From Fibrobacter sp. (GTDB lineage: Bacteria > Fibrobacterota > Chitinivibrionia > Chitinivibrionales > Chitinispirillaceae), in assembly GCA_012523595.1 (NCBI GenBank), contig JAAYIG010000058.1, positions 1 through 61,136 of the forward strand: 61,136 nucleotides of DNA, in the 5' to 3' direction. Shown here in pieces: positions 1 through 61,136 of this stretch. The stretch's first letter is position 1; each line of letters begins with the position of its first letter. The notes beneath the pieces were generated by a model, which did no database searches, was not told the DNA's origin, and saw only the letters and a list, made by a program, of their open reading frames with translations. The position numbers were made by a program, and so were the translations under genes.

Positions 1-243
1 AAAGTTAACCCGCTGCATGAATTTGGAGATGGTTTCTTCGCTGGATTGAACCACCAGGTGATAGTGGTCATCCATGATAGACCAGGAGAAGCATTTAAAG
101 GCATACTTTTCCTTGGAGATAGAGATCTGTTTGAGCAGGAATTTTTTCATTTTCTCACTGGAGAATGCTTTGAGTTCAGGGATGCAGGCGGATCTGATTT
201 GGTAGAAGGCGTTCGGGACGATCATTCTTGGTTTAGTCGCCAT
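1..243 (-). CDS. REP-associated (Y1_Tnp/IS200-like) transposase, 3' part cut by window edge
   Basis: The first 81 codons are visible; the rest runs off the left edge. The protein starts MATKPRMIVPNAFYQIR and contains WSIMDDHYHLVVQS. The HYH there is the HUH histidine pair that binds the divalent metal in Y1 single-strand DNA transposases. A clear Shine-Dalgarno (TAAGGAGGA on the minus strand) precedes the ATG. The single-domain N-terminus fits RAYT-type proteins, which act on short palindromic repeats rather than forming a classical insertion sequence. The catalytic tyrosine lies beyond the edge, so activity cannot be judged. A related but different family member begins at the right end of the window. 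Confidence 0.85.
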   Translation of the reverse strand, partial: MATKPRMIVPNAFYQIRSACIPELKAFSSEKMKKFLLKQISISKEKYAFKCFSWSIMDDHYHLVVQSSEETISKFMQRVNF

Positions 244-649
244 GAGTCCTCCTTAGCTTTACAGGTGCTTATCCGGATGATTATTCAAAGTGGAAAAAAG
301 AGTAGCAAAAATCGGGGCTGTTTTAAATCACAGATTTATCTCTGGGGTAGCCTTACCCGGGGATAACTTGCTGCCTTAAGTCTTAGTCACTATTTCATCT
401 CTGAGGTAAAAGTCTCTGAGGTAAAAGTTCACCCCCCTGAGCAAATTCACCTCCAAGATGACCTATTGCTTCAAGACACAATAATGTTTGTCAATCTTGT
501 GGGCGCAATGAAAAACCCCGAAGTAATAAGCAACCCTGAACGCTAAATCACTGAATCACCTCAAAGGGAAAACACGCACATCAATTCTTTTCTCCAAAAT
601 CCACCACTTATTGTATATTATTACCAGATTTTTTCTCTCAGGAGTTCTT
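244..649. other. Intergenic region with repeat remnants
   Basis: About 400 bases without a convincing gene. The region holds copy A of a degenerate dispersed repeat (see the repeat entry) and a short GGGGTA/TACCCC-type inverted repeat near 344-358. The rest is AT-rich and shows no RNA gene that I recognise. It also contains the upstream regions of the transposase and of the PEGA gene. Confidence 0.5.
371..427 (-). repeat. Dispersed degenerate intergenic repeat, copy A
   Basis: On the minus strand this reads ACTTTTACCTCAGAG twice in tandem, then TGAAATAGTGAC and CTTAAGG, followed by CCCGGGTAA. The core TTACCTC-N-GAG-N-TGAAAT-N-GTGAC is shared with copy B near 3116. The CTTAAG and CCCGGG blocks recur in the same order in copies B and C. 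No coding potential is apparent. Confidence 0.5.
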
Positions 650-1330
650 ATGAAACCATCTCTCTTCTCCATCTTTGCTCTGATTCTGGGGGCCTGCCTT
701 AATATCCATGCCCAACCCCTTTCTGCTGACTCCCTTACCCCAGGCGATACATCAGAGGCCATTCCAGAAAAAAGTGTTACCCTGATCATAAAAACTGAAC
801 CCGCAGGTGCTGCTGTATACCTTAACGATTCTCTCCGGGGGCTTAGTCCGATTACTGCTGAAGACCTGGATACTGGCAGACATCTCCTTATTCTTAAAAA
901 AAGTGGATACTACCAAAAGAAAGTTGAATTCAGAATAGACACTATCGGGACCACTGAACTGAACATAGTTCTCCAGCAACCTGGTGGATTGTCCATAACA
1001 ACTGAACCATCAGGGGCAACTTTGTTTATCGATGATAAACAGGTAGGAGTGGCTCCATATTCTGACTCCCGCTTAAGACCAGGAGAGCATCTGGTTAGGG
1101 CCATCTTGACTAATCATGAACCCTTCCAAACGAAGGTGAATATTAAAAGTGGGGTTGCTGATCAATTGAAGATCTCCCTTAAGCTTTCCAAAGCCTATAC
1201 AGATTCTCTTGAAAACGCACGGATAGAGAGTCAGCGCAATCGAAGACGGTTCAGTTCCATTCTGGTAATAGGGGCTTTTGTGGTCTTTGGAATAATCCTT
1301 TTCGCAGTTGAAAAACAGACCAGTCAATGA
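650..1330 (+). CDS. Two-PEGA-domain envelope protein with C-terminal membrane anchor
   Basis: The start is placed at the ATG preceded by AGGAGTTCTT; a TTG 39 bases upstream is in frame but lacks a Shine-Dalgarno. The N-terminus is a signal sequence with a possible lipobox (LGAC). Two PEGA repeats follow, about residues 40-100 (IKTEPAGAAVYLNDS) and 110-175 (ITTEPSGATLFIDDK). PEGA domains are beta-rich surface modules of roughly 70 residues that are thought to bind or scaffold at the cell wall. A hydrophobic segment near the C-terminus (ILVIGAFVVFGIILFAV) could anchor the protein. The stop overlaps the next start in an ATGA, so the gene is translationally coupled to the SUMF1-domain gene. The precise role is unknown. 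Confidence 0.8.
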   Translation: MKPSLFSIFALILGACLNIHAQPLSADSLTPGDTSEAIPEKSVTLIIKTEPAGAAVYLNDSLRGLSPITAEDLDTGRHLLILKKSGYYQKKVEFRIDTIGTTELNIVLQQPGGLSITTEPSGATLFIDDKQVGVAPYSDSRLRPGEHLVRAILTNHEPFQTKVNIKSGVADQLKISLKLSKAYTDSLENARIESQRNRRRFSSILVIGAFVVFGIILFAVEKQTSQ

Positions 1331-2076
1331 AAAAACTTCTGCTGGTGTTAATAAGTGTTTGTGCGCTTCCCTCTCTTGCGCAGACTGTTACTGTTCCGGC
1401 TGGCACTTTTGTAATGGGTGATAAAAATGGTGAAAGTGATGAGCGCCTGGAGCATCCTGTTACCCTTTCTTCATTTAAGATTGATCGATTTGAGGTCACA
1501 GAGGCGCAATATGATTCCTGTGTAAAAGCGGGGCACTGCACTCCAGCTCATTATGATGATGGGAAGTGCCTTATCTGGAATGGGAAGGAGTTTCAGAAGA
1601 CAAGAGTGCCTTCGCAATACCGTAATCCTGGATATCCGGTTCAGTGCGTGACCTGGTATCAGGCGCAGGCATATTGTCGATGGAAGAAGATGAAACTGCC
1701 GACAGAGGCTCAATGGGAGTATGCTGCTGGTTGTGGTACAAAGTCCATTTATTCATGGGGAAACAGTACTCCGGATAAAAATAAATGTGTTTTTGCTGGA
1801 AACGGGGGGCCCGGACAGACAGGCAGGTGTGCTGCTAACAAATGGGGACTCCATGATATGACAGGGAACGCCTGGGAGTGGACAGCAGATAATTATGAAA
1901 AGGATTACTATTCCTATTCTGAGGAAAATAATCCCTCAGGTCCCCCGACAAGCCTCTACAAGGTGATAAGGGGTGGAGGTTGGTACAGCGGACCCATGCA
2001 ACTGCGAATCACAAACCGTCACTGGTTTTCTCCGGATTTTGCCGAAGCCAGTATCGGGTTCAGATGTGTGCAATGA
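1327..2076 (+). CDS. Secreted SUMF1/FGE-sulfatase-type domain protein
   Basis: A signal peptide (MKKLLLVLISVCALPSLAQ) is followed by one complete formylglycine-generating-enzyme-type fold of about 225 residues. Family landmarks visible are PAGTFVMGD, HPVTLSSFKIDRFEVTEAQ, the LPTEAQWEYAA segment, HDMTGNAWEWTAD, VIRGGGWYSG and the terminal IGFRCV. The protein is rich in cysteine, consistent with export. Most bacterial members are not true sulfatase-modifying enzymes, and no sulfatase gene is nearby, so a binding or scaffold role is as likely as catalysis. It overlaps the PEGA gene by 4 bases, and the two probably make a surface complex. A second SUMF1 domain ends the large PKD protein encoded at 28.9-31.7 kb. 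Confidence 0.85.
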   Translation: MKKLLLVLISVCALPSLAQTVTVPAGTFVMGDKNGESDERLEHPVTLSSFKIDRFEVTEAQYDSCVKAGHCTPAHYDDGKCLIWNGKEFQKTRVPSQYRNPGYPVQCVTWYQAQAYCRWKKMKLPTEAQWEYAAGCGTKSIYSWGNSTPDKNKCVFAGNGGPGQTGRCAANKWGLHDMTGNAWEWTADNYEKDYYSYSEENNPSGPPTSLYKVIRGGGWYSGPMQLRITNRHWFSPDFAEASIGFRCVQ

Positions 2077-2159
2077 TCTTAATATGGCAACGGATGTGAT
2101 TTAATCATTGAGTTAGCTCTGAAGCAAAACTCATTTTCTCACAAAAAAGGAAAACTAAA

Positions 2160-2789
2160 ATGTGGAAATTATCTGTTGCCCTCTATTGCCTCTCATTTTC
2201 CCTTCTTCTGTTTTCCTTTCCTGTTTTCTCATCTGAATCTTATAACATTGACAAATATGGCCGGCGAATTCAATTGGACGGTTTTCTGCTTGAATGGAGT
2301 GCCGAAACATCTAAGAAATGGGGGGATTCCTGGCGGTGGGATGCTCTGAGGACTCCTGAAGGGCTGGCGGGATATCTGCGTTCAGAGGGAAAACTAAAAT
2401 GTACTGAATGGAAATTCAGTTTTGAAACACAAAAGGGTAATACCATCCCTGTAAGTATTCCCGTTCCTCCGGTCGACTCTGATTATTACAAGGTGGACCG
2501 CAAAACTTTAGACAGTCTCCAAACGGTTTCAATTGAATGGGTTATCCCATGGAACCGGATGGACACAACCGGCGCCGGGAAATTTACGCTGCTTGTCAAT
2601 GGAGTCAGTGCCTGCGGCGATACACTGAAAGAGATAATGCTTACGGGTTCTGAGGAGAATAAAACCGGTATTATTACCTTACCGGTTGTAGTCCAGGGTA
2701 TACTTATTGTGATTCTGGCTGCAATTTACATTGTTATAAAAATCAGGATTCGGAATCAAACTGCTCGAAAGGGATCGCCTCGTCGATAA
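2160..2789 (+). CDS. Hypothetical exported protein with C-terminal membrane anchor
   Basis: I do not recognise the family with confidence. The 209-residue protein has an N-terminal signal segment (LSFSLLLFSFPVFSSES) and a soluble central part with many Trp residues (DGFLLEWSAETSKKWGDSW). That central pattern loosely resembles CBM9-like or outer-surface sugar-binding domains. A strong transmembrane helix at about residues 177-195 (VQGILIVILAAIYIVIKI) is followed by a basic tail (RKGSPRR). The context, just after the PEGA/SUMF1 pair, suggests an envelope role. The 3' end overlaps the convergent Trm112-like gene by 47 bases. Confidence 0.6.
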   Translation: MWKLSVALYCLSFSLLLFSFPVFSSESYNIDKYGRRIQLDGFLLEWSAETSKKWGDSWRWDALRTPEGLAGYLRSEGKLKCTEWKFSFETQKGNTIPVSIPVPPVDSDYYKVDRKTLDSLQTVSIEWVIPWNRMDTTGAGKFTLLVNGVSACGDTLKEIMLTGSEENKTGIITLPVVVQGILIVILAAIYIVIKIRIRNQTARKGSPRR

Positions 2790-3009
2790 GCATTATTGGA
2801 ATATCCTCCCGGATAGGGTAGAGGTATTTGCGATCCTCTCTGAGCAAACCGGCATCTATCGGTTCACTTATTATCTCTCCCGCACGGTTTTTCAATTCAC
2901 CTGATTTAATTCTGGAATTGATTGCTTGGATTGTTTTGCCACTGATCAGGACGAGATCCTGTTTTGTTTCAGGACAACATAATATATCCAACAATTCTTT
3001 ATCGACCAT
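2743..3009 (-). CDS. Trm112-like (UPF0434) small protein
   Basis: An 88-residue protein with the family's opening (LLDILCCPETKQDL) and closing block (YLYPIREDIPIMLIDEAI). Bacterial Trm112-like proteins are about 60 residues with a zinc-ribbon-like fold; in eukaryotes and archaea Trm112 activates several methyltransferases. This copy has a middle insert of roughly 25 residues. It keeps only CC at the first metal site and has no second Cys pair, so zinc binding is doubtful. The initiator has GGAGAG upstream on the minus strand. Its tail-to-tail overlap with the preceding gene is unusual but both reading frames look genuine. Confidence 0.8.
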   Translation of the reverse strand: MVDKELLDILCCPETKQDLVLISGKTIQAINSRIKSGELKNRAGEIISEPIDAGLLREDRKYLYPIREDIPIMLIDEAIPFEQFDSES

Positions 3010-3115
3010 AAGCTCTCCTGTTTAGAATACATAGAAATCTACTTTATTTTTCGTGAATCTGCAATTATAATGGAAGAGGGATGGTTTGTGTCTTAAAGAT
3101 ATATCGTTTTCAACC

Positions 3116-3212
3116 TTACCTCTGAGCTGAAATTGTGACATAAACCATAGATTCATAAAATTACCTCCGGGGTGAAAAAGTGCCTTAAGGCGTTTTCCCA
3201 ACCCGGGTTACC
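3116..3212 (+). repeat. Dispersed degenerate intergenic repeat, copy B
   Basis: Two successive units begin TTACCTC. The first is TTACCTCTGAGCTGAAAT followed by TGTGAC. The second is TTACCTCCGGGGTGAAAA followed by GTGCCTTAAGG. The stretch ends ACCCGGGTTACC. Order and content match copy A read on its minus strand. This region and the hairpins after it occupy most of the gap between the Trm112-like gene and the next gene; nothing else was seen in that gap. Confidence 0.5.
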
Positions 3213-3232
3213 TGGTTTGATTTGGTTATAGA

Positions 3233-3273
3233 GGCGGCATTTATGCCGCCGATATTACGCCACGAATGTGGCG
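3233..3273. repeat. Pair of adjacent perfect hairpins (REP-like)
   Basis: Two short palindromes lie 7 bases apart: GGCGGCAT-TT-ATGCCGCC (3233-3250) and CGCCAC-GAAT-GTGGCG (3258-3273). Neither is followed by a T-run, so an intrinsic terminator is unlikely. Paired palindromes of this size are typical of REP/BIME-like elements mobilised by RAYT transposases, and the window has two RAYT genes. I did not find another copy here, so that link is inference. Confidence 0.45.
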
Positions 3274-3403
3274 AATAACATCAAACATCACAAATACCAC
3301 CGAAAAATCCAATTCACCTAAAGTCGCCATTTTCACCGCCCCATACTCTGCCATTTCTTATTTTTACCATTGATGTTTCTTCTGATCGATTGAACGGGAC
3401 ACA

Positions 3404-5188
3404 GTGAGTAGCCAAATAATCTCCGGATTTGCACAATATATCGGGAAGCTGCCATCAGCTTGGGTTTTTGCCCATTTCCTGAAGGGTTCAGACACATCCA
3501 GAAGAATCCTTTCATCGAGCAAAATCGCCCAGGCAGCGGCTGAATTTTCCAGACCGGAATCTCTCAGAGACAGGTACCTCGGATTGGACAACAATAACCA
3601 GCTCCGATGTGCTCTGGCTTACCTGACCGGGGATACGGGGCTTGTATTGGAACAGGAGCCATTTGCAGATCCTCTGGTCCTTTCATTTCTGGTTTATGCT
3701 GCTAAAAACCAGTCCGGGACTGTACGCATCTTCGGATTTGATGAATTTGAGCAATCTCTGAGACCTTATATGATCAGGACATTGCTTGACAATGCGGCAG
3801 AACCGGTTGAAAGCCAGCCTGTCACAACCTGGGTCTGGCGGATGCTCAATGATATCACTGTCATTGCCGGTCTGGGTTTCCAGGGGCAGTTGAAGAAAAA
3901 AAAGACGGGTGGGCTCACAAGGACAGCTTCATCTCAGATAAAAAAGTTGACCGATGCAGGCTCGCAGCTTAAATCTGAAAGCGGTGATAGTATCTCCAGG
4001 CTGGGAATTGCCTACTGCAGAAGCAGAAAAATTCTTTACGAAACAGAACAGGAATTCCTTTTTAATCAACCAGCCTTCCGGTCATGGCTCGCTGAGAGTC
4101 CGGATCAGCGGTACAAAGATCTGGTGGAGTTTACATTCAGGTACTCCGGCGGGTGGCGGCAGGAGATGCTCCATGAGTTGATTAACAACAGCAGTGATAA
4201 ATGGATCAGGACTTCGGTTTTTCCGGAACAGGACAGGCAGCAGGCAATAAATACGCTGTTGGCACTGAGGTTTTCTGGTGTTCTTGAACTAAGGAAAAAA
4301 GGTACCGGTCTTGTTTTTGGTAAGCCCCGTTTCATTGGTCCGGGTGACATCTCCAAAACAGAAATTGTCATCCCTGCTGATTTCACTGTGATTATTCCTC
4401 AGGAGGCTGACAGCTCAGATCTCTTCAGTTTCATGCAGGCAGGTGAGCTTGGTACTCTGGACCGGGTCTACAAAGGCAGAATAGAGAAAACGGTCATCGC
4501 GGATTCTCTGAGCAGAGGGGTGACTGGAGAGAGCATCCTTCAGTGGCTTACAGGATGGAATGCTCCTGTAAATGTCATAGAGACAGTCCGGGAATGGTTG
4601 AGGGAGTTTTATCGTCTTTACATTACAGAAAGAGATCTGCTCGTTTCAGGTGAAAAGAAGATTACCGGGCAGATCGAATCCTATGAACCGCTTCGTTCTC
4701 TGCTTGAACCGTTATCTGCTGATGCAGTTTATCTGATAAAAAGAGGCAACGAAAACAGAGTCAGGGAGATTCTTGCGGGGCTGGGGTTTGACTATCGCAT
4801 GCCTGGACAGGATCAGTTCCCTGCAGTACCGGAGGCTGCTCTTTCCTCCGATCAGTCTCCTGTTCAGGAATTCTACCCTCTTACCCAACCCGATTCAGAG
4901 AAGCCGGAACCATCAGTCCAGATGAGGAATACAAAGTATGGAAGAGAACTGAAGCAGCTTGAAACAAGTGAGATGCTGCATGTGGTCGATTATGCGATCC
5001 TTACGGGTCAGTTACTGGTATTCGAGTATGAGGGGAGTCCATACATAAAGAAAAATACCTATGTGGTCGATCCCATATCTTGTCAAAAGGGTGTTGAGCC
5101 CATTGTGGAGGGAGAAGTCTCTCCCGGCAGATCTAAGAAACAGTTTTACTTGAAAAGAATAAGCAGGATCGGAGTCCTTCCAAAATGA
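3404..5188 (+). CDS. XPB-associated protein with Helicase_C_3-like and C-terminal WYL-like domains
   Basis: A 594-residue protein with no helicase motor motifs. Residues about 320-460 (VIPADFTVIIPQEADSS, then SLSRGVTGESILQWL) match the XPB/Ssl2-type Helicase_C_3 module. The N-terminal region of the XPB helicase at 24.7 kb in this window has the same pattern. The C-terminal 70 residues (VVDYAILTGQLLVFEYEG ... FYLKRISRIGVL) resemble a WYL domain. Actinobacterial helicase-associated proteins have a similar composition. The start is GTG: an in-frame TGA lies just upstream and no other initiator precedes the conserved region. The stop overlaps the dnaE start (ATGA), so the two are translationally coupled. 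I infer a role in repair or transcription-coupled DNA opening alongside XPB. Confidence 0.7.
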   Translation: MSSQIISGFAQYIGKLPSAWVFAHFLKGSDTSRRILSSSKIAQAAAEFSRPESLRDRYLGLDNNNQLRCALAYLTGDTGLVLEQEPFADPLVLSFLVYAAKNQSGTVRIFGFDEFEQSLRPYMIRTLLDNAAEPVESQPVTTWVWRMLNDITVIAGLGFQGQLKKKKTGGLTRTASSQIKKLTDAGSQLKSESGDSISRLGIAYCRSRKILYETEQEFLFNQPAFRSWLAESPDQRYKDLVEFTFRYSGGWRQEMLHELINNSSDKWIRTSVFPEQDRQQAINTLLALRFSGVLELRKKGTGLVFGKPRFIGPGDISKTEIVIPADFTVIIPQEADSSDLFSFMQAGELGTLDRVYKGRIEKTVIADSLSRGVTGESILQWLTGWNAPVNVIETVREWLREFYRLYITERDLLVSGEKKITGQIESYEPLRSLLEPLSADAVYLIKRGNENRVREILAGLGFDYRMPGQDQFPAVPEAALSSDQSPVQEFYPLTQPDSEKPEPSVQMRNTKYGRELKQLETSEMLHVVDYAILTGQLLVFEYEGSPYIKKNTYVVDPISCQKGVEPIVEGEVSPGRSKKQFYLKRISRIGVLPK

Positions 5189-8100
5189 GCGCTAATTTTG
5201 TCCATCTTCACAATCATACAGAGTACAGCTTTCTCGACGGGGCTATAAAAATTAAAGACCTGGTCAAGAAGGCTAAAGAGTTCGGAATGCCCGCACTGGC
5301 TATTACTGATCATGGCGGAATGTTTGGTGCAATTGAATTCTACGAAGCCTGCATGTCTGACGGTATAAAGCCTGTACTGGGTTTCGAAGCCTATGTGGCA
5401 GCAGGTTCGAGACATGACAGAATGATAAGCAAAGATGAACGCTCATACCATCATCTGATTCTGTTGGCCAAAGATAATACCGGATGGAAAAACCTGATGC
5501 GTCTCAGCAGTATCGGGTATCTCGAAGGTTTTTATTACAAACCGAGAATTGACATGGAGGTACTCCGGGAATACAGCCAGGGAATAATCGCGACATCAGC
5601 GTGTATTGCAGGAGCTATCCCCAGGGCTATTCTTGATGGGGACAGGGAAAAAGCGGTTAAAATCGCTCAGGAATACCTGTCAATATTCGGAGAGGGCAAT
5701 TTTTATTTCGAGCTGCAGAATCATAATATTGATGAGGAAATTGTGGCCTTTGACGAGATGATAAAACTGGGAAGAGAACTGGGGATTCCGTTTATCGTTG
5801 CCAATGATGCTCACTATTTGCGGAAAGAGGACGCACAGTCCCATGAGGTGCTCCTGTGTATACAGACAGGGACAACCATGAACGACCCGAATCGGTTCAG
5901 ATTCTCATCTGACCAGCTCTACTTCAAATCTCCCCAGGAGATGGCTGCCCTGTTTCCCGATATCCCCGAAGCCATGAGCAATACACTCGAAATAGCTGAG
6001 AAGTGTAATGTGACTGTCAAGATCAAGCCGCAACTTCCGGTCCCCGATGTTCCCCAGGGCTTTGAAAATCCCGAGAGCTACCTCTCTTCGATTGCAAAAG
6101 CCGGCCTGAAAGAGAAATACGCGCATATTACTCCCGGACTTACGGAACGGCTCGAATACGAACTGAAAGTCATCTGTTCCATGGGATTTGCAGGATATTT
6201 CCTGATTGTCAGGGACTTTGTTGCTACCGCACAGAAAATGGGAGTGATGGTGGGTTGCAGAGGGTCGGCAGCAGGAAGCTTGGTGGCCTATGTAATCGGG
6301 ATTACCAGTGTTGATCCCATTAAATTCGACCTGATCTTCGAGCGTTTCCTGAATCCCGAAAGAGTGTCGATGCCTGATGCGGATATAGATTTTGCTGACC
6401 GTGACCGGTACAAGGTGATCGACTATGTTATCGGGAAGTACGGACGGGATGCGGTGTGCCAGATAATAAATTTCGGGCGAATGAAAGCCAAAATGGTGAT
6501 CAAGGATGTTGCCAGAGCCATGGGTGTGCCTGTTGCGGAAGCCAACCGGCTCTCCTCGATGGTAAATGAGAAGACACTTGACGAATCTATAAAGGCAAAC
6601 GGTGAACTTGCAAGAACCATCGAGGGAAACACCGTATATCAGGAGCTTTTCCGTCACGCGGGAGTTCTCGAGGGACTAGCGAGACAGGCGGGAATGCATG
6701 CCGGAGGAGTGATTATCGCCCCGGGTGAGGTTGTAAACTGGGCTCCGCTTTTCAAGCAGCCTGGTGCCGATACTGTAATGACCCAGTTTGATATGAATTT
6801 CGTGGAAAAGGTCGGACTCATCAAGATGGATTTTCTGGGGCTTAGAACCCTCACTGTTCTTCAGGAAACCATCCGGCTGATCAGGAAATACCACGGAAAA
6901 GTCATTGACTTGTGGAAACTTCCCGATGGTGACCAGACAACATACGAATTATTCGGTAAAGGAGAGACAACAGGAGTTTTCCAGTTTGAATCGCAGGGAA
7001 TGCAGGATTACTTAAGAAAGCTTAAGCCGACCTGTGTGGAAGACCTTATCGCCATGGCCGCTCTTTATCGTCCGGGACCGATGGCCAATATCGACACCTT
7101 TATCAGACGTAAACACGGCAAAGAGGAAATTGCTTACCTTCATCCTATGCTCAAGGAAATCCTGGAGGTTACCTATGGAGTAATCATCTACCAGGAGCAG
7201 GTGATGCGTATTGCACAGAAAATGGGCGGATTCTCTCTTGGTCAGGCTGATGTTCTGCGGAAAGCGATGGGGAAGAAAAAAGCCGATGTTATGGAGGAGA
7301 TGGGGAGCAAGTTTGTTGAGGGAGCCAAAGCAAAGGGCATCGATGCAAAGGTGGCACGGGAAGTATTCGAGTTGATGGCCAAGTTTGCGGAGTATGGTTT
7401 CAATAAAGCTCATGCAACAGTATACGCTCATGTTTCCTATCAGGCTGCTTATCTCAAGGCTCATTATCCCCTGGAATATATGACCGCCAACCTGACATCA
7501 TGGATAGGAAACCAGGAGAATTTCCTTATAATCAAAAACGAATCTGAACGGATGGGTGTCAGGATTCTGCCTCCTGATATCAACAGAAGCGAAGGTGAAT
7601 GCAGTATCGATAATGGAAATATCAGACTTGGCATGGAGGCTATCAAGAATGTCGGTAAAGCTGCGGATTCGATTCTTGAAGCACGGAGAACAAAAGGAAA
7701 GTTTACTTCGATCTTTGACCTCTGCAAATCGGTTGATCTGCGGATTGTAAATAAGAAATGTCTTGAATCACTGGTCTGTGCAGGTGCGCTTGATTCACTC
7801 CCGGGTACCCGTGCACAGCTCTTTGCAGCTATCGATAAAGCTATAGAATATGGCGGGAGCTTTCAGAAAGACCGTATCTCCGGGCAGGAAAACCTTTTTG
7901 AGGAACTCTTCACTACTACAGAAAGCGAGCAGCAGGCTTCAATACCGGAGCCTCCCCTTCCCGATGTACAGCCCTGGCCCTACAACCAGCTTCTGCAGCG
8001 CGAAAAAGAAGTCCTCAATTTCTATATCAGCGGTCATCCTCTGGACAGATTTCAGGATGAAATAAAGGGCTTCTCATCCATATCTCTGAAGCAGGAAGTA

Positions 8101-8634
8101 TTAGCAGAAGTCAAAGACGGGGCGACTGTGACTGTGGGTGGGATGATAACAAGCCTCAAAACACATATCCAGAGGGACGGCAGACCGATGGCATTTCTGG
8201 AGATGGAGGAATTTGACGGCTCGATTGAATTGCTTGTGTTCGGAGATGCTTATGAGAAATTCAAACACCTGCTTGCAGTAGACTCGATGGTACTTGTTCA
8301 TGGGCAAGTAAGCAAGCGGGAAGGTGATGAGAAGCCTAAACTCAAGCTTGATAACTGCATTTCACTGTCTGAATCAAGAGAGAAGCTTGCTAAAAGCGTG
8401 CATATCCGGCTTAACACTGCAGGGCTGGAAAAAGAATTTCTCCAGGAAATACATCAGCAGTGCAGCACTAACAAAGGAGAATGCTCATTGATAATACATA
8501 TATTGACCGCAGATGGTAACGAGTACAAAATCCGCTCACGGAATACGAAACTGTCATCCGATCCTGAGGTGCTCAAGATGCTGCGAATGAAAATTGGAAA
8601 GGATAATGTATGGCTGGGAAAAACAGCGGCTTGA
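5185..8634 (+). CDS. dnaE: DNA polymerase III alpha subunit
   Basis: The main replicative polymerase, 1149 residues, normal for DnaE. An N-terminal PHP domain (FVHLHNHTEYSFLDGA, ALAITDHGGMFGAIEFY) precedes the polymerase core. Catalytic aspartates lie in MPDADIDFADRDR at about residues 396-408 and in TQFDMNFVEKVGLIKMDF at about 532-549. The C-terminal part has a helix-hairpin-helix region and an OB fold (VTVGGMITSLKTHIQRDGR ... FDGSIELLVFGDAYEKF, about 975-1035). It is coupled by ATGA to the upstream XPB-associated gene and overlaps plsC by 25 bases, so the three genes form one transcription unit. Nothing suggests truncation. Confidence 0.98.
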   Translation: MSANFVHLHNHTEYSFLDGAIKIKDLVKKAKEFGMPALAITDHGGMFGAIEFYEACMSDGIKPVLGFEAYVAAGSRHDRMISKDERSYHHLILLAKDNTGWKNLMRLSSIGYLEGFYYKPRIDMEVLREYSQGIIATSACIAGAIPRAILDGDREKAVKIAQEYLSIFGEGNFYFELQNHNIDEEIVAFDEMIKLGRELGIPFIVANDAHYLRKEDAQSHEVLLCIQTGTTMNDPNRFRFSSDQLYFKSPQEMAALFPDIPEAMSNTLEIAEKCNVTVKIKPQLPVPDVPQGFENPESYLSSIAKAGLKEKYAHITPGLTERLEYELKVICSMGFAGYFLIVRDFVATAQKMGVMVGCRGSAAGSLVAYVIGITSVDPIKFDLIFERFLNPERVSMPDADIDFADRDRYKVIDYVIGKYGRDAVCQIINFGRMKAKMVIKDVARAMGVPVAEANRLSSMVNEKTLDESIKANGELARTIEGNTVYQELFRHAGVLEGLARQAGMHAGGVIIAPGEVVNWAPLFKQPGADTVMTQFDMNFVEKVGLIKMDFLGLRTLTVLQETIRLIRKYHGKVIDLWKLPDGDQTTYELFGKGETTGVFQFESQGMQDYLRKLKPTCVEDLIAMAALYRPGPMANIDTFIRRKHGKEEIAYLHPMLKEILEVTYGVIIYQEQVMRIAQKMGGFSLGQADVLRKAMGKKKADVMEEMGSKFVEGAKAKGIDAKVAREVFELMAKFAEYGFNKAHATVYAHVSYQAAYLKAHYPLEYMTANLTSWIGNQENFLIIKNESERMGVRILPPDINRSEGECSIDNGNIRLGMEAIKNVGKAADSILEARRTKGKFTSIFDLCKSVDLRIVNKKCLESLVCAGALDSLPGTRAQLFAAIDKAIEYGGSFQKDRISGQENLFEELFTTTESEQQASIPEPPLPDVQPWPYNQLLQREKEVLNFYISGHPLDRFQDEIKGFSSISLKQEVLAEVKDGATVTVGGMITSLKTHIQRDGRPMAFLEMEEFDGSIELLVFGDAYEKFKHLLAVDSMVLVHGQVSKREGDEKPKLKLDNCISLSESREKLAKSVHIRLNTAGLEKEFLQEIHQQCSTNKGECSLIIHILTADGNEYKIRSRNTKLSSDPEVLKMLRMKIGKDNVWLGKTAA

Positions 8635-9368
8635 AAGAGAAACTTGACACTTTGCGTGTTCCGGTATTTATCCTGTGGATAGTTTTCAGCACGGTTTTAT
8701 ATGGTGTAATATGTATCATGTTAAGACCCTTTTCCATAAAGGCAGCCAGATTTGTTGCCCGTTTGTGGAATCTGCATCTGCTTGCGATAGGGGGGGTGAG
8801 AGTGAAAGTCTCCGGGGCTGAAAAGCTGGACAGATCAAAAAGGTATGTTTTTATTTCAAACCACCAGAGCGCTCTTGATATTCCGGTAATATTCGCCGGC
8901 TTGACCCATCCCATCAGCTTTATCGCTAAAAAAGAACTCTTCATGATTCCGTTCTTTGGATGGGGTATAGCAGCTCTGGGTCATATCTGGATTGATCGCA
9001 GTAATGCCCGGAAAGCAAAAGCCTCTATCGACAGGGCAGTAAGACATCTTCAGAAAGGAAACATCTCTCTGATTCTCTTTCCGGAAGGGACCCGGAGCGA
9101 GGATGGAAAAGTGGGGGGATTTAAACAGGCCAGTTTTACTCTGGCGATTCAGGCAGGTGTTCAGGTCGTCCCGGTGGCAATCAGAAATGCATGCAGTCTG
9201 CTGCCGAAAAAATCAGCGAAGATCAGGACCGGTACTGTATATCTGGATATTCTGCAGCCATTGGATGTAACCAAAGAGACTACAAAAACTGAACTGTGCG
9301 GCCGGGTTTATGAAATGATTAAAGAACAGGTCGAAGGGAATTTGAACGAATTCTCTGTTGTGGCATAA
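8610..9368 (+). CDS. plsC: 1-acyl-sn-glycerol-3-phosphate acyltransferase
   Basis: Converts lysophosphatidic acid to phosphatidic acid at the inner membrane. The acyltransferase motif HxxxxD appears as NHQSALDIP at about residue 90 and the substrate-binding motif as LFPEGTRS at about 155. An N-terminal membrane segment (PVFILWIVFSTVLYGVICIM) fits the family. Length (252) is typical. The start lies inside the dnaE 3' end, with GGAAAGG just before it, indicating coupled translation. The gene ends the dnaE transcription unit and is followed by a hairpin pair. Confidence 0.93.
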   Translation: MAGKNSGLKEKLDTLRVPVFILWIVFSTVLYGVICIMLRPFSIKAARFVARLWNLHLLAIGGVRVKVSGAEKLDRSKRYVFISNHQSALDIPVIFAGLTHPISFIAKKELFMIPFFGWGIAALGHIWIDRSNARKAKASIDRAVRHLQKGNISLILFPEGTRSEDGKVGGFKQASFTLAIQAGVQVVPVAIRNACSLLPKKSAKIRTGTVYLDILQPLDVTKETTKTELCGRVYEMIKEQVEGNLNEFSVVA

Positions 9369-9386
9369 AGAGTATACAAAAGAAAA

Positions 9387-9432
9387 GGGGACTCTTTTAA
9401 GTCCCCTGTTTCCTTCAGGCTTTCCGCCTGAA
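9387..9432 (+). terminator. Double hairpin downstream of plsC
   Basis: GGGGACT-CTTTTA-AGTCCCC (9387-9406) is followed by a second stem TTCAGGC-TTTCC-GCCTGAA (9414-9432). The T-run is short (TGTTT after the first stem). This is probably the end of the dnaE-plsC unit. The remaining 215 bases to the HAD gene show nothing I recognise. Confidence 0.55.
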
Positions 9433-9647
9433 ACCCCATCATCATCACACACATCTGCCATTCTCATGGCATAACACCTGTCTTTTAACTACAGCAACCA
9501 TCATGCCATTTACTAAAAAGCCCTAAATATCACATTCTAAGGGGAATGGGCTATAAAGGCTGGTTTATTAGGCTGGGTACAACTTGCTATTTTAGGGCAA
9601 TATTACCGAAAAAGGTATTTAAGCCAAGGCCTGTAATGGATAATTTT

Positions 9648-10304
9648 TCATTTCACGTCCAGCATTTCCCAGCCAAGTTTTCTTGCGTAGATGCGTAGTT
9701 TTGCGTCTGGATTTACCGCTACAGGTCTCTCTACTGCATTCATGACATACCTGTCGGAAAAGACATTGGCATAGAGCGATGTTCTGTCCCGGTCAAAATG
9801 AAAGTTGTTCTTTAAATCACGTAGCACTTCCAGCTTACCGATTCCATAAGGAAGAATTCCTGTGATTCTACCGGTATATTTTCCATCCACAATTTCAAGA
9901 GTAGCTGCTCTGTACCCATCAAAACCCAGGACCCGTACAAAGCACTCTGCAATAAGATCCAGTGTCCCGGTCAGAAGAAGCAGTTTATCTCCGCAATTCC
10001 GGTGATCCTCAATTATCTCTACCATCCTGGGAAAAACAATCCTACTAATTTGAGGTTCAAAATATCTTCGTGCGGTATTTTGAAGATCCCTGACTCTTTT
10101 GTTGCGCAAATATCTCTTGTTGGCCTTTGTCATTTCATGGAGATTTCCTCTGGCGGTCCAGATCGCCGGGATCATCTGCAGCAGGTTAAATATGCTGAGA
10201 TTCCCTTTCTTAAACAGATGGAAAAAGAATGCTATCTCCGCACTGGTATGTGGGATCAGGGTACCATCCAGGTCAAATATTGCGGCTGAATTCAGATCTG
10301 CCAT
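9648..10304 (-). CDS. HAD-superfamily IB phosphatase (SerB-like)
   Basis: The four HAD motifs are visible: FDLDGTL near the N-terminus with the nucleophile Asp, LLLTGT (motif II), a Lys in YGIGKLEVL (motif III), and NVFSDRYVM with VAVNPDAKLR (motif IV region). The helical cap around residues 20-90 fits subfamily IB, which includes phosphoserine phosphatases and lysolipid phosphatases. Motif IV is atypical: it reads ANVFSDRYV where relatives usually have YSDS-x-x-D. The gene lies 22 bases after a lipid-kinase gene on the same strand, so a phospholipid or sugar-phosphate substrate is a reasonable guess, but the substrate is unknown. Confidence 0.85.
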   Translation of the reverse strand: MADLNSAAIFDLDGTLIPHTSAEIAFFFHLFKKGNLSIFNLLQMIPAIWTARGNLHEMTKANKRYLRNKRVRDLQNTARRYFEPQISRIVFPRMVEIIEDHRNCGDKLLLLTGTLDLIAECFVRVLGFDGYRAATLEIVDGKYTGRITGILPYGIGKLEVLRDLKNNFHFDRDRTSLYANVFSDRYVMNAVERPVAVNPDAKLRIYARKLGWEMLDVK

Positions 10305-10326
10305 TTAAAATAGACCTTGTTTCAGT

Positions 10327-11346
10327 TCAGCAAACCACTTTCAGTACAGAATGCTCAACAGTAATCTTTACAGGAGTTCTCCCGTAATACTCACCATCAA
10401 GGTGAATAAAATGCCGACCATGCTTTTCAATGTTAATTTCTTTACCCTGATAATACTCCACATCGGGAAGATCTGTCAGATTCCCTTTTCGTAAACTCCA
10501 GAGATACCTGATCATGTGAAAAATATTCCTGCTCTTCATGATTACCACATCGAGCTTGCCGTCGTCAATCTCTGCCTGGGGAGAAATTATAAGATTGTTG
10601 CTGTAGAATCTGCCGTTACCGATTATTACAATGTAGCCCGAGTGCTTTACAGGTTGAGAGTCAATAGAAAGGTGAATCGTGTGAAATCTGTATCTTATCA
10701 GATTTATAAGTCCATTCAAAATGTATGCACCTGCACCTGCTATCTTCTTCAGTCTGGAATCGGCAGTAGCAATCACATAGGCATCAAATCCAATTCCGGC
10801 AAGGCAGGAAAAATACTGGGTCTCTGCTTTTCCCAGGTCTATTTTCCTTACTCTGCCTTTTGCAATCAATTCACAGGCTGATCTCAGGTCCAAGGGCAGA
10901 TTGAGTTGAATTGCGAAAACATTTACCGTACCCAGAGGAATTGCCCCGAAAACGGTTTCTGATCCAGCAAGTCCGTTTATAACAGCGTTTATGGTGCCGT
11001 CACCACCGGCTGCGATTACCAGATCATACCCGGAAATACTGCACTGACGGGCAATCCGGAGGGCATCTCCTGCACTGGCACTTTGAGATATCTCTGCTTT
11101 AATTCCGTATTCCTCAAGGTACTGCTTTATTTTTTTCTTGTACTGTTCCGATGATTTTAGAATGTCAATTGGACGTATAGGTATGCCAGGAATTCTCTTT
11201 ATGAAAGAGCTTATTCCTGCATTTTTCCCGGCATAGGGATTAAATATCACCATCACCCTGGAAAAAGTATGATAGAACGGGGCAGAAAGCCTTTTTTGCG
11301 CCTCTGCAATTTCCTCATTTCTGCTTGTTCGCAACATATCTATCAC
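10327..11346 (-). CDS. Diacylglycerol kinase-type lipid kinase (YegS/DagK family)
   Basis: Phosphorylates a lipid such as diacylglycerol with ATP. Visible motifs are VMVIFNPYAGKNAG (about residues 32-45), the nucleotide-binding loop AAGGDGTINAVINGLAG, and IPLGTVNVFA in place of the usual GT-x-ND-FA. The C-terminal beta domain contains the conserved HLDGEYYG. The first initiator is GTG; an ATG three codons later is possible and neither has a strong Shine-Dalgarno. With plsC nearby and the HAD phosphatase downstream, the region leans towards phospholipid metabolism. The N-terminal 30 residues before the kinase fold are not conserved in families I know. Confidence 0.88.
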   Translation of the reverse strand: MIDMLRTSRNEEIAEAQKRLSAPFYHTFSRVMVIFNPYAGKNAGISSFIKRIPGIPIRPIDILKSSEQYKKKIKQYLEEYGIKAEISQSASAGDALRIARQCSISGYDLVIAAGGDGTINAVINGLAGSETVFGAIPLGTVNVFAIQLNLPLDLRSACELIAKGRVRKIDLGKAETQYFSCLAGIGFDAYVIATADSRLKKIAGAGAYILNGLINLIRYRFHTIHLSIDSQPVKHSGYIVIIGNGRFYSNNLIISPQAEIDDGKLDVVIMKSRNIFHMIRYLWSLRKGNLTDLPDVEYYQGKEINIEKHGRHFIHLDGEYYGRTPVKITVEHSVLKVVC

Positions 11347-11454
11347 CCATTCCAGGCAAGCTTGCCGTGAACAGTGAGCAGAGATGAAAGTAGATTTCTG
11401 GCCTCAGCGACAAGCCCGGTTTTTTATTCACGGTTACTACTGTATGAAACCTCC

Positions 11455-13995
11455 TCATTTCCTCCTATCCTTATCCCATCCGTATTTTTCCCAAAGAGAG
11501 GAGAGATACTTCTTCATATCGATCCCATCTCCCAGAACAGGTTTCCACAGGTCACCATATTTTGCCAGCCTGTGCATGACCTCCTCCCTTGTAAACTGCT
11601 GAGGATTCAGTCCGGCCTTTACCTCTTCCCAGTTTAACGGTGTTGAGACAGGTGCACCTGGTCTGGGGCGTAAAGAATACACCGAAGCCATCGTTTTGCC
11701 TTTTATATTCTGGAGAAAATCCAGATAGACTTTCCTCCTGCGCCTTTCCGGAGGTCGCTCCATGCTGGTAATCGAGGGTTCCATACCATTTACAATGGTA
11801 CAGATAAGAGCCGAAAACTCACGAGCCTGACTGTAACTGTACAAAGCCCCCAGAGGAACAAATATATGCATCCCTGTTGAACCTGAGGTCTTTACATAAT
11901 GGGGCATTTCTACACTTTGAAGAACTCTATGGACAACAAGTGCTGTTTCGATGACATCTTCGAAAGGACAATCAAGCGGATCAAGATCAATGACCATGTA
12001 ATCAGGTCTGTCAAGTCTGCCGACCCTGGAAATCCAGGGATTTATCTCGATTGCGCCCAGATTGACCATGTACACCAGGGACGCCTCATCCTGGCAAAGA
12101 AGATACCGTACCCGCCCCTCAGGAATATCTGATTCCACGTATTCTGTTTTAATCCACTCAGGAACATCGCTCATATCCTTATGAAAAAAACTCTTTCCAT
12201 TTATTCCATCCGGGAACCTGTGCAGGGACTCAGGCCGGTCAATGAGGTGGGGGAGAATAAAAGGAGCCACTTGCCTGTAGTAATCGATAGTGTCGCCTTT
12301 TGTGATTCCCTCTCCAGGCCAGTAATACTTGTTTAAATTTGTTAACTTGAGGGTTTTTCCGCTTACCTCCAGAAACTTATCACTGCTTTCGGGAACAGCA
12401 TATCTTCCAATACCAGCTTTGCTTACTGGTATCTCTCTGCGAATCTGTCTTGCATCGACATCTTCCCTGAATCCCAGAAAAACCGGCTGACGCATCAGTC
12501 CTTCCGGTGTCCATTCAGAGAATTTTACTTCACACACAAAAACAGGATCCACCCAGGTAATATTGGTGTCGCTTTTCAGTGACTTTCTGAAAGGGGAGTC
12601 TTCTCTGATGAATCTGATTAGCTTCTCTCTTACCAGTGGCAGTTCATCATCTGTAAATCCACTACCCACACTTCCGGCATACACAAGTTCATCATCTTCA
12701 TAGACTCCGCCCAGAAGCGCTCCTATTCCTGTCCGGCCGCCTCTGGGCTCGGTAAAACCTCCAATAACAATCTCCTGACTGAGAGTGGCTTTTATCTTCT
12801 GCCAATGCCAGGTGCGTGTTCCACCCATGTAACTGCTGCTTCCCTCCTTTGCCATTATTCCTTCCAGCCGGTTCTGCTTTGCAAGCTCGAAAAATGCCTT
12901 TCCGTTTTCATGAATATGATCGCTGTAACGGATACGGGGAAGAGCAGGAATAATAGTTTTCAGGATGCTCTTTCTTCTAAGTAAAGGCAGGCTGCGCAAA
13001 TCGTAGCCTTCCAGGTATAAAAGATCGAAAATGTAGTAGGCGAGATCTCCGCTTCCTGTGCGGCGGTAATCCTGCAGGAGGTGAAAGTCAGAACGGCCTT
13101 CACTGTCTAACACCACAATCTCACCATCAAAAATCACCTGAAAAGATATCTTCTCAAGATCTCTTGCCAGTGGAGGATAGTCATTTAGAAAACTCTTTCC
13201 CTTGCGGGAATAGAGCTTTACTTTTCCATTCATCACCTCGGCTATCGCCCGGTAACCATCCCATTTTATCTCAAAGACCCATCCCTGACGGTCAAATGGT
13301 TCCCCAACCAGTTGAGAGAGCATGGGCTGGATTGGACCAGGGGGAGGGGGGGCCTTCTGTGATCCGGAAAGATCTATCTTCGATAAATCAATTGTAAAAT
13401 TCTCATCCAGATAATCCTGACTGCGTATCTGTTCAAGTGTACGTCCACTCCGTGCGGAAAGTCCCTCATCCGGAATCTCTCTTTCAGTTGCAAACTGGTC
13501 ATCTTTTTTTATCAGCAGCCAACTATTCTCCTGTGTACCTCTCTTCAGTCTGACCAGGTGAAAGGCCCCTTTGAGTTTCTTACCATCAAGAGTGAAATAA
13601 ACATTGCCCCGGTCAAGCCCTTTTCTGATCTCTTCCTCTGTTCTTTTCTGTCCATCTGTCCCCGGAACTGAATATGTGCCCTCATCCCAGATCATCACTG
13701 TCCCGGCCCCGTAGTTTCCTTCCGGAATAGTGCCTTCGAAATCGCGATACTCCAGCGGATGATCTTCTACCATCACGGCAAGTCTTTTTCTGGATGGATC
13801 GAGTGAGGGACCCTTTGGAATAGCCCAGCTCTTTAATACTCCATCGAGCTCGAGTCTGAGATCATAGTGAAGATGGGAGGCTTTGTGTTTATGTACAACA
13901 AAACATAATGCACTGCTCTCTTTTTCCTCTCTCTCACCTGCAGGTTCAGGTGTGAGAGAAAAATCACGCTTCTTCCGGTATTTATCGAGTGACAT
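11455..13995 (-). CDS. ligD: Multifunctional NHEJ DNA ligase LigD (phosphoesterase-ligase-polymerase)
   Basis: A complete 846-residue LigD in the Pseudomonas-type order. Residues about 25-180 are the 3'-phosphoesterase (FVVHKHKASHLHYDLRLE, EDHPLEYRDFEGTIPEGNYG). Residues about 220-520 are the ATP-dependent ligase, with the adenylated lysine in FEIKWDGYRA near 243 and downstream OB fold. Residues about 550-830 are the primase-polymerase (LNKYYWPGEGITKGD, VIDLDPLD, TSGSTGMHIFVPL, YLDFLQN). Mycobacterial LigD has a different order (Pol-PE-Lig). It follows ku by 11 bases on the same strand, so the two enzymes of bacterial non-homologous end joining are co-transcribed. Confidence 0.97.
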   Translation of the reverse strand: MSLDKYRKKRDFSLTPEPAGEREEKESSALCFVVHKHKASHLHYDLRLELDGVLKSWAIPKGPSLDPSRKRLAVMVEDHPLEYRDFEGTIPEGNYGAGTVMIWDEGTYSVPGTDGQKRTEEEIRKGLDRGNVYFTLDGKKLKGAFHLVRLKRGTQENSWLLIKKDDQFATEREIPDEGLSARSGRTLEQIRSQDYLDENFTIDLSKIDLSGSQKAPPPPGPIQPMLSQLVGEPFDRQGWVFEIKWDGYRAIAEVMNGKVKLYSRKGKSFLNDYPPLARDLEKISFQVIFDGEIVVLDSEGRSDFHLLQDYRRTGSGDLAYYIFDLLYLEGYDLRSLPLLRRKSILKTIIPALPRIRYSDHIHENGKAFFELAKQNRLEGIMAKEGSSSYMGGTRTWHWQKIKATLSQEIVIGGFTEPRGGRTGIGALLGGVYEDDELVYAGSVGSGFTDDELPLVREKLIRFIREDSPFRKSLKSDTNITWVDPVFVCEVKFSEWTPEGLMRQPVFLGFREDVDARQIRREIPVSKAGIGRYAVPESSDKFLEVSGKTLKLTNLNKYYWPGEGITKGDTIDYYRQVAPFILPHLIDRPESLHRFPDGINGKSFFHKDMSDVPEWIKTEYVESDIPEGRVRYLLCQDEASLVYMVNLGAIEINPWISRVGRLDRPDYMVIDLDPLDCPFEDVIETALVVHRVLQSVEMPHYVKTSGSTGMHIFVPLGALYSYSQAREFSALICTIVNGMEPSITSMERPPERRRRKVYLDFLQNIKGKTMASVYSLRPRPGAPVSTPLNWEEVKAGLNPQQFTREEVMHRLAKYGDLWKPVLGDGIDMKKYLSSLWEKYGWDKDRRK

Positions 13996-14006
13996 CGGAA
14001 TTGATT

Positions 14007-14795
14007 CTAAGCGGCTTTTTTATGCTTGGTCATTTCAAGACTCTGGCTCAGCCTTGAGAAGAGATCTGTAACTGCCTGAGGTACTTCCTCTGGCTTCACC
14101 GGCTCAGGAACTCTTCCTTCAACTTTCTGCTTGATAATCTCCTTCAGGTCTTCAAAATAGGTGTCATGATACTGTTCAGGTTTCCACTCCTCGCTTAATT
14201 GCTCTATGAGCTTTTTTGCCAGATCAAGCTCACGCTGCGAAACCTCTTCAGTTCCTTTTGCGGGAATGTCAAGTTCAGAGGAACTGCGTAATTCATCCGC
14301 AAAACGCATTTGGTTGAGTACCACTACCGACTCTTCCGCTTTTATCAATGCCAGGTGTTCCCTGGTGCGCATCACAAATCTTGCCACCCCTGCCTTCCCG
14401 CTCTCTTTCATGGCTTCTCGAAGAAGAACATAGGCTTTTTTTGCCCCCTTTACCGGTTCAAGATAGTATGGCTTTTCAAGAAACTTCTGATCGACATCTG
14501 ATGCATTTACAAAAGCTACTATATCTATAGTCTGACTCTTATGCACATTCGCCCTCTTGAAATCCTCATCCTCCAGCACTACATAACTTCCTTTACGGTA
14601 CTGGTAACCTTTTACTATCTGGTCAAAAGGTACCTCCTCACCTGTTTCTCTGCAGACCCTGGCATAGCGGATACGACAGTGATCAGACCTCCTCAGCATG
14701 TCAAAATCGATCTGGTGGCTCTTTGTTGCATTGTAAACTTTTACAGGTATATAGATTAAACCGAAACTTAATGCTCCTGACCAGATGGAACGCAT
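14007..14795 (-). CDS. ku: Ku DNA end-binding protein
   Basis: A homodimeric ring that binds double-strand DNA ends and recruits LigD. The 262-residue protein starts MRSIWSGALSFGLIYIPVKVY, the hallmark of bacterial Ku, and continues through the beta-barrel core (GYQYRKGSYVVLEDEDF, KPYYLEPVKGAKKAYVLL) to the helical C-terminal region. The tail is short and only weakly basic (MTKHKKAA), unlike the long Lys-rich tails of some Ku proteins. AGGAGG lies just before the ATG. It is first of the ku-ligD pair. Confidence 0.97.
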   Translation of the reverse strand: MRSIWSGALSFGLIYIPVKVYNATKSHQIDFDMLRRSDHCRIRYARVCRETGEEVPFDQIVKGYQYRKGSYVVLEDEDFKRANVHKSQTIDIVAFVNASDVDQKFLEKPYYLEPVKGAKKAYVLLREAMKESGKAGVARFVMRTREHLALIKAEESVVVLNQMRFADELRSSSELDIPAKGTEEVSQRELDLAKKLIEQLSEEWKPEQYHDTYFEDLKEIIKQKVEGRVPEPVKPEEVPQAVTDLFSRLSQSLEMTKHKKAA

Positions 14796-14934
14796 TTGAT
14801 GCCTCCTGGTTTCTTACATGAAACTGAACCCGGCTTCCTGAAGGAGTGTTGGCTAAATATTAAACAGCAAAAAACATGTCGAAACACATTTTTGCGTTTC
14901 AGAGGAGCAAAACTCGAGGGAATTCTAAGTCTGC

Positions 14935-16329
14935 TCAGGCAGTTTGAGTCTTTACGCCGCCAAAAAGTGATGCAATCTGTGATGCAAAGGAGGAAAGTGA
15001 TGGATCCCGTGCGCCCATAAGTAAAATACAGTCACCCGAAACTACACTCCTCTTGAGCTTCTCAAGGAGTTCTTCACGGCTCTCAGGTGCACTTGCTTCA
15101 AACGCAACACTCCCCAGTGCATCGATAATATCCGATGAGGAGATATCCTTCTGGGCTGTGCCGCCTGCATAGTATATTGGAAGTAAATCCAAAGTGTCAT
15201 CCGGTCTGATCTGGGTACGAAATACCTCTACGTATTCATCTTTCAGGAATCGTGTAGGACCGAAACCATGTGGCTGATAAATGATAAATAGTCTCTGCGA
15301 GATTCCTCTGGATGCTTTCACTGCTGCTTTTATTTTCTCTGGATTGTGAGCGAAATCATCCACAACAGTAACACCTCCGGCTGTATGAAGTACCGAAAAT
15401 CTTCGCGCTACACCTTTGTATGATGAAACAGCTTCGCTTAGTGCGCTCTCATCACATCCAAGATAACGGCATACACTAAGTGCTGCAGTACAGTTTGACA
15501 GATTGTGTTCACCTGGGATGGGAAGACAAAAGCGGGTAGACCCAAGGACCATCGATGAACTGCATGGGGAAAGCTCAATATCACTGGCGGAAAAATCTGC
15601 CTCTTTGTGAATTGAGAATCTTAGGTCAGCTCTTAACTCTCCCAGTCCTGTATCATCGGCATTTATTACTGATATTTGCGAACGGGAAACAAGCTCCGAG
15701 AACATTTTAAGAATTTCAGGAATCGGTTTGTGATCTTTTGAGATATTAAGAAACACACTGATATAGGGAGAGTATTTCACAAGACTTCCATCACTCTCAT
15801 CAGCTTCCACTACAAGAAGATCTGATTTCCCATAATATGCGTTCCCTGTGAAACCATCGCTCTGAAGACGTAGAAGATTTGCTCCACTTATAAGAGATGG
15901 TGATTTCCCGCAGTGGGAAAGAAATTCGAAGATCATGGCTGTGACTGTAGATTTTCCGCTTGTCCCTGCTACTGCTATTGTCTTTCGGGTACTGATTATT
16001 GCGGAAAGGAGATCAGAACGATGGATGACAGGAATGTTTAATTTGCGGGCTGCAGCAATATCCGGATTTGAATCCTCGATGGCTGTAGAAACACAGACCG
16101 CATCAGTTGATCCGTTTACTCCTGAACCATCCTGAGGAAAGAGAATACACCCGGCATCCTGAAGTCCTTTTTTTATTACGACAGTATCTTTGCTCTCTAA
16201 CATCCTGTCCGAGCCGCTTACCGAAAGGCCCATCCATCTTGAGAACTGTGCAAGTGCGCTCATTCCGCTGCCAAGAATACCGGTGAAATGAATGCTGTTG
16301 CAGGGAGTTTTATTAATCAATAACGACAA
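14935..16329 (-). CDS. murC: UDP-N-acetylmuramate-alanine ligase (MurC/Mpl-type Mur ligase)
   Basis: Cytoplasmic peptidoglycan precursor enzyme that joins an amino acid or peptide to UDP-MurNAc using ATP. Motifs are the N-terminal Rossmann turn (IHFTGILGSGMSALAQF), the ATP loop VAGTSGKSTVTAMI, VVEADESDGSL, the SKDHKPIPEI region, GEHNLSNCTAALS, VVDDFAHNPEKIKA, and late YYAGGTAQKD, which favours MurC over MurD/E/F. I chose the TTG start at 16329: AGGAGG lies 6 bases upstream. An ATG eight codons earlier sits above that Shine-Dalgarno and would overlap the L,D-transpeptidase gene further. As chosen, it still overlaps that gene by 17 bases. Mpl, which recycles tripeptide, is the main alternative. 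Confidence 0.87.
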   Translation of the reverse strand: MSLLINKTPCNSIHFTGILGSGMSALAQFSRWMGLSVSGSDRMLESKDTVVIKKGLQDAGCILFPQDGSGVNGSTDAVCVSTAIEDSNPDIAAARKLNIPVIHRSDLLSAIISTRKTIAVAGTSGKSTVTAMIFEFLSHCGKSPSLISGANLLRLQSDGFTGNAYYGKSDLLVVEADESDGSLVKYSPYISVFLNISKDHKPIPEILKMFSELVSRSQISVINADDTGLGELRADLRFSIHKEADFSASDIELSPCSSSMVLGSTRFCLPIPGEHNLSNCTAALSVCRYLGCDESALSEAVSSYKGVARRFSVLHTAGGVTVVDDFAHNPEKIKAAVKASRGISQRLFIIYQPHGFGPTRFLKDEYVEVFRTQIRPDDTLDLLPIYYAGGTAQKDISSSDIIDALGSVAFEASAPESREELLEKLKRSVVSGDCILLMGARDPSLSSFASQIASLFGGVKTQTA

Positions 16330-16840
16330 TCGTTTCCTCCTGTATCGAGTCATACAGCTCTATTATGTCTCTGTTACGCATACATACACATCCATGAGAT
16401 ATCGGTGTTCCGATCAGTTCCTCATGGTTGGTGCCATGAATATAGATATATCTTTCCCATGAATCGATTCCCGGTCCGCTGTTTATACCCGGTTCAAGGC
16501 CCCGCAGACGAAGTATACGGGTGAGAATCATGTTTTCTCCTCCCATCGATTCCTGCCAGTCTATACCGGTATCGAGACGGTCACGGAAGATTCTTCCGGA
16601 CGGAGCACCATCTCCAATCTTCTCTCCGATGCAGTGGATGCCAGTCGGGGTTTGAGATGATCCCTCTTTGTTACCAATGCCTCTGCTCGATGTGGAAACA
16701 GGGAAACTCAGGATAGTTTTCCTTCCATTTATCAGATGCATCTTTTGTTCCGTGGTGTCAACCACTATGAATTTCTGAGGAACTGAACCGATTGCCCTTA
16801 TTAGATTCTCACGGATGGAACGGAATTTTCTGCGATCCAT
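16313..16840 (-). CDS. L,D-transpeptidase (YkuD domain) without signal peptide
   Basis: The YkuD catalytic motif is complete: IHGTNHEELIG, then ISHGCVCMRNRD with the nucleophile Cys at about residue 156. The family crosslinks peptidoglycan through meso-DAP or attaches proteins to it, outside the cytoplasm. This protein begins MDRRKFRSIRENLIRAIG and shows no signal peptide or membrane helix, and an in-frame stop lies just upstream, so the usual export route is not evident. It overlaps the downstream MurC-type gene, which suggests a shared transcript for wall metabolism. Confidence 0.87.
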   Translation of the reverse strand: MDRRKFRSIRENLIRAIGSVPQKFIVVDTTEQKMHLINGRKTILSFPVSTSSRGIGNKEGSSQTPTGIHCIGEKIGDGAPSGRIFRDRLDTGIDWQESMGGENMILTRILRLRGLEPGINSGPGIDSWERYIYIHGTNHEELIGTPISHGCVCMRNRDIIELYDSIQEETIVVID

Positions 16841-16943
16841 TTCTATACCCTTGTAGACGTTCTTTTACAAAAATAATATAATGATTTTGATAATAGCAGT
16901 ATTCAGGATTATCCTCTATTAAATGCAAAGAAAGGCGGAAGAA

Positions 16944-17615
16944 ATGGAAAACGCTCTCTTAAATCAAGCAAACACCGAAGATACCTGGAGAATTTTCAGA
17001 ATAATGGCGGAATTTGTGGAGGGATTTGAAACCCTCTCAAGTGTGGGACCCTGTGTTACTATATTCGGTTCTGCCCGCACTCCTGTGGAGCACGAGTTTT
17101 ACAGGATGACTGTTGAGACAGCCAGACTTGCCGCCAGAAACGGATATGGTGTCATCACTGGCGGCGGTCCTGGAATCATGGAAGCAGCCAATAAAGGTGC
17201 TTCCATGGAGAATGGCATATCTATAGGGCTTAACATCCAGCTCCCCTTCGAGCAGATACCAAACCCGCATATTAAAACGATGCTTAACTTTAAACACTTC
17301 TTCTGTCGCAAAGTAATGTTCCTCAAATACACATCGGCAGTTATTATCATGCCCGGAGGTTATGGCACGATGGATGAAATGTTTGAGGTGTTGACACTTG
17401 TGCAAACACAGAAAGTTGTGACACTCCCGCTTGTGCTCATGGGTAAGGTTTACTGGGAGGGACTTGTCAATTGGCTGAGAGATACGATGCTTAAATACGG
17501 GTATATTGTTGAAACTGACCTCTCTTTGATCAAAGTGACTGATGATCCTGATGAGGCTATCGATTTCATTCTTAAAAGTGAATCAAAGAGAAAAGTGACA
17601 GCAAACTTTGTGTGA
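16944..17615 (+). CDS. LOG family protein (TIGR00730-type nucleotide 5'-monophosphate nucleosidase)
   Basis: A Rossmann-fold protein of the LOG/YgdH group, which releases free cytokinin-like bases or hydrolyses nucleoside monophosphates. The conserved motifs are present: VTIFGSARTP, TGGGPGIMEAANKGA and MPGGYGTMDEMFE. The start is placed at the second ATG, where GGCGGAAG lies just upstream. An ATG seven codons earlier (16923) is in frame but has its AGGA too far away. The 223-residue length fits the family. Older annotations call these lysine decarboxylases, which is not supported. It is transcribed divergently from the L,D-transpeptidase gene. Confidence 0.9.
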   Translation: MENALLNQANTEDTWRIFRIMAEFVEGFETLSSVGPCVTIFGSARTPVEHEFYRMTVETARLAARNGYGVITGGGPGIMEAANKGASMENGISIGLNIQLPFEQIPNPHIKTMLNFKHFFCRKVMFLKYTSAVIIMPGGYGTMDEMFEVLTLVQTQKVVTLPLVLMGKVYWEGLVNWLRDTMLKYGYIVETDLSLIKVTDDPDEAIDFILKSESKRKVTANFV

Positions 17616-17641
17616 AAAAAATTACTTTTTCTAAAAAAATA

Positions 17642-17669
17642 TTGACACGGTTTTTTTTTAGCTTATTAT
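17642..17669 (+). promoter_or_regulatory. Sigma-70-type promoter for the histone-like gene
   Basis: A consensus -35 TTGACA (17642-17647) is followed after 16 bases by TATTAT (17664-17669) in a very AT-rich stretch. A second possible -10 (TATAT) lies a few bases on. Transcription would start near 17677, giving a leader of about 145 bases before the GTG of the AK-repeat gene. Confidence 0.6.
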
Positions 17670-17748
17670 TATATCAAGATCAGTAAACAAAAGTGAAGAA
17701 TTAGACATGAAAAGAAATGAACAAATGATAAAGGGGAGTGAACAAGGC

Positions 17749-17787
17749 GCAGACCGGATAGTAAATCATCAGGTCTGCATTCTTTTT
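17749..17787 (+). terminator. Terminator-like hairpin inside the leader of the histone-like gene
   Basis: GCAGACC (17749-17755) pairs with GGTCTGC (17772-17778), followed by ATTCTTTTTT. It lies between the promoter and the Shine-Dalgarno of the AK-repeat gene. It would either release an RNA of about 110 nucleotides or act as an attenuator. A 29-codon frame starting ATGAAAAGAAATGAAC at 17707 spans the hairpin and ends at 17796. It has no good ribosome site, so it is reported only as a possible leader peptide. Confidence 0.5.
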
Positions 17788-17822
17788 TACACATAATATT
17801 TCCTTCAGAAGGAGGTAGTGAA

Positions 17823-18065
17823 GTGGTAGTTAAAAAAGCAGCCGCAAAGAAGAAAGCCCCTGCAAAGAAGACCGCGAAGAAAGCGGTAAAGAAAGCTCCG
17901 GCTAAGAAAGCGGTGAAGAAAGTTGCAAAAAAAGCTCCCGCGAAGAAAGCTGTAAAGAAAGCTCCAGTGAAGAAAGTTGCAAAAAAAGCTCCAGCGAAGA
18001 AAGCTGTAAAGAAAGCTCCGGCAAAGAAAGTTGCAAAAAAAGCGCCGGCAAAGAAGAAAAGGTAA
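17823..18065 (+). CDS. Histone H1-like Ala/Lys-repeat DNA-binding protein
   Basis: An 80-residue protein made almost only of Lys, Ala, Val and Pro in AKKAVKKAPAKK repeats, with no acidic residue. This composition matches the C-terminal domains of histone H1 and bacterial H1-like proteins such as Hc1/AlgP-type tails, which bind DNA by charge. The start is GTG with GGAGG 7 bases upstream. The repetitive DNA makes frameshift and length variation likely between strains. The gene has its own promoter, an attenuator-like leader hairpin and a strong terminator, so it is a monocistronic, probably highly expressed unit. A nucleoid-compaction role is inferred from composition only. Confidence 0.85.
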   Translation: MVVKKAAAKKKAPAKKTAKKAVKKAPAKKAVKKVAKKAPAKKAVKKAPVKKVAKKAPAKKAVKKAPAKKVAKKAPAKKKR

Positions 18066-18076
18066 GTTACCGAATT

Positions 18077-18112
18077 CAAGGGCGGAAAAGAAAAACTTCC
18101 GCCCTTGCTTTA
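18077..18112 (+). terminator. Intrinsic terminator of the histone-like gene
   Basis: CAAGGGCGGAA pairs with TTCCGCCCTTG across a 9-base loop (18077-18107), followed by CTTTATT. The stem is perfect over 11 pairs. Confidence 0.8.
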
Positions 18113-18224
18113 TTATCTCCACATTTTCTGAATTTCCTCAGTATTTTTTATTGCTTATCTTTTTTGCATCTTCTATTTTTAACTTCCAACAAGGATAAAA
18201 ATTCTTTCCTCAACATTTGACTTC

Positions 18225-20408
18225 ATGATTGAATTTTCTAAGCAGATTTCTGATAAGTGGAACATAACAACAGCTCTTTCAGAGCTGATCTGTGAGGCAT
18301 TTGAAAAAGGTGATACTCCATATTACCTCTCAGAGTACAAACCTGAAATTGCCATTGAACTTCCAATTTCCACTCTATGGGAAATTTATGATTTCCTGCA
18401 GGGAATAGAGGAACTCTCTACCAAGAAGAAAAGACTTCTTTCTGCTTTGAAAAAAGCTGATAAATTGACTCCGGCTGTGGAGAGACGGGTTAATCTGACC
18501 ACCAGTTCTTTTGATCTTGATGACCTGATGATTTCACTCAGGCCTAATCCAAGAAGCAAAGGGCAACTTGCCTCCAAAAAAGGACTGGATAGTCTGGCTG
18601 ATATCATTCAGAAACAAGAGGAGGAAACTGCTCCTGTTGAAGAACTCGCCTCATCTTATATCGGAAAAGATCCTTCACTTAAAACTGCTGAAGATGTTAT
18701 ACAGGGAGTGAAGGATATTCTTGCTGAAAGATTCGCATACGATGAAACTGTAAGGGCCATGGCCAGAGAGTTTGCCTATGACGATGGTTTTATAGAGATA
18801 ATTCCGAAAAATAAAAAGGATCCCTCATATTCACGCTACATCAATAAAATCATTCCAGTTCAGGAACTGACCAAAGAAGAAATTCTGAAATTCAGTATCG
18901 AAGAAGGTCAGAAACTTGTCCGGATGAAACTTGGTGTTCAGCTCTTTAGAATTACCGAACTTCTGCGCCATCATTTCATTCTGAATCCTGACTTCACCGG
19001 ATTTGATCTTATTTGTGAAGCTATAGATGACAGTTGGATGAGACTGCTTCAGCCGATAGTTGAACGTGATGTCAAACAGCGGCTCAGAGAAGACGCAGAA
19101 GAGTGGGCCTGCAAAGTAGTAAGCAGCGAGCTGGAAAAACAGTATGTCTCTGAAAAAGAAAAAGGTCCATTGCTGATTTCCAGCGCCACAGATAAAAGTC
19201 TTCTGTTTCTGGCTGTGAATGGACAGGGTGGTCTTCTGGGCACAACTACAGAACGCAAACCTCTCCCTGGAAAGAATATCTCTACGGAAAGATTGCGTCA
19301 GTTCTTCTCCAGACATAAACCATCTGTAATTATTATCCCTGAAGGAACCGACGTAGAAAACATTAAAGCGGTTCTTACTCAGGCTGTTTCAGGAATGGAA
19401 CCAGCTCCGGAGATCTCTACTTTTACTGCAGATACATCAGCATCTGATATCTCGCAATCCCAGTGGATGCAGAAGGGGTTCTCAACTCTTTTTACTGAAG
19501 ATGCTCAACGTAAATTATATGGAACTGCTATCCAGTATTTGAAACCAATATCATTGATTCCAGAGATCGGTACTGGTTTTTTTCAGGTCCATCATTTGCA
19601 AAATTTGATTCCGGAACAGAAATTCATCCGGATTGTCAACAGAATATCAACCAGTGCCGCTCTTAAAGAGGGTATCTCTATAAAGGAAATTACCGATTCC
19701 CAGATCAAAGCACTGGATATCTTGAATGATAAAATCATTGCTGCAATCAGGACTGCTGATGCTCAGCGACAGATTCTCAGAAAAAATGATCTGCTGAAGG
19801 TTCAGGGCATTTCTGAAGTAATATTCAGGAATATCGCAGGTTTCATAATCATTCCTGGATCAGATGAGGTTCTTGATAAAACTCTTGTTCATCCAGACTT
19901 CTTTCCCTGGTTCTCAGATATCTGTGATCAGCTCAATGCCTCCATAGAAACATTAGTAAATGATCCTGCTGCACTAAGAGGATACAGCACAGAAGATTTC
20001 ACTAAAAAAATCTATATAGAAAAGAAACTTATCGATCACCTCAGTGTCGGCAAACGATTTATATCAGGAGTTTCCCACAGAGTTAAACGCAACCTGAAAC
20101 TGACAGAAGTTACTGAGGGAGCGATTGTTTCCGGAAAAGTCACCAATATCACCCCATTTGGTGTCTTTGTAAATATCAATGCGGTATGTGACGGCCTTAT
20201 TCACATTTCGCAGCTTGCAGATGAGTATGTGGAAAGCCCTGAACAGGTTGTTTCGGTGGGGGACAGGGTTGATGTAAAGATTCTTAAAGTAGACGTGAAG
20301 AAACGCCGCATCTCTCTCTCCATGAAAAATTTGGGAGCAAAAGGTCCCAAGGTCAAACCCTCAAAAGGACAGCTTGATAATCTGGCTGAGCATTTCAAGA
20401 ATCGCTGA
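18225..20408 (+). CDS. Divergent Tex-like S1 RNA-binding protein with degenerate YqgF region
   Basis: At 727 residues it has the size and order of Tex/Spt6-like transcription accessory proteins. It has a helical N-terminus, a YqgF-like middle (about residues 320-440), a helix-hairpin-helix region with LLKVQGISEVIFRNIAGFI and LVHPDFFPW (about 520-570), and a clear C-terminal S1 domain (GAIVSGKVTNITPFGVFVN, about 630-700). Canonical Tex carries a DPG-x-RTG motif at the start of the YqgF fold. Here the matching stretch reads LLISSATDKSLLFLAVNGQG without it, so any nuclease-like function is probably lost. The GTGFFQVHHLQNLI segment replaces the usual SVGQYQHDV. It ends convergently, overlapping the next gene by 14 bases. 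Confidence 0.75.
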   Translation: MIEFSKQISDKWNITTALSELICEAFEKGDTPYYLSEYKPEIAIELPISTLWEIYDFLQGIEELSTKKKRLLSALKKADKLTPAVERRVNLTTSSFDLDDLMISLRPNPRSKGQLASKKGLDSLADIIQKQEEETAPVEELASSYIGKDPSLKTAEDVIQGVKDILAERFAYDETVRAMAREFAYDDGFIEIIPKNKKDPSYSRYINKIIPVQELTKEEILKFSIEEGQKLVRMKLGVQLFRITELLRHHFILNPDFTGFDLICEAIDDSWMRLLQPIVERDVKQRLREDAEEWACKVVSSELEKQYVSEKEKGPLLISSATDKSLLFLAVNGQGGLLGTTTERKPLPGKNISTERLRQFFSRHKPSVIIIPEGTDVENIKAVLTQAVSGMEPAPEISTFTADTSASDISQSQWMQKGFSTLFTEDAQRKLYGTAIQYLKPISLIPEIGTGFFQVHHLQNLIPEQKFIRIVNRISTSAALKEGISIKEITDSQIKALDILNDKIIAAIRTADAQRQILRKNDLLKVQGISEVIFRNIAGFIIIPGSDEVLDKTLVHPDFFPWFSDICDQLNASIETLVNDPAALRGYSTEDFTKKIYIEKKLIDHLSVGKRFISGVSHRVKRNLKLTEVTEGAIVSGKVTNITPFGVFVNINAVCDGLIHISQLADEYVESPEQVVSVGDRVDVKILKVDVKKRRISLSMKNLGAKGPKVKPSKGQLDNLAEHFKNR

Positions 20409-21087
20409 GCGCTTCTTTCTCAAGTAGAAAACAGAGATGATTGTGAACTGCCCGTACCAGCAGTACGCGCGCACATGTCAGTTCTTCAGAATCAGAAAAC
20501 ACAGGATGTTTCAAATAGAAGTCATTGAAAGCCACCATAAGGCACTTCCGGAAAAAATTCGCCGGTTTCCCTCCCGTGAATGCGTCACTTCCTGATAAGG
20601 CAATTATCTTTTCAAGAAGTTTTTCCTCTTTTGTATTAAGGAGATCAAGTCTGGTTGCAGCCATTTTATCTGAGCTTTGAAAGTGCCCGGAGGCCTTCAG
20701 CAAAGATACAGTCCTTTCAAGCATTTTGTTGTTTGTACGAAAAGATGGAAGTGGCTTGCCGGTCTCCAGCAGAATCAGATGAAGGTATTCCTTGCTGATA
20801 CGAAAGTTTAGAAATCCCCTCTTAATTGTCCAGATTAGCATTGGGTCGGGAACCACAAAGGAGTCAGCCCAATTAAAAACCGACATGATCCGTTCGGCTG
20901 CAGATTCCGCGGAAATTCCAGCCAACGATGAAATGCGAAGCGGGGCTGGATTGGAAAGATCACATTCCGGCTCTCTGCACAGGTAAAATGAATCGGGTGC
21001 AATTGTAAAATTCAGGGGCGGGAATACTGTATCGATTGCTGCTTGAAGACTGCTCCGCAGGTAGCTGCGCAGAGATAAGTTTGTCAT
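20395..21087 (-). CDS. ArgRS-like protein lacking the catalytic core (Add-1 + DALR domains)
   Basis: A 230-residue protein. Its C-terminal half (FNDFYLKHPVFSDSEE, ARVLLVRAVHNHLCFLLEK) matches the DALR anticodon-binding domain of arginyl-tRNA synthetase. Its N-terminal half (LRSSLQAAIDTVFPP, GISAESAAERIMSVF, IKRGFLNFRISKEYL) matches the ArgRS N-terminal Add-1 domain, including the GPGFINF-like block. The Rossmann core with HIGH and KMSKS motifs is absent, and the spacing shows it is not a frameshift remnant. It could bind tRNA(Arg) without charging it. Eukaryotic DALRD3, a DALR protein that guides a tRNA methyltransferase, is a distant analogy. It starts 1 base after rsfS ends, so it belongs to that operon. 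Confidence 0.65.
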   Translation of the reverse strand: MTNLSLRSYLRSSLQAAIDTVFPPLNFTIAPDSFYLCREPECDLSNPAPLRISSLAGISAESAAERIMSVFNWADSFVVPDPMLIWTIKRGFLNFRISKEYLHLILLETGKPLPSFRTNNKMLERTVSLLKASGHFQSSDKMAATRLDLLNTKEEKLLEKIIALSGSDAFTGGKPANFFRKCLMVAFNDFYLKHPVFSDSEELTCARVLLVRAVHNHLCFLLEKEALSDS

Positions 21088-21088
21088 T

Positions 21089-21466
21089 TCAGGCTGATTT
21101 TTCAGTAATGTCGGTCCTTATGCCTTTTGACCAGAGTTCTTCCAGGTTGTAGTAGGAACGGACTTCAGGAAGCATTATATGCACAACTACATCGGAGTAA
21201 TCGATCAGAACCCATCTGCCCTCCTCGTTTCCCTCCTCGCGCCAGGGGCGGGTTCCAAGTTCTCTGGTTCCATCCACAATACCATCGGCAATAGCACTGT
21301 TGTGAACTGTATTGTCTCCCTGACAGATGATAAACCAGTCTGTGCTGCCGTGCAGCTTCCTGATATCTATCACAGTTATTTTTTCAGCAAGTTTGTCTCT
21401 GGCAAATCTCACAACTGCATCGACCAGTTCTTTCCCTGTCAGCAATTTTTCGCTGTCTTTTTTCAC
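21089..21466 (-). CDS. rsfS: Ribosomal silencing factor RsfS
   Basis: Binds ribosomal protein uL14 and blocks subunit joining when growth slows. The 125-residue protein shows the family blocks VIDIRKLHGSTDWFIIC, RELGTRPWREEG and GRWVLIDYSDVVVHIM. The ATG overlaps the LytR_C stop in an ATGA. Adjacency of a LytR_C protein and RsfS is common in several phyla. The gene is followed without a gap by the ArgRS-like tRNA-binding candidate, which hints at a translation-related unit. Confidence 0.95.
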   Translation of the reverse strand: MKKDSEKLLTGKELVDAVVRFARDKLAEKITVIDIRKLHGSTDWFIICQGDNTVHNSAIADGIVDGTRELGTRPWREEGNEEGRWVLIDYSDVVVHIMLPEVRSYYNLEELWSKGIRTDITEKSA

Positions 21467-21870
21467 TTTATCCTCTCTGTAAAATCCGGTCCGATAATTA
21501 CCGTGACATCGTACATGCTTTCATTGTTTCGCATGATAATTCTTTTATCGGTCTTCAGGGCATTTGAAACCTGAAAGGCTACTGTAGTGTCAAGGCTTCT
21601 GGAAATTACCATCGTGTAGGGATAATTCCAGGTCTGTGCGTTTCCAATATTCTTTACGTCAAAATTCCTTGAGCGCAGGAAATCAGCTACCTTGTTAGCA
21701 GCGCCTTCAATACCGCAACCATTGAGAATCTCTACTCTTCCGATATGAGGAACTGTGAGCTGAACCGTTTTTTTTTCAACTGGTGAGGGTCTGTTGGATA
21801 ACACGGTTCCTATAAGTATCGACAATCCGGAAAAAAGTATGATCAATATCAGAGTAAAAACATTGTTCAT
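21463..21870 (-). CDS. LytR C-terminal domain (LytR_C) membrane-anchored protein
   Basis: A 135-residue protein with one N-terminal membrane helix (LILIILFSGLSILIGTVL) and an extracytoplasmic LytR_C domain (VEILNGCGIEGAANKVADF, YPYTMVISRSLD, VTVIIGPDF). LytR_C domains often follow LytR-CpsA-Psr catalytic domains, which attach polymers to peptidoglycan; here the domain stands alone. Its role in wall assembly is plausible but not shown. It overlaps rsfS by 4 bases and follows panD by 12. Confidence 0.85.
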   Translation of the reverse strand: MNNVFTLILIILFSGLSILIGTVLSNRPSPVEKKTVQLTVPHIGRVEILNGCGIEGAANKVADFLRSRNFDVKNIGNAQTWNYPYTMVISRSLDTTVAFQVSNALKTDKRIIMRNNESMYDVTVIIGPDFTERIK

Positions 21871-21882
21871 ACCGAAAAAATA

Positions 21883-22221
21883 TTATTTACCGGGATTCAC
21901 ACACACGACTGTTGGCTTATGAGTGACTATTTCCTCAGGAGAAAGCATGGTGTATGTGAGAACCATGATTCTATCTCCAACCATTCCAAGACGGGCAGCC
22001 GGACCGTTAAGCTCAACTATACCAGAACCCCGTTGACCTTTGATTGCATAGGTGATAAGCCTTGATCCGGTGTCAGCGTTAAGAACATGTACTTCCTCGA
22101 AAGGAAGAATTCCGGCCTGCTCCAGATATGATTCGTCCAGTGTAATGCTGCCCTCGTACTCCAGATTGACACCGGTAATCCGGATATCCCTGATTTTGCT
22201 GTTTAGAAAAACCCGAAACAT
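21883..22221 (-). CDS. panD: Aspartate 1-decarboxylase
   Basis: Converts L-aspartate to beta-alanine for pantothenate and CoA synthesis. The pyruvoyl proenzyme cleavage site Gly-Ser is present in NLEYEGSITLDESYLEQAGI at the usual position (about residues 24-25). Further family blocks are EEVHVLNADTGSRLITYAI and GSGIVELNGPAARLGMVGDR. At 112 residues it is slightly short but complete. The next pantothenate genes are not in the window. Confidence 0.96.
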   Translation of the reverse strand: MFRVFLNSKIRDIRITGVNLEYEGSITLDESYLEQAGILPFEEVHVLNADTGSRLITYAIKGQRGSGIVELNGPAARLGMVGDRIMVLTYTMLSPEEIVTHKPTVVCVNPGK

Positions 22222-22373
22222 CTGCTGAATCCTGTTCTTTAAAGTTATATGCCGAAAATATCTGTCTGTGAATGCATGGCGGATGTCCGCTCAGTGCAGA
22301 GCGCCAGAGTCAAAATATAAATTATGAGCATCTTGAGAATCATGCTGAACAGGATGGACGATAGAAAATAAAG

Positions 22374-22946
22374 TCAGTTTGATTTGGCTAGCTTGTCTAT
22401 TTCATCTTTGAGCCTGGCGGCATCCTCATAGCGCTCTTCCTCAATAGCTGCTTTGAGCTGTTTCTGAAGTGCCTCAAGAGGGGTAAGATCCTGGTCTTCG
22501 TCGATTTCCTCTTCAACACCAGGTTTTTCTTCAATGGATGATTCCTCGGAGATTATAACACCTGCTTCATCCATTACTTTTTCACCCACATAAATAGGGG
22601 CAGAAAACCGGAGTGCCAGCGCGATTGCATCACTTGGCCTTGAGTCTATCTCAAGCTCCTGATTGCCTTTTCTGATAATCAGTTTGGCATAAAATGTCTC
22701 ATCTACAAGTTCTGTTATCTCTATTCGAAGCAGTTTGCAGTCAAGCTCCATCAACACGTTCTTGAAAAGATCATGTGTGAGCGGGCGGGGGAAAGGAATC
22801 TGGTTCAATTGAATAGCAATAGATTGGGCTTCCAGTTGACCGATGGAGATGGGGAGGCTGCGCTCGTCTCCATGGCCTTTCAACAGGATTACAAAATCTT
22901 TTCCCATATTTACCAGAAATGTGTTGGCGACTTCTACAAGAATCAT
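22374..22946 (-). CDS. Bifunctional nuclease (DUF151) with C-terminal UVR motif
   Basis: Residues 1-130 are a DUF151 domain (LPISIGQLEAQSIAIQL, DSRPSDAIALALRF, API-YVGEKVMDEAG). After an acidic linker, the last 40 residues (LEALQKQLKAAIEEERYEDA) are a UvrB/UvrC-type interaction motif. Plant homologues of DUF151 have RNase and DNase activity; the combination with UVR is common in bacteria. The partner of the UVR helix pair here is unknown. The gene stands about 110 bases after purA and 150 bases before panD. Confidence 0.88.
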   Translation of the reverse strand: MILVEVANTFLVNMGKDFVILLKGHGDERSLPISIGQLEAQSIAIQLNQIPFPRPLTHDLFKNVLMELDCKLLRIEITELVDETFYAKLIIRKGNQELEIDSRPSDAIALALRFSAPIYVGEKVMDEAGVIISEESSIEEKPGVEEEIDEDQDLTPLEALQKQLKAAIEEERYEDAARLKDEIDKLAKSN

Positions 22947-23057
22947 TATGCTGCTCTTTATTAAAGATGATCCCGGGTAACCTCTTTTTGGGGTTGATCC
23001 GGTTATTTTTTAACTAAAATACGAATCCGGAGCCAGATTATTTTCTGGTCGATTCGT

Positions 23058-24350
23058 TTACTCCAGTGGCTCGACCTCTATTGTCTGGCTGCGGTCCGGA
23101 CCGATTGAAAGAATCAGAACAGGAATGCCATAACAGAGGTCCTGGATTTTCTTTATATATTGGAGTGCATTTGATGGAAGATCACTCATCGATTTGCAGC
23201 CTGAAATATCACACTTCCACCCTTCCATTTCTGTGTAAACTGGAACTGCTTTCTCAAGATCGCTCAGACTAGATGGATACTGTTCAACCTTTTTGCCGTC
23301 GATTTCGTAATGAGTACAGATTTTGATCGTATCCAGCTTGTTAAGAACGTCAAGCTTTGTAAGTGCCAGTCGTGTAAGTCCATTTAGCTGAACTGCTTTT
23401 CTTACCATCACACTGTCAAACCATCCACACCTGCGTGGTCTGCCGGTTGTAGCCCCGAATTCACCACCTTCCTGACGCAGTTTTTCTCCTGTGGAGCAAA
23501 ACAGCTCAGTAGGAAAGGGCCCGTTTCCTACTCTGGTGGTATATGTTTTCACGATTCCTATTACATGGTCAATTGCTGATGGCCCGATTCCGCAGCCGGC
23601 GCATGCACAACCGGAGAGTGTATTTGACGAGGTAACAAAAGGATAAGTACCATGATCGATGTCAAGGAAAGTTCCCTGTGCCCCTTCAAACAGCAGCCGT
23701 TTTCCCTTTTGGGAAGCATCAAAAATTAAAAAACCTGTATCGGCTATGAAAGGGAGCATGCGTTCCCTTATCATTTTGTATTGAGAGAGAATATAATCAA
23801 GTGAAAGATCAAATTTGCTCTGATACACCGATTCAATCAGCTTCTTCTTCAAGGCAAAATTGGCTGAAAATTTTTCTGCAAAGAAATCCCAGTTCCGCAG
23901 ATCGCCAACTCTCAGGCCAGTTCTTGATGTTTTGTCGGAATATGCCGGTCCTATCCCCCTGCCTGTAGTGCCGATTTTCCCCTGGCCCATGTTGGATTCC
24001 GCGGCATTATCCTGCGCTTTATGGTAGGGGAGTACAAGATGAGTCAGATCGGAAACAAAGAGACGGTTGTCAACAGAAATGCCGAAACTGTTCAGTTCGT
24101 CAACTTCTCTCAGGAATTGCTCACAATCAAAAACAACACCATTTCCAACGACACAGGTTTTGTCGGAATACATTATTCCTGAGGGGACCAGATGGAAAAT
24201 AAATTTCCTGCCATCTGCAATAACCGTATGCCCGGCATTTGCTCCGCCCTGGAAACGGATTATCAGATCAGAACGCTCTGTCAGGTAGTCGATTACCTTG
24301 GCTTTCCCTTCATCTCCCCACTGGGTTCCCACTATAACTGCATTGGCCAT
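23058..24350 (-). CDS. purA: Adenylosuccinate synthetase
   Basis: Joins IMP and aspartate with GTP in AMP synthesis. The 430-residue protein has the N-terminal GTP loop GTQWGDEGKAKVIDYL, the catalytic GGANAGHTV, the IMP-binding TGRGIGPAYSDK, GAQGTFLDIDHGTYPFVTSS, and TTGRPRRCGWFD. The loop reads GDEGKAK where most relatives have GDEGKGK, a conservative change. AGGTGATGAT precedes the ATG. It appears to be first of a minus-strand series down to the ArgRS-like gene, although gaps allow internal promoters. Confidence 0.97.
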   Translation of the reverse strand: MANAVIVGTQWGDEGKAKVIDYLTERSDLIIRFQGGANAGHTVIADGRKFIFHLVPSGIMYSDKTCVVGNGVVFDCEQFLREVDELNSFGISVDNRLFVSDLTHLVLPYHKAQDNAAESNMGQGKIGTTGRGIGPAYSDKTSRTGLRVGDLRNWDFFAEKFSANFALKKKLIESVYQSKFDLSLDYILSQYKMIRERMLPFIADTGFLIFDASQKGKRLLFEGAQGTFLDIDHGTYPFVTSSNTLSGCACAGCGIGPSAIDHVIGIVKTYTTRVGNGPFPTELFCSTGEKLRQEGGEFGATTGRPRRCGWFDSVMVRKAVQLNGLTRLALTKLDVLNKLDTIKICTHYEIDGKKVEQYPSSLSDLEKAVPVYTEMEGWKCDISGCKSMSDLPSNALQYIKKIQDLCYGIPVLILSIGPDRSQTIEVEPLE

Positions 24351-24734
24351 ATCATCACCTAAGAAAAAAACAAAAAAATCAGCACTCCGGACACCCGGAA
24401 TGCCGTAAAATGCAACCCTCTAAATTAAGTCATGTATCTCTGATGGTCAAATATTGAAATGCCTGTTTTACTTAATCAGGGTCGGAATCGACATCGGTAT
24501 TGGAATCGATATTAAAACCGGCATTTTTATCGGTATACTTCTGTTCTTTTTATGTGCCCAAATATCGATACCGATTCCAAAAACCGATATAAGGGATGTC
24601 AAAAAAGACTCCATCCGGGCTCTAAATATATCGCTTAATATATCGAATTCCTCAGCTATAATTTATATTCATAAGTCTATTCAGTCCTCTGAATTCTGAC
24701 TTCCAGCTCCTAACTCCTGGCTTTTGAGAAAGAG
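24351..24734. other. Intergenic region with long imperfect inverted repeat
   Basis: An imperfect inverted repeat spans 24493-24588. The left arm ATCGGTATTGGAATCGATAT pairs with a right arm containing ATATCGATACCGATTCC, across about 47 bases. It sits in a stretch of simple ATCG-rich repetition. An 81-codon open frame over it (from 24454) is low-complexity with no family resemblance and was not called. The stretch before the helicase start (CCAGCTCCTAACTCCTGGC) is also low-complexity. No promoter stands out. Confidence 0.4.
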
Positions 24735-26405
24735 ATGAATCCAGAAAATCCGTTAATTGTACAAAGTAACAGCACTCTGCTTCTTGAGGTCAACAATCCG
24801 CTCTTTGTTGAGGCTCGCAATGCAATAAGCCTTTTTGCTCACCTTGACAAAAGTCCGGAATATGTCCACACCTACTCCATCACACCTCTTTCCCTCTGGA
24901 ATGCGGCTGCCCTGGGTTTGACTGCTCAGGATGTATTGCAGCAACTTCAGCGATTCACCAGATATCCGCTTCCTTCCAATGTCAGTGATGACATTGTAGA
25001 GCTTATGGGACGGTTTGGGAAAATTGTTCTTGAGAGCGCACCAGAGGGACTGGTTCTTAGCAGTGCTGACGCATCGATTCTTCACCATCTTATGCTGCAT
25101 CTGAAAATGCGGCCTCTAATTATAAGGCAACTCGATCCCAACCGCTATCTTGTCTCTCCTGAAAACAGAGGTGTCATAAAGCAGGTACTTACAAGTATCG
25201 GATTTCCCGCTTACGACAAAGCCGGTTATGTGGATGGGGAGCCTTTTGAAATTGTATTGCGTAAGGAGATGCTGAGCGGGGGAGAGTTTAAAATACGTGA
25301 GTATCAGAAGCTTGCCGCGGAAAATTTCATTGGCAGTCCAGATGCGCCCGGGGGTAGTGGTGTAGTGGTGCTTCCCTGCGGGGCCGGAAAAACAATCGTT
25401 GGAATCTACGCCATGAGTCTCCTTCAGAGGCGCACTCTCATTCTGGTGACAAATGTTACTGCCGCACATCAATGGAAAAGGGAGATTCTGGATAAAACAG
25501 GACTCCAGGAAAATGACATCGGAGAGTACAGCGGTGAGCAGAAGCAGATAAAACCTGTTACCATAGCCACGTATCAGATCCTGACATACAGAAAGAAAAA
25601 AACAGATCCTTTTACCCACTACGCAGTGTTCAACTCGGAAAACTGGGGACTTATTATCTATGATGAGGTTCACCTGCTTCCTGCACCGGTTTTCAAATTT
25701 ACTGCTGAATTGCAGGCCAGAAGGCGTCTGGGGCTAACCGCTACACTCGTGCGTGAGGACGGCCATGAGGATGATGTGTTTACTCTGATCGGGCCGAAGA
25801 AGTTTGATGTACCATGGAAAGACCTGGAGCGTCAGGGATGGATAGCCACAGCCCGCTGTGTAGAGATCAGGGTCGATCTTCCTCATGCAGAGAAGATGCA
25901 CTATCTTTCCCTTACTCCTAAAAAGCAGATCCGTTTGGCATACGAGAATCCCTGCAAGATTGCTGTTGCAAAAGAACTGATTGAAAAGCATAAAAATGAC
26001 CAGGTTCTTATTATCGGCCAATATCTGACCCAGATTGAGCAGTTTGCCAAAGAATTCGGTGCTCCTGTTATTACCGGTGCCACTCCAAATAAAAAGCGCG
26101 ATGAGCTTTATAATGATTTCAGAACTGGTAAAATAAAGCTTCTTATACTGTCAAAGGTTGGTAACTTTGCCATTGATCTTCCAGATGCAAATGTGGCAAT
26201 ACAGATATCCGGCTCCTTTGGTTCACGTCAGGAGGAAGCGCAGAGGCTTGGAAGAATCCTGCGCCCCAAAAAATCCGATGAACCGGCTGTATTCTACTCT
26301 ATTGTTACCAGGGAATCGAAAGAACTGGACTTTGCAATGCAAAGACAGCTCTTTCTCACAGAGCAGGGCTATTCTTACGAGATTGAGTTCAGGGAATTCA
26401 GCTGA
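24735..26405 (+). CDS. XPB/Rad25-type DNA repair helicase
   Basis: A superfamily 2 helicase of 556 residues. Residues 1-190 are the XPB N-terminal module (VHTYSITPLSLWNAAALG, YPLPSNVSDDIVELMGRFG). The motor starts at IREYQKLAAENF. It carries Walker A as LPCGAGKTIVGIYA, DEVH in IIYDEVHLLPAP, motif III LGLTATLVRED, motif V region LSKVGNFAIDLPDANVAIQ and motif VI EEAQRLGRILRP. Bacterial XPB unwinds or translocates on DNA in repair; its archaeal partner is the nuclease Bax1, not seen here. The dnaE-coupled protein at 3.4 kb shares its N-terminal module. The gene is monocistronic and convergent with DUF116 (4-base gap). Confidence 0.93.
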   Translation: MNPENPLIVQSNSTLLLEVNNPLFVEARNAISLFAHLDKSPEYVHTYSITPLSLWNAAALGLTAQDVLQQLQRFTRYPLPSNVSDDIVELMGRFGKIVLESAPEGLVLSSADASILHHLMLHLKMRPLIIRQLDPNRYLVSPENRGVIKQVLTSIGFPAYDKAGYVDGEPFEIVLRKEMLSGGEFKIREYQKLAAENFIGSPDAPGGSGVVVLPCGAGKTIVGIYAMSLLQRRTLILVTNVTAAHQWKREILDKTGLQENDIGEYSGEQKQIKPVTIATYQILTYRKKKTDPFTHYAVFNSENWGLIIYDEVHLLPAPVFKFTAELQARRRLGLTATLVREDGHEDDVFTLIGPKKFDVPWKDLERQGWIATARCVEIRVDLPHAEKMHYLSLTPKKQIRLAYENPCKIAVAKELIEKHKNDQVLIIGQYLTQIEQFAKEFGAPVITGATPNKKRDELYNDFRTGKIKLLILSKVGNFAIDLPDANVAIQISGSFGSRQEEAQRLGRILRPKKSDEPAVFYSIVTRESKELDFAMQRQLFLTEQGYSYEIEFREFS

Positions 26406-26409
26406 CGCG

Positions 26410-27222
26410 TTATTTTCTCTGGAAAAACTTTACTGCTTCCTCAACCAGAGACATATCAACACAGGTATTCAGGCAGGGACCATATGGTCTGTCATTTATT
26501 ACACCAAACACAGGAACAGGATAAACATCCTGGATACCTAAAGTCAGGTCTCGTTCACAAGCCACCGCGATAATGCCATCAGGACGCATCTCTGCAACAC
26601 GGCGGCGGGCCAGGGTTCCTCCGTTAACTACTTCGATTTTCAGCCCATGGCTTTCTCCCATCGCTACCAGTTCTCCAACCGGACATCTTCCGCAGCGGAC
26701 ACAATTGTTGATGTTGTTGGTGATCTTTCTGTTGCAGATGTCGATCTGAAGGCAATGGGGGAGGAGAACCAGAATTCTGTCCCCCTTGATACGCTTTGAT
26801 TGTGCTTTAGTCAATGCATTGTTTACTTTGACAAAAGAAGTGCGCAGGGCATTGCGGTTAACCCGGAACAGTTGTGCCAGAAAAATCGCGATCGGAAAAA
26901 GAAAGTTCACTGTTACGGATTTTTTGCCGTGAGGGTACAGAAGGTCGATACCTGTGAGAGCAGTGATGGTTATCAGTGAGAGCCCGGAGAATAGAATAAG
27001 GAATACAAACAGCAGGAAAGATAAAACCAGTATAGCCAGAGGCTGACTCAGAGCTGAAAGCCGGGGCTGCACTAAATAAAAGACCACACCCTCAAGTGTA
27101 CCGACAATTAGAAGACTGAGCCAGCAGAAAAACAGGAATGTAAACTTTTTATATGCTGAGCGCCAGCCGGATTCTTCAATACTACCGGTGATTGCCTGAT
27201 TGAGGGCTTCGGTCTGGTTCAT
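26410..27222 (-). CDS. DUF116 membrane protein with cysteine motifs
   Basis: Residues about 20-130 contain three or four hydrophobic segments (FLFFCWLSLLIVGTLEGVVF, LAILVLSFLLFVFLILF). The cytoplasmic part is the DUF116 domain with conserved cysteines: LLPHCLQIDIC, NCVRCGRCPVGE, VACERDLTLG and RPYGPCLNTCVD. The C-x2-C-x2-C arrangement looks able to hold an iron-sulfur cluster. DUF116 proteins have no firm function. The downstream position after an Nfu-type Fe-S scaffold gene (27-base gap, same strand) supports a metal-cluster connection. Confidence 0.85.
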   Translation of the reverse strand: MNQTEALNQAITGSIEESGWRSAYKKFTFLFFCWLSLLIVGTLEGVVFYLVQPRLSALSQPLAILVLSFLLFVFLILFSGLSLITITALTGIDLLYPHGKKSVTVNFLFPIAIFLAQLFRVNRNALRTSFVKVNNALTKAQSKRIKGDRILVLLPHCLQIDICNRKITNNINNCVRCGRCPVGELVAMGESHGLKIEVVNGGTLARRRVAEMRPDGIIAVACERDLTLGIQDVYPVPVFGVINDRPYGPCLNTCVDMSLVEEAVKFFQRK

Positions 27223-27249
27223 TTCCTTAACCGGAGGGATTGTGGTACT

Positions 27250-27471
27250 TTAAACGCTCTCAACGCCTTTGATTTCAGGAATACGACTTCTAAGTATTCT
27301 CTCCACACCCATTTTAAGGGTCATGGCAGCACCAGGACAACCCCTGCAGGCTCCCTGTAACTTTACCTTCACAATTCCGTCCTCTGTCACATCAACAAGC
27401 TCGATATCTCCCCCGTCAGCCTGCAGATTGGGGCGTATCTCCTGGATTACTTCATGTACTTTCTCTTTCAT
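27250..27471 (-). CDS. NifU C-terminal-type (Nfu) iron-sulfur scaffold
   Basis: A 73-residue single-domain Nfu protein that assembles or carries a [4Fe-4S] cluster. LQADGGDIELVDVTEDGIV and the cluster-binding C-x2-C in GACRGCPGAAMTLKMGVE are intact. It corresponds to the C-terminal third of NifU without the IscU or ferredoxin domains. It precedes the Cys-rich DUF116 gene on the same strand. Confidence 0.93.
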   Translation of the reverse strand: MKEKVHEVIQEIRPNLQADGGDIELVDVTEDGIVKVKLQGACRGCPGAAMTLKMGVERILRSRIPEIKGVESV

Positions 27472-27587
27472 ATTTCTCCCTTAAAATAAACTTCAAATCA
27501 GGAACATCTCCAAAATAAATACATCCAGGGTATCGGACAATTCTTTTTCCATATTACCTTTCCGGGTCATGAACCCGGCTGTTTCTG

Positions 27588-28166
27588 CTACTGGTGCTTC
27601 TCAAATGTGGTTACAGACCAGAATGAATTACCCCCCATCCTGTATATCGACCTCCATTTGCGTCTCAAGAGTTCTTTCCTTAACAGACGATTAACAAAAC
27701 CATGAGCCATTATTACAATGTGTTTTGATCTGTTTTCATTCTTTTCGATCACATCAGCAGCTTTTTTAATTCTGAGTCTGAAACTTTTGAAAGGTTCGGC
27801 ATTAGTGCTCAGTCCAAACCTCCATATAATCCTCAGTATAATCACCCATAAAAACAGGGGTAGTTTTAACTTCTTTCCAATTCCGCAAGGAATTTCTGCT
27901 TCCTTGAACAGTTCATCTGTTTCAAATGAGTCTACTCCTAAAAGGCGCAGGGACTCCATTGAGCGCCTTAGACCACTGCTTATAAACAGATCACCATCCA
28001 GAATGATTTTATTCAATTCAGGTGTAATACTGTTTGAAGGACTCAAGCCACAGGTATCATAAGAGACCCGGAATTTCTCTATATCATCTCCAGACAGGAT
28101 AGAAAACATGGTATAATTGTCATGTATTTCCGGTTTTCCATGCCTTATCAGAGAGACTTTTCCCAT
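27588..28166 (-). CDS. Histidine phosphatase (phosphoglycerate mutase-like) family protein
   Basis: The catalytic LIRHGKPEI motif is at the N-terminus. A second conserved His lies in HIVIMAHGFVNRLLRKE near residue 155. SSGLRRSMESLRLLG supplies the phosphate-binding Arg. The substrate is unknown. A strong sigma-28 promoter on the minus strand about 290 bases upstream points towards this gene, which suggests co-expression with motility genes; this is inference. The mid-region hydrophobic stretch (LPLFLWVIILRIIWRFG) is unusual for the family. Confidence 0.83.
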   Translation of the reverse strand: MGKVSLIRHGKPEIHDNYTMFSILSGDDIEKFRVSYDTCGLSPSNSITPELNKIILDGDLFISSGLRRSMESLRLLGVDSFETDELFKEAEIPCGIGKKLKLPLFLWVIILRIIWRFGLSTNAEPFKSFRLRIKKAADVIEKNENRSKHIVIMAHGFVNRLLRKELLRRKWRSIYRMGGNSFWSVTTFEKHQ

Positions 28167-28304
28167 TTATATCACCTTTAAACCTGATTGACGTACATTT
28201 TTTCCAGGTTAATAAATAAATTGTAAATAGCTATTTAAACTGGAGTATCAAGTGTTCACAGAAATGATACCATGAAAAGTTATAGAAAAAAAAGCAAAAA
28301 AAAT

Positions 28305-28332
28305 TAAAGTACTCTTCTTTTCCTGCCGATAA
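28305..28332 (+). promoter_or_regulatory. Sigma-28 (FliA) promoter facing the FlgM-like gene
   Basis: TAAAGTAC, 12 bases, then GCCGATAA. The enterobacterial consensus is TAAAGTTT-N11-GCCGATAA, so both boxes match and the spacer is one base longer, as in the flagellin promoter at 47.8 kb. It would give a leader of about 150 bases to the ATG at 28493. It lies in a 326-base gap that also holds the opposing promoter; an A-rich tract fills the rest. Confidence 0.7.
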
Positions 28333-28452
28333 TAAGAATAGGGGGAATAGCATACAGGCCTGAAAAGAGGAAAAAAGAAAAAAAAAGACAAAAACACAGG
28401 GTTTTTGTCGAGGAGAGTAAAGCAGGAGAAACGGCAAATCCTTACATTCCTA

Positions 28453-28479
28453 TTATCGGCAAAAATATGTTTCACTTTA
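28453..28479 (-). promoter_or_regulatory. Sigma-28 (FliA) promoter facing the histidine phosphatase gene
   Basis: On the minus strand TAAAGTGA-N11-GCCGATAA, with exact consensus spacing and a perfect -10 box. It points leftwards, towards the phosphatase gene. It faces the plus-strand sigma-28 promoter, so transcripts from the two would overlap by about 100 bases. Confidence 0.75.
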
Positions 28480-28492
28480 GAGGGATCTTGCA

Positions 28493-28750
28493 ATGCGTAT
28501 CCAGGGACCAGGACACATCACCTCATTAGAGTCTAAAGCAAGGTTTTCCCCTAAAAAAAACCCTAAAGTGAATCCCGGTAAAGAAAAATTCCCTCAGGTT
28601 GATACTGTAGAGATAAGGAATACAGGAGTAATCAGGGCTGACCTGCTTGAGGAAATAAAAAAGAAGATTAATAGTGGTTTCTACAATTCGGATAGTGTTC
28701 TGGAAGATTTGAGTCACGGTTTTGCCAAGACAATGGGGCAGAGCCTCTGA
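28493..28750 (+). CDS. FlgM-like anti-sigma-28 candidate
   Basis: An 85-residue protein with a charged, probably disordered N-terminus and a C-terminal helical part, RADLLEEIKKKINSGFYNSD then SVLEDLSHGFAKTM. This resembles the sigma-28-binding half of FlgM (I-x2-G-x-Y-x-VD pattern). Sequence similarity alone is weak. A sigma-28 promoter upstream strengthens the case, because flgM is commonly under that control. GAGGG precedes the ATG. If correct, it holds FliA inactive until the hook is complete. Otherwise it is a short motility-regulated protein of unknown role. Confidence 0.5.
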   Translation: MRIQGPGHITSLESKARFSPKKNPKVNPGKEKFPQVDTVEIRNTGVIRADLLEEIKKKINSGFYNSDSVLEDLSHGFAKTMGQSL

Positions 28751-28910
28751 AAAAAAACTCCTCCTGCTTGACTTGCTTAAGTCTGAACGATAAAATCTAA
28801 ATTTACAATTCTTTATCTTTCCGCTGCATTACGTTTACCTGTGATGCATAAAGTTGTTTTTATGCCGCTGAAAATGATTTACTTTCCTTTAAAAAATGAT
28901 GGAGTGATAG

Positions 28911-31673
28911 ATGATAAAATCCCGGGGAGGGGTAATCTGTTTTCTGCTGGTTTTAAGCACCCTGTTACTGTGTTCAAATTCTGATTCAGGCCGTATTCCC
29001 TCAGTTTCAGTTGTTATCGGTAATGCTTTGTTGATCAGGAATGGTTCTAATATTCCTTTGGTCAACCGCTTGAAATTGATGAAAGGTGATACTGTTTCCC
29101 TCTCGATGAACTCAAAAGCAAAACTTTCATCCGGAAATGGAGCAGGCTTTTACCTCAATAAAGGCACAAAGCTGAGCATTGGTCCACTCAACAAGAAAAA
29201 TCAGACACTTGTTTACCTGGTTCAGGGTGATGTTCATTTTATATCGGGTGATTCACGTAATGAAACAACCCCGTATATATTCATAACCAGGGCTGGAAGG
29301 GTTATGGCTTCTGATGCTCAGGTTTACATTAAATACAAAAGCAAAACAAATACACTGTCTGTCTTTACACTGTCCGGTTCGGTTTCTTTCTACAGTGTAA
29401 AGGGTGAGGAGATAATGCTGCCACCCTGTACCCGGTATCTGGTGGAGGGGGCTGCCCCAGGACAGATGCTTCCTCCATCAGAACTGGATATTGCAGAACT
29501 GAGGAACTGGGTAGGGAGTTCTTTGATCGATGGTGCACTTGTAAATACAGGATGCATAGTCAAGACTCCGGGAGGAGACAACCTGCCGCCGGAGTGGAAG
29601 AGAATACCAGGGGATATCTGCATGGCAGGGGAACTGCTTGTGGATACAATTGAAGCTTATGATCCTGAAGGTAGACATGTTTACTATCAATTGTTAAAGG
29701 GCCCGGAGGGTATGGTCATAGATGCATTCAGCGGTGAGATCCATTATCGCCCGCTTTCGTCCGGTGAAATGGATGTGCGTATCAGAGCCATGGATACAGA
29801 TTCACAATTCTCCGATTATGAGTACACCCTGATAGTCTCATCTGGACTTGCTGCAACCTTAAATGTACCCAGAATTGTAAAACCCAGGCAGCCATTCAGG
29901 ATTTCAGCCGCTCCCCTGCGTACAGGTGCAATCAGGTTTGAAGGACTTTCATACAGGTTTGATCTTGATGGTGACGGGAAATTTGAATACCCTCACCCCG
30001 GAAAGTTCGGCTCAACTTCAGTGGTCAAAGATATCTCTATCAATAAAGAGGGAGAAAGAAAGATAACAGTTGAGATAATGGATGCCCGGGGGCATACTGC
30101 CAGAGCAACCCGCACTGTGATGGTTAATGCTCCTCCCAGAGCAAAGCTTTCCATTACCCCTTCAAAGGGAAACACTGAGTCTGTCTTTGAACTTGATGCC
30201 GCAAGTTCAAGTGATACTCAGGATTCTTCTCGCTATCTGATGGTAAGATTTGATACAAACGGGGATGGTAACTGGGATCTCCCATCAGGAGGAAATTTCC
30301 TCCGGGAAAAGCGTGTTTATTATACCTGGAAAAATCCCGGGAAATACCGCGTTATTCTTCAGGTATTAGACACCCATGGTTTGTTTGACACCGATACCGC
30401 AGAAGTGTTGATTGGCAGAGACCTTGTTGTGGATATTGAGTCCAGGGACTCAGCTCACATTGGGGATTCTGTAGTGTTTTATTGCAAAACAGGTCCTAAT
30501 GAGTATCCGATAGTAAAATACGAGTGGAGTTTTGACAATGATACTGTATTTGAAACGAAATCACTCAGCGAAAAGCATGTACAAATCTTTCAAAAAGCCG
30601 GCTTGTATACTATCCGGTGCAGTGTAGAGGATTCGATAGGGCAAACCGGGCAGTACTGGAAAAAACTGGTCATTGTGAATACATCCTGCAGTGTGGATGC
30701 CGGAGGGCCCTACAAGGCGCAGATAAATTCGCCGGTAAGATTAGAAGGATCTGCCAGCGATCCTGACAGCAGAATACTGGCTTATTACTGGGATTTCAAC
30801 AATGATAATATCCCGGATACAACTTTAAAGCAGAACAGCAGTGTCACCCATGTGTTCAGAAGGTCCGGAAAACATACTGTTGTTTTAACAGTTGAGACTG
30901 AGGATGGGCAAAAGGTGAGTGATTCTGCAGAGGTGATCGTCACAAATATGCCTCCTGTTGCCAGAGCTGGTGAGGATGTGATTTCTAAAAAGGGTAGAAA
31001 GATCAGGCTTGAGGGCAAAGGAGAGGATCCGGACGGAGAGATTATTAGTTATCAATGGGATTTTGATGCTGACGGGGTATTTGACTGGTCCTCAGAGGAA
31101 AACGGAATAGTGGAGCACTCCTTCACTGAATACAGCTTTGCAATCTTTAAAGTTACCGATTCTGACAGTGCTGTTGCTTTTGATACTCTTCGGGTGATAA
31201 TCTGTCCTGAAGGAATGCAACTGATTGAGGGTGGCAGATTTTGTGTCGATATCTATGAATGGCCAAACAAAAAGTATGAAATGCCTGTGGTAGATGTTTC
31301 CTATGAGGAAGCGGTTGAGACCTGTGCCAAAGAGGGAAAAAGGATCTGCACAGCAGAGGAATGGCAAATGGCTTGCAGAAATCAGAATGAGAGATCGAAT
31401 TACCCCTATGGGAAAGAGTATCAGGTGGATCGCTGCAATACAATCGGTAATCCGACTGTGAAGAACAAGCTGAGCGCATCAGGAGTTTTCTTACACTGCG
31501 CAGGAGCATCGGGAATATTTGACATGAGCGGCAATGCCGCTGAATGGACCAGAGGAGCTTATGTATATGGTGGTTCCTGGCAAAGCGGTGAAGATGGCAG
31601 CAGATGTGATTCACATGTTCAGCTTCAAAAAGGCAGGAAGTATTTTTATGCAGGGATCAGATGTTGCAAATAA
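28911..31673 (+). CDS. FecR-PKD-SUMF1 multidomain surface lipoprotein
   Basis: A 920-residue exported protein with a lipoprotein-type signal (VLSTLLLCSNSDSG, LLLC lipobox). Residues about 30-180 form a FecR-like domain (LMKGDTVSLSMNSKAKLSSG, LVQGDVHFISGDS). A cadherin-like/putative Ig segment follows (VYYQLLKGPEGMVIDAFSGE). Several PKD-type repeats then follow, with D-x-DGDGKFEYP, FDTNGDGNWDLPSG, YEWSFDNDTVFE, YYWDFNNDNIPD and YQWDFDADGVFDWS. The last 150 residues are a SUMF1 domain (EGMQLIEGGRFCVDIYEWP, ICTAEEWQMACR, DMSGNAAEWTRG, AGIRCC). PKD repeats usually extend surface proteins or bind polysaccharide. The stop overlaps lnt, whose product acylates lipoproteins, by 13 bases. Confidence 0.88.
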   Translation: MIKSRGGVICFLLVLSTLLLCSNSDSGRIPSVSVVIGNALLIRNGSNIPLVNRLKLMKGDTVSLSMNSKAKLSSGNGAGFYLNKGTKLSIGPLNKKNQTLVYLVQGDVHFISGDSRNETTPYIFITRAGRVMASDAQVYIKYKSKTNTLSVFTLSGSVSFYSVKGEEIMLPPCTRYLVEGAAPGQMLPPSELDIAELRNWVGSSLIDGALVNTGCIVKTPGGDNLPPEWKRIPGDICMAGELLVDTIEAYDPEGRHVYYQLLKGPEGMVIDAFSGEIHYRPLSSGEMDVRIRAMDTDSQFSDYEYTLIVSSGLAATLNVPRIVKPRQPFRISAAPLRTGAIRFEGLSYRFDLDGDGKFEYPHPGKFGSTSVVKDISINKEGERKITVEIMDARGHTARATRTVMVNAPPRAKLSITPSKGNTESVFELDAASSSDTQDSSRYLMVRFDTNGDGNWDLPSGGNFLREKRVYYTWKNPGKYRVILQVLDTHGLFDTDTAEVLIGRDLVVDIESRDSAHIGDSVVFYCKTGPNEYPIVKYEWSFDNDTVFETKSLSEKHVQIFQKAGLYTIRCSVEDSIGQTGQYWKKLVIVNTSCSVDAGGPYKAQINSPVRLEGSASDPDSRILAYYWDFNNDNIPDTTLKQNSSVTHVFRRSGKHTVVLTVETEDGQKVSDSAEVIVTNMPPVARAGEDVISKKGRKIRLEGKGEDPDGEIISYQWDFDADGVFDWSSEENGIVEHSFTEYSFAIFKVTDSDSAVAFDTLRVIICPEGMQLIEGGRFCVDIYEWPNKKYEMPVVDVSYEEAVETCAKEGKRICTAEEWQMACRNQNERSNYPYGKEYQVDRCNTIGNPTVKNKLSASGVFLHCAGASGIFDMSGNAAEWTRGAYVYGGSWQSGEDGSRCDSHVQLQKGRKYFYAGIRCCK

Positions 31674-33286
31674 TTTTACAGAAGATATTGGGATATTATA
31701 AAGAGGGAAACCGATGGTGGATTCCATTGCTTTCCGGATTACTGTTTTCTCTGTGTTTACCCCCATTTAACCATGAACAGAACATCCTTCTTGCCCCATT
31801 TCCGTTCCTTGGTTTTGCCATTCTGATACCGCTTTTTGCTTTTTCTGTGCAGACGCCTTTTAAACGTGCTATAGTACATACTTACCTGTTTTCAATCACA
31901 GCAGCACTCAGCCAGTTTTACTGGATCGGTTTTGTTACAGCAGAAGGACTCTGGCACATGGTCCTTATCGGTCTGGTGCTCGCTTCAGCAGTAATTGGTT
32001 TATTCTACCTTGCCGCTGGGCTTCTTTTTCGATATGTTTACAAACAGTTACCACGGATGTATATATTAGTTTTTCCCGCACTCTGGGTTCTGATCGATTA
32101 TTCCCGCTCACTTGGCGATATCTCTTTTCCCTGGGCATTTCTGGGATATTCATTGATGCCGATTATTCCACTGGCTCAGGTTGCATCCTTCTCGGGTGTA
32201 TGGGGTCTGACTTTTCTCATCGTGCTGGGAAATATGCTTGTCTGGGAGCTTGTTGTAAGCTACATAATAAACCGGAACCAGTCTCAGAAATGGCTCCACC
32301 TTTGCATTTTTACAGTTTTTATTATTATAGTCGGTTTTGCCGGCTGGATGAAAACCAGGGAAAAAATCACCGGTGAGAGCTTCAATGTTTCTCTTCTGCA
32401 AACCAATATCGACCAGTTCAACTGGGGAAACAGATCTCTGGACACTGCATTTACCATCACCGAATCGATGGTTTATCGTGCTTCCGAAACGAAACCGGAT
32501 CTGATTATCGCTCCTGAAAGTGCCCTGCTCTGCTATCTTTCAAGGCGTCCCAATCTCAAATCAAGAGTAATTAGCTGGGCAGATTCTTTAGGTACCCCTA
32601 TTATCCTTGGTGCACTTCACTGGGATAAATCGCCTGAGGGATCTATCTATGACTATTTTGTTTACAACTCGGCCTTTCTGGTTGATCCTGTTAAAAAGGA
32701 TCTGTTGCCATATCATAAAAGCAAGCTTGTTCCTTTCAGTGAAGCGATCCCTTTTGAAGGGAAATTCCCCATATTATCAAGAGTTAATCTGGGGGAAGCT
32801 GATTTCAAAAGAGGACTGGAATCCACAATTTACAACCTGAGTGGGAATCTGAAAGCTGCACCGTTTATCTGTTATGAAATTATCTTCCCTGGTTTTGTCC
32901 AGAAACGGGTGAAACAGGGAGCCGATATGATAGTAACTATCACCAATGATGGATGGTTTGGAAAATCAAGCGGCCCCTTTCATCATGCAACGATGGCCAG
33001 AATGAGAGCTGTTGAAAATGGTGTACCCCTGGTAAGGTGTGCCAATTCCGGGATAAGCATGCTGGTAGATCAGTATGGGCGTGTGCTTCAGAAAACAGGA
33101 CTTTATAAAAGAACGATCCTTTCCGGCAGTGTCGTTCCTGTAAAAAAAGAGACATTTTATTCCAGGTGGGGTGACTGGTTTATTTTTCTCTGCCTGCTTG
33201 TTACTTTCAGCAGTGCAATTTACATTGTAATCTCCCGTGTCAGGCCTGGAAAAAAGCAGCCCGGGCCACAGGCAGATACACCATAA
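31661..33286 (+). CDS. lnt: Apolipoprotein N-acyltransferase
   Basis: Adds the third acyl chain to the N-terminal Cys of lipoproteins at the periplasmic face of the inner membrane. The N-terminal half has about six membrane helices. The C-terminal nitrilase-like domain has the Glu-Lys-Cys triad in IIAPESALLCYL, YHKSKLVPFSEAIPFEG and FICYEIIFPGF, plus ITNDGWFGKSSGPFHH. A terminal helix (FIFLCLLVTFSSAIYIVI) completes the family plan. At 541 residues it is normal size. Its presence implies a diderm envelope with triacylated lipoproteins. It begins inside the 3' end of a predicted lipoprotein gene. Confidence 0.96.
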   Translation: MLQIILQKILGYYKEGNRWWIPLLSGLLFSLCLPPFNHEQNILLAPFPFLGFAILIPLFAFSVQTPFKRAIVHTYLFSITAALSQFYWIGFVTAEGLWHMVLIGLVLASAVIGLFYLAAGLLFRYVYKQLPRMYILVFPALWVLIDYSRSLGDISFPWAFLGYSLMPIIPLAQVASFSGVWGLTFLIVLGNMLVWELVVSYIINRNQSQKWLHLCIFTVFIIIVGFAGWMKTREKITGESFNVSLLQTNIDQFNWGNRSLDTAFTITESMVYRASETKPDLIIAPESALLCYLSRRPNLKSRVISWADSLGTPIILGALHWDKSPEGSIYDYFVYNSAFLVDPVKKDLLPYHKSKLVPFSEAIPFEGKFPILSRVNLGEADFKRGLESTIYNLSGNLKAAPFICYEIIFPGFVQKRVKQGADMIVTITNDGWFGKSSGPFHHATMARMRAVENGVPLVRCANSGISMLVDQYGRVLQKTGLYKRTILSGSVVPVKKETFYSRWGDWFIFLCLLVTFSSAIYIVISRVRPGKKQPGPQADTP

Positions 33287-33317
33287 GCTTCTCTTTAATT
33301 CAAATCATCCGAACTGA

Positions 33318-34154
33318 TCAGGAATACGGTTTCAGACCGAAGATGGAATGAACAGGCGAGGGGATAAGACCTTTTTCTCTGATTGTCAGAAACAGTTTTT
33401 CCAGTTGAACCAGGAACTCATCTCTGATTTCCGGATCAGGAATTGTATCGTGGAGTAATACTACTGATCCTGGTCTGGCAAGCTCAGGAATGAGTCGGAA
33501 GGTTTTCCTGAACCGGTTGCCGCCATCCCTTACACTTCCACTCCATCCTATGCATTCCATGTCAAGTTTTTCAAGCGCTGCTTTCAGGTGCGGATTTGTA
33601 AGACCTACAGGCGGGCGGTAAAGACGCACTGTTTTTCCGGTGATGCGGCGAAGAATTTCCCGTGCCTCTCCGATCTCTCTGACCATCGCTGCGGTAAGGC
33701 GAAAATTGGATGTGTAGCGGTGGTCAAGATCATGACAGGCTATGGTGTGCCCTTCATCGATTATTCTGTGAATAATTTCAGGGTGCTTCTCTGCTTTTCT
33801 GGCAATGACAAAGAAAGTGGCCGTATATCCAAATCTGCCCAGCAGTTCCAGAATCTGTGGAGTGATCTGAGGGGCAGGCCCGTCATCAAATGTAAGCGCA
33901 ATTGCAGTTTTTTCACCCTTTTTATGGCAGAATGTGGGACAGAAAAAAGAGTTCCTGATATCGATAATGCCCCATACCAGAACGGGTATGTGCAGAAGTA
34001 AAAAGGTAAGAAAAAGATATCTGTATTGCGGAATAACAATGGTAAGAAAAAGAAAAACAAGAAAAGAAACTAACCAGCGGAATGCTTTATTTTTTAATAA
34101 GTTCGACAAAAGCGGCTCCATCGGAAACCGGAGAGTATGAGCACACAGCAACAT
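33318..34154 (-). CDS. Membrane-anchored polysaccharide deacetylase (NodB/CE4)
   Basis: Two N-terminal hydrophobic segments (WLVSFLVFLFLTIVI, FLTFLLLHIPVLVWGII) anchor a NodB domain. The metal and catalytic residues appear in ALTFDDGPAPQITPQ (Asp-Asp) and ACHDLDHRY, where the usual HS-x2-H pair is replaced by H-x3-H. Later blocks are RLYRPPVGLTN and VVLLHDT. CE4 enzymes remove acetyl groups from amino sugars or acylated substrates. It overlaps the upstream ketoacyl-synthase-like gene by 68 bases (35 if the ATG at 34121 is used; neither start has a clear Shine-Dalgarno). It ends the KS/ACP operon, so its substrate may be the operon's lipid product. Confidence 0.85.
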   Translation of the reverse strand: MLLCAHTLRFPMEPLLSNLLKNKAFRWLVSFLVFLFLTIVIPQYRYLFLTFLLLHIPVLVWGIIDIRNSFFCPTFCHKKGEKTAIALTFDDGPAPQITPQILELLGRFGYTATFFVIARKAEKHPEIIHRIIDEGHTIACHDLDHRYTSNFRLTAAMVREIGEAREILRRITGKTVRLYRPPVGLTNPHLKAALEKLDMECIGWSGSVRDGGNRFRKTFRLIPELARPGSVVLLHDTIPDPEIRDEFLVQLEKLFLTIREKGLIPSPVHSIFGLKPYS

Positions 34155-34887
34155 GTTTCTGATCAGAAGAATTCAGCCATTCGAAAACAGAAATAGCCGG
34201 CTTGACGTAAGAAGAATCGCTTTCACTCATCAGTTCACAACTGTCTCCGGCATTGTCTTTAACCAGTTTTCTGCAGGCTTCTTCGGGATCTTTTCCTGCG
34301 GCAGGGACCGGGCCAAAGGCACGGATCAGGTTTCCCTCCTGATGAAGAGATTTCCCAAGAAGAAATCCGACAGAAGCTTCCTCCCAGTCTGCGCTTAGAT
34401 ATCGTCTGCATTTTTCAGACATGAAAGGATGAATTCTGTCAAGGAGTTCGATTCTTTCATCGATTGCCAGCACCAGAGCCGGGAAATATTTGTCACTCAA
34501 CAGTCCCGCAGCAATGATTGCAGAGGCCAGAGAATTCTGCCCTTCACACATTGTAAGGTTGGGACCTGTGATCCTGAATTCCAAGGCCAGCTTCCCGGCT
34601 ATGCTGTTATGTACTGAGGCGATGAAATTACGGGGTGAACTGAAACCCTCTCCATATACTCCATCCAGCACGTTTTTTGTCTCATCAAGGGCACCAAGAC
34701 CGGTTCCGATTACAATGGAATTCGGCTTCAAATCTGTTTTGCCAAGGGTGCGTGAGGCGGCAAGATAGGCCATCTGCCAGATTCTTGGATCACGGCGTTT
34801 CAGCGATGCCGGTACTTCTTTCTCCCATTCCGGTTCTCTGCGGGGAATTATGGCTGATGATGATAATACAGATAAGAATTGCTGCAT
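34087..34887 (-). CDS. Chain-length-factor-like ketoacyl synthase (N-terminal-domain only), copy 2
   Basis: A 266-residue protein with the N-terminal half of the ketoacyl-synthase fold (SIVIGTGLGALDETKNVL, FIASVHNSIAGKLALEF, GPNLTMCEGQNSLASAIIAA). The nucleophile turn that reads T-A-C-S/A-S in active enzymes is replaced by CEGQNS, and the His/His half is missing, so condensation is unlikely. Standalone half-size synthases of this type (Ketoacyl-synt_2) sit beside active KS proteins in aryl polyene loci and act as partner or chain-length factors. It starts within the stop of the active KS gene (TAATG), implying a heterodimer. Confidence 0.7.
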   Translation of the reverse strand: MQQFLSVLSSSAIIPRREPEWEKEVPASLKRRDPRIWQMAYLAASRTLGKTDLKPNSIVIGTGLGALDETKNVLDGVYGEGFSSPRNFIASVHNSIAGKLALEFRITGPNLTMCEGQNSLASAIIAAGLLSDKYFPALVLAIDERIELLDRIHPFMSEKCRRYLSADWEEASVGFLLGKSLHQEGNLIRAFGPVPAAGKDPEEACRKLVKDNAGDSCELMSESDSSYVKPAISVFEWLNSSDQKHVAVCSYSPVSDGAAFVELIKK

Positions 34888-36050
34888 TATTCTGCCTTTG
34901 TAAATACAGCGGCTGCATTGTTGCCGCCAAAGCCGAAGGAGTTTTTCAAAACATGCTTCAGGGGACGGTTCATCACCTGTGAAGGAGATACTCCTATCTC
35001 CTCGTCCTCTATTTCGAATCCGGCTGTAGGGGGTATTATTCCCTCTTGAAGTGCCTTTACAGCTAATACTGACTCCAGAATTCCTGATGCGGCAAGTGTG
35101 TGCCCCAGAGTTCTTTTCATCGAACAGAAAGGGGGCAGGGTATTGAAGATGGATTTCATCGCTTTGATTTCTGCCTTGTCATTGTCAGGGGTTCCGGTTC
35201 CGTGTGCCGCTATCAGATCGATCTGCTCTGGTGCAATACCCGCTTCGTCAATAGCATCTTTGACAGCCAATTGTGCCCCGAGACCTTCGGGGTGGGGGGC
35301 GGTCATGTGAAAACAATCCGCTGATGCACCCCATCCGCTGACCATAGCCAATGGTTTGCTGACGCATCTGGAGATAAACTTTTCTGTAGTCAGAAGCATC
35401 GCACCTGCACCTTCTCCAAGACTGATTCCTGCTCTTCGTTTATCAAAGGGACGGCATCCATTGGGGTCAAGAAGCATAAGGCTCGCAAAACCCCGGACAG
35501 TAAGTATCGAAAGAGCATCGGTTCCTACTGCCAGACAGGCATCGTATGTCCCCTGTTCCAGAAATCTTTTAGCCATTCCTATTATGTGAAGTCCGGTGGA
35601 GCAGGCGGTCGATACTGTGTGAAAGCCGCTTCCACCTGTGCGGCGGCAGATCTCTCCTGCCAGTACTGTGGGCTCATGCACAGCGAATTCTGTCGCTGAA
35701 CGGTCGATAATGGATGGATCTTTTCTCAGTGCCTCATAAAATCTTTCTGTCTGAGATATTCCGGCAACAGTTGTTGCAACCAATATTCCGATCCGGAGGT
35801 TTTCTCTGTCAGGCATAGAATGCATGGCTTCATCGACAGCAGCCATCGCCAGAGCCAGAGATCTGTAAAGGTCTGAATATTTCTCCGGAATCTCTGCTAT
35901 CTCTGCACAGAATGGAGGAACCTTGAGACGGGAATCGAAGATGGAAAGCGGTCTTATGCCATCACGACCCTGAACAATAGCGGAAAAACTATCCTGGACA
36001 CTGTTTCCCGGAGAACTGACAGCACCCATCCCGGCTACAAATACCGACAT
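34887..36050 (-). CDS. Beta-ketoacyl-ACP synthase (FabF-like), KS2
   Basis: A complete 387-residue condensing enzyme. The Cys-His-His triad is present: VSTACSTGLHIIG, IAAHGTGTPDNDKAE and KRTLGHTLAASG. GEGAGAMLL and the terminal NSFGFGGNNAA fit type II synthases. It extends acyl chains on ACP by two carbons. The gene lies 8 bases after the ACP gene and runs into its half-size partner, and it is clearly different from the second KS of the locus. No ketoreductase, dehydratase or acyltransferase gene lies in the cluster, so those steps must come from elsewhere or the product stays partly unreduced. Confidence 0.93.
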   Translation of the reverse strand: MSVFVAGMGAVSSPGNSVQDSFSAIVQGRDGIRPLSIFDSRLKVPPFCAEIAEIPEKYSDLYRSLALAMAAVDEAMHSMPDRENLRIGILVATTVAGISQTERFYEALRKDPSIIDRSATEFAVHEPTVLAGEICRRTGGSGFHTVSTACSTGLHIIGMAKRFLEQGTYDACLAVGTDALSILTVRGFASLMLLDPNGCRPFDKRRAGISLGEGAGAMLLTTEKFISRCVSKPLAMVSGWGASADCFHMTAPHPEGLGAQLAVKDAIDEAGIAPEQIDLIAAHGTGTPDNDKAEIKAMKSIFNTLPPFCSMKRTLGHTLAASGILESVLAVKALQEGIIPPTAGFEIEDEEIGVSPSQVMNRPLKHVLKNSFGFGGNNAAAVFTKAE

Positions 36051-36058
36051 ACTCTAAC

Positions 36059-36319
36059 TTATTCTTTCTGGCGGTTTTCCTGAACGTACTCTGCCAAAGC
36101 CCTCAGAGATGAGAATACTTTCCTGCCTGCATTTACATCCGGTACTGTTACACCGTAATCTTTCTCCAGCATAACAAGCAGCTCGAGTGTATCGATAGAA
36201 TCGAGGCCAAGACCCGCTCCAATAAGGGGTGCATCTACATCGATATCTTCAGGTTTGACATCACTCAATTTTAAGGCGCTGATTATCTTGCCGCCCAGTT
36301 CATTCATCAGCTTTTCCAT
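36059..36319 (-). CDS. Acyl carrier protein
   Basis: An 86-residue ACP. The phosphopantetheine Ser is in GAGLGLDSIDTLELLVML, giving the DSI form instead of DSL. The fold continues with EKDYGVTVPDVNAGRKVFSS and the final helix. It sits between the two KS/CLF-like pairs, which suggests that one carrier serves both. Start by ATG; GGTGGAGCTTTC precedes it. Confidence 0.92.
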   Translation of the reverse strand: MEKLMNELGGKIISALKLSDVKPEDIDVDAPLIGAGLGLDSIDTLELLVMLEKDYGVTVPDVNAGRKVFSSLRALAEYVQENRQKE

Positions 36320-36404
36320 GAAAGCTCCACCTTGATTAATTGATTAAATGATTACCTTGTTTTAAAGTATGCCTTGATTTAAATATGGAAGATTTATTTC
36401 CATA

Positions 36405-37175
36405 TTAATAACCATCGTATCGTAAAGAAATATAACCTCTGAAACCACTTCCCGGAACAGAAATAATCTCCTCCCTCTTTTTCATCAGTGAATTTATTAC
36501 ACTCATGAAAAACTCCTGTTCATTGCACTCCTGATCCTTAGATGTCAATAGCAGGTCAGGCCGGAATTCCATTTCAGCCAGATAACCGCTCTCCGGGGTG
36601 TTGGAAAGAAGAATGGCGATGGCACAATCGGTTTTCTTTTCTGGTGTTTTCGTAAAATCACCCGAAGATTCCCAGACTGCAACCCAGAGCACTCTTTCAG
36701 CTTTCCCCGACTTCAGCCAGTATGCAGCAGTGTCAATAGCGGAAAATCCTGGCAGATCTCCTCCGCAGAAAATCCTGTCAGGCCCCTTCAGTTTAAAGAA
36801 TATGGCAATATCTGCAATAGTTGAGGAGGGGAGAGTAGCTGAGAAAAAAGCCGGACTGGGAAATCCGTTTAAAACTGAATCCATGTAAAGAAGGTCAGTC
36901 GAAAGCGATCCTTGTGGTATGCACATGCAAATCCCGGTTTTTTCTCCGACGGTCTGGTTTGTCCGGGATAGTGCCGAAGCGGCTGCGCTGAATGCAAGCC
37001 TGTCCGGGATGTTGAGCTTACCAAATGATGGATAGGGTGAGGGGAGAACCTGATTCCGTCTTACATCAAGAGGACCCTTCTGATCACTTTCCCATGGTGT
37101 TATCCCATCTGGTGTGTAAATCCCATCCGTATGGAGCGCTGAAAACCCGCTGATATATACCTTTACGGAGCTCAT
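36405..37175 (-). CDS. Chain-length-factor-like ketoacyl synthase homologue, copy 1
   Basis: A 256-residue protein with a weak but consistent N-terminal ketoacyl-synthase pattern (DRLAFSAAASALSRTN, FFSATLPSSTIADIAIFF, LKGPDRIFCGGDLPGFSA, VLWVAVWES). The active-site Cys turn reads FCGGDLPG and is not a functional CAS/CSS motif. It is more diverged than copy 2 but has the same length and the same position directly after an active KS gene, overlapping it by 4 bases (ATGA). I read it as the partner subunit of KS1. An 85-base gap separates it from the ACP gene. Confidence 0.6.
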   Translation of the reverse strand: MSSVKVYISGFSALHTDGIYTPDGITPWESDQKGPLDVRRNQVLPSPYPSFGKLNIPDRLAFSAAASALSRTNQTVGEKTGICMCIPQGSLSTDLLYMDSVLNGFPSPAFFSATLPSSTIADIAIFFKLKGPDRIFCGGDLPGFSAIDTAAYWLKSGKAERVLWVAVWESSGDFTKTPEKKTDCAIAILLSNTPESGYLAEMEFRPDLLLTSKDQECNEQEFFMSVINSLMKKREEIISVPGSGFRGYISLRYDGY

Positions 37176-38254
37176 AATCCGTGCTCCTTCAATACGACAG
37201 CAGCATTTAGTCCTCCAAAACCTGCTGAAAGGCAGAGAACAGAATTACCGCAAAACTCCTGAATCTCTGAGCTCACAGGGATCTTCTCTTCAACCCCAGG
37301 CTCCTCAAACCCTGTTGTTGGAGGGACTTTTCTCTTCTTCAGAAACTCAGCGGCAAGCATTATCTCCAGAAGTGAACCAGCGCCGCTTGTGTGTCCGATT
37401 GCTCCCTTGATTGAATAAATGGGCGGGATTCTGTCAAACAGGGCTGTAATTGCTTTTGCCTCCATTGCGTCATTGTAAACAGTAGCTGTTCCATGACATT
37501 TTACCGCGCCTGTAATCGGTTTAAATGCGGAAGCATCCTCCAGGGCTGCCTGAGCAGCTCTCAGAAGGCCATCACCGGTCCTGGAGGGACCTGTTCGATG
37601 ATTCGCATCATTGGAACAGCCTGCCCCGGCTACAATGATATCTCCCTGTGACGGAGTCTTATATGTCAAAACGGAAAGAGCGGCACCATCTCCAAGATTC
37701 AACCCATCGCGGGATTTGTCGAAGGGTTTTGCTCCTTTACTGCTAAGAGCATTTAAGGAATGAAATCCGCTTACCACAAACCTGGAGATCACATCGTACC
37801 CGAAAATCACCACATTTTCAAACATCTCTCTTTCGAGCACCTCTTTGGCCGTTTGTACCGCGATTGCCCCGGATGCGCATGCACTGGATACCACCATTAT
37901 TCTTGAAGGTCTTATACCCAGAAGTTTGGCAACTTTTCTGGCCTGATGATCTAAAAGTGCCTGGGGAATATCTGTGCCTTTTTCAATCGGACCTATATCT
38001 CCTTTTGCAGCAGCATAAATAAAGAGAACACCGGGGCCCTCCGGAAGTTTTCCGCAAAGTGATTTGAGCGCATGCACAGATCCGCTCAGTGTTGCCCAGG
38101 AGCGGTCTGGAAAAGGTGCGCATACAGTATCGATATCAAAAAAAGGTCCCTTACAGATTGCAGATTTCCCGCTGAGGATCGATTCGCTGGCGGGTTTGAG
38201 AGTCCCTGAAGCACACAGAATCTCATTCTTCTGTAAAACTACTGCTTTGTCCAA
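37172..38254 (-). CDS. Beta-ketoacyl synthase family condensing enzyme, KS1
   Basis: A 360-residue condensing enzyme, about 50 residues shorter at the N-terminus than FabF. The catalytic residues are kept: MVVSSACASGAIAVQTA (Cys), VKCHGTATVYNDAMEAKA (His) and SIKGAIGHTSGAGSLLE (Lys, His). The terminal LSAGFGGLNAAVVL is the usual GFGG-x-NA block. The short N-terminus is a family variation, not a frameshift, because the first 100 residues still alternate beta and alpha patterns. It is the first gene of the six-gene minus-strand locus; the gap upstream is 416 bases, shared with the divergent glnN gene. Confidence 0.85.
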   Translation of the reverse strand: MDKAVVLQKNEILCASGTLKPASESILSGKSAICKGPFFDIDTVCAPFPDRSWATLSGSVHALKSLCGKLPEGPGVLFIYAAAKGDIGPIEKGTDIPQALLDHQARKVAKLLGIRPSRIMVVSSACASGAIAVQTAKEVLEREMFENVVIFGYDVISRFVVSGFHSLNALSSKGAKPFDKSRDGLNLGDGAALSVLTYKTPSQGDIIVAGAGCSNDANHRTGPSRTGDGLLRAAQAALEDASAFKPITGAVKCHGTATVYNDAMEAKAITALFDRIPPIYSIKGAIGHTSGAGSLLEIMLAAEFLKKRKVPPTTGFEEPGVEEKIPVSSEIQEFCGNSVLCLSAGFGGLNAAVVLKEHGL

Positions 38255-38670
38255 TTCTTCAATACCACCTTATCCAGAGAAGAAACATTTTGACCGGCTC
38301 CGGAATTTGTGTTGTGAAATCTGTTCTCATGATGTTTAGCCACTCAAAGAGAAATGGTTAATCCATGGAGAGTTGAAAAATACAATATGACCACGTTTAT
38401 AGTAATTCTGCAGGCTTATGGCGCATCTTGATTAATCCCTTAAATCCCCAAACTAACTCTGAAATGGATGCCTGCATATTTATTGTTATAGATCGTATTA
38501 TTGTTTTTCCTTCACCAGGGCTGTGAGAACAGGTATTTTTCAATATCAGGCTCCGGTTTTGTCTTTCGGCTTTTGTAATTCAGGCCTGCATTTGCCCCGG
38601 AGAGATCTCCTGATATAGATTTCCAAGCCATCTGCGCTGCTGGTGGTAGCGTTTTAAAGGAAGGGCCACG
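38255..38670. other. Divergent intergenic region between KS1 and glnN
   Basis: Holds the start regions of two diverging units and one copy of a two-copy repeat (about 38517-38593: GAACAGG-TATTTTT, then GGTTTTG, TTTCG and CAGGCCTGCATTT). The other copy lies at 47853-47925. I looked for a sigma-54 -24/-12 site before glnN and did not find one at proper spacing. No tRNA or riboswitch is apparent. Confidence 0.4.
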
Positions 38671-40866
38671 ATGAGTATCCGCAATGAAGTAACTCAGAGA
38701 ATAGAACCGGTCATTGTCCGGAAAACAGGTATTCCAGTACAGGTTTCAACCTACTATGGTGAGAATACTTTCAGTGAAATGACTATGAAGAGAATGATTT
38801 CTGAGGAGACTTTCGAATCTTTTAAGCGCTGGCAGGAGGAAGGCACCGTAATCACCATGGCTCAGGCCGATGAGATTGCGCATGCAATGAAAGAGTGGTC
38901 TATCTCAAAAGGCGCAACATCTTACACCCACTGGTTTCAGCCTATGACAGGCCTGACTGCAGAAAAACACGATTCCTTTATCAGTCTTAGCAATGACGGA
39001 AATGTAATCGAGAAATTTACTGGCAGTAAACTAATTCAGGGAGAACCCGATGCATCATCTTTCCCATCGGGAGGAATTCGGGCGACTTTCGAAGCCAGAG
39101 GCTATACTGCCTGGGATCCATCTTCTCCGGCTTTCATCACCTCGGTTGACAGCGGTAAAATCCTCTGTATACCATCTATATTCATATCCTACACAGGTGA
39201 TGCGCTCGATAAGAAACTGCCGCTGCTTCGCAGTGATGCCGCATTGAATAAAGCCTGTCTGAATCTTCTTCGCCTTTTCGGCCGCACAGATGTAACAAGT
39301 GTGGTCCCCACATGCGGAGCTGAGCAGGAATACTTTCTTATCGATGAGGCTTATTACCGCATGAGGCCCGATCTTATGCTCACTGGGCGCACTCTTATAG
39401 GAGCAGCTTCTCCGAAAGGTCAGCAGCTTGAAGATCAGTATTTCGGTTCCATAAAAGAACGTGTGCTCAACTACATGCATGAGGTCGCGGAGGAAGCCTA
39501 CAGGCTCGGTATCCCGGTAACAACCAGACACAATGAAGTAGCACCTCATCAGTTCGAGTTTGCTCCTGTCTTTGAGCGCTCCAACCTCGCTGCAGATCAT
39601 AACCAGCTACTGATGGATATCATGAAGAAGATTGCGCGCAGGCATGGTCTGGTTTGTCTGCTGCATGAGAAACCTTTTGCAGGTGTAAATGGCAGCGGAA
39701 AACACCTGAACTGGTCTGTTGCGGATGACAAAGGAAACAATCTGCTTAATCCCGGAGACACACCTGAGGGGAATCTCCTCTTTTTAACAATGCTCAGCGC
39801 TGTGATTCATGCTGCTTTCAAACACTCCGGCCTGCTGCGCGCAGCCGTGGCCAGTGCCGGCAATGAACACAGACTTGGCGCCAATGAAGCGCCGCCGGCA
39901 ATTGTAAGTATCTATCTCGGCGAACAACTGACAAAAATTGTCAATATGCTTGAGAGCGGTAAGATGGAAAAGGCTTCCAGGCAGGATCTTATCGATCTTG
40001 GTGTCAAACTTTTACCCAAATTTATCCGTGATACAACAGACCGTAACCGGACATCACCCTTTGCCTTTACAGGTGCAAAGTTCGAGTTCAGGGCTCTTGG
40101 AAGTTCCATGAATATCTCCACCTCCATAGCCATCATAAACACCATCGTAGCGGACTCGGTAAGTATTATTACAGAACAGATTAAAGCCGAACTCTCTTCC
40201 GGTAAAGATTTCAATAAAACCGTTCTGAAAGTACTCTCCGGGATTATTAAAGAATCAAAGCCGATACTTTTTGAAGGTAATAACTACTCAGATGAATGGG
40301 TAAAAGAGGCGGAAAAACGCGGGCTGCCAAATATCGCATCCTCAGCTGAGGCATTGAAGGCTTTTATCAGTCCCGATACTGTGGAGCTTTTTAAGAAGCA
40401 TAATGTTTTCTCCAGCGTTGAACTGCAGTCAAGATATACGATCTGGCTGGAAATGTATGAGAAGGTAGTGGAAATTGAGGCTCGTACTCTTCTGGAGATG
40501 GTAAACACTCTTGTACTTCCTACGGCCTATCAATATCAAGCCGATATGGCAGACGGCCTGAATCTTCTCAAGGATCTCTCCGATTCAGGTTCGGTTAAAT
40601 TTGTGGACGGGGCACTTGATGACAGAAAAGAAGCACTCGCCAAGTTGACTGCCGATATTTATTACATCCGTAAAAATATCAGGGAATTGGAAAGAATTCT
40701 GGAAAAGACCAGTTCCATGGATCTGGAATCCAGAGCAGCCTGTTACTTCTCTGAACTCAAACCTCACATGGAACATATCCGGCGCCATGTTGATGCACTG
40801 GAGAATGCGATGCCCGACTCATCCTGGCTGCTTCCAAAATACAGGGAAATGCTTTTTATCAGTTGA
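38671..40866 (+). CDS. glnN: Type III glutamine synthetase
   Basis: ATP-dependent synthesis of glutamine from glutamate and ammonia. At 731 residues it belongs to the long GSIII class found in Bacteroidota, Fibrobacterota, cyanobacteria and some Firmicutes. GSIII blocks include THWFQPMTGLTAEKHDSF, SFPSGGIRATFEARGYTAW, CGAEQEYFLID, TRHNEVAPHQFEFAPVFE, FAGVNGSGKHLNWSV and AGNEHRLGANEAPPAI. AAGGAAGG precedes the ATG. It lacks the adenylylation loop of GSI. No GOGAT or PII gene is nearby. Confidence 0.97.
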   Translation: MSIRNEVTQRIEPVIVRKTGIPVQVSTYYGENTFSEMTMKRMISEETFESFKRWQEEGTVITMAQADEIAHAMKEWSISKGATSYTHWFQPMTGLTAEKHDSFISLSNDGNVIEKFTGSKLIQGEPDASSFPSGGIRATFEARGYTAWDPSSPAFITSVDSGKILCIPSIFISYTGDALDKKLPLLRSDAALNKACLNLLRLFGRTDVTSVVPTCGAEQEYFLIDEAYYRMRPDLMLTGRTLIGAASPKGQQLEDQYFGSIKERVLNYMHEVAEEAYRLGIPVTTRHNEVAPHQFEFAPVFERSNLAADHNQLLMDIMKKIARRHGLVCLLHEKPFAGVNGSGKHLNWSVADDKGNNLLNPGDTPEGNLLFLTMLSAVIHAAFKHSGLLRAAVASAGNEHRLGANEAPPAIVSIYLGEQLTKIVNMLESGKMEKASRQDLIDLGVKLLPKFIRDTTDRNRTSPFAFTGAKFEFRALGSSMNISTSIAIINTIVADSVSIITEQIKAELSSGKDFNKTVLKVLSGIIKESKPILFEGNNYSDEWVKEAEKRGLPNIASSAEALKAFISPDTVELFKKHNVFSSVELQSRYTIWLEMYEKVVEIEARTLLEMVNTLVLPTAYQYQADMADGLNLLKDLSDSGSVKFVDGALDDRKEALAKLTADIYYIRKNIRELERILEKTSSMDLESRAACYFSELKPHMEHIRRHVDALENAMPDSSWLLPKYREMLFIS

Positions 40867-40901
40867 ATGTATTAACCAGAATTCTCCGGGTCTATTAAAA
40901 A

Positions 40902-42065
40902 ATGAATGTTGAAAACGAACATCCGGTAAAATGCAGGCATTTTGCCGAATGCGGCGGATGTTCCCTTCTGAATCTCTCCTGCAAAGAGCAGCTTGCGCGA
41001 AAAGCGAAGATGCTCAATAAGATATTTCCTGAATTCACAAATAATATAATCCCCAGTCCTGAGTCCTTTTACTACAGGCACAAAGTTCAGCTTCCCTTCG
41101 GAACTGCTGCAGGAAAAACTGTGTTAGGCTGTTTCACGCGTGATTCGCACAGGGTAATAGATCAGAAGGAATGTTATATTCAGGACAGGGATCTTACAGC
41201 AGTTGCCTTTGCGATCAGGGAATGGGCATGGAAATACAATCTTACCCCCTATAATGAGAAAAACAATACAGGGTTTCTGCGTCACATTCTTCTCAGAAAA
41301 GGCAAAGATACAGGAGAAATCTTAATCGGACTGGTTACCAATGGCAAAAGACCGGCAGGATCACGTTTCCTTTCAAGAAAACTTCTTGAACTTATCAGCG
41401 GTCGCCTGAGCCCGTCAGCAGAGATCGTCGGAATTGTTCAAAATGTAAACATGCGCAGAACTAACGTTGTGCTGGGTGAAGAGGAACACACATGGTGGGG
41501 GAGACCTTTTCTGAAGGAGAAACTGGGACAGTTAAAATTCAAACTTGGAATCTCCACATTCTTTCAGGTAAACCCGTTTCAGACCCCGAATCTTTATAAC
41601 GAGGTACTGAAATGGATTCCGGAGAAATCAGACGTACTTGACATTTACAGTGGAACGGGTAGTATCTCTCTCTGGGTGTCATCCCGGGCATCGACTGTAC
41701 TTGGAATAGAGGAAAACAGGGCCTCCGTTAATGCAGCCAAAGCAGCAGCCTCTCTGAACGGGATAAGAAATGTCAAATTCCTGGCAGGTGATGCCTCTGT
41801 GCTTTTCTCTGATATATCCGGAGCGGATTACACAGTTGCGATTGTGGATCCGCCCAGAAAAGGCCTTGAACAGCAAATGCTTGAGGAAATTAAAAAATCA
41901 GGACTTAAACGTCTGATATATGTTTCCTGTAACCCGGAATCGCTCGCCTCTGATATTGAGCACATTAAGCCGCAATTCCGGCTCATATCTATCCAGGGAT
42001 TTGATATGTTCCCCAACACATCCCATATTGAATGTGTTGTAGTTCTGGATAGAGACCAGATGTAA
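40902..42065 (+). CDS. RumA/TrmA-family RNA (uracil-5-)-methyltransferase
   Basis: S-adenosylmethionine-dependent methylation of a uridine in rRNA or tRNA. The N-terminal iron-sulfur cysteines are present in KCRHFAECGGCSLLNLSCKE, and a further Cys lies in DQKECYIQD. The methyltransferase core has VLDIYSGTGSISLWV (SAM site), IVDPPRKGLEQQM and YVSCNPESLASD with the nucleophile Cys. No TRAM domain is seen at the N-terminus. The 387-residue length fits RlmC/RlmD-like members; the target base cannot be told from sequence alone. It is convergent with the FprA gene (9-base gap). Confidence 0.9.
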   Translation: MNVENEHPVKCRHFAECGGCSLLNLSCKEQLARKAKMLNKIFPEFTNNIIPSPESFYYRHKVQLPFGTAAGKTVLGCFTRDSHRVIDQKECYIQDRDLTAVAFAIREWAWKYNLTPYNEKNNTGFLRHILLRKGKDTGEILIGLVTNGKRPAGSRFLSRKLLELISGRLSPSAEIVGIVQNVNMRRTNVVLGEEEHTWWGRPFLKEKLGQLKFKLGISTFFQVNPFQTPNLYNEVLKWIPEKSDVLDIYSGTGSISLWVSSRASTVLGIEENRASVNAAKAAASLNGIRNVKFLAGDASVLFSDISGADYTVAIVDPPRKGLEQQMLEEIKKSGLKRLIYVSCNPESLASDIEHIKPQFRLISIQGFDMFPNTSHIECVVVLDRDQM

Positions 42066-42074
42066 TCACCGACT

Positions 42075-43235
42075 TTATACGCTTTTTTCGATCTTTGATG
42101 TTATCTCTGAAAGAGTCTCCGGGGCCGGAATGTATTTGCAGCGTATCTTTTCAAGCATTTCAAATCCGCACATCTTCAGACCCTCATCCACCTGATCGAT
42201 ACTCTGTCCTCCCCAGCCATAAGAGCCGAATGCAAGCCCGGTTCTTTCTTTGGGAGAAAGTGCCCGAAGGTATGTCAGAAAAGCGGAAACTGACGGCAGC
42301 ATGTTCGAGTTCAGAGTGGATGAACCGACACATATATATTTGGCCTCAACAACATCGGTCATAATATCGGAAATGTGGCTCTCCTTAAGGTTGAACATCT
42401 TGACTTTAATGTCGCGGTTTTCGAAACCATCACTTATTGCTTCCGCTATCATGGCAGTTGACTTCCACATCGTATCATAAATGATAAGAGCCCGTTTCTC
42501 TGTCTGGTTGTAGGCCCATTTGCTGTACTTGCTGACGATCTTCCCGATGTATGAACGCCAGATAAGTCCGTGGCTGGGAGCGATTGTATTAATTTCCAGG
42601 TGTGATGCTGCCTCAAGTTCCTTCTGTACCTGGGAATTATAGGAGAGCACTATATTCCCGTAATACTTCTGTGCCTCCTCGATCACAATCGCTTCACCAA
42701 CTTCATCATCAAACCGCTCCGTTGTAGCAATATGCTGTCCGAAAGAATCGTTCGAGAAGAGAATTTTTTCCTCGGGACAGTAGCAGACCATATTGTCAGG
42801 CCAGTGGATCATGGGGGTAAGGATAAACTGGAGCGTATGCTTGCCAAGTTTTACGGAATCACCAGTTTTCACAACTGAGAAATTCCAGTCCTTGCGGTAG
42901 TGATCCCTGAGACCTTTCTCACCGTTAGGTGATGTGATCAGTCTGGCTTCAGGAATCAAATCCATGAGACGTGGTAGTCCGCCGGAATGATCCATTTCGA
43001 CATGATTGGATATAATGGTGTTAATTTTTGCCGGGTCGATTACAGACGAGATCCTCGAGATCATCTCATCATAGAGATAATGCTTTACAGTGTCAATAAG
43101 CGTAATGTTATCATCAATTATCAAATAAGCGTTGTAGGTGGAACCCCTGGGGGTGAGATAGCCATGGAAGTTTCTTAAATCCCAGTCGATTCCTCCGACC
43201 CAGTAGATATTTTCCGTCAATCTCACTGCTTTCAT
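42075..43235 (-). CDS. FprA-type flavodiiron protein
   Basis: Reduces oxygen (and in some cases nitric oxide) to protect anaerobes. The N-terminal metallo-beta-lactamase domain holds the di-iron ligands in SNHVEMDHSGGLPRL, FILTPMIHWPDNMV and FSNDSFGQHIA, with the last His in IAPSHGLIWR. The C-terminal flavodoxin domain (ALIIYDTMWKSTAMIAEAI, VGSSTLNSNMLP, FGSYGWGGQSID) binds FMN. Class A, with no rubredoxin extension. Its presence is one of the better hints of an anaerobic or microaerophilic host. Confidence 0.95.
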   Translation of the reverse strand: MKAVRLTENIYWVGGIDWDLRNFHGYLTPRGSTYNAYLIIDDNITLIDTVKHYLYDEMISRISSVIDPAKINTIISNHVEMDHSGGLPRLMDLIPEARLITSPNGEKGLRDHYRKDWNFSVVKTGDSVKLGKHTLQFILTPMIHWPDNMVCYCPEEKILFSNDSFGQHIATTERFDDEVGEAIVIEEAQKYYGNIVLSYNSQVQKELEAASHLEINTIAPSHGLIWRSYIGKIVSKYSKWAYNQTEKRALIIYDTMWKSTAMIAEAISDGFENRDIKVKMFNLKESHISDIMTDVVEAKYICVGSSTLNSNMLPSVSAFLTYLRALSPKERTGLAFGSYGWGGQSIDQVDEGLKMCGFEMLEKIRCKYIPAPETLSEITSKIEKSV

Positions 43236-43271
43236 GTTTCTCTCCTCACTCTAACCCTGATTATCCTTTAT

Positions 43272-43523
43272 CTATTTGAATATTACCTGTTTTCGTTTAT
43301 GACCGATAATCTGTTCTGCGCCCTTCAGGATCAGTAAAACAAGGAAAACCCACAGTAGAACCGTACTCACTCTGTGAAACCGGCTTGTTTTCTTCCGGGG
43401 AATATCTTCACGGGTAAAATCCTTTTCACTTGAGTCGATATTCTGCTTTGTCCGCCTGATCACCTTTTCAGAAAGGATACTGTCAACGTCCTGGAAAGCA
43501 GGTTCACCTTTTTCCGATTTCAT
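43272..43523 (-). CDS. Small single-helix membrane protein coupled to ParA
   Basis: An 83-residue protein with a charged cytoplasmic N-terminus (FQDVDSILSEKVIRRTKQN, DIPRKKTSRFHR) and one C-terminal membrane helix (STVLLWVFLVLLILKGAEQII). I do not recognise a family. Its ATG overlaps the ParA stop (ATGA), and the basic tail-anchored topology would suit a membrane tether or activator for that ATPase. This is inference. Confidence 0.6.
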   Translation of the reverse strand: MKSEKGEPAFQDVDSILSEKVIRRTKQNIDSSEKDFTREDIPRKKTSRFHRVSTVLLWVFLVLLILKGAEQIIGHKRKQVIFK

Positions 43524-44365
43524 GCCATGCTCCCCTGCTGTCTGTAATTTGAAAACCTTTCCCTTGCTTCGTCACTTAACCTCTTCTTACGCTTCTCCAT
43601 GACCTTTTCCCAGATCTCTTCCTCATTCAAATCGAATAGCTCGTGTACAAGTTTAAGATAATAGGCGGCTCCCTTTGAGTAAAGCCTGTGCAGGAATAAG
43701 ATCTTGCCCTCAGTCACCACTTCATCAAAGACCTGATCCAGAGGTATTGGTGTACTGGTGACCCTCCCGGGAAAAAGTCTCTTTAGTGCTTCTATAAAAG
43801 AGTTTTGTCTTATTGTGTTTTTGTAGAAATTGGGAATTATCCGTGTAATCTTTCCACCCTCAGGATATCTCGACTTAATTGTCTGCTCCATCTCAAGTAG
43901 CCCATCGACAGCAAACTGTTTCAATTCTGTCGGGACAAATATTTCGTGAGAAGCTATAATGGCTGATTCCTGCAGTTTCCCGATTCCTGGAGCGTTGTCG
44001 ATAATAAGATAATCATAAAATCTCTCGAGCCTGCAGGCATCGAGGCATTGTTTCAATCTTCCTGTATCATTGACATCTGCATCACAGAGATCTCTGCATG
44101 ATGTGATAAGATGAAGGCTTTCAAGCTCGGTTTTGACTATGGAACGGAGGAACTGTGCAGGAGCTCCTTCTTTATCAGATAAGTAAACATCACGGATACA
44201 CGGTGACTTGACTCCTACACAAAAGAGCGAGGAGAGATTGTGCTGACTGTCATTATCAGCTGCAAGCACCCTGAATCCAAGAAGTGAAAGTGCCTGTGCG
44301 ACTGATCCGGTGAAAGTGGTTTTGCCTACACCGCCTTTGTGGTTAAGAACCGAGATGATTTTCAT
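43520..44365 (-). CDS. ParA/Soj-family ATPase
   Basis: A deviant Walker A motif (NHKGGVGKTTFTGSVAQAL) at the very N-terminus, a Walker A' region (VLAADNDSQHNLSSLF) and DYLIIDNAPGIGKLQESAI mark a ParA ATPase of 281 residues. There is no N-terminal helix-turn-helix, unlike plasmid type Ia ParA. No ParB-like gene or parS-like repeat lies nearby, so it may position a chromosome-independent cargo. The C-terminal extension is basic (KRKKRLSDEARERFSNYRQQ), which could help non-specific DNA binding. Confidence 0.9.
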   Translation of the reverse strand: MKIISVLNHKGGVGKTTFTGSVAQALSLLGFRVLAADNDSQHNLSSLFCVGVKSPCIRDVYLSDKEGAPAQFLRSIVKTELESLHLITSCRDLCDADVNDTGRLKQCLDACRLERFYDYLIIDNAPGIGKLQESAIIASHEIFVPTELKQFAVDGLLEMEQTIKSRYPEGGKITRIIPNFYKNTIRQNSFIEALKRLFPGRVTSTPIPLDQVFDEVVTEGKILFLHRLYSKGAAYYLKLVHELFDLNEEEIWEKVMEKRKKRLSDEARERFSNYRQQGSMA

Positions 44366-44386
44366 AAATTTACCTCACTGTAATTT

Positions 44387-45667
44387 CTAACCCTGATTAT
44401 CCGGAACCTTACTCCATAGTTTGTCAAGACCAAATTCTCTGCCTGCTTTAGATAAAAGGCTAAGATCCTCCACTGTTTTCAGCACCCTGTACATGTTCGG
44501 CTCCACAGTGAGTATCACCGGATTTCCGGCAAGAGGGAAAATGTCTGTTGCCGCGTAGCCGATTTTCGGGGAGCGGGGGAGTTCAGGCAGTATTTCCTTG
44601 GGCGGTGTAGCATAATCAGGAAGATCGCTTTTTTTCAAAAGCTCAGAATCGAAAGCGTAAAATCCTGTATTAAAAGGCAGATAATATTCCCCTGAATTGT
44701 CTTTTATTTGCCGTGTCTCCTCATTTCTGACTTCCTGTTCAAGAATTATCGTTGAGTCATGATCATTTCTTGTAAGTGTCACAAAAGTTCCAAACGGATC
44801 TTTTTCCGGAAATTCCTTTCTCAGAATGCCGACACCAAGACAATCATGTCCCTCAAGGGCACTGGCCATCGCAGGAAGGAGGCTCTGGTGATAGAGCGCG
44901 GTAGCCTGAACAACAATAATTTTCCTGCAGCCCAGTTTCTCAAGCCATTCCAGGGGGGATACACCTGAAGATTCTGAGGTTTGCTTAAGTTTCATCAGTG
45001 GCCCCCCGGTCTCATCAGGCTGGGTTACAGGCTGGGGTGAACCATCATCAGTGATAATGAACGCGGCTTTCTCATCATTTGTAAAATGGATCCGTTCATC
45101 CTGCTGAACAGTGATAATATTGCGTAATCCAAAATTATTATTTGCTTTCAGGATCTCTGGAATTACTCTGGCTGTTACCGAGTTCTCAGGTCCGGTAGTG
45201 ACTATTACAGGGATGTCAATTCCGGATTCTGAGCAGAGGTGTGATATCATGGTAAGATTTATCTGAAGCGTACCCGAATTGTCTGGAAAGCCGGGAACAG
45301 GGTAGGTGGCTTTAGTAAAATCCTTTAATATAGAAGGGGAGATACCCTGTTTGAGAAGGCTTAACCTCAGACGCTCTCCCTCTCCGCCGGCTGTAAAGAC
45401 AACCGCAAATCCCCTGAGTGCATCGATTGTGCGTTTTATTTTATTGATCTTGATAAAATGCGGGAAACACTGTGATGCATCTCTGAGCATTTCACGCGAT
45501 TTGGCCATGTTTAGCAATGCATTACGCCTTTTTTCGATCTGGCTCTTAAAAATTGCGCATGGAAAACTCAGGTTCATTTTTTCCAGGAGAGTTTTTTGCT
45601 GCTGAGAGGATAATGAATCAAATCCGTGGATATGTTTGTGTAAACTTTCAAGATCCCAGTTTCTCAT
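44387..45667 (-). CDS. UDPGP-family sugar-1-phosphate nucleotidyltransferase
   Basis: Uses UTP to activate a sugar phosphate. The nucleotide loop reads VVFTAGGEGERLRLSL (family L-x2-GG-x-GTRLG). Further blocks are TYPVPGFPDNSGTLQINL, IPVIVTTGPENS and NTGFYAFDSELL. I placed the start at MRNWDLESLHKHIHG, where AGGAG lies 8 bases upstream; an earlier in-frame ATG 114 bases upstream adds an unlikely hydrophobic stretch and overlaps the divergent Usp gene. Substrate could be glucose-, galactose- or N-acetylhexosamine-1-phosphate; the sequence does not decide. The protein is 426 residues. Confidence 0.75.
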   Translation of the reverse strand: MRNWDLESLHKHIHGFDSLSSQQQKTLLEKMNLSFPCAIFKSQIEKRRNALLNMAKSREMLRDASQCFPHFIKINKIKRTIDALRGFAVVFTAGGEGERLRLSLLKQGISPSILKDFTKATYPVPGFPDNSGTLQINLTMISHLCSESGIDIPVIVTTGPENSVTARVIPEILKANNNFGLRNIITVQQDERIHFTNDEKAAFIITDDGSPQPVTQPDETGGPLMKLKQTSESSGVSPLEWLEKLGCRKIIVVQATALYHQSLLPAMASALEGHDCLGVGILRKEFPEKDPFGTFVTLTRNDHDSTIILEQEVRNEETRQIKDNSGEYYLPFNTGFYAFDSELLKKSDLPDYATPPKEILPELPRSPKIGYAATDIFPLAGNPVILTVEPNMYRVLKTVEDLSLLSKAGREFGLDKLWSKVPDNQG

Positions 45668-45816
45668 AATATTCTCCTGATTACCCTTTTTTCCTAAAAA
45701 TACTAGCGGGAATGACTTTACGTGAAAGTAGATGAAATCCTCAGATGTTATTAAAAAACTACTACTTGCAACTGTTATCACTTAAATTAATCTTTTGTGA
45801 GCAGCAAGGAGCAGAT

Positions 45817-46674
45817 ATGGGTGAAAAACCGAAATTGGATTCCTCCCTGAAAACCTTGGTACCCTCTCTCAGTATTATTCTTCCCGTTCATCAACCCGAT
45901 AACTCTATGATGCCTTTTGTGCATGCATTGAAATTAGCCTATGCATCAAAAGGTGAACTGGAAATAGTCGATGTAAGAAGGGAAGAGGAAGCAATTGAGC
46001 ATATTGGGGTCAGAGATCTGCTGGAAAAGTGGGGAATTCTCCCGGGCAGTTCCAGTCGAAGCGATGTCGGGGAGATAGGACTCCGAATTAAAAAAATCGT
46101 TAAAACAGGAAATAAGAAAGCTGAAATTATAAAAAGACTGAAACGGCATTCCCATGATATACTGGTTATAGGAACCCAGTCCTCCTCGCGCATAGGTACA
46201 CTATTGGGAAGAAACCTGGCTGAATATCTGGCTGTTTATTTCAGACGTATCACTCTTTTCATTCCCTCCGGAGCTAGGCCTTTCGTTGATATGGGGACCG
46301 GAAATGTAAATCTGCGGAACATTGTCATTCCAGTTGAAAGTCCCTCGTTTTTTTCCCTGATGACAGCACAGTTAAAGAAAATTCTATCACTCTTTCCTGA
46401 ATCGAACCCCAGAATCATCGGATTGAAATGTGGAAACTGTTTCCCTGAACCGGATCCTTCTCTTCTTGAAAACATTCACTGGGAAACTGAACTGCATCGT
46501 GAATCCATGGCTCATTCTATACTGAGCAGTGCCAGAAAACACAGTGCCGATCTGATAGTTATGGCAGATAATGGAAGACACACTCTTCTTCAGAAATTGA
46601 TTGGAAATAATACTGAGCAGGTACTCAGGTATTCGGAATGTCCAGTGTTATCTGTGTCTGTGCAGGAAAATTAA
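45817..46674 (+). CDS. Tandem universal stress (UspA-like) protein
   Basis: Two Usp folds in one chain. The first (LSIILPVHQPDNSMMPFVHA to DILVIGTQSSSRIGTLLGRN) keeps the G-x2-G-x9-G/S-type nucleotide loop in GTQSSSRIGTLLGRNLAE. The second (LRNIVIPVESPSF to DLIVMADNGRHTLLQKL) is less conserved. The start is placed at MGEKPKLDSS, with AAGGAG 6 bases before the ATG; a frame extending further upstream reads through the region before the neighbouring gene. Probable cytoplasmic stress or ATP-binding role. Confidence 0.75.
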   Translation: MGEKPKLDSSLKTLVPSLSIILPVHQPDNSMMPFVHALKLAYASKGELEIVDVRREEEAIEHIGVRDLLEKWGILPGSSSRSDVGEIGLRIKKIVKTGNKKAEIIKRLKRHSHDILVIGTQSSSRIGTLLGRNLAEYLAVYFRRITLFIPSGARPFVDMGTGNVNLRNIVIPVESPSFFSLMTAQLKKILSLFPESNPRIIGLKCGNCFPEPDPSLLENIHWETELHRESMAHSILSSARKHSADLIVMADNGRHTLLQKLIGNNTEQVLRYSECPVLSVSVQEN

Positions 46675-46732
46675 ATCTGAGAAGCTGAATGCTTTGTAAA
46701 TAGGAAACCTGTGGACTGCCTGAAATTATAAA

Positions 46733-46760
46733 GGCAGCAGCATCTTTACATGCTGCTGCC
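46733..46760 (-). terminator. Terminator of flagellin gene
   Basis: GGCAGCAGCAT pairs with ATGCTGCTGCC across a 6-base loop. On the minus strand it is followed by TTTATAATTTC, so it ends the flagellin transcript. It may also stop the Usp transcript from the other side. Confidence 0.75.
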
Positions 46761-46782
46761 TCAGTCTCAGTAAGTGATATAA

Positions 46783-47637
46783 TCAGCCAAGCAGTGACAG
46801 GACACTTTGTGGAACCATGTTTGATTGTGCAAGCATGGCTGTGCCTGACTGTAACAGTATCTGATTCCTTGTAAACCTTGTAGTCTCGTTTGCAAAGTTT
46901 ACATCTCTGATCATTGATTCTGCAGACTGCTGGTTTGTTTCACTTACCATCAGGTTGTTTATAGCATGTTCGAGCCTGTTGATATATGCACCGATTTTGG
47001 CTCTGGAACTGTTCACGCTGTCCATAGCTGTATCGATATAGGATATGGCACTTGCAGCGTTACTTTGAGTTGTAAGGCTCGCAGTGTTAAGATTGGAGTT
47101 CAGACTGCTTACAGTCATTGTTTCCAGTGTGACTGTAATACTGTCAACTCCGGCTGTAGAGTCGGAATCGATCCAGAATGAAGTGTTTGTTGATGCTCCG
47201 GACAAACCAAACCGGCTGGCACTGCTGGATATCAGTTCCATACCGTTATAGTTTGTAACTGCAGAGATCCTGTCAATCTCTTTCCGAAGAGCATCAAACT
47301 CCTGGTTGGCGTAATTCCGTTCTGTGGATGTCAGTGTGTCGTTGGCTGCCTGGATTGCCAGTTCACGCATCCTCTGAAGAATCTCAGAAATCTCGTTTGT
47401 CGCCCCTTCAGCGATCTGCAGAAGTGCTGTTCCATCCAACGCATTACGCTGAGCCTGTGCTGCACCACGGACCTGTGCCCGTAAATTCTCGGAAATCGCC
47501 AGACCTGCTGCATCATCACTTGCTCTGTTGATCCGTAAACCTGTGGAGAGTTTTTCCAGAGACTTGCTCAGATCCCTGTTTGTTTTTACAAGGGCACCCT
47601 GGGTGTACATTGAATTGATGTTATGATTGATACGCAT
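46783..47637 (-). CDS. fliC: Flagellin
   Basis: A 284-residue flagellin. The N-terminal D0/D1 block (MRINHNINSMYTQGALVKT, LEKLSTGLRINRASDDAAG) and C-terminal D1/D0 block (RAKIGAYINRLEHAINNL, ETTRFTRNQILLQSGTAM) are well conserved, with a short variable middle of about 60 residues. It forms the filament outside the cell. Expression is probably sigma-28-dependent and CsrA-controlled (see promoter and leader). No other filament or chaperone gene is nearby, so flagellin lies apart from the main flagellar loci. Confidence 0.97.
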   Translation of the reverse strand: MRINHNINSMYTQGALVKTNRDLSKSLEKLSTGLRINRASDDAAGLAISENLRAQVRGAAQAQRNALDGTALLQIAEGATNEISEILQRMRELAIQAANDTLTSTERNYANQEFDALRKEIDRISAVTNYNGMELISSSASRFGLSGASTNTSFWIDSDSTAGVDSITVTLETMTVSSLNSNLNTASLTTQSNAASAISYIDTAMDSVNSSRAKIGAYINRLEHAINNLMVSETNQQSAESMIRDVNFANETTRFTRNQILLQSGTAMLAQSNMVPQSVLSLLG

Positions 47638-47642
47638 TTAGA

Positions 47643-47690
47643 ACCTCCCTGTATTTTGATGATTAGACCCGATCAACAATCCTTGTTGAC
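47643..47690 (-). promoter_or_regulatory. Two CsrA-like sites in the flagellin leader
   Basis: On the minus strand, AUACAGGGAGGU (47654-47643) overlaps the Shine-Dalgarno and matches the CsrA SELEX consensus RUACARGGAUGU at 11 of 12 positions. About 19 bases upstream, UCAACAAGGAUUGUUGA (47689-47673) forms a 7-bp stem with GGA in the loop, as high-affinity CsrA sites do. This two-site plan resembles the Bacillus subtilis hag leader. Confidence 0.55.
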
Positions 47691-47802
47691 CTTATTACCT
47701 TGAACTTCCGGTTTTCAGCTCTGTTTTGCCTCCTTTCTCAGAGCAGGGAGATTCAGGATTTGCCGTTTCCCCTCCCTGCAGATTCATTTTCTCCTAAAAT
47801 AT

Positions 47803-47830
47803 TTATCGGTTGGTTTCAAAGAGCACTTTA
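47803..47830 (-). promoter_or_regulatory. Sigma-28 promoter of flagellin
   Basis: TAAAGTGC, 12 bases, ACCGATAA on the minus strand. One mismatch from the consensus -10 (GCCGATAA). The predicted start near 47795 gives a leader of about 158 bases carrying the CsrA-like sites. The gap to tadA (344 bases) also holds an intergenic repeat. Confidence 0.7.
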
Positions 47831-47852
47831 GCTTTTTTTTTAAAGTTTTTTT

Positions 47853-47925
47853 TGAGGGCAGGAACAGGGGGTACTTTTTGGGCCGGAATAGGTTTTGGTT
47901 TCGATTACATTACAGGCCTGCATTT
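47853..47925. repeat. Two-copy intergenic repeat, second copy
   Basis: GAACAGG-GGGTACTTTTT followed by GGTTTTGG, TTTCG and CAGGCCTGCATTT shares block order with 38517-38593, including a 13-base exact identity (CAGGCCTGCATTT). The element is noncoding and lies between flagellin and tadA. Confidence 0.45.
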
Positions 47926-47981
47926 AAGTTCCAATATCCGATGCCGGACACGATAAGAAGGCTTGAGATGTGACCCGGGCT

Positions 47982-48461
47982 TTAATTTTTGCGGGAACTG
48001 TTGTTCTTGTCAGCTCTTACTTGTTTGAAAAAAGAGGACATCATTTGTGCGCACTCATATTCCATGATTCCGCTGATTACCTCAGGGAAGTAGCCAAATG
48101 AGCGTTCTATTTGCTGACGGTAGTAATGTGATTGGATGGCTCCGGTGCGTGGTTCTCCGGTCCCGTATACAATGGTTTTTATCCTGGAAAGTACCAGTGC
48201 CCCAAGGCACATCAGGCAGGGTTCGGCAGTGACATATATTGTGCAATCAGAGAGTCTCCAGGTTGAGAGTTTTGAAGAGGCGGCGCTGATGGCGATGATT
48301 TCGGCATGAGCGGTTGCATCAGAAAGGCTCTCAACCCTGTTGTAGCCTCTACCTATTATGTTGCCGTCTTTCTCGATGACTGCTCCGACAGGTACTTCCC
48401 CTTCATCAAAGGCTCTCATGGCTTCCTGGTAAGCACGGTTCATAAAAATATTGTGGTTCAT
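47982..48461 (-). CDS. tadA: tRNA-specific adenosine deaminase
   Basis: Deaminates the wobble adenosine of tRNA(Arg) to inosine. The zinc site is present as HAEIIAI (His, proton-donor Glu) and EPCLMCLGALVLSRI (C-x2-C). VGAVIEKDGNIIGRGYN and YGTGEPRTGAIQSHYY fit the family. 159 residues, normal length. Its substrate connects loosely with the ArgRS-like protein at 20.4 kb, although they are far apart. Confidence 0.94.
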   Translation of the reverse strand: MNHNIFMNRAYQEAMRAFDEGEVPVGAVIEKDGNIIGRGYNRVESLSDATAHAEIIAISAASSKLSTWRLSDCTIYVTAEPCLMCLGALVLSRIKTIVYGTGEPRTGAIQSHYYRQQIERSFGYFPEVISGIMEYECAQMMSSFFKQVRADKNNSSRKN

Positions 48462-48617
48462 TAATAATCTGCTCCTGTCTCCGTAAAATTATATCGCCCC
48501 GTAATAAACAGGCTAAAACAGTATATTCTTGTGCAATTATCAGTCCGAAACGTATCTTTAATAGATTTTCGGGCATTTTTTTCTCACATGCTCAAAATAA
48601 GATATTGTTGATTAATT

Positions 48618-49952
48618 ATGTTTGAAGAACTTACCAATAGATTTGACGCCATTTTCAAGAAGCTCCGTGGACGCGGTAAGCTTAATGAGGAAAACATCGC
48701 CGAGGCTGTGCGTGATGTCAAGAGGGCACTGCTGGAGGCTGATGTCAATTATCGTGTAGTTAAGAAGTTCAGCGCGGCTGTTCAGGAGAAGGCTCTTGGA
48801 AGTGATGTTTTACAGAGCATTACACCCGGACAGCAGTTCGTTAAACTTGTCTATGATGAACTTGCTTCTCTTATGGGTGGTTCTGCCCGTCAAATTAAGC
48901 TGCACACAAACAGGCTTAATATAATCGTTGTAGCTGGTCTTCAGGGATCTGGTAAAACCACTGCCTGCGCTAAAATGGCACTACATTTCAGGAAAAAAGG
49001 TCATCGCCCGATGATGGTTGCCTGTGATACTTACAGGCCTGCGGCAGTTGATCAGCTCCAGACTCTTGGGAAATCTTTAGGTGTTCCTGTTTACTCAGAA
49101 AAATCATCAAGGCCTGTAGAGATAGCAGCTAATGCCATAAAGCAGGCCGAAGCTGAAAACATCTCTCTTCTTATTATTGACACGGCCGGACGGCTCCATA
49201 TCGACGAAGAGATGATGGCGGAACTGAAAGAGATCTGTTCTCTTTCCAAACCCGATGAGATCTTTTTTGTGGCTGATGCCATGACTGGGCAGGATGCGGT
49301 GAATGTGGCCCAGCAGTTTCACCAGGAGATTAAATTTACAGGGGTGATCCTCACAAAGCTCGATGGTGATGCTCGCGGGGGTGCCGCACTGTCAATTCTT
49401 GATATTACCGGTGTACCGGTTCTGTTCGTGGGTGTGGGTGAGAAACCCGATGCTTTTGAGGTATTCCATCCCGAAAGAATGGTTTCCAGAATTCTCGGAA
49501 TGGGTGATATTGTCTCTCTTGTGGAAAGAGCACAGGAGACAGTTGATATCGAAAAAAGCAGGAAACTCGAAAAGAAAATACGGAAAAACAACTTTACACT
49601 TCAGGATTTCCTCGATCAGTTAAGACAGATAAAGAAGATGGGCCCCCTCAGTGACCTTCTGGCTATGATTCCCGGAATAGGCGGAGCTCTTAAAAATACT
49701 GAGGTGGATAATGGAGCGATGAACAAAATCGAGGCGATTATCTGCTCCATGACCATGTTAGAGCGTGAAAAACCGCAGTTGATTGATGGCAGCAGGAAGC
49801 GCAGAATAGCATCAGGGAGCGGTACCACAGTTCAGGATGTAAATAAACTGCTCAAGCAGTTTGATTCGATGAAACAGATGATGAAAAGGATGAATAAGAT
49901 TGCAGGAAAACGGGGACAGGCTGCGGCTTTCAGAAGTCTGTCTCCTTTTTAA
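48618..49952 (+). CDS. ffh: Signal recognition particle protein Ffh
   Basis: The SRP GTPase that binds signal peptides at the ribosome. N domain (FEELTNRFDAIFKKLRGRG), G domain with VAGLQGSGKTTACAKMA, DTYRPAAVDQLQ, DTAGRLHIDEEMM, and TKLDGDARGGAALS. The M domain follows with IPGIGGALKNTEVDN, SMTMLEREKP, and the methionine-rich end (QFDSMKQMMKRMNKIAGKR). 444 residues. It is the first gene of the ffh-rpsP-rimM-trmD-rplS series, an order seen in many bacteria. No 4.5S RNA was recognised nearby. Confidence 0.98.
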   Translation: MFEELTNRFDAIFKKLRGRGKLNEENIAEAVRDVKRALLEADVNYRVVKKFSAAVQEKALGSDVLQSITPGQQFVKLVYDELASLMGGSARQIKLHTNRLNIIVVAGLQGSGKTTACAKMALHFRKKGHRPMMVACDTYRPAAVDQLQTLGKSLGVPVYSEKSSRPVEIAANAIKQAEAENISLLIIDTAGRLHIDEEMMAELKEICSLSKPDEIFFVADAMTGQDAVNVAQQFHQEIKFTGVILTKLDGDARGGAALSILDITGVPVLFVGVGEKPDAFEVFHPERMVSRILGMGDIVSLVERAQETVDIEKSRKLEKKIRKNNFTLQDFLDQLRQIKKMGPLSDLLAMIPGIGGALKNTEVDNGAMNKIEAIICSMTMLEREKPQLIDGSRKRRIASGSGTTVQDVNKLLKQFDSMKQMMKRMNKIAGKRGQAAAFRSLSPF

Positions 49953-50013
49953 AATAGATAACAATTAACCTGGTTTTTCCAGCAACATTTAACCTAAGTG
50001 CAAGGAGTGAAAC

Positions 50014-50361
50014 TTGCCAGTAAAAATCCGTTTGGCCCGGATGGGCAGGAGCAAAATAGCAAAGTACCGTATTGTGGCCGCTGACAGCAGAATGAGGCGG
50101 GATGGGCGGTTTCTTGAGGCTGTAGGTACCTACGATCCTCAGGCTAACCCGAAGAAGTTTGAGTTCAATGCCGAGCGCATGAACCATTGGATCAAAAACG
50201 GCGCACAGCCTACTGTGACAGTCAAAAATCTGCTGAGGCAGGACCGTTTTTTTGAGAAGATGGAAGGTCTCGAAAAAGGGTTGACACCTGAACAGCTCGG
50301 AATTGAGCGTAAAGGGGAGCGTAAACGCAAACCAAAGCCTAAAAAAGAGAAAAAGAGCTAA
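50014..50361 (+). CDS. rpsP: 30S ribosomal protein S16
   Basis: S16 with VKIRLARMGRSKIAKYRIV and FLEAVGTYDPQANPKKFEF. The start is TTG, with AAGGAG 8 bases upstream and no alternative initiator before the conserved MPVKIRL. A basic tail of about 30 residues (KGERKRKPKPKKEKKS) extends the usual 80-90 residue protein. The gene for the RNA-binding protein KhpA, which often lies between rpsP and rimM, is absent here. Confidence 0.97.
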   Translation: MPVKIRLARMGRSKIAKYRIVAADSRMRRDGRFLEAVGTYDPQANPKKFEFNAERMNHWIKNGAQPTVTVKNLLRQDRFFEKMEGLEKGLTPEQLGIERKGERKRKPKPKKEKKS

Positions 50362-50366
50362 ATCCT

Positions 50367-50900
50367 GTGCCGCACTCTCCTTTGCACGGTGATATTGTAG
50401 CCGTGGGAAGAATAGTGAAAGCTGTGGGTATCGAGGGCTTATGCGGGGTTGAGGTGTTTGGCTCTTTTCTCCAGAATAAAAAACCGCCATTGCAGGTTTT
50501 TCTTGGAGAGAACCAGAACCAGACCACCCCTGCGATTTTAGAGGAAATCTCTTTTCGCCCGGGTATCGCCGTATGCCGTTTCCAGGGTGTAAACGACCGC
50601 GATGCGGCACAGATGCTCCATGACCGCCTGATTTTTGTTGAATCCGACTTGCTTCCGGAGCTCGATCAGGACGGTTATTACAGTTTCGAGTTGGAGGGAA
50701 TGGTCGTGTATTCTGAGGAAGGGGATTATATTGGTTCAGTCCAGCGGGTACACAGCTATCCTTCTGCAGATACTCTGGAAATTAAAAGGAGAAATGGTGC
50801 AGAGTTGATGATTCCACTGATAGCTGATGCGATACTGAATGTCGACAAAAGTAAACAACGCATCACTGTAAAGAAAAGCTTTATAGAGGAATTACTGTAG
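50367..50900 (+). CDS. rimM: 16S rRNA processing protein RimM
   Basis: Assists 30S assembly near S19. VAVGRIVKAVGIEGLCGVEVF opens the N-terminal RimM domain, and GYYSFELEGMVVYSEEGDY begins the PRC-barrel half, ending with LMIPLIADAIL. The start is GTG, 5 bases after the rpsP stop, so translation is probably coupled. 177 residues, typical. Confidence 0.93.
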   Translation: MPHSPLHGDIVAVGRIVKAVGIEGLCGVEVFGSFLQNKKPPLQVFLGENQNQTTPAILEEISFRPGIAVCRFQGVNDRDAAQMLHDRLIFVESDLLPELDQDGYYSFELEGMVVYSEEGDYIGSVQRVHSYPSADTLEIKRRNGAELMIPLIADAILNVDKSKQRITVKKSFIEELL

Positions 50901-50924
50901 GCCTGAATCACCGGATCAATAAAG

Positions 50925-51644
50925 ATGTTCTTTGATATTCTTACGCTTTTTCCCTCGATGTTTCAGGGAGCATTCTCTGACAGCATAATCAAACGTGCTC
51001 TGGAAAAAGGTATCATTTCCATTGATATCCGCAATATCAGGGATTACTGTGATGCTGATGACCGCCATAAGACAGTTGATGATTATCCTTACGGCGGTGA
51101 TGCGGGGATGCTTCTGAAACCGGAACCTCTTGCCAGAGCAATAATTGATGCCAGGGAGAGAAACCGTGAACGGGACCCGCTTGTGATTTTTCTCTCCCCA
51201 CAAGGAGAACTGTTAAATCACTCTATCGTGGAGAGCCTTACAAAAGAGAAATCACTGATTCTTCTGTGCGGGCGGTACAAGGGAATTGATGAGAGAATAA
51301 GGCAGAAGTATGTCGACAGGGAGATATCGATCGGGGATTATGTCCTCTCCGGAGGTGAGATCCCTGCCATGGTGCTGGTTGATGCGATTACAAGGCTGAT
51401 TCCCGGTGTGCTGGGGAATAGAGACAGTGCAGAAGGGGACACTTTTTACAGTGGATTGCTGAGTCATCCGCAGTATACCCGCCCTGAGGAGTTTGAGGAT
51501 ATGAGAGTGCCGCCGGTTCTTCTGAGTGGCCATCATGCAAATATCCTGAAATGGCAGGAGGAAATGTCTATCGAATTAACAAGGAACAAACGTCCCGATT
51601 TGTGGGAAAAGTATGTGAAAGAAAATAAAACGATAAAGGAATAA
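50925..51644 (+). CDS. trmD: tRNA (guanine-37-N1)-methyltransferase
   Basis: SPOUT methyltransferase that forms m1G37. Key blocks are FDILTLFPSMFQG, DDYPYGGDAGMLLKPEP, LLCGRYKGIDERIRQ, ISIGDYVLSGGEIPAMVL with the knot, and LLSHPQYTRPEEF. 239 residues. Positioned between rimM and rplS as usual. Confidence 0.98.
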   Translation: MFFDILTLFPSMFQGAFSDSIIKRALEKGIISIDIRNIRDYCDADDRHKTVDDYPYGGDAGMLLKPEPLARAIIDARERNRERDPLVIFLSPQGELLNHSIVESLTKEKSLILLCGRYKGIDERIRQKYVDREISIGDYVLSGGEIPAMVLVDAITRLIPGVLGNRDSAEGDTFYSGLLSHPQYTRPEEFEDMRVPPVLLSGHHANILKWQEEMSIELTRNKRPDLWEKYVKENKTIKE

Positions 51645-51670
51645 TTCATCAGATTCGTGAGGAGGTATCT

Positions 51671-52015
51671 GTGCAGGAGTTAATGAGGTCAATCGAAAAA
51701 AAACAGATGGCGAACCGTAAGGTCGATTACGGTCCTGGAGATACCATTACTGTTTCTTTCCGTATTAAAGAAGGTGAGAAGGAAAGAATTCAGCAATTCC
51801 AGGGTGTTGTGATTCAGACACGGGGAACAGGGACAGGGACTACTGTTACTGTCAGAAAATCTTCCAATAATGTGTATGTGGAGAGAATTTTTCCCGTTTA
51901 TTCACCTCTTGTCTCAGATATCAAAGTTTTAAAGCGGGGAAGAGTACGCAGGGCAAAGCTTTTTTACCTGCGCGGAAGGACTGGAAAGTCAACTCGTATC
52001 AAAGAAAAGAAATAG
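51671..52015 (+). CDS. rplS: 50S ribosomal protein L19
   Basis: L19 with GPGDTITVSFRIKEGEKER, FQGVVIQTRGTG and RRAKLFYLRGRTGKSTRIKE. The start is GTG with GAGGAGG 8 bases upstream. 114 residues, normal. It ends the ribosomal operon, followed by a strong terminator. Confidence 0.97.
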   Translation: MQELMRSIEKKQMANRKVDYGPGDTITVSFRIKEGEKERIQQFQGVVIQTRGTGTGTTVTVRKSSNNVYVERIFPVYSPLVSDIKVLKRGRVRRAKLFYLRGRTGKSTRIKEKK

Positions 52016-52046
52016 CCTTTCCGAATCAGATATCACTATAGTGTCG

Positions 52047-52080
52047 AGGAGAAGACAGAAGTCTTCTCCTTTTGTATTTT
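52047..52080 (+). terminator. Intrinsic terminator after rplS
   Basis: AGGAGAAGAC pairs with GTCTTCTCCT across an AGAA tetraloop, followed by TTTGTATTTTT. The stem has 10 pairs with no mismatch. Confidence 0.85.
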
Positions 52081-52210
52081 TATCATATTTACTGACCGGC
52101 AGTATCAAACATGTGACATTCTGTGCATTGTAAAGCAGTGGATAGAGGGATTACTCTGGTTTGTCGATTCTGAGGGAGAATAGCTGCTGGTTTTTCAGGA
52201 GGAGATTATA

Positions 52211-52960
52211 CTGAGATCCCTTAAATGGTACAGGTCTCTTTCAAGAATGAAAGAGCGTGTTGAAAGCGGCTTTTTTCTTCTTGAAGGTGTAAAGGCGATA
52301 GAACAGGTTTCCTCTGTTAAAGGTAGTATCGATGAGATCCTGATTACCCGGGGAATGAACATTGATGGGGATCGGTTTGGATGTCCTGTCCGGGAGATCT
52401 CAAGTTCTCAATTCCTCTCAATAAGCAATGCCAGAGCTCCTCAGGGCATAATTGCTGTAGTGAAGCTTCCTTCTGAAACATACAGTTCTGGATTGCCCCC
52501 TGAGCCCGGTTCAAAGATCCTGCTCCTTGAAAACATACAGGACCCCGGAAATATAGGCACTCTGCTCCGCACTGCTGTTGCATTCGGTTTTTCGGGTGCT
52601 TTACTGTCGCTTCAGTCTGCTGACCCTTTTTCTCCAAAAGCCGTACAGGCTACAGCCGGAACAGTTTTGTCGTTGTGGATAAGACGCTCTGACAACTACC
52701 TTCAGATCGCATCATCGCTGAAACAGATGGGGTATTCTATTCTTTCAGCAGATGTAAAAGGAGATTCGGGTATCGATTTCTCCCGAACAGAAAAAATGGT
52801 AGTTGCACTGGGGAATGAGGGATCAGGTCTGACCGCTGAGATTCTGAAGCTCTCAGAAAAAAAATTCAGAATACCGATAAGCAGTAACGCAGAATCTCTT
52901 AATGTTGCCGTATCAGGAGCGATAGCGATGTTTTGTGCAAAGATGGGTTACGGGTGTTAG
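52211..52960 (+). CDS. SpoU/TrmH-family RNA 2'-O-methyltransferase
   Basis: SPOUT-fold ribose methyltransferase. N-terminal substrate-binding segment (FFLLEGVKAIEQVSS), then ILLLENIQDPGNIGTLLRTA, MVVALGNEGSGLTAEI and RIPISSNAESLNVAVSGAI, which form the knot and SAM site. An ATG at 52247 is in frame. However, the coding pattern extends 12 codons upstream (RSLKWYRSLSRMKER, as in relatives) to a CTG that lies 8 bases after a perfect AGGAGG, so I prefer CTG initiation. Target is unknown: 23S rRNA or tRNA. Confidence 0.87.
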   Translation: MRSLKWYRSLSRMKERVESGFFLLEGVKAIEQVSSVKGSIDEILITRGMNIDGDRFGCPVREISSSQFLSISNARAPQGIIAVVKLPSETYSSGLPPEPGSKILLLENIQDPGNIGTLLRTAVAFGFSGALLSLQSADPFSPKAVQATAGTVLSLWIRRSDNYLQIASSLKQMGYSILSADVKGDSGIDFSRTEKMVVALGNEGSGLTAEILKLSEKKFRIPISSNAESLNVAVSGAIAMFCAKMGYGC

Positions 52961-52974
52961 AATTTGACGGCGGT

Positions 52975-54117
52975 TCAGTTCAGTTCGTAAACAGAAATCC
53001 TTGCCCGTCCCTCTTTTTTCGAGCGGTACATCGCTTCATCAGCCCGCTTTATAAGAGACTCCTGATCCTCACCGGGTATGGCCTCGGTGATACCGACTGA
53101 AAGACTCGTTTTACCAAACTTCAGAGTTCCAAACTGTTTCTGAATTCTCTCTGCAACTACTACAGCCTGGGATTTATCAGTATCGGGCAGAACTATTACA
53201 AATTCATCACCACCATAACGTGCTCCGGTGTCGATATCCTGACGTATGCAGGATTTGATCACCTGGCCTAAAAAACGAAGGACCTCATCTCCCTTCTGGT
53301 GGCCCTCTGTATCATTAAGAGCCTTAAAATGATCGATGTCCAGCAGAATAAGAGACAGTTTCAGAGATGGATTTCGTTTAATACGGGTCAATTCCCGCTT
53401 GATCTGATCATGGAAATATCGTGAGTTGTAAAGGTTTGTAAGATTATCTGTAATGGCAAGCTTGCTCAGCAGTTCGTTTTTCTTTTCAAGTTCAAGCAGA
53501 AGTTTTTTCTTCTCAGTTATATCTTTGGCTGTTACGACAAGACCGATTATCTGGTTGTTGTCGCTTTTCATCTCCGACATGCTCAAATCAACCAGAATTG
53601 TTTCTCCGCTTTTTGTCTTCATCGCTATTTCTTCATTTACTGATTTCCCCGACATGAGAACCGTACTGAGGACTTTCCGCTGATCTGATTCATTTTCAAA
53701 AAGGCAGGAGAGCGGTTTCCCCACGATCTCTTCCTGGGTGTAGCCAAAATGAAGCTGTGAGCCCTTGCTGAATTTCAGAATGTAACCATCTGTATCCATG
53801 GAAAAGATTATATCCGTGGAATCCTGAAGAATACTTTCAAAGTATTTGGAAATATTCTGGAACCTGCGCGTAATCAGTTCCCCTTTAGAGACTTTCTGTG
53901 CGTATTCTGATATGGTTTTCTGTAATCCGATCGTCAAAATGGCGCAGAATGAAGCTGAGAGAAGGGACAGGATAACAGTAAGAGTAAGACTGAGAAAAAA
54001 GTAACCAGCAGCAACAACAAAAGCGCTGATCAGGAATACCAGAGAGGCCAGGAGGTAAGTTTGTTTTGATGTTAAATTGTTGAGTCTGGTAAGAATAGAA
54101 AAAATATTACGGTGCAT
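52975..54117 (-). CDS. Membrane PAS-GGDEF diguanylate cyclase
   Basis: Makes cyclic di-GMP. Two N-terminal membrane helices (YLLASLVFLISAFVVAAGYF, LTLTVILSLLSASFCAILTI), then a PAS domain (about residues 95-210: SILQDSTDIIFSMDTDGYI, VVTAKDITEKKK), a short coiled linker, and the GGDEF domain (about 220-380) with intact RYGGDEFVIVLPDT. An RxxD-type inhibitory site is not evident. With flagellin and a CsrA-like leader in the window, a motility-to-surface switch is plausible. Confidence 0.93.
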   Translation of the reverse strand: MHRNIFSILTRLNNLTSKQTYLLASLVFLISAFVVAAGYFFLSLTLTVILSLLSASFCAILTIGLQKTISEYAQKVSKGELITRRFQNISKYFESILQDSTDIIFSMDTDGYILKFSKGSQLHFGYTQEEIVGKPLSCLFENESDQRKVLSTVLMSGKSVNEEIAMKTKSGETILVDLSMSEMKSDNNQIIGLVVTAKDITEKKKLLLELEKKNELLSKLAITDNLTNLYNSRYFHDQIKRELTRIKRNPSLKLSLILLDIDHFKALNDTEGHQKGDEVLRFLGQVIKSCIRQDIDTGARYGGDEFVIVLPDTDKSQAVVVAERIQKQFGTLKFGKTSLSVGITEAIPGEDQESLIKRADEAMYRSKKEGRARISVYELN

Positions 54118-54261
54118 TCTGGTATCAGGTTTTAAATAGAAGCCTTATATAAACAAATGATCTGATTTATATTACAACTGTTCAGGTTAATCAACAAGTA
54201 AACATTAGTGGTCTGATAATTCAGGCATCTATATAGTTACTTACAGCATAAAATAAGTATA

Positions 54262-54284
54262 TAATTGTATAAAGTCTACAATTA
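54262..54284. promoter_or_regulatory. Palindromic operator-like site before the MpsC-family gene
   Basis: TAATTGTA and TACAATTA form a perfect 8-bp inverted repeat around 7 bases, ending 25 bases before the downstream ATG. Such TTGTA-N7-TACAA palindromes commonly bind dimeric regulators. No regulator gene is adjacent. Confidence 0.4.
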
Positions 54285-54309
54285 AGAAGTGTCGGGTTAA
54301 TTTTGCATT

Positions 54310-54693
54310 ATGATAAGGGGAACATTGAAAAAAAGTAAAGGACAACTTGAAGCGGAGATCTCCGATGCTCTTACTCGTTTTGAAAAGGAGCACATGGGGC
54401 GGGGACCGCTTGAAATAAGGACTTATATTGTCGATGACATGGTCATTGTCAGGCTTAAAGGCGTGCTTACTAAAGCGGAACTGAATCTGGTAAAATCAGA
54501 TCGTAATGTTCGTGCCAGAGAATTGATTAAACAGGTACGGATAGAACTCATCGAAAACGGGCGCTCATTGCTCGAGGATATGATTAAAGGAATCACTCGC
54601 CGTAAAATCAGAAGCCTGCATACGGATGTAAGTACTATTACTGGTGAAAAACTGATTGTTTTTTCATTGGATCGGGCCCCGGAGATAGGATAA
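54310..54693 (+). CDS. DUF2294/MpsC-family protein
   Basis: A 127-residue protein matching DUF2294: GQLEAEISDALTRFEKEHMG, GRGPLEIRTYIVDDMVIVRL, LTKAELNLVKSD and VRIELIENGRSLLEDMI. Related proteins in staphylococci (MpsC) belong to a membrane-potential-generating system with MpsAB; no MpsA or MpsB partner is visible here. Function is unknown in other bacteria. A palindromic site lies just upstream. Confidence 0.75.
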   Translation: MIRGTLKKSKGQLEAEISDALTRFEKEHMGRGPLEIRTYIVDDMVIVRLKGVLTKAELNLVKSDRNVRARELIKQVRIELIENGRSLLEDMIKGITRRKIRSLHTDVSTITGEKLIVFSLDRAPEIG

Positions 54694-55110
54694 TTACCTT
54701 GGAGTCCGCTTTGAGCAGATTAAGGTTTGGTCTAATTGTTCCCCTGTGAGGAGAGTTTGTGACTTAGTTGTTATCTCAGTCACAAAATTACCTTTGTGTT
54801 AAGTCCTGGAATTACCTCTGAGAAGAAATCCTGACTTAAATCATTAAAATAACCAAATCGTCCCGGGATGAATATCTGTATTCATTTCCCTTGATCAGAG
54901 TTCAGTTCTTTTATATCTTTATTATTTCGGTTGATATCGGGATGACAATAATTTCTGGTCAGCTCTGATATAGGCCGGAAAATAAGGTTTTATCAAGTCT
55001 ATCTGGCCTTGGGAACAGGGCAGAGCGGAAGTGAGGGGACCAAAGAACTGCAACCGCATTTCTCTGGTCTTTTTTTTGCCTGAAAGAAATTTCTTTTTCG
55101 AAAGGGTTTT
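54694..55110. other. Intergenic region upstream of pckG with repeat copy C
   Basis: Copy C of the dispersed repeat lies at about 54783-54867: ATTACCTTTGTGTTAAGTCC, then ATTACCTCTGAGAAGAAAT, CCTGACTTAAA and CCCGGG, in the same order as in copies A and B but more diverged. The last 200 bases before pckG are AT-rich, with AAAGGG just before the ATG. I found no confident promoter or riboswitch. Confidence 0.4.
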
Positions 55111-56910
55111 ATGTCTAATCAGAAATTGCTCAACTGGGTTAAAGAGTGGACTGAATTATGTCAACCCGAATCGGTCGAATGGGTTGATGGGTCAAAAGCT
55201 GAGTATGACAGATTACTTAAGTTGATGGTTGAGGAGGGGCTTGCAACACCTCTTAACCCTGAGAAATTGCCCGGCTGTTATCTTTTCCGTTCAGATCCTT
55301 CCGATGTTGCACGGGTAGAAAACCGTACCTATATAGCATCAAAGAGTAAGGAAGATGCCGGACCTACCAATAACTGGATCGACCCAGTCCAATTAAAGGA
55401 AACAATGAAGGGACTTTATAAAGGATGTATGAAGGGAAGGACGATGTATGTTATTCCTTTCAGCATGGGACCTATTGGCTCTCCCATTTCCAAAATTGGG
55501 GTTGAGATTACAGACTCTCCTTATGTTGTGGTAAATATGGCTATAATGACGAGGGTCGGTTCTAAAGTTCTTGAAGTATTGGGGGATGATGGTGAATTTA
55601 TCCCTTGTGTGCACTCTATCGGGAAACCGCTTGCAAACGGTGAAAAAGATGGTGGGAAGTGGCCATGTGCTCCGATTGACAAGAAATATATATCCCATTT
55701 TCCGGAAGAACGGGCGATCTGGTCCTATGGGTCAGGTTATGGAGGAAATGCGCTGCTTGGGAAAAAGTGTCTGGCTCTTCGTATCGCATCCTCAATTGCC
55801 CGTGATGAAGGTTGGCTGGCTGAACACATGCTTATTCTGGGTATTACCAATCCTCAGGGAAAGAAAAGATATGTAGCCGCGGCTTTCCCCAGTGCCTGTG
55901 GAAAGACAAATCTGGCCATGTTGATTCCCACCATTCCTGGATGGAAAGTGGAGACCATTGGCGATGATATCGCCTGGATGAAATTTGGAAAAGACGGACG
56001 TCTTTATGCTATCAATCCGGAAGCGGGTTTCTTTGGTGTCGCTCCCGGAACATCTATGTCATCCAATCCTAATGCGATGAAATCCATCGGCAAGAACACT
56101 ATCTTTACCAACGTCGCCCTTACATCCGATGGAGATGTCTGGTGGGAGGGGATAGGGTATGATGCACCCGGGAAGCTTATTGACTGGACCGGAATGGAGT
56201 GGAATACTGCAACAGCAGCCAAGCCTGCGGCTCATCCTAATGCCCGTTTCACTGCTCCGGCGGTTCAATGTCCGGCAATTGCTCCGGAATGGGAGGATCC
56301 AGAAGGTGTTCCCATCAGTGCGTTTCTCTTTGGAGGAAGGCGTCCAAGCACAGTCCCGCTGATTCATCAGGCCTTTAACTGGGAGCATGGTGTGTTCATG
56401 GGATCGATTGTTGGATCAGAAGTTACTGCTGCTGCTCTGGATTTAAAGGCCGGCACAATCCGTCGTGATCCTTTCGCGATGCTTCCGTTCTGCGGATATC
56501 ACATGGGAGATTACTTCCAGCACTGGATCAGCATGGGCCAGAAATCGAGTCCGGATAAACTGCCTGGAATTTTCTATGTTAACTGGTTCCGCAAATCATC
56601 AGATGGAAAATGGCTGTGGCCCGGCTATGGCGATAACAGTCGTGTGCTTAAATGGATCTTCCAGCGTTTGGAGGGGGAGGTTGATGCAGTAGAAACCCCC
56701 ATTGGATATGTCCCGCAAATGAATGACATCGATGTGCAGGGATTGCAGATATCTGAATCAAATATCAGAGAATTGCTGGAGATCAATTCGCAGGAATGGT
56801 TAAAAGAAGTTGAATCTATAAAGGAGCATTATATTACTTTTGGCTGCAGGCTTCCCAAAAAACTCTGGGAAGAGCTTGAAGCTCTTGAGTCAAGATTGAA
56901 AAAAGCATAA
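55111..56910 (+). CDS. pckG: Phosphoenolpyruvate carboxykinase (GTP)
   Basis: Interconverts oxaloacetate + GTP and PEP + GDP + CO2. The kinase-1a loop is [15 protein letters not shown] with the active-site Cys, kinase-2 is [11 protein letters not shown], and further blocks are [29 protein letters not shown] and [14 protein letters not shown]. 599 residues is standard for the GTP form. In fermenters PEPCK often works towards oxaloacetate. The following genes encode carboxyltransferases on the same strand 47 bases away, which suggests that oxaloacetate or pyruvate pools connect them. Confidence 0.97.
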
Positions 56911-56917
56911 TTTTACT

Positions 56918-56942
56918 AATTCAGGTGATTATTATCTGAATT
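56918..56942. promoter_or_regulatory. Inverted repeat between pckG and accD
   Basis: AATTCAG and CTGAATT pair around an 11-base AT-rich centre, 16 bases before the accD ATG. It may be a weak hairpin or a regulator site; there is no T-run, so readthrough from pckG into accD is expected. Confidence 0.35.
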
Positions 56943-56957
56943 TACAGGAGGCTTACA

Positions 56958-57794
56958 ATGCCCTGGTTTATTAAAACCAAGTCGGAGCGCGAAGCCCGGA
57001 AAAAATTGGCAGATGATATCTGGGTCAAATGCCAGTCGTGCAATGCTCATGTTTTCAAGCAGGATTTTCTGAACAATATGAGCGTTTGTCCCAAGTGCAA
57101 CTGGCATGGAAAACTCACTGCCTACGAGAGAATCGGCATCACCTTTGATTCCGGCACCTTCAAGGAATTCAATGAGACAATCTGCCCATCTGATCCCCTT
57201 TCATTTGTTGATGGAAAGGGACCTTATACTGAGAAAGTGGATCAGGCTAAAAAGAAAACTGGATTGAATGAGGCAGTGATAACTGGTACAGGGAAGATAT
57301 GCGGCACATCGGCTGTAATCGCAGTAATGGATTTTCGCTTTCTGGGTGGGAGCCTTGGCTCTGCAACAGGGGAGAAGATCCTTCTTGCGGCAAATTACGC
57401 CTGTGAGCATCGCCTCCCATACATCGTCTTTTCTGCTTCTGGTGGAGCCAGGATGCATGAGGGAATTCTTTCTCTTATGCAGATGGCCAAAACTTGTGCT
57501 GGCATAGCACGGATGAATGAAAAGAAGTTGCCCTACATATCCGTGATGACTGATCCTACTACCGGTGGAGTCTCAGCATCTTATGCTACTGTAGGAGATG
57601 TAAATCTTGCTGAACCAGGAGCTTTGATTGGTTTCGCAGGAAGACGGGTGATAGAGCAGACAATCAAGCAGAAACTGCCTGATTCGTTCCAGACTGCCGA
57701 GTTTTTACTCGATCATGGATTTGTAGACATGGTTGTTCACAGGAAAGATCTCAAAGAGACTCTCCACAAAATCCTTTCTTTTTATAACCGATAA
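56958..57794 (+). CDS. accD: Acetyl-CoA carboxylase carboxyltransferase subunit beta
   Basis: Transfers carboxyl from carboxybiotin to acetyl-CoA with AccA. The N-terminal zinc finger is complete (WVKCQSCNAHVF, SVCPKCNWHGKLT). The crotonase-fold part has FLGGSLGSATGEKI, FSASGGARMHEG, TDPTTGGVSASYATVGD and FAGRRVIEQTI. 278 residues. AGGAGG precedes the ATG. It is followed by accA after 9 bases, but no accB or accC gene is nearby; the next gene supplies an AccB-like biotin domain. Confidence 0.97.
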   Translation: MPWFIKTKSEREARKKLADDIWVKCQSCNAHVFKQDFLNNMSVCPKCNWHGKLTAYERIGITFDSGTFKEFNETICPSDPLSFVDGKGPYTEKVDQAKKKTGLNEAVITGTGKICGTSAVIAVMDFRFLGGSLGSATGEKILLAANYACEHRLPYIVFSASGGARMHEGILSLMQMAKTCAGIARMNEKKLPYISVMTDPTTGGVSASYATVGDVNLAEPGALIGFAGRRVIEQTIKQKLPDSFQTAEFLLDHGFVDMVVHRKDLKETLHKILSFYNR

Positions 57795-57803
57795 GGATCT
57801 GAA

Positions 57804-58757
57804 ATGGAACGTGAACTTGATTTTGAAAAGCCGATTGCCGAGATGGAAAAGGCCGTCGAGAAGCTTAAGAACATAAGCACGGAGAATAAGGGGGATTTTT
57901 CTGCTCAGCTTTATGAATTAGAACAAAAGCTGATTGAGCAAAAGAAAGAGATTTATGAAAATCTGACTCCCTGGCAGACGGTTCAGGTTGCACGTCATCC
58001 CCGTCGCCCCATATTGATGGACTACATTCAAAACATATTTACCGGCTTTATGGAGTTCCACGGTGATCGCTGTTTTGGTGATGATCGTGCCTTGATTGGC
58101 GGCTTTGCCCTCCTGGATCAGGAAAAAGTGATGCTGATCGGCCATAATAAAGGTAAAAATGTAGAAGAAAATGTGGAGCGCAATTTTGGAATGGCCAGGC
58201 CCGAGGGCTACCGTAAGGCATTGAGATTGATGAGGTTAGCGGAAACATTTAATGTTCCGGTTGTAACCTTTATCGATACTCCCGGAGCTTATCCGGGTCT
58301 TGATGCTGAGGAGAGAGGGCAAGCCGAGGCTATTGCCCGAAATCTGACCGAAATGGCAAAAATCGAGGTGCCGATCATCTCTGTTGTAACAGGTGAAGGT
58401 GGCAGCGGTGGTGCTTTGGGAATTGGAGTAGGGGATGTAGTGCTGATGCTCAATCACGCAGTGTACTCTGTGATCTCTCCTGAGGGCTGCGCATCCATAC
58501 TCTGGCGTGATGCATCTTTCTCCTCAAGGGCTGCCGAAGCACTGAAGATCACTGCCAAATCACTGCTGGAACTCGATATAATCGATGAGATCATTCCTGA
58601 ACCTCCAGGTGGTGCTCATACCGACCCGCTTAAGACTGCACAAGAGGTGAAAACAGCTATCTTGAAGCATCTCAAGAAGTTAACATCGTTGTCACCAGCT
58701 AAGCTTATCTCTAAACGATTTGAGAAGTATTCCGCAATGGGAAAATTCAACAAATAA
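57804..58757 (+). CDS. accA: Acetyl-CoA carboxylase carboxyltransferase subunit alpha
   Basis: Partner of AccD in malonyl-CoA synthesis. N-terminal helical segment (LEQKLIEQKKEIYENLTPW), then VARHPRRPILMDYIQNIF, FHGDRCFGDDRALIGGFA, TFIDTPGAYPGLDAEERGQ, GGSGGALGIGVGDVVLML and SPEGCASILWRD. 317 residues, normal. It lies 12 bases before the biotin-carboxyltransferase fusion gene, so all three are co-expressed. Confidence 0.97.
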   Translation: MERELDFEKPIAEMEKAVEKLKNISTENKGDFSAQLYELEQKLIEQKKEIYENLTPWQTVQVARHPRRPILMDYIQNIFTGFMEFHGDRCFGDDRALIGGFALLDQEKVMLIGHNKGKNVEENVERNFGMARPEGYRKALRLMRLAETFNVPVVTFIDTPGAYPGLDAEERGQAEAIARNLTEMAKIEVPIISVVTGEGGSGGALGIGVGDVVLMLNHAVYSVISPEGCASILWRDASFSSRAAEALKITAKSLLELDIIDEIIPEPPGGAHTDPLKTAQEVKTAILKHLKKLTSLSPAKLISKRFEKYSAMGKFNK

Positions 58758-58769
58758 ACGGAGAATCCT

Positions 58770-60776
58770 GTGACCAAGAAAAATCAGAACCCTACAGAAG
58801 ATCAACTGCATAAGATTCCGCTTCGTATCACTGATACCACTCTTCGTGATGCTCATCAGTCCTTGTGGGCTACGAGGATGAGAACTGATGATATGCTGCG
58901 GATAATCGATGTGATAGACAATGTTGGCTTTTACTCTCTGGAATGCTGGGGAGGGGCTACATTTGATGTGTGTTTGAGATTCCTGAGGGAAAATCCCTGG
59001 GAACGGCTGAGGATGATCAAGGCCAAGGCTAAAAACACACCTTTGCAGATGCTTCTGCGCGGACAGAATCTGGTCGGCTACAGGAATTATGCTGATGATG
59101 TTGTTGACAGGTTTGTTGCACTCGCCTGCGAAAACGGTATAGATATTTTCCGGGTATTTGATGCTCTTAATGACACCAGAAACCTGGAAGCTGCTTTGAA
59201 AGCTGTCAAGAAGCATGGCGGCCATGCACAAGGTACTTTGTGTTATACCATCTCTCCAGTGCACACTGTTGAAAAATATGTACAGTATGCAAAAGAGCAG
59301 GTTGATCTGGGGATTGATTCCCTTTGCATTAAAGACATGGCTGGTATTCTTTCTCCGATCTCTGCTGAGCGGCTTGTTCGTGCGCTCATTAAGGAACTGA
59401 ATATTCCGATTCAGATTCATTGTCATGCCTCTTCGGGAATGGCTATTGCCACCTATGTTGAGGGAGTGAGGGCTGGTGCTGGTGCAATTGACTGTGCTAT
59501 CTCTTCCATGGCTGGTTTTTCATCGCAGCCGCCGGTTGAGACGATGGCGGCCATATTTGCTGAGACTAATTACTCAGCGGGCCTTGACATGGAGGCACTG
59601 GAAAAGGTGGCGAGATATTTTGCTGAACTGTCTCCCAAGCGGAGGCCGTCCAATGCCCCGATGGCGATAATCGATCCGGAAATTCTGCTGCATCAGATAC
59701 CCGGAGGTATGATATCTAACTTCAGGTCACAATTAGAGATGCAGAAAGCGCTTGACAAACTTCCTGAGGTGCTTAAAGAGGTTACAAGAGTTCGTGAGGA
59801 TCTTGGGTTCCCGCCCCTGGTGACGCCCACAAGTCAGATAGTGGGGACTCAGGCTGTTATGAATGTTATTTCCGGAGAACGTTACAAGATAATTCCGAAT
59901 GAAGTGAAAGATTATGTAAGAGGGTTGTACGGAAGGTCACCGGCACCGATTTCTGAAGAACTGATTAAGAAGATTCTGGGTGATGAAAAGCCGATCACAT
60001 ATAGACCGGCGGACCGGTTAGAGCCGATGCTTCCGAAATCCACAGATGCCATTGATCCAAAACTTATCGAGCATGAAGAAGATATCATTTCTTACATTCT
60101 TTTACCTGAACCTGCGTTGGAATATTTCAAATGGCGGGCGCTTGCACCTGAATCACGGCCTGAAACACCTGTTGATCTTGAACTGAAGAAGCTTAAGCAG
60201 GAGGTGAAAAAGGAGGCAGAAGTTGTAAAGACTCAGCAGGAAACTTCGGCTCAGGTTTCAGCGGCTCCAATAAGTCTTCCACCGGATTTTCAGGGAATCA
60301 CAAAAGAGATAACAGAGAAAATAAGCGGGCTGGTTTTAGAGGAACTCATTTTCAGCAGGGGAGAGTTCAAGATTGCAATAAAAGCAACGGGGTCCACTTC
60401 CTCCACTGTTGCGGCTCCTGCATTAGCTCCTTCTGCACCGGTTGTTACTGCCCAGACAGCTCAGCCTGTTGCTCCTGCCCCTGCACCTGAGCAGAAGAAG
60501 GCAGAAGCGTCTGCTGATGTAACAAATATCAATCAGAAGACGATCAATTCACCACTTGTCGGTACATTCTATTCTTCTCCTGGTCCTGAGAAACCAAAAT
60601 TTGTCAAAGAGGGAGATTTAGTTGAGAAGGGAGCGAAGGTGTGTATTGTAGAGGCGATGAAGCTTTTTAATGAGATATCCGCCCCTGTGAAGTGCAGGAT
60701 TATAAAGATACTGGCGGCTGACGGTAAGGTGGTTGAAAAGGATCAGCCGTTGATTGCGATTGAGGAGCTGGAGTGA
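58770..60776 (+). CDS. Oxaloacetate/pyruvate carboxyltransferase fused to an AccB-like biotin domain
   Basis: Residues about 15-290 are the HMGL-like carboxyltransferase (TLRDAHQSLWATRMRTDD, DIFRVFDALNDTRNLEAAL, SLCIKDMAGILSP, IQIHCHASSGMA). Residues about 300-480 are the conserved PYC/OADA region. After a Pro/Ala-rich linker, the C-terminal 80 residues are a biotinyl domain with CIVEAMKLFNEI (biotin Lys near 631). That domain reads NSPLVGTFYSSPGPEKPKF, which is the AccB form, not the usual OadA/PycB form. A helix typical of AccB N-termini (EITEKISGLVLEELIFSRG) precedes it. Annotation would be OadA, PycB or transcarboxylase 5S; co-location with accD-accA makes a shared biotin carrier attractive. 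Confidence 0.9.
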   Translation: MTKKNQNPTEDQLHKIPLRITDTTLRDAHQSLWATRMRTDDMLRIIDVIDNVGFYSLECWGGATFDVCLRFLRENPWERLRMIKAKAKNTPLQMLLRGQNLVGYRNYADDVVDRFVALACENGIDIFRVFDALNDTRNLEAALKAVKKHGGHAQGTLCYTISPVHTVEKYVQYAKEQVDLGIDSLCIKDMAGILSPISAERLVRALIKELNIPIQIHCHASSGMAIATYVEGVRAGAGAIDCAISSMAGFSSQPPVETMAAIFAETNYSAGLDMEALEKVARYFAELSPKRRPSNAPMAIIDPEILLHQIPGGMISNFRSQLEMQKALDKLPEVLKEVTRVREDLGFPPLVTPTSQIVGTQAVMNVISGERYKIIPNEVKDYVRGLYGRSPAPISEELIKKILGDEKPITYRPADRLEPMLPKSTDAIDPKLIEHEEDIISYILLPEPALEYFKWRALAPESRPETPVDLELKKLKQEVKKEAEVVKTQQETSAQVSAAPISLPPDFQGITKEITEKISGLVLEELIFSRGEFKIAIKATGSTSSTVAAPALAPSAPVVTAQTAQPVAPAPAPEQKKAEASADVTNINQKTINSPLVGTFYSSPGPEKPKFVKEGDLVEKGAKVCIVEAMKLFNEISAPVKCRIIKILAADGKVVEKDQPLIAIEELE

Positions 60777-60791
60777 TTTTTCCGGTTTTTT

Positions 60792-60905
60792 AGGGACGGA
60801 CCATTTTTTTCTTTTTGGTTTTTGTGGGGCAGGTGGTGGCATCTGCCCTGTTTTTTTTGGGTGAGGGACGGACTAACTTTTTTTCCTCCTCCTCAGGGAC
60901 GGACC
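60792..60905 (+). repeat. Three AGGGACGGAC-type repeats before the RAYT gene
   Basis: AGGGACGGACC at 60792-60802 and 60895-60905, and AGGGACGGACT at 60864-60874. Each is followed shortly by a T-run (CATTTTTTT, AACTTTTTTT, CATTTTTTA). They sit directly upstream of a RAYT-type transposase gene; GGGACGG-type repeats next to such genes are common in many phyla. The spacing is 72 and 31 bases. Confidence 0.6.
60827..60858 (+). terminator. Intrinsic terminator of the acc/carboxyltransferase unit
   Basis: GGGCAG and CTGCCC pair around a 10-base loop, followed by TG and eight T. It lies 50 bases after the fusion gene stop and between the repeat copies. Confidence 0.75.
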
Positions 60906-60994
60906 ATTTTTTATCTCTGATTTTCCTTCGGCCCAGAATTTGCATCTCCTTACCTCCACCTTACATCCATCTCATCCTTTCGCCGGAGGAAAAT

Positions 60995-61136
60995 ATGCCT
61001 CGAATGGCCCGTATAGAATCGCCTGGCTCTCTTTTCCACATAATGGCGCACTCTGTTGAGGGAAAAGAACTCTTTATCGATGATGACGACAGGCTCGATT
61101 TCCTTTCCCGTTTTGCGAAAGGGTTGAAAAAATGCG
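60995..61136 (+). CDS. REP-associated (Y1_Tnp) transposase, 5' part, cut by window edge
   Basis: The first 47 codons of a RAYT-type transposase: MPRMARIESPGSLFHIMAHS then ELFIDDDDRLDFLSRF. The opening R-x-A-R-x-E-x-PG-x-x-F-H-I/V is the usual start of the family; the HUH and Tyr motifs lie beyond the edge. GGAGGA is placed 6 bases before the ATG. It differs clearly from the left-edge copy, so the two are separate family members, not one duplicated element. Confidence 0.85.
   Translation, partial: MPRMARIESPGSLFHIMAHSVEGKELFIDDDDRLDFLSRFAKGLKKC

Follow-up and report, generated by a model that had tools for sequence, protein, structure and literature searches.

A doubled ApeO–ApeC-type cassette as the putative condensing core of an aryl-primed polyene-lipid pathway with dispersed genes in Fibrobacterota

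A six-gene cassette in the window, a 61,136-nucleotide contig of a Fibrobacterota genome, is, as judged from sequence comparison and a predicted fold, a doubled ApeO–ApeC module and not a complete pathway, and we think it probable that this module is the condensing core of an aryl-primed polyene-lipid pathway with dispersed genes, similar in kind to the aryl polyene (APE) and flexirubin pathways. Aryl polyenes are a very widespread family of bacterial metabolites, and most work on them has dealt with the compact clusters found in Proteobacteria and Bacteroidota. A core of ketosynthase (KS) and chain length factor (CLF) that is doubled and has its partners scattered across the genome, in lineages of strict anaerobes, would easily go unrecognised as one pathway in cluster-based mining. 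The system also offers a test of the job of a second KS–CLF pair, and it links aryl-polyene-type synthases both to a cobalamin radical-SAM family that takes its name from ladderanes and to the still unexplained deacetylases found in flexirubin and arcuflavin loci.

Table 1 Features of the cassette and its neighbour in the window.
Feature	Position	Strand	Description
KS1 ketosynthase	37172..38254	-	Member of ApeO clade; Cys-His-Lys-His catalytic residues present; NDANHRTGPSRTG and KCHGTAT as diagnostic motifs
CLF1, half-size chain-length-factor-like KS homologue	36405..37175	-	Without active-site Cys; best PDB match of model is ApeC (6qsp_B)
ACP	36059..36319	-	ApeE-type (exceeds NCBIfam PRK09184 cut-off; 43% identical to E. 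coli ApeE); DSI phosphopantetheine site
KS2 ketosynthase	34887..36050	-	Catalytic residues intact; in ApeO clade, 31% identical to E. coli ApeO over 99%
CLF2, half-size chain length factor	34087..34887	-	PF13723; ApeC-like SVHNS motif; without active-site Cys
NodB-type CE4 deacetylase	33318..34154	-	Two N-terminal membrane helices; metal/catalytic motifs intact
lnt (apolipoprotein N-acyltransferase)	31661..33286	+	Convergent neighbour of deacetylase

Architecture and condensing enzymes of the cassette

The original prediction described six overlapping or closely spaced minus-strand genes, and all six open reading frames were recovered as listed in Table 1, with KS1 transcribed first and the deacetylase last. 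Successive genes are joined by a 4-bp overlap, an 85-bp gap, an 8-bp gap, a 1-bp overlap and a 68-bp overlap, the last of which would be smaller if the deacetylase starts at its second methionine. The TTG start codon of KS1 is backed by alignment with relatives, and matches to sigma-70 promoters in the region occur at chance level only. Genes for ketoreductase, dehydratase, acyltransferase, thioesterase and export had been reported as absent; this is true of the cassette, but the genome itself is not devoid of such functions.

Both ketosynthases retain the predicted Cys-His-His residues and the catalytic Lys as well; in KS1 these are Cys126, His254, Lys283 and His288, which are invariant in an alignment of 15 relatives. 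In the KS tree, KS1 and KS2 each form one clade, the two clades are sisters (94/89), and together they join E. coli ApeO and the KS of full APE-like clusters (96/93), apart from FabF and ApeR. KS2 is thus also of the ApeO type in this tree, and the cassette holds no second KS of the ApeR type (FabB-like, homodimeric).

The two partners (256 and 266 aa for CLF1 and CLF2) have no Cys nucleophile, in keeping with half-size CLFs (about 240 aa) encoded with a KS; their Cys turns read FCGGDLPG in CLF1 and CEGQNS in CLF2, exactly as first described. CLF1 has no Pfam match at all, and its sole NCBIfam match is a weak one to AmcG, a cispentacin CLF-like protein. With ApeC as the top PDB match (E 2e-11) of its predicted model (pLDDT 83), CLF1 appears to fold like ApeC; by profile alone, the match to ApeC has a probability of 13% and is not significant. 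CLF2 matches ApeC at E 4e-5, and CLF1 and CLF2 match each other at E 3e-10. The paired genes, together with a natural fusion of KS2 and CLF2 in a single frame in one genome (G029), suggest candidate KS–CLF heterodimers; the AlphaFold model of this fusion (pLDDT 65) was too poor for use. For the ACP, the closest match is ApeE (E 4e-20). The KS tree, the ACP and CLF comparisons and the fold match back the proposed likeness to aryl-polyene type II loci, and the grouping of both KS with ApeO, of the ACP with ApeE and of the CLF1 model with ApeC argues for a doubled ApeO–ApeC module, in which KS1–CLF1 and KS2–CLF2 would derive from duplication of one pair.

Conservation and candidate partners elsewhere in the genome

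A search for the order KS-CLF-ACP-KS-CLF-NodB in related genomes, suggested as a check on the original prediction, found 11 complete loci, counting the window; they span six GTDB families within a single order (Fibrobacterota; Chitinispirillaceae/Chitinivibrionales MAGs) and mostly differ in their flanks. Because the order is kept in other families with other flanks, the cassette is not a product of chance. Decay from a full APE cluster was rejected as its origin, given that frames and residues are conserved over the six families and that full APE-like clusters are present in two cassette-free genomes (G008 and G010).

Among 40 genomes examined, many of them incomplete MAGs, 17 encode KS1 (hereafter carriers) and 23 do not. 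An aromatic ammonia-lyase, encoded outside the cassette (for example at L123:11279-12880), is present in 13 of the carriers and in none of the non-carriers (Fisher p 2e-7, or 7e-5 at genus level, in tests that ignore phylogeny); the four lyase-free carriers are three members of one genus and G028. The distance between lyase and KS1 is 3.4 kb in one genome; G005 has both the lyase and a B12 radical SAM gene beside KS1. This enzyme scores 499 bits against hutH (cut-off 539) and 480 bits against the flexirubin lyase FlxA (cut-off 700), and its motif reads NQD where HAL has NQED. Falling below the hutH cut-off and nearly as close to FlxA, it does not look like a plain HutH. Plain histidine degradation was rejected as less likely, with hutU and hutI not beside the lyase, the motif unlike that of HAL, and one genome (G024) encoding the lyase plus a separate hut operon.

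Other candidate partners are likewise scattered. A dehydratase/acyltransferase trio of the make-up AT-DH-FMN_red/SCP2 (L213:7637-9989), observed in three genomes, adjoins the B12 radical SAM gene in G026; in G039, 1.9 kb separate it from the lyase. An ApeJ-like acyltransferase is found beside the lyase in two genomes (G032 and G036). A second type II locus (C221; KR-FabZ-KS-CLF-ACP-CrtI-like) occurs in all carriers except one 69%-complete genome; we rejected it as an obligatory partner because 10 of the 23 non-carriers have such a locus too. A search of the window genome for two further partners, an APE exporter ortholog and an ApeI-like dehydratase, yielded neither. Across the 20 genomes covered, no ApeI-like dehydratase reached the Pfam cut-off; candidates for an aryl ligase, a thioesterase or ApeR of the pathway did not turn up. 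The proposed borrowing of housekeeping fatty acid synthesis enzymes may hold for the ketoreductase, which could be shared, but candidates for the dehydratase, acyltransferases and lyase lie elsewhere and are linked to the lyase, the radical SAM gene or the cassette in other carriers. A known complete cluster with its missing genes elsewhere and a known product would have told against the original prediction; candidate genes do lie elsewhere, so that half of this objection applies.

We infer a substrate, an order of steps and a product as follows. The lyase would produce a cinnamate-type acid from an aromatic amino acid, for loading onto the ApeE-type ACP of the cassette. The putative KS1–CLF1 and KS2–CLF2 heterodimers would extend this starter with malonyl units, perhaps one acting in the first rounds and the other in the last; in each round, FabG or the KR of the C221 locus may perform the ketoreduction, dehydration may fall to a FabZ/ApeI-like enzyme encoded in the operon at G000:C203, and, with no enoyl reduction, conjugated double bonds would remain. 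A lipid or glycolipid would then receive the chain through the action of a PlsC-type and an ApeJ-like acyltransferase, and the deacetylase in the membrane might take an N-acetyl group off the acceptor or product. The Chitinispirillum paper makes no mention of a pigment or yellow colour. An extended version, which we hold only tentatively and regard as rather unlikely, is that an aromatic-amino-acid-primed polyene, built by the two heterodimers in relay, is modified (by methylation or ring closure) by a cobalamin radical-SAM enzyme from the family named for ladderanes and has its acceptor deacetylated at the membrane, yielding a new class of anaerobic aryl lipid.

Comparison with known systems

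The cassette shares its ApeO-type KS, half-size ApeC-type CLF and ApeE-type ACP with the APE cluster of E. coli CFT073 and with the ApeO–ApeC pairs of Xenorhabdus and Acinetobacter. The APE cluster, however, has one KS–CLF pair plus the FabB-like ApeR, and two ACPs, whereas the cassette has two pairs and one ACP. Apart from its single ACP, the cassette has none of the further parts that an APE cluster unites, namely a second ACP, KR ApeQ, DH ApeI/ApeP, ligase, thioesterase, LolA and MMPL; distant counterparts of ApeD, ApeI/ApeP and ApeJ are found elsewhere in the genome. The deacetylase, and the ammonia-lyase elsewhere in the genome, further set the present system apart.

In Chitinophaga and Flavobacterium, the flexirubin cluster (flxA–flxY) encodes several KS, the ammonia-lyase FlxA and the polysaccharide deacetylase flxP (PMC3992019). 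Several KS, a deacetylase and a candidate counterpart of the lyase are present here; flexirubin genes, in contrast, sit together in a single large cluster that also encodes KR, DH, ligase and export, and no dialkylresorcinol genes were found near the cassette. The arcuflavin genes of Azoarcus BH72 resemble the present system in being split between loci, in pairing a KS with an N-terminal-KS-domain protein (arcK/arcJ) and in including a polysaccharide deacetylase, arcN, but arcN sits in the second locus with an exporter, LolA, an acyltransferase and a ligase, and the starter comes from a chorismatase and not from a lyase (PMC3949708). The ladderane-candidate clusters of Kuenenia and Desulfotalea, also from anaerobes, contain several divergent KS, some without active-site residues, a B12 radical SAM gene (TIGR04072) and a deacetylase-like gene, Kuste3351 (PMC2649909). 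The original prediction considered a deacetylase an unusual member of such a locus; it is less so, since polysaccharide deacetylases sit in the flexirubin, arcuflavin and Kuenenia loci.

Alternative readings

One may postulate that the cassette makes a special non-aromatic lipid, with a polyunsaturated or ladderane-like acyl chain, and that the lyase was co-inherited for something else. The B12 radical SAM proteins of the window genome and of G005 pass the cut-off of the ladderane-named family TIGR04072, the separate C221 locus, with its CrtI-like enzyme, recalls the Kuenenia/Desulfotalea parts list (PMC2649909), and the Kuenenia cluster includes a deacetylase-like gene as well. Nevertheless, those clusters combine fatty acid synthesis enzymes with CrtI-like and methyltransferase genes, whereas KS1, KS2 and the ACP group with APE proteins; the CrtI-like locus also extends to the non-carriers noted above, and TIGR04072 orthologs are found in only 9 of the 17 carriers, fewer than have the lyase. 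We consider this reading unlikely.

A second alternative is a Nod-factor-like lipo-oligosaccharide, in which the KS and ACP would supply an acyl chain (as NodE/NodF do) and the NodB-type enzyme would deacetylate an amino sugar that is then N-acylated, giving a special lipid on an envelope glycan. As in rhizobia, a CE4 deacetylase is encoded with KS and ACP. The deacetylase is the conserved last gene, and its description as a NodB-type membrane enzyme is borne out by TFDDG, HDxxH, RPPVG and LLHD motifs (the CE4 signature TFDDG, HxxxH, RPxxG, LxHD; PF01522, 104 bits), in which the metal and catalytic residues do not vary among 12 relatives, and by two predicted N-terminal membrane helices, a hairpin with both ends on the same side. 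Its top NCBIfam score is indeed to NodB (TIGR04243), but at 119 bits this is under half of the curated cut-off of 240. NodA and NodC were not seen in the cassette, a glycosyltransferase or N-acyltransferase is neither in the cassette nor common to the flanks, the cassette of G005 lacks the deacetylase, and flexirubin and arcuflavin loci have deacetylases yet make no Nod factor (PMC3992019, PMC3949708), all of which renders this scenario improbable.

The notion that the lyase is a phenylalanine/tyrosine aminomutase and that the product is an amide or lipid primed by a beta-amino acid seems very improbable: tyrosine aminomutase and AdmH are the lyase's top PDB relatives, its scores against aminomutase models (452 and 448) come near that for FlxA, and the weak CLF1 match to AmcG fits, but every aminomutase cut-off is missed, and neither an amide synthase nor an NRPS was observed in the neighbourhood of the cassette or the lyase.

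Downstream of the deacetylase, lnt adjoins the cassette in the window's genus (the window and locus L068) and in one family (f3; loci L073 and L074), and is probably a neighbour outside the pathway.

Gene content and conservation of the cassette

The six genes of the original prediction, encoding two ketosynthases (KS1 and KS2), two half-size chain-length-factor-like homologs (CLF1 and CLF2), an ACP and a NodB-type (CE4) membrane deacetylase, were confirmed at the predicted positions, tightly packed on a single strand of contig C58 within a 4.1 Mb draft genome. Pfam assigned KS domains to both KS1 and KS2, a PP-binding domain to the ACP, PF13723 to CLF2 and PF01522 to the deacetylase, and returned no match for CLF1. 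Among NCBIfam models, the ACP exceeded the PRK09184 cut-off (81.6 bits vs 70), and PRK09185 scored best for both KS1 and KS2, each under its cut-off. Catalytic residues of KS1, KS2 and the deacetylase are invariant across relatives, and the Cys nucleophile is missing from both CLF1 and CLF2; in the window's deacetylase, two predicted membrane helices precede the catalytic domain.

KS1 was found in 17 of 40 genomes of the order, representing seven GTDB families (379-597 bits). A search for conserved gene order, proposed with the original prediction, recovered KS1-CLF1-ACP-KS2-CLF2-NodB complete in the window and ten other loci (L068, L069, L070, L072-L076, L078 and L079) across six families, with mostly differing flanks; three cassette loci are truncated by contig ends. 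In genus g17 cassette parts lie on separate contigs, and one of its genomes (G029) carries a natural KS2-CLF2 fusion. The cassette of G005 is without NodB; a large repeat protein occupies the deacetylase position. Pairwise distances of the proteins are correlated (r 0.83-0.96), as expected under joint descent. Two peptide patterns from KS1, run against 84,980 species genomes, gave 14 clear loci, mostly from records with Chitinispirillaceae, Chitinivibrionales or Fibrobacter(es) in their titles, and two additional weak matches; because the scan requires exact short motifs, more distant relatives may have been missed.

Coordinates of the cassette and of other features in the window genome (G000) and related genomes
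Feature	Genome	Contig or locus	Position
Cassette, minus strand	G000	C58 (window)	33318-38254
DNA ligase D with phosphoesterase, ligase and primase-polymerase domains	G000	C58 (window)	11455-13995
Ammonia-lyase, ~530 aa	G000	C95	21278-22876
KR-FabZ-KS-CLF-ACP-CrtI-like oxidoreductase, full-length CLF	G000	C221 (L011)	103-6095
Large modular ketosynthase proteins, 1253 and 768 aa, four KS-domain matches	G000	C234 (L012)	7629-11887
Prephenate dehydratase-ACT fused with DUF362	G002	L069	13995-16061
1279-aa protein, many Big_2 repeats and CotH kinase domain	G005	L071	4099-7938
B12-binding/radical SAM part, complete KS and CLF-like KS part in a single reading frame	G010	C332 (L133)	3-3350
KS2-CLF2 one-frame fusion, 546 aa	G029	L081	7946-9586

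Relationship to aryl polyene systems

Maximum-likelihood analysis placed KS1 and KS2 in one clade each, the two being sisters (94/89). Together they group with E. coli ApeO, of the aryl polyene (APE) pathway, and the KS of APE-like clusters in G008 and G010 (96/93); FabF, ApeR and the C221 KS fall apart from this group. A relationship between CLF1 and CLF2 was supported by hhalign (E 3e-10), and the first PDB match of the CLF1 model (pLDDT 83) was Xenorhabdus ApeC (6qsp_B, E 2e-11). The ACP has 43% identity to ApeE, the presumed starter carrier (PMC8358021), vs 36% to ApeF. Known APE systems pair ApeO-ApeC with homodimeric ApeR (PMC8358021), whereas here there are two KS-CLF pairs instead, for which duplication of one ApeO-ApeC pair would be the simplest history. 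Although its core would work like that of an APE BGC, the cassette is not one by membership, because several defining genes are absent from it, the window genome yielded no ortholog of the APE-type MMPL exporter, and KS2 is not of the ApeR type.

Ammonia-lyase and satellite genes

An ammonia-lyase gene outside the cassette occurs in 13 of 17 carriers and none of 23 non-carriers (Fisher p 2e-7; 7e-5 at genus level; the test ignores phylogeny). One genome of genus g15 has both lyase and cassette, and a 96% complete one lacks both. The lyase gene of G005 is located 3.4 kb upstream of KS1; a B12 radical-SAM gene (412 against TIGR04072, cut-off 360) and two unknown genes lie between. The lyase likely has an aromatic substrate, since its hutH score of 499 is under the cut-off of 539, it reaches 480 against the flexirubin TAL FlxA and carries NQD where HAL has NQED, and since G024 has a separate hut operon (hutU and hutI) besides its lyase.

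In the window genome and G001 the lyase faces an operon of DUF362, lipoate-ligase-like and two B12-radical-SAM genes, the first radical SAM exceeding the cut-off of TIGR04072, 'lipid biosynthesis B12-binding/radical SAM' (406 vs 360); TIGR04072 radical-SAM orthologs occur in 9/17 carriers and 1/23 others, and G002 and G017 have the operon without the lyase. DUF362 proteins adjoin the lyase in G000, G001 and G024; in G002, whose genus is without the lyase, the DUF362 fusion lies upstream of the cassette. A trio on contig C203 of the window genome (PlsC-type acyltransferase, FabZ/ApeI-like dehydratase and FMN-reductase/SCP2 protein) has counterparts in G026, where they adjoin the radical SAM, and in G039, at 1.9 kb from the lyase. 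Next to the lyase in G032 and G036, and in its vicinity in G025 and G031, are homologs of an ApeJ-like acyltransferase (28% over 93%, E 2e-31) encoded on contig C222 of the window genome.

Possible pathway and other loci of the order

The analysis establishes the core enzymes, their gene order, their family placement and the co-occurrence; from these we infer substrate, product, sequence of action and the deacetylase's role. Most likely, two KS-CLF heterodimers would lengthen an aryl starter in polyene fashion on a single ApeE-type ACP, and enzymes encoded outside the cassette would carry out reduction and dehydration (the FAS-operon FabG and the C221-locus KR, 42% to ApeQ, are the KR candidates). 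Satellite acyltransferases would pass the chain to lipid, and the deacetylase may act on the acceptor or the product. Like the cassette, the flexirubin, arcuflavin and Kuenenia loci hold a polysaccharide deacetylase gene, namely flxP, with a proposed export role (PMC3992019), arcN (PMC3949708) and Kuste3351 (PMC2649909); no established function for any of the three was found in these papers.

The C221 locus, a second type II locus whose parts list resembles Kuenenia/Desulfotalea ladderane/PUFA candidate clusters, has counterparts in 26/40 genomes of the order. Full APE/flexirubin-like clusters were found in genomes without the window's cassette; that of G010 (KR, KS, MMPL exporter, LolA2-like, ammonia-lyase and GT2-acyltransferase) contains the radical SAM-KS fused frame. 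L012 is a separate polyketide-type locus. The window also encodes a DNA ligase D, and the order's named members are anaerobes.
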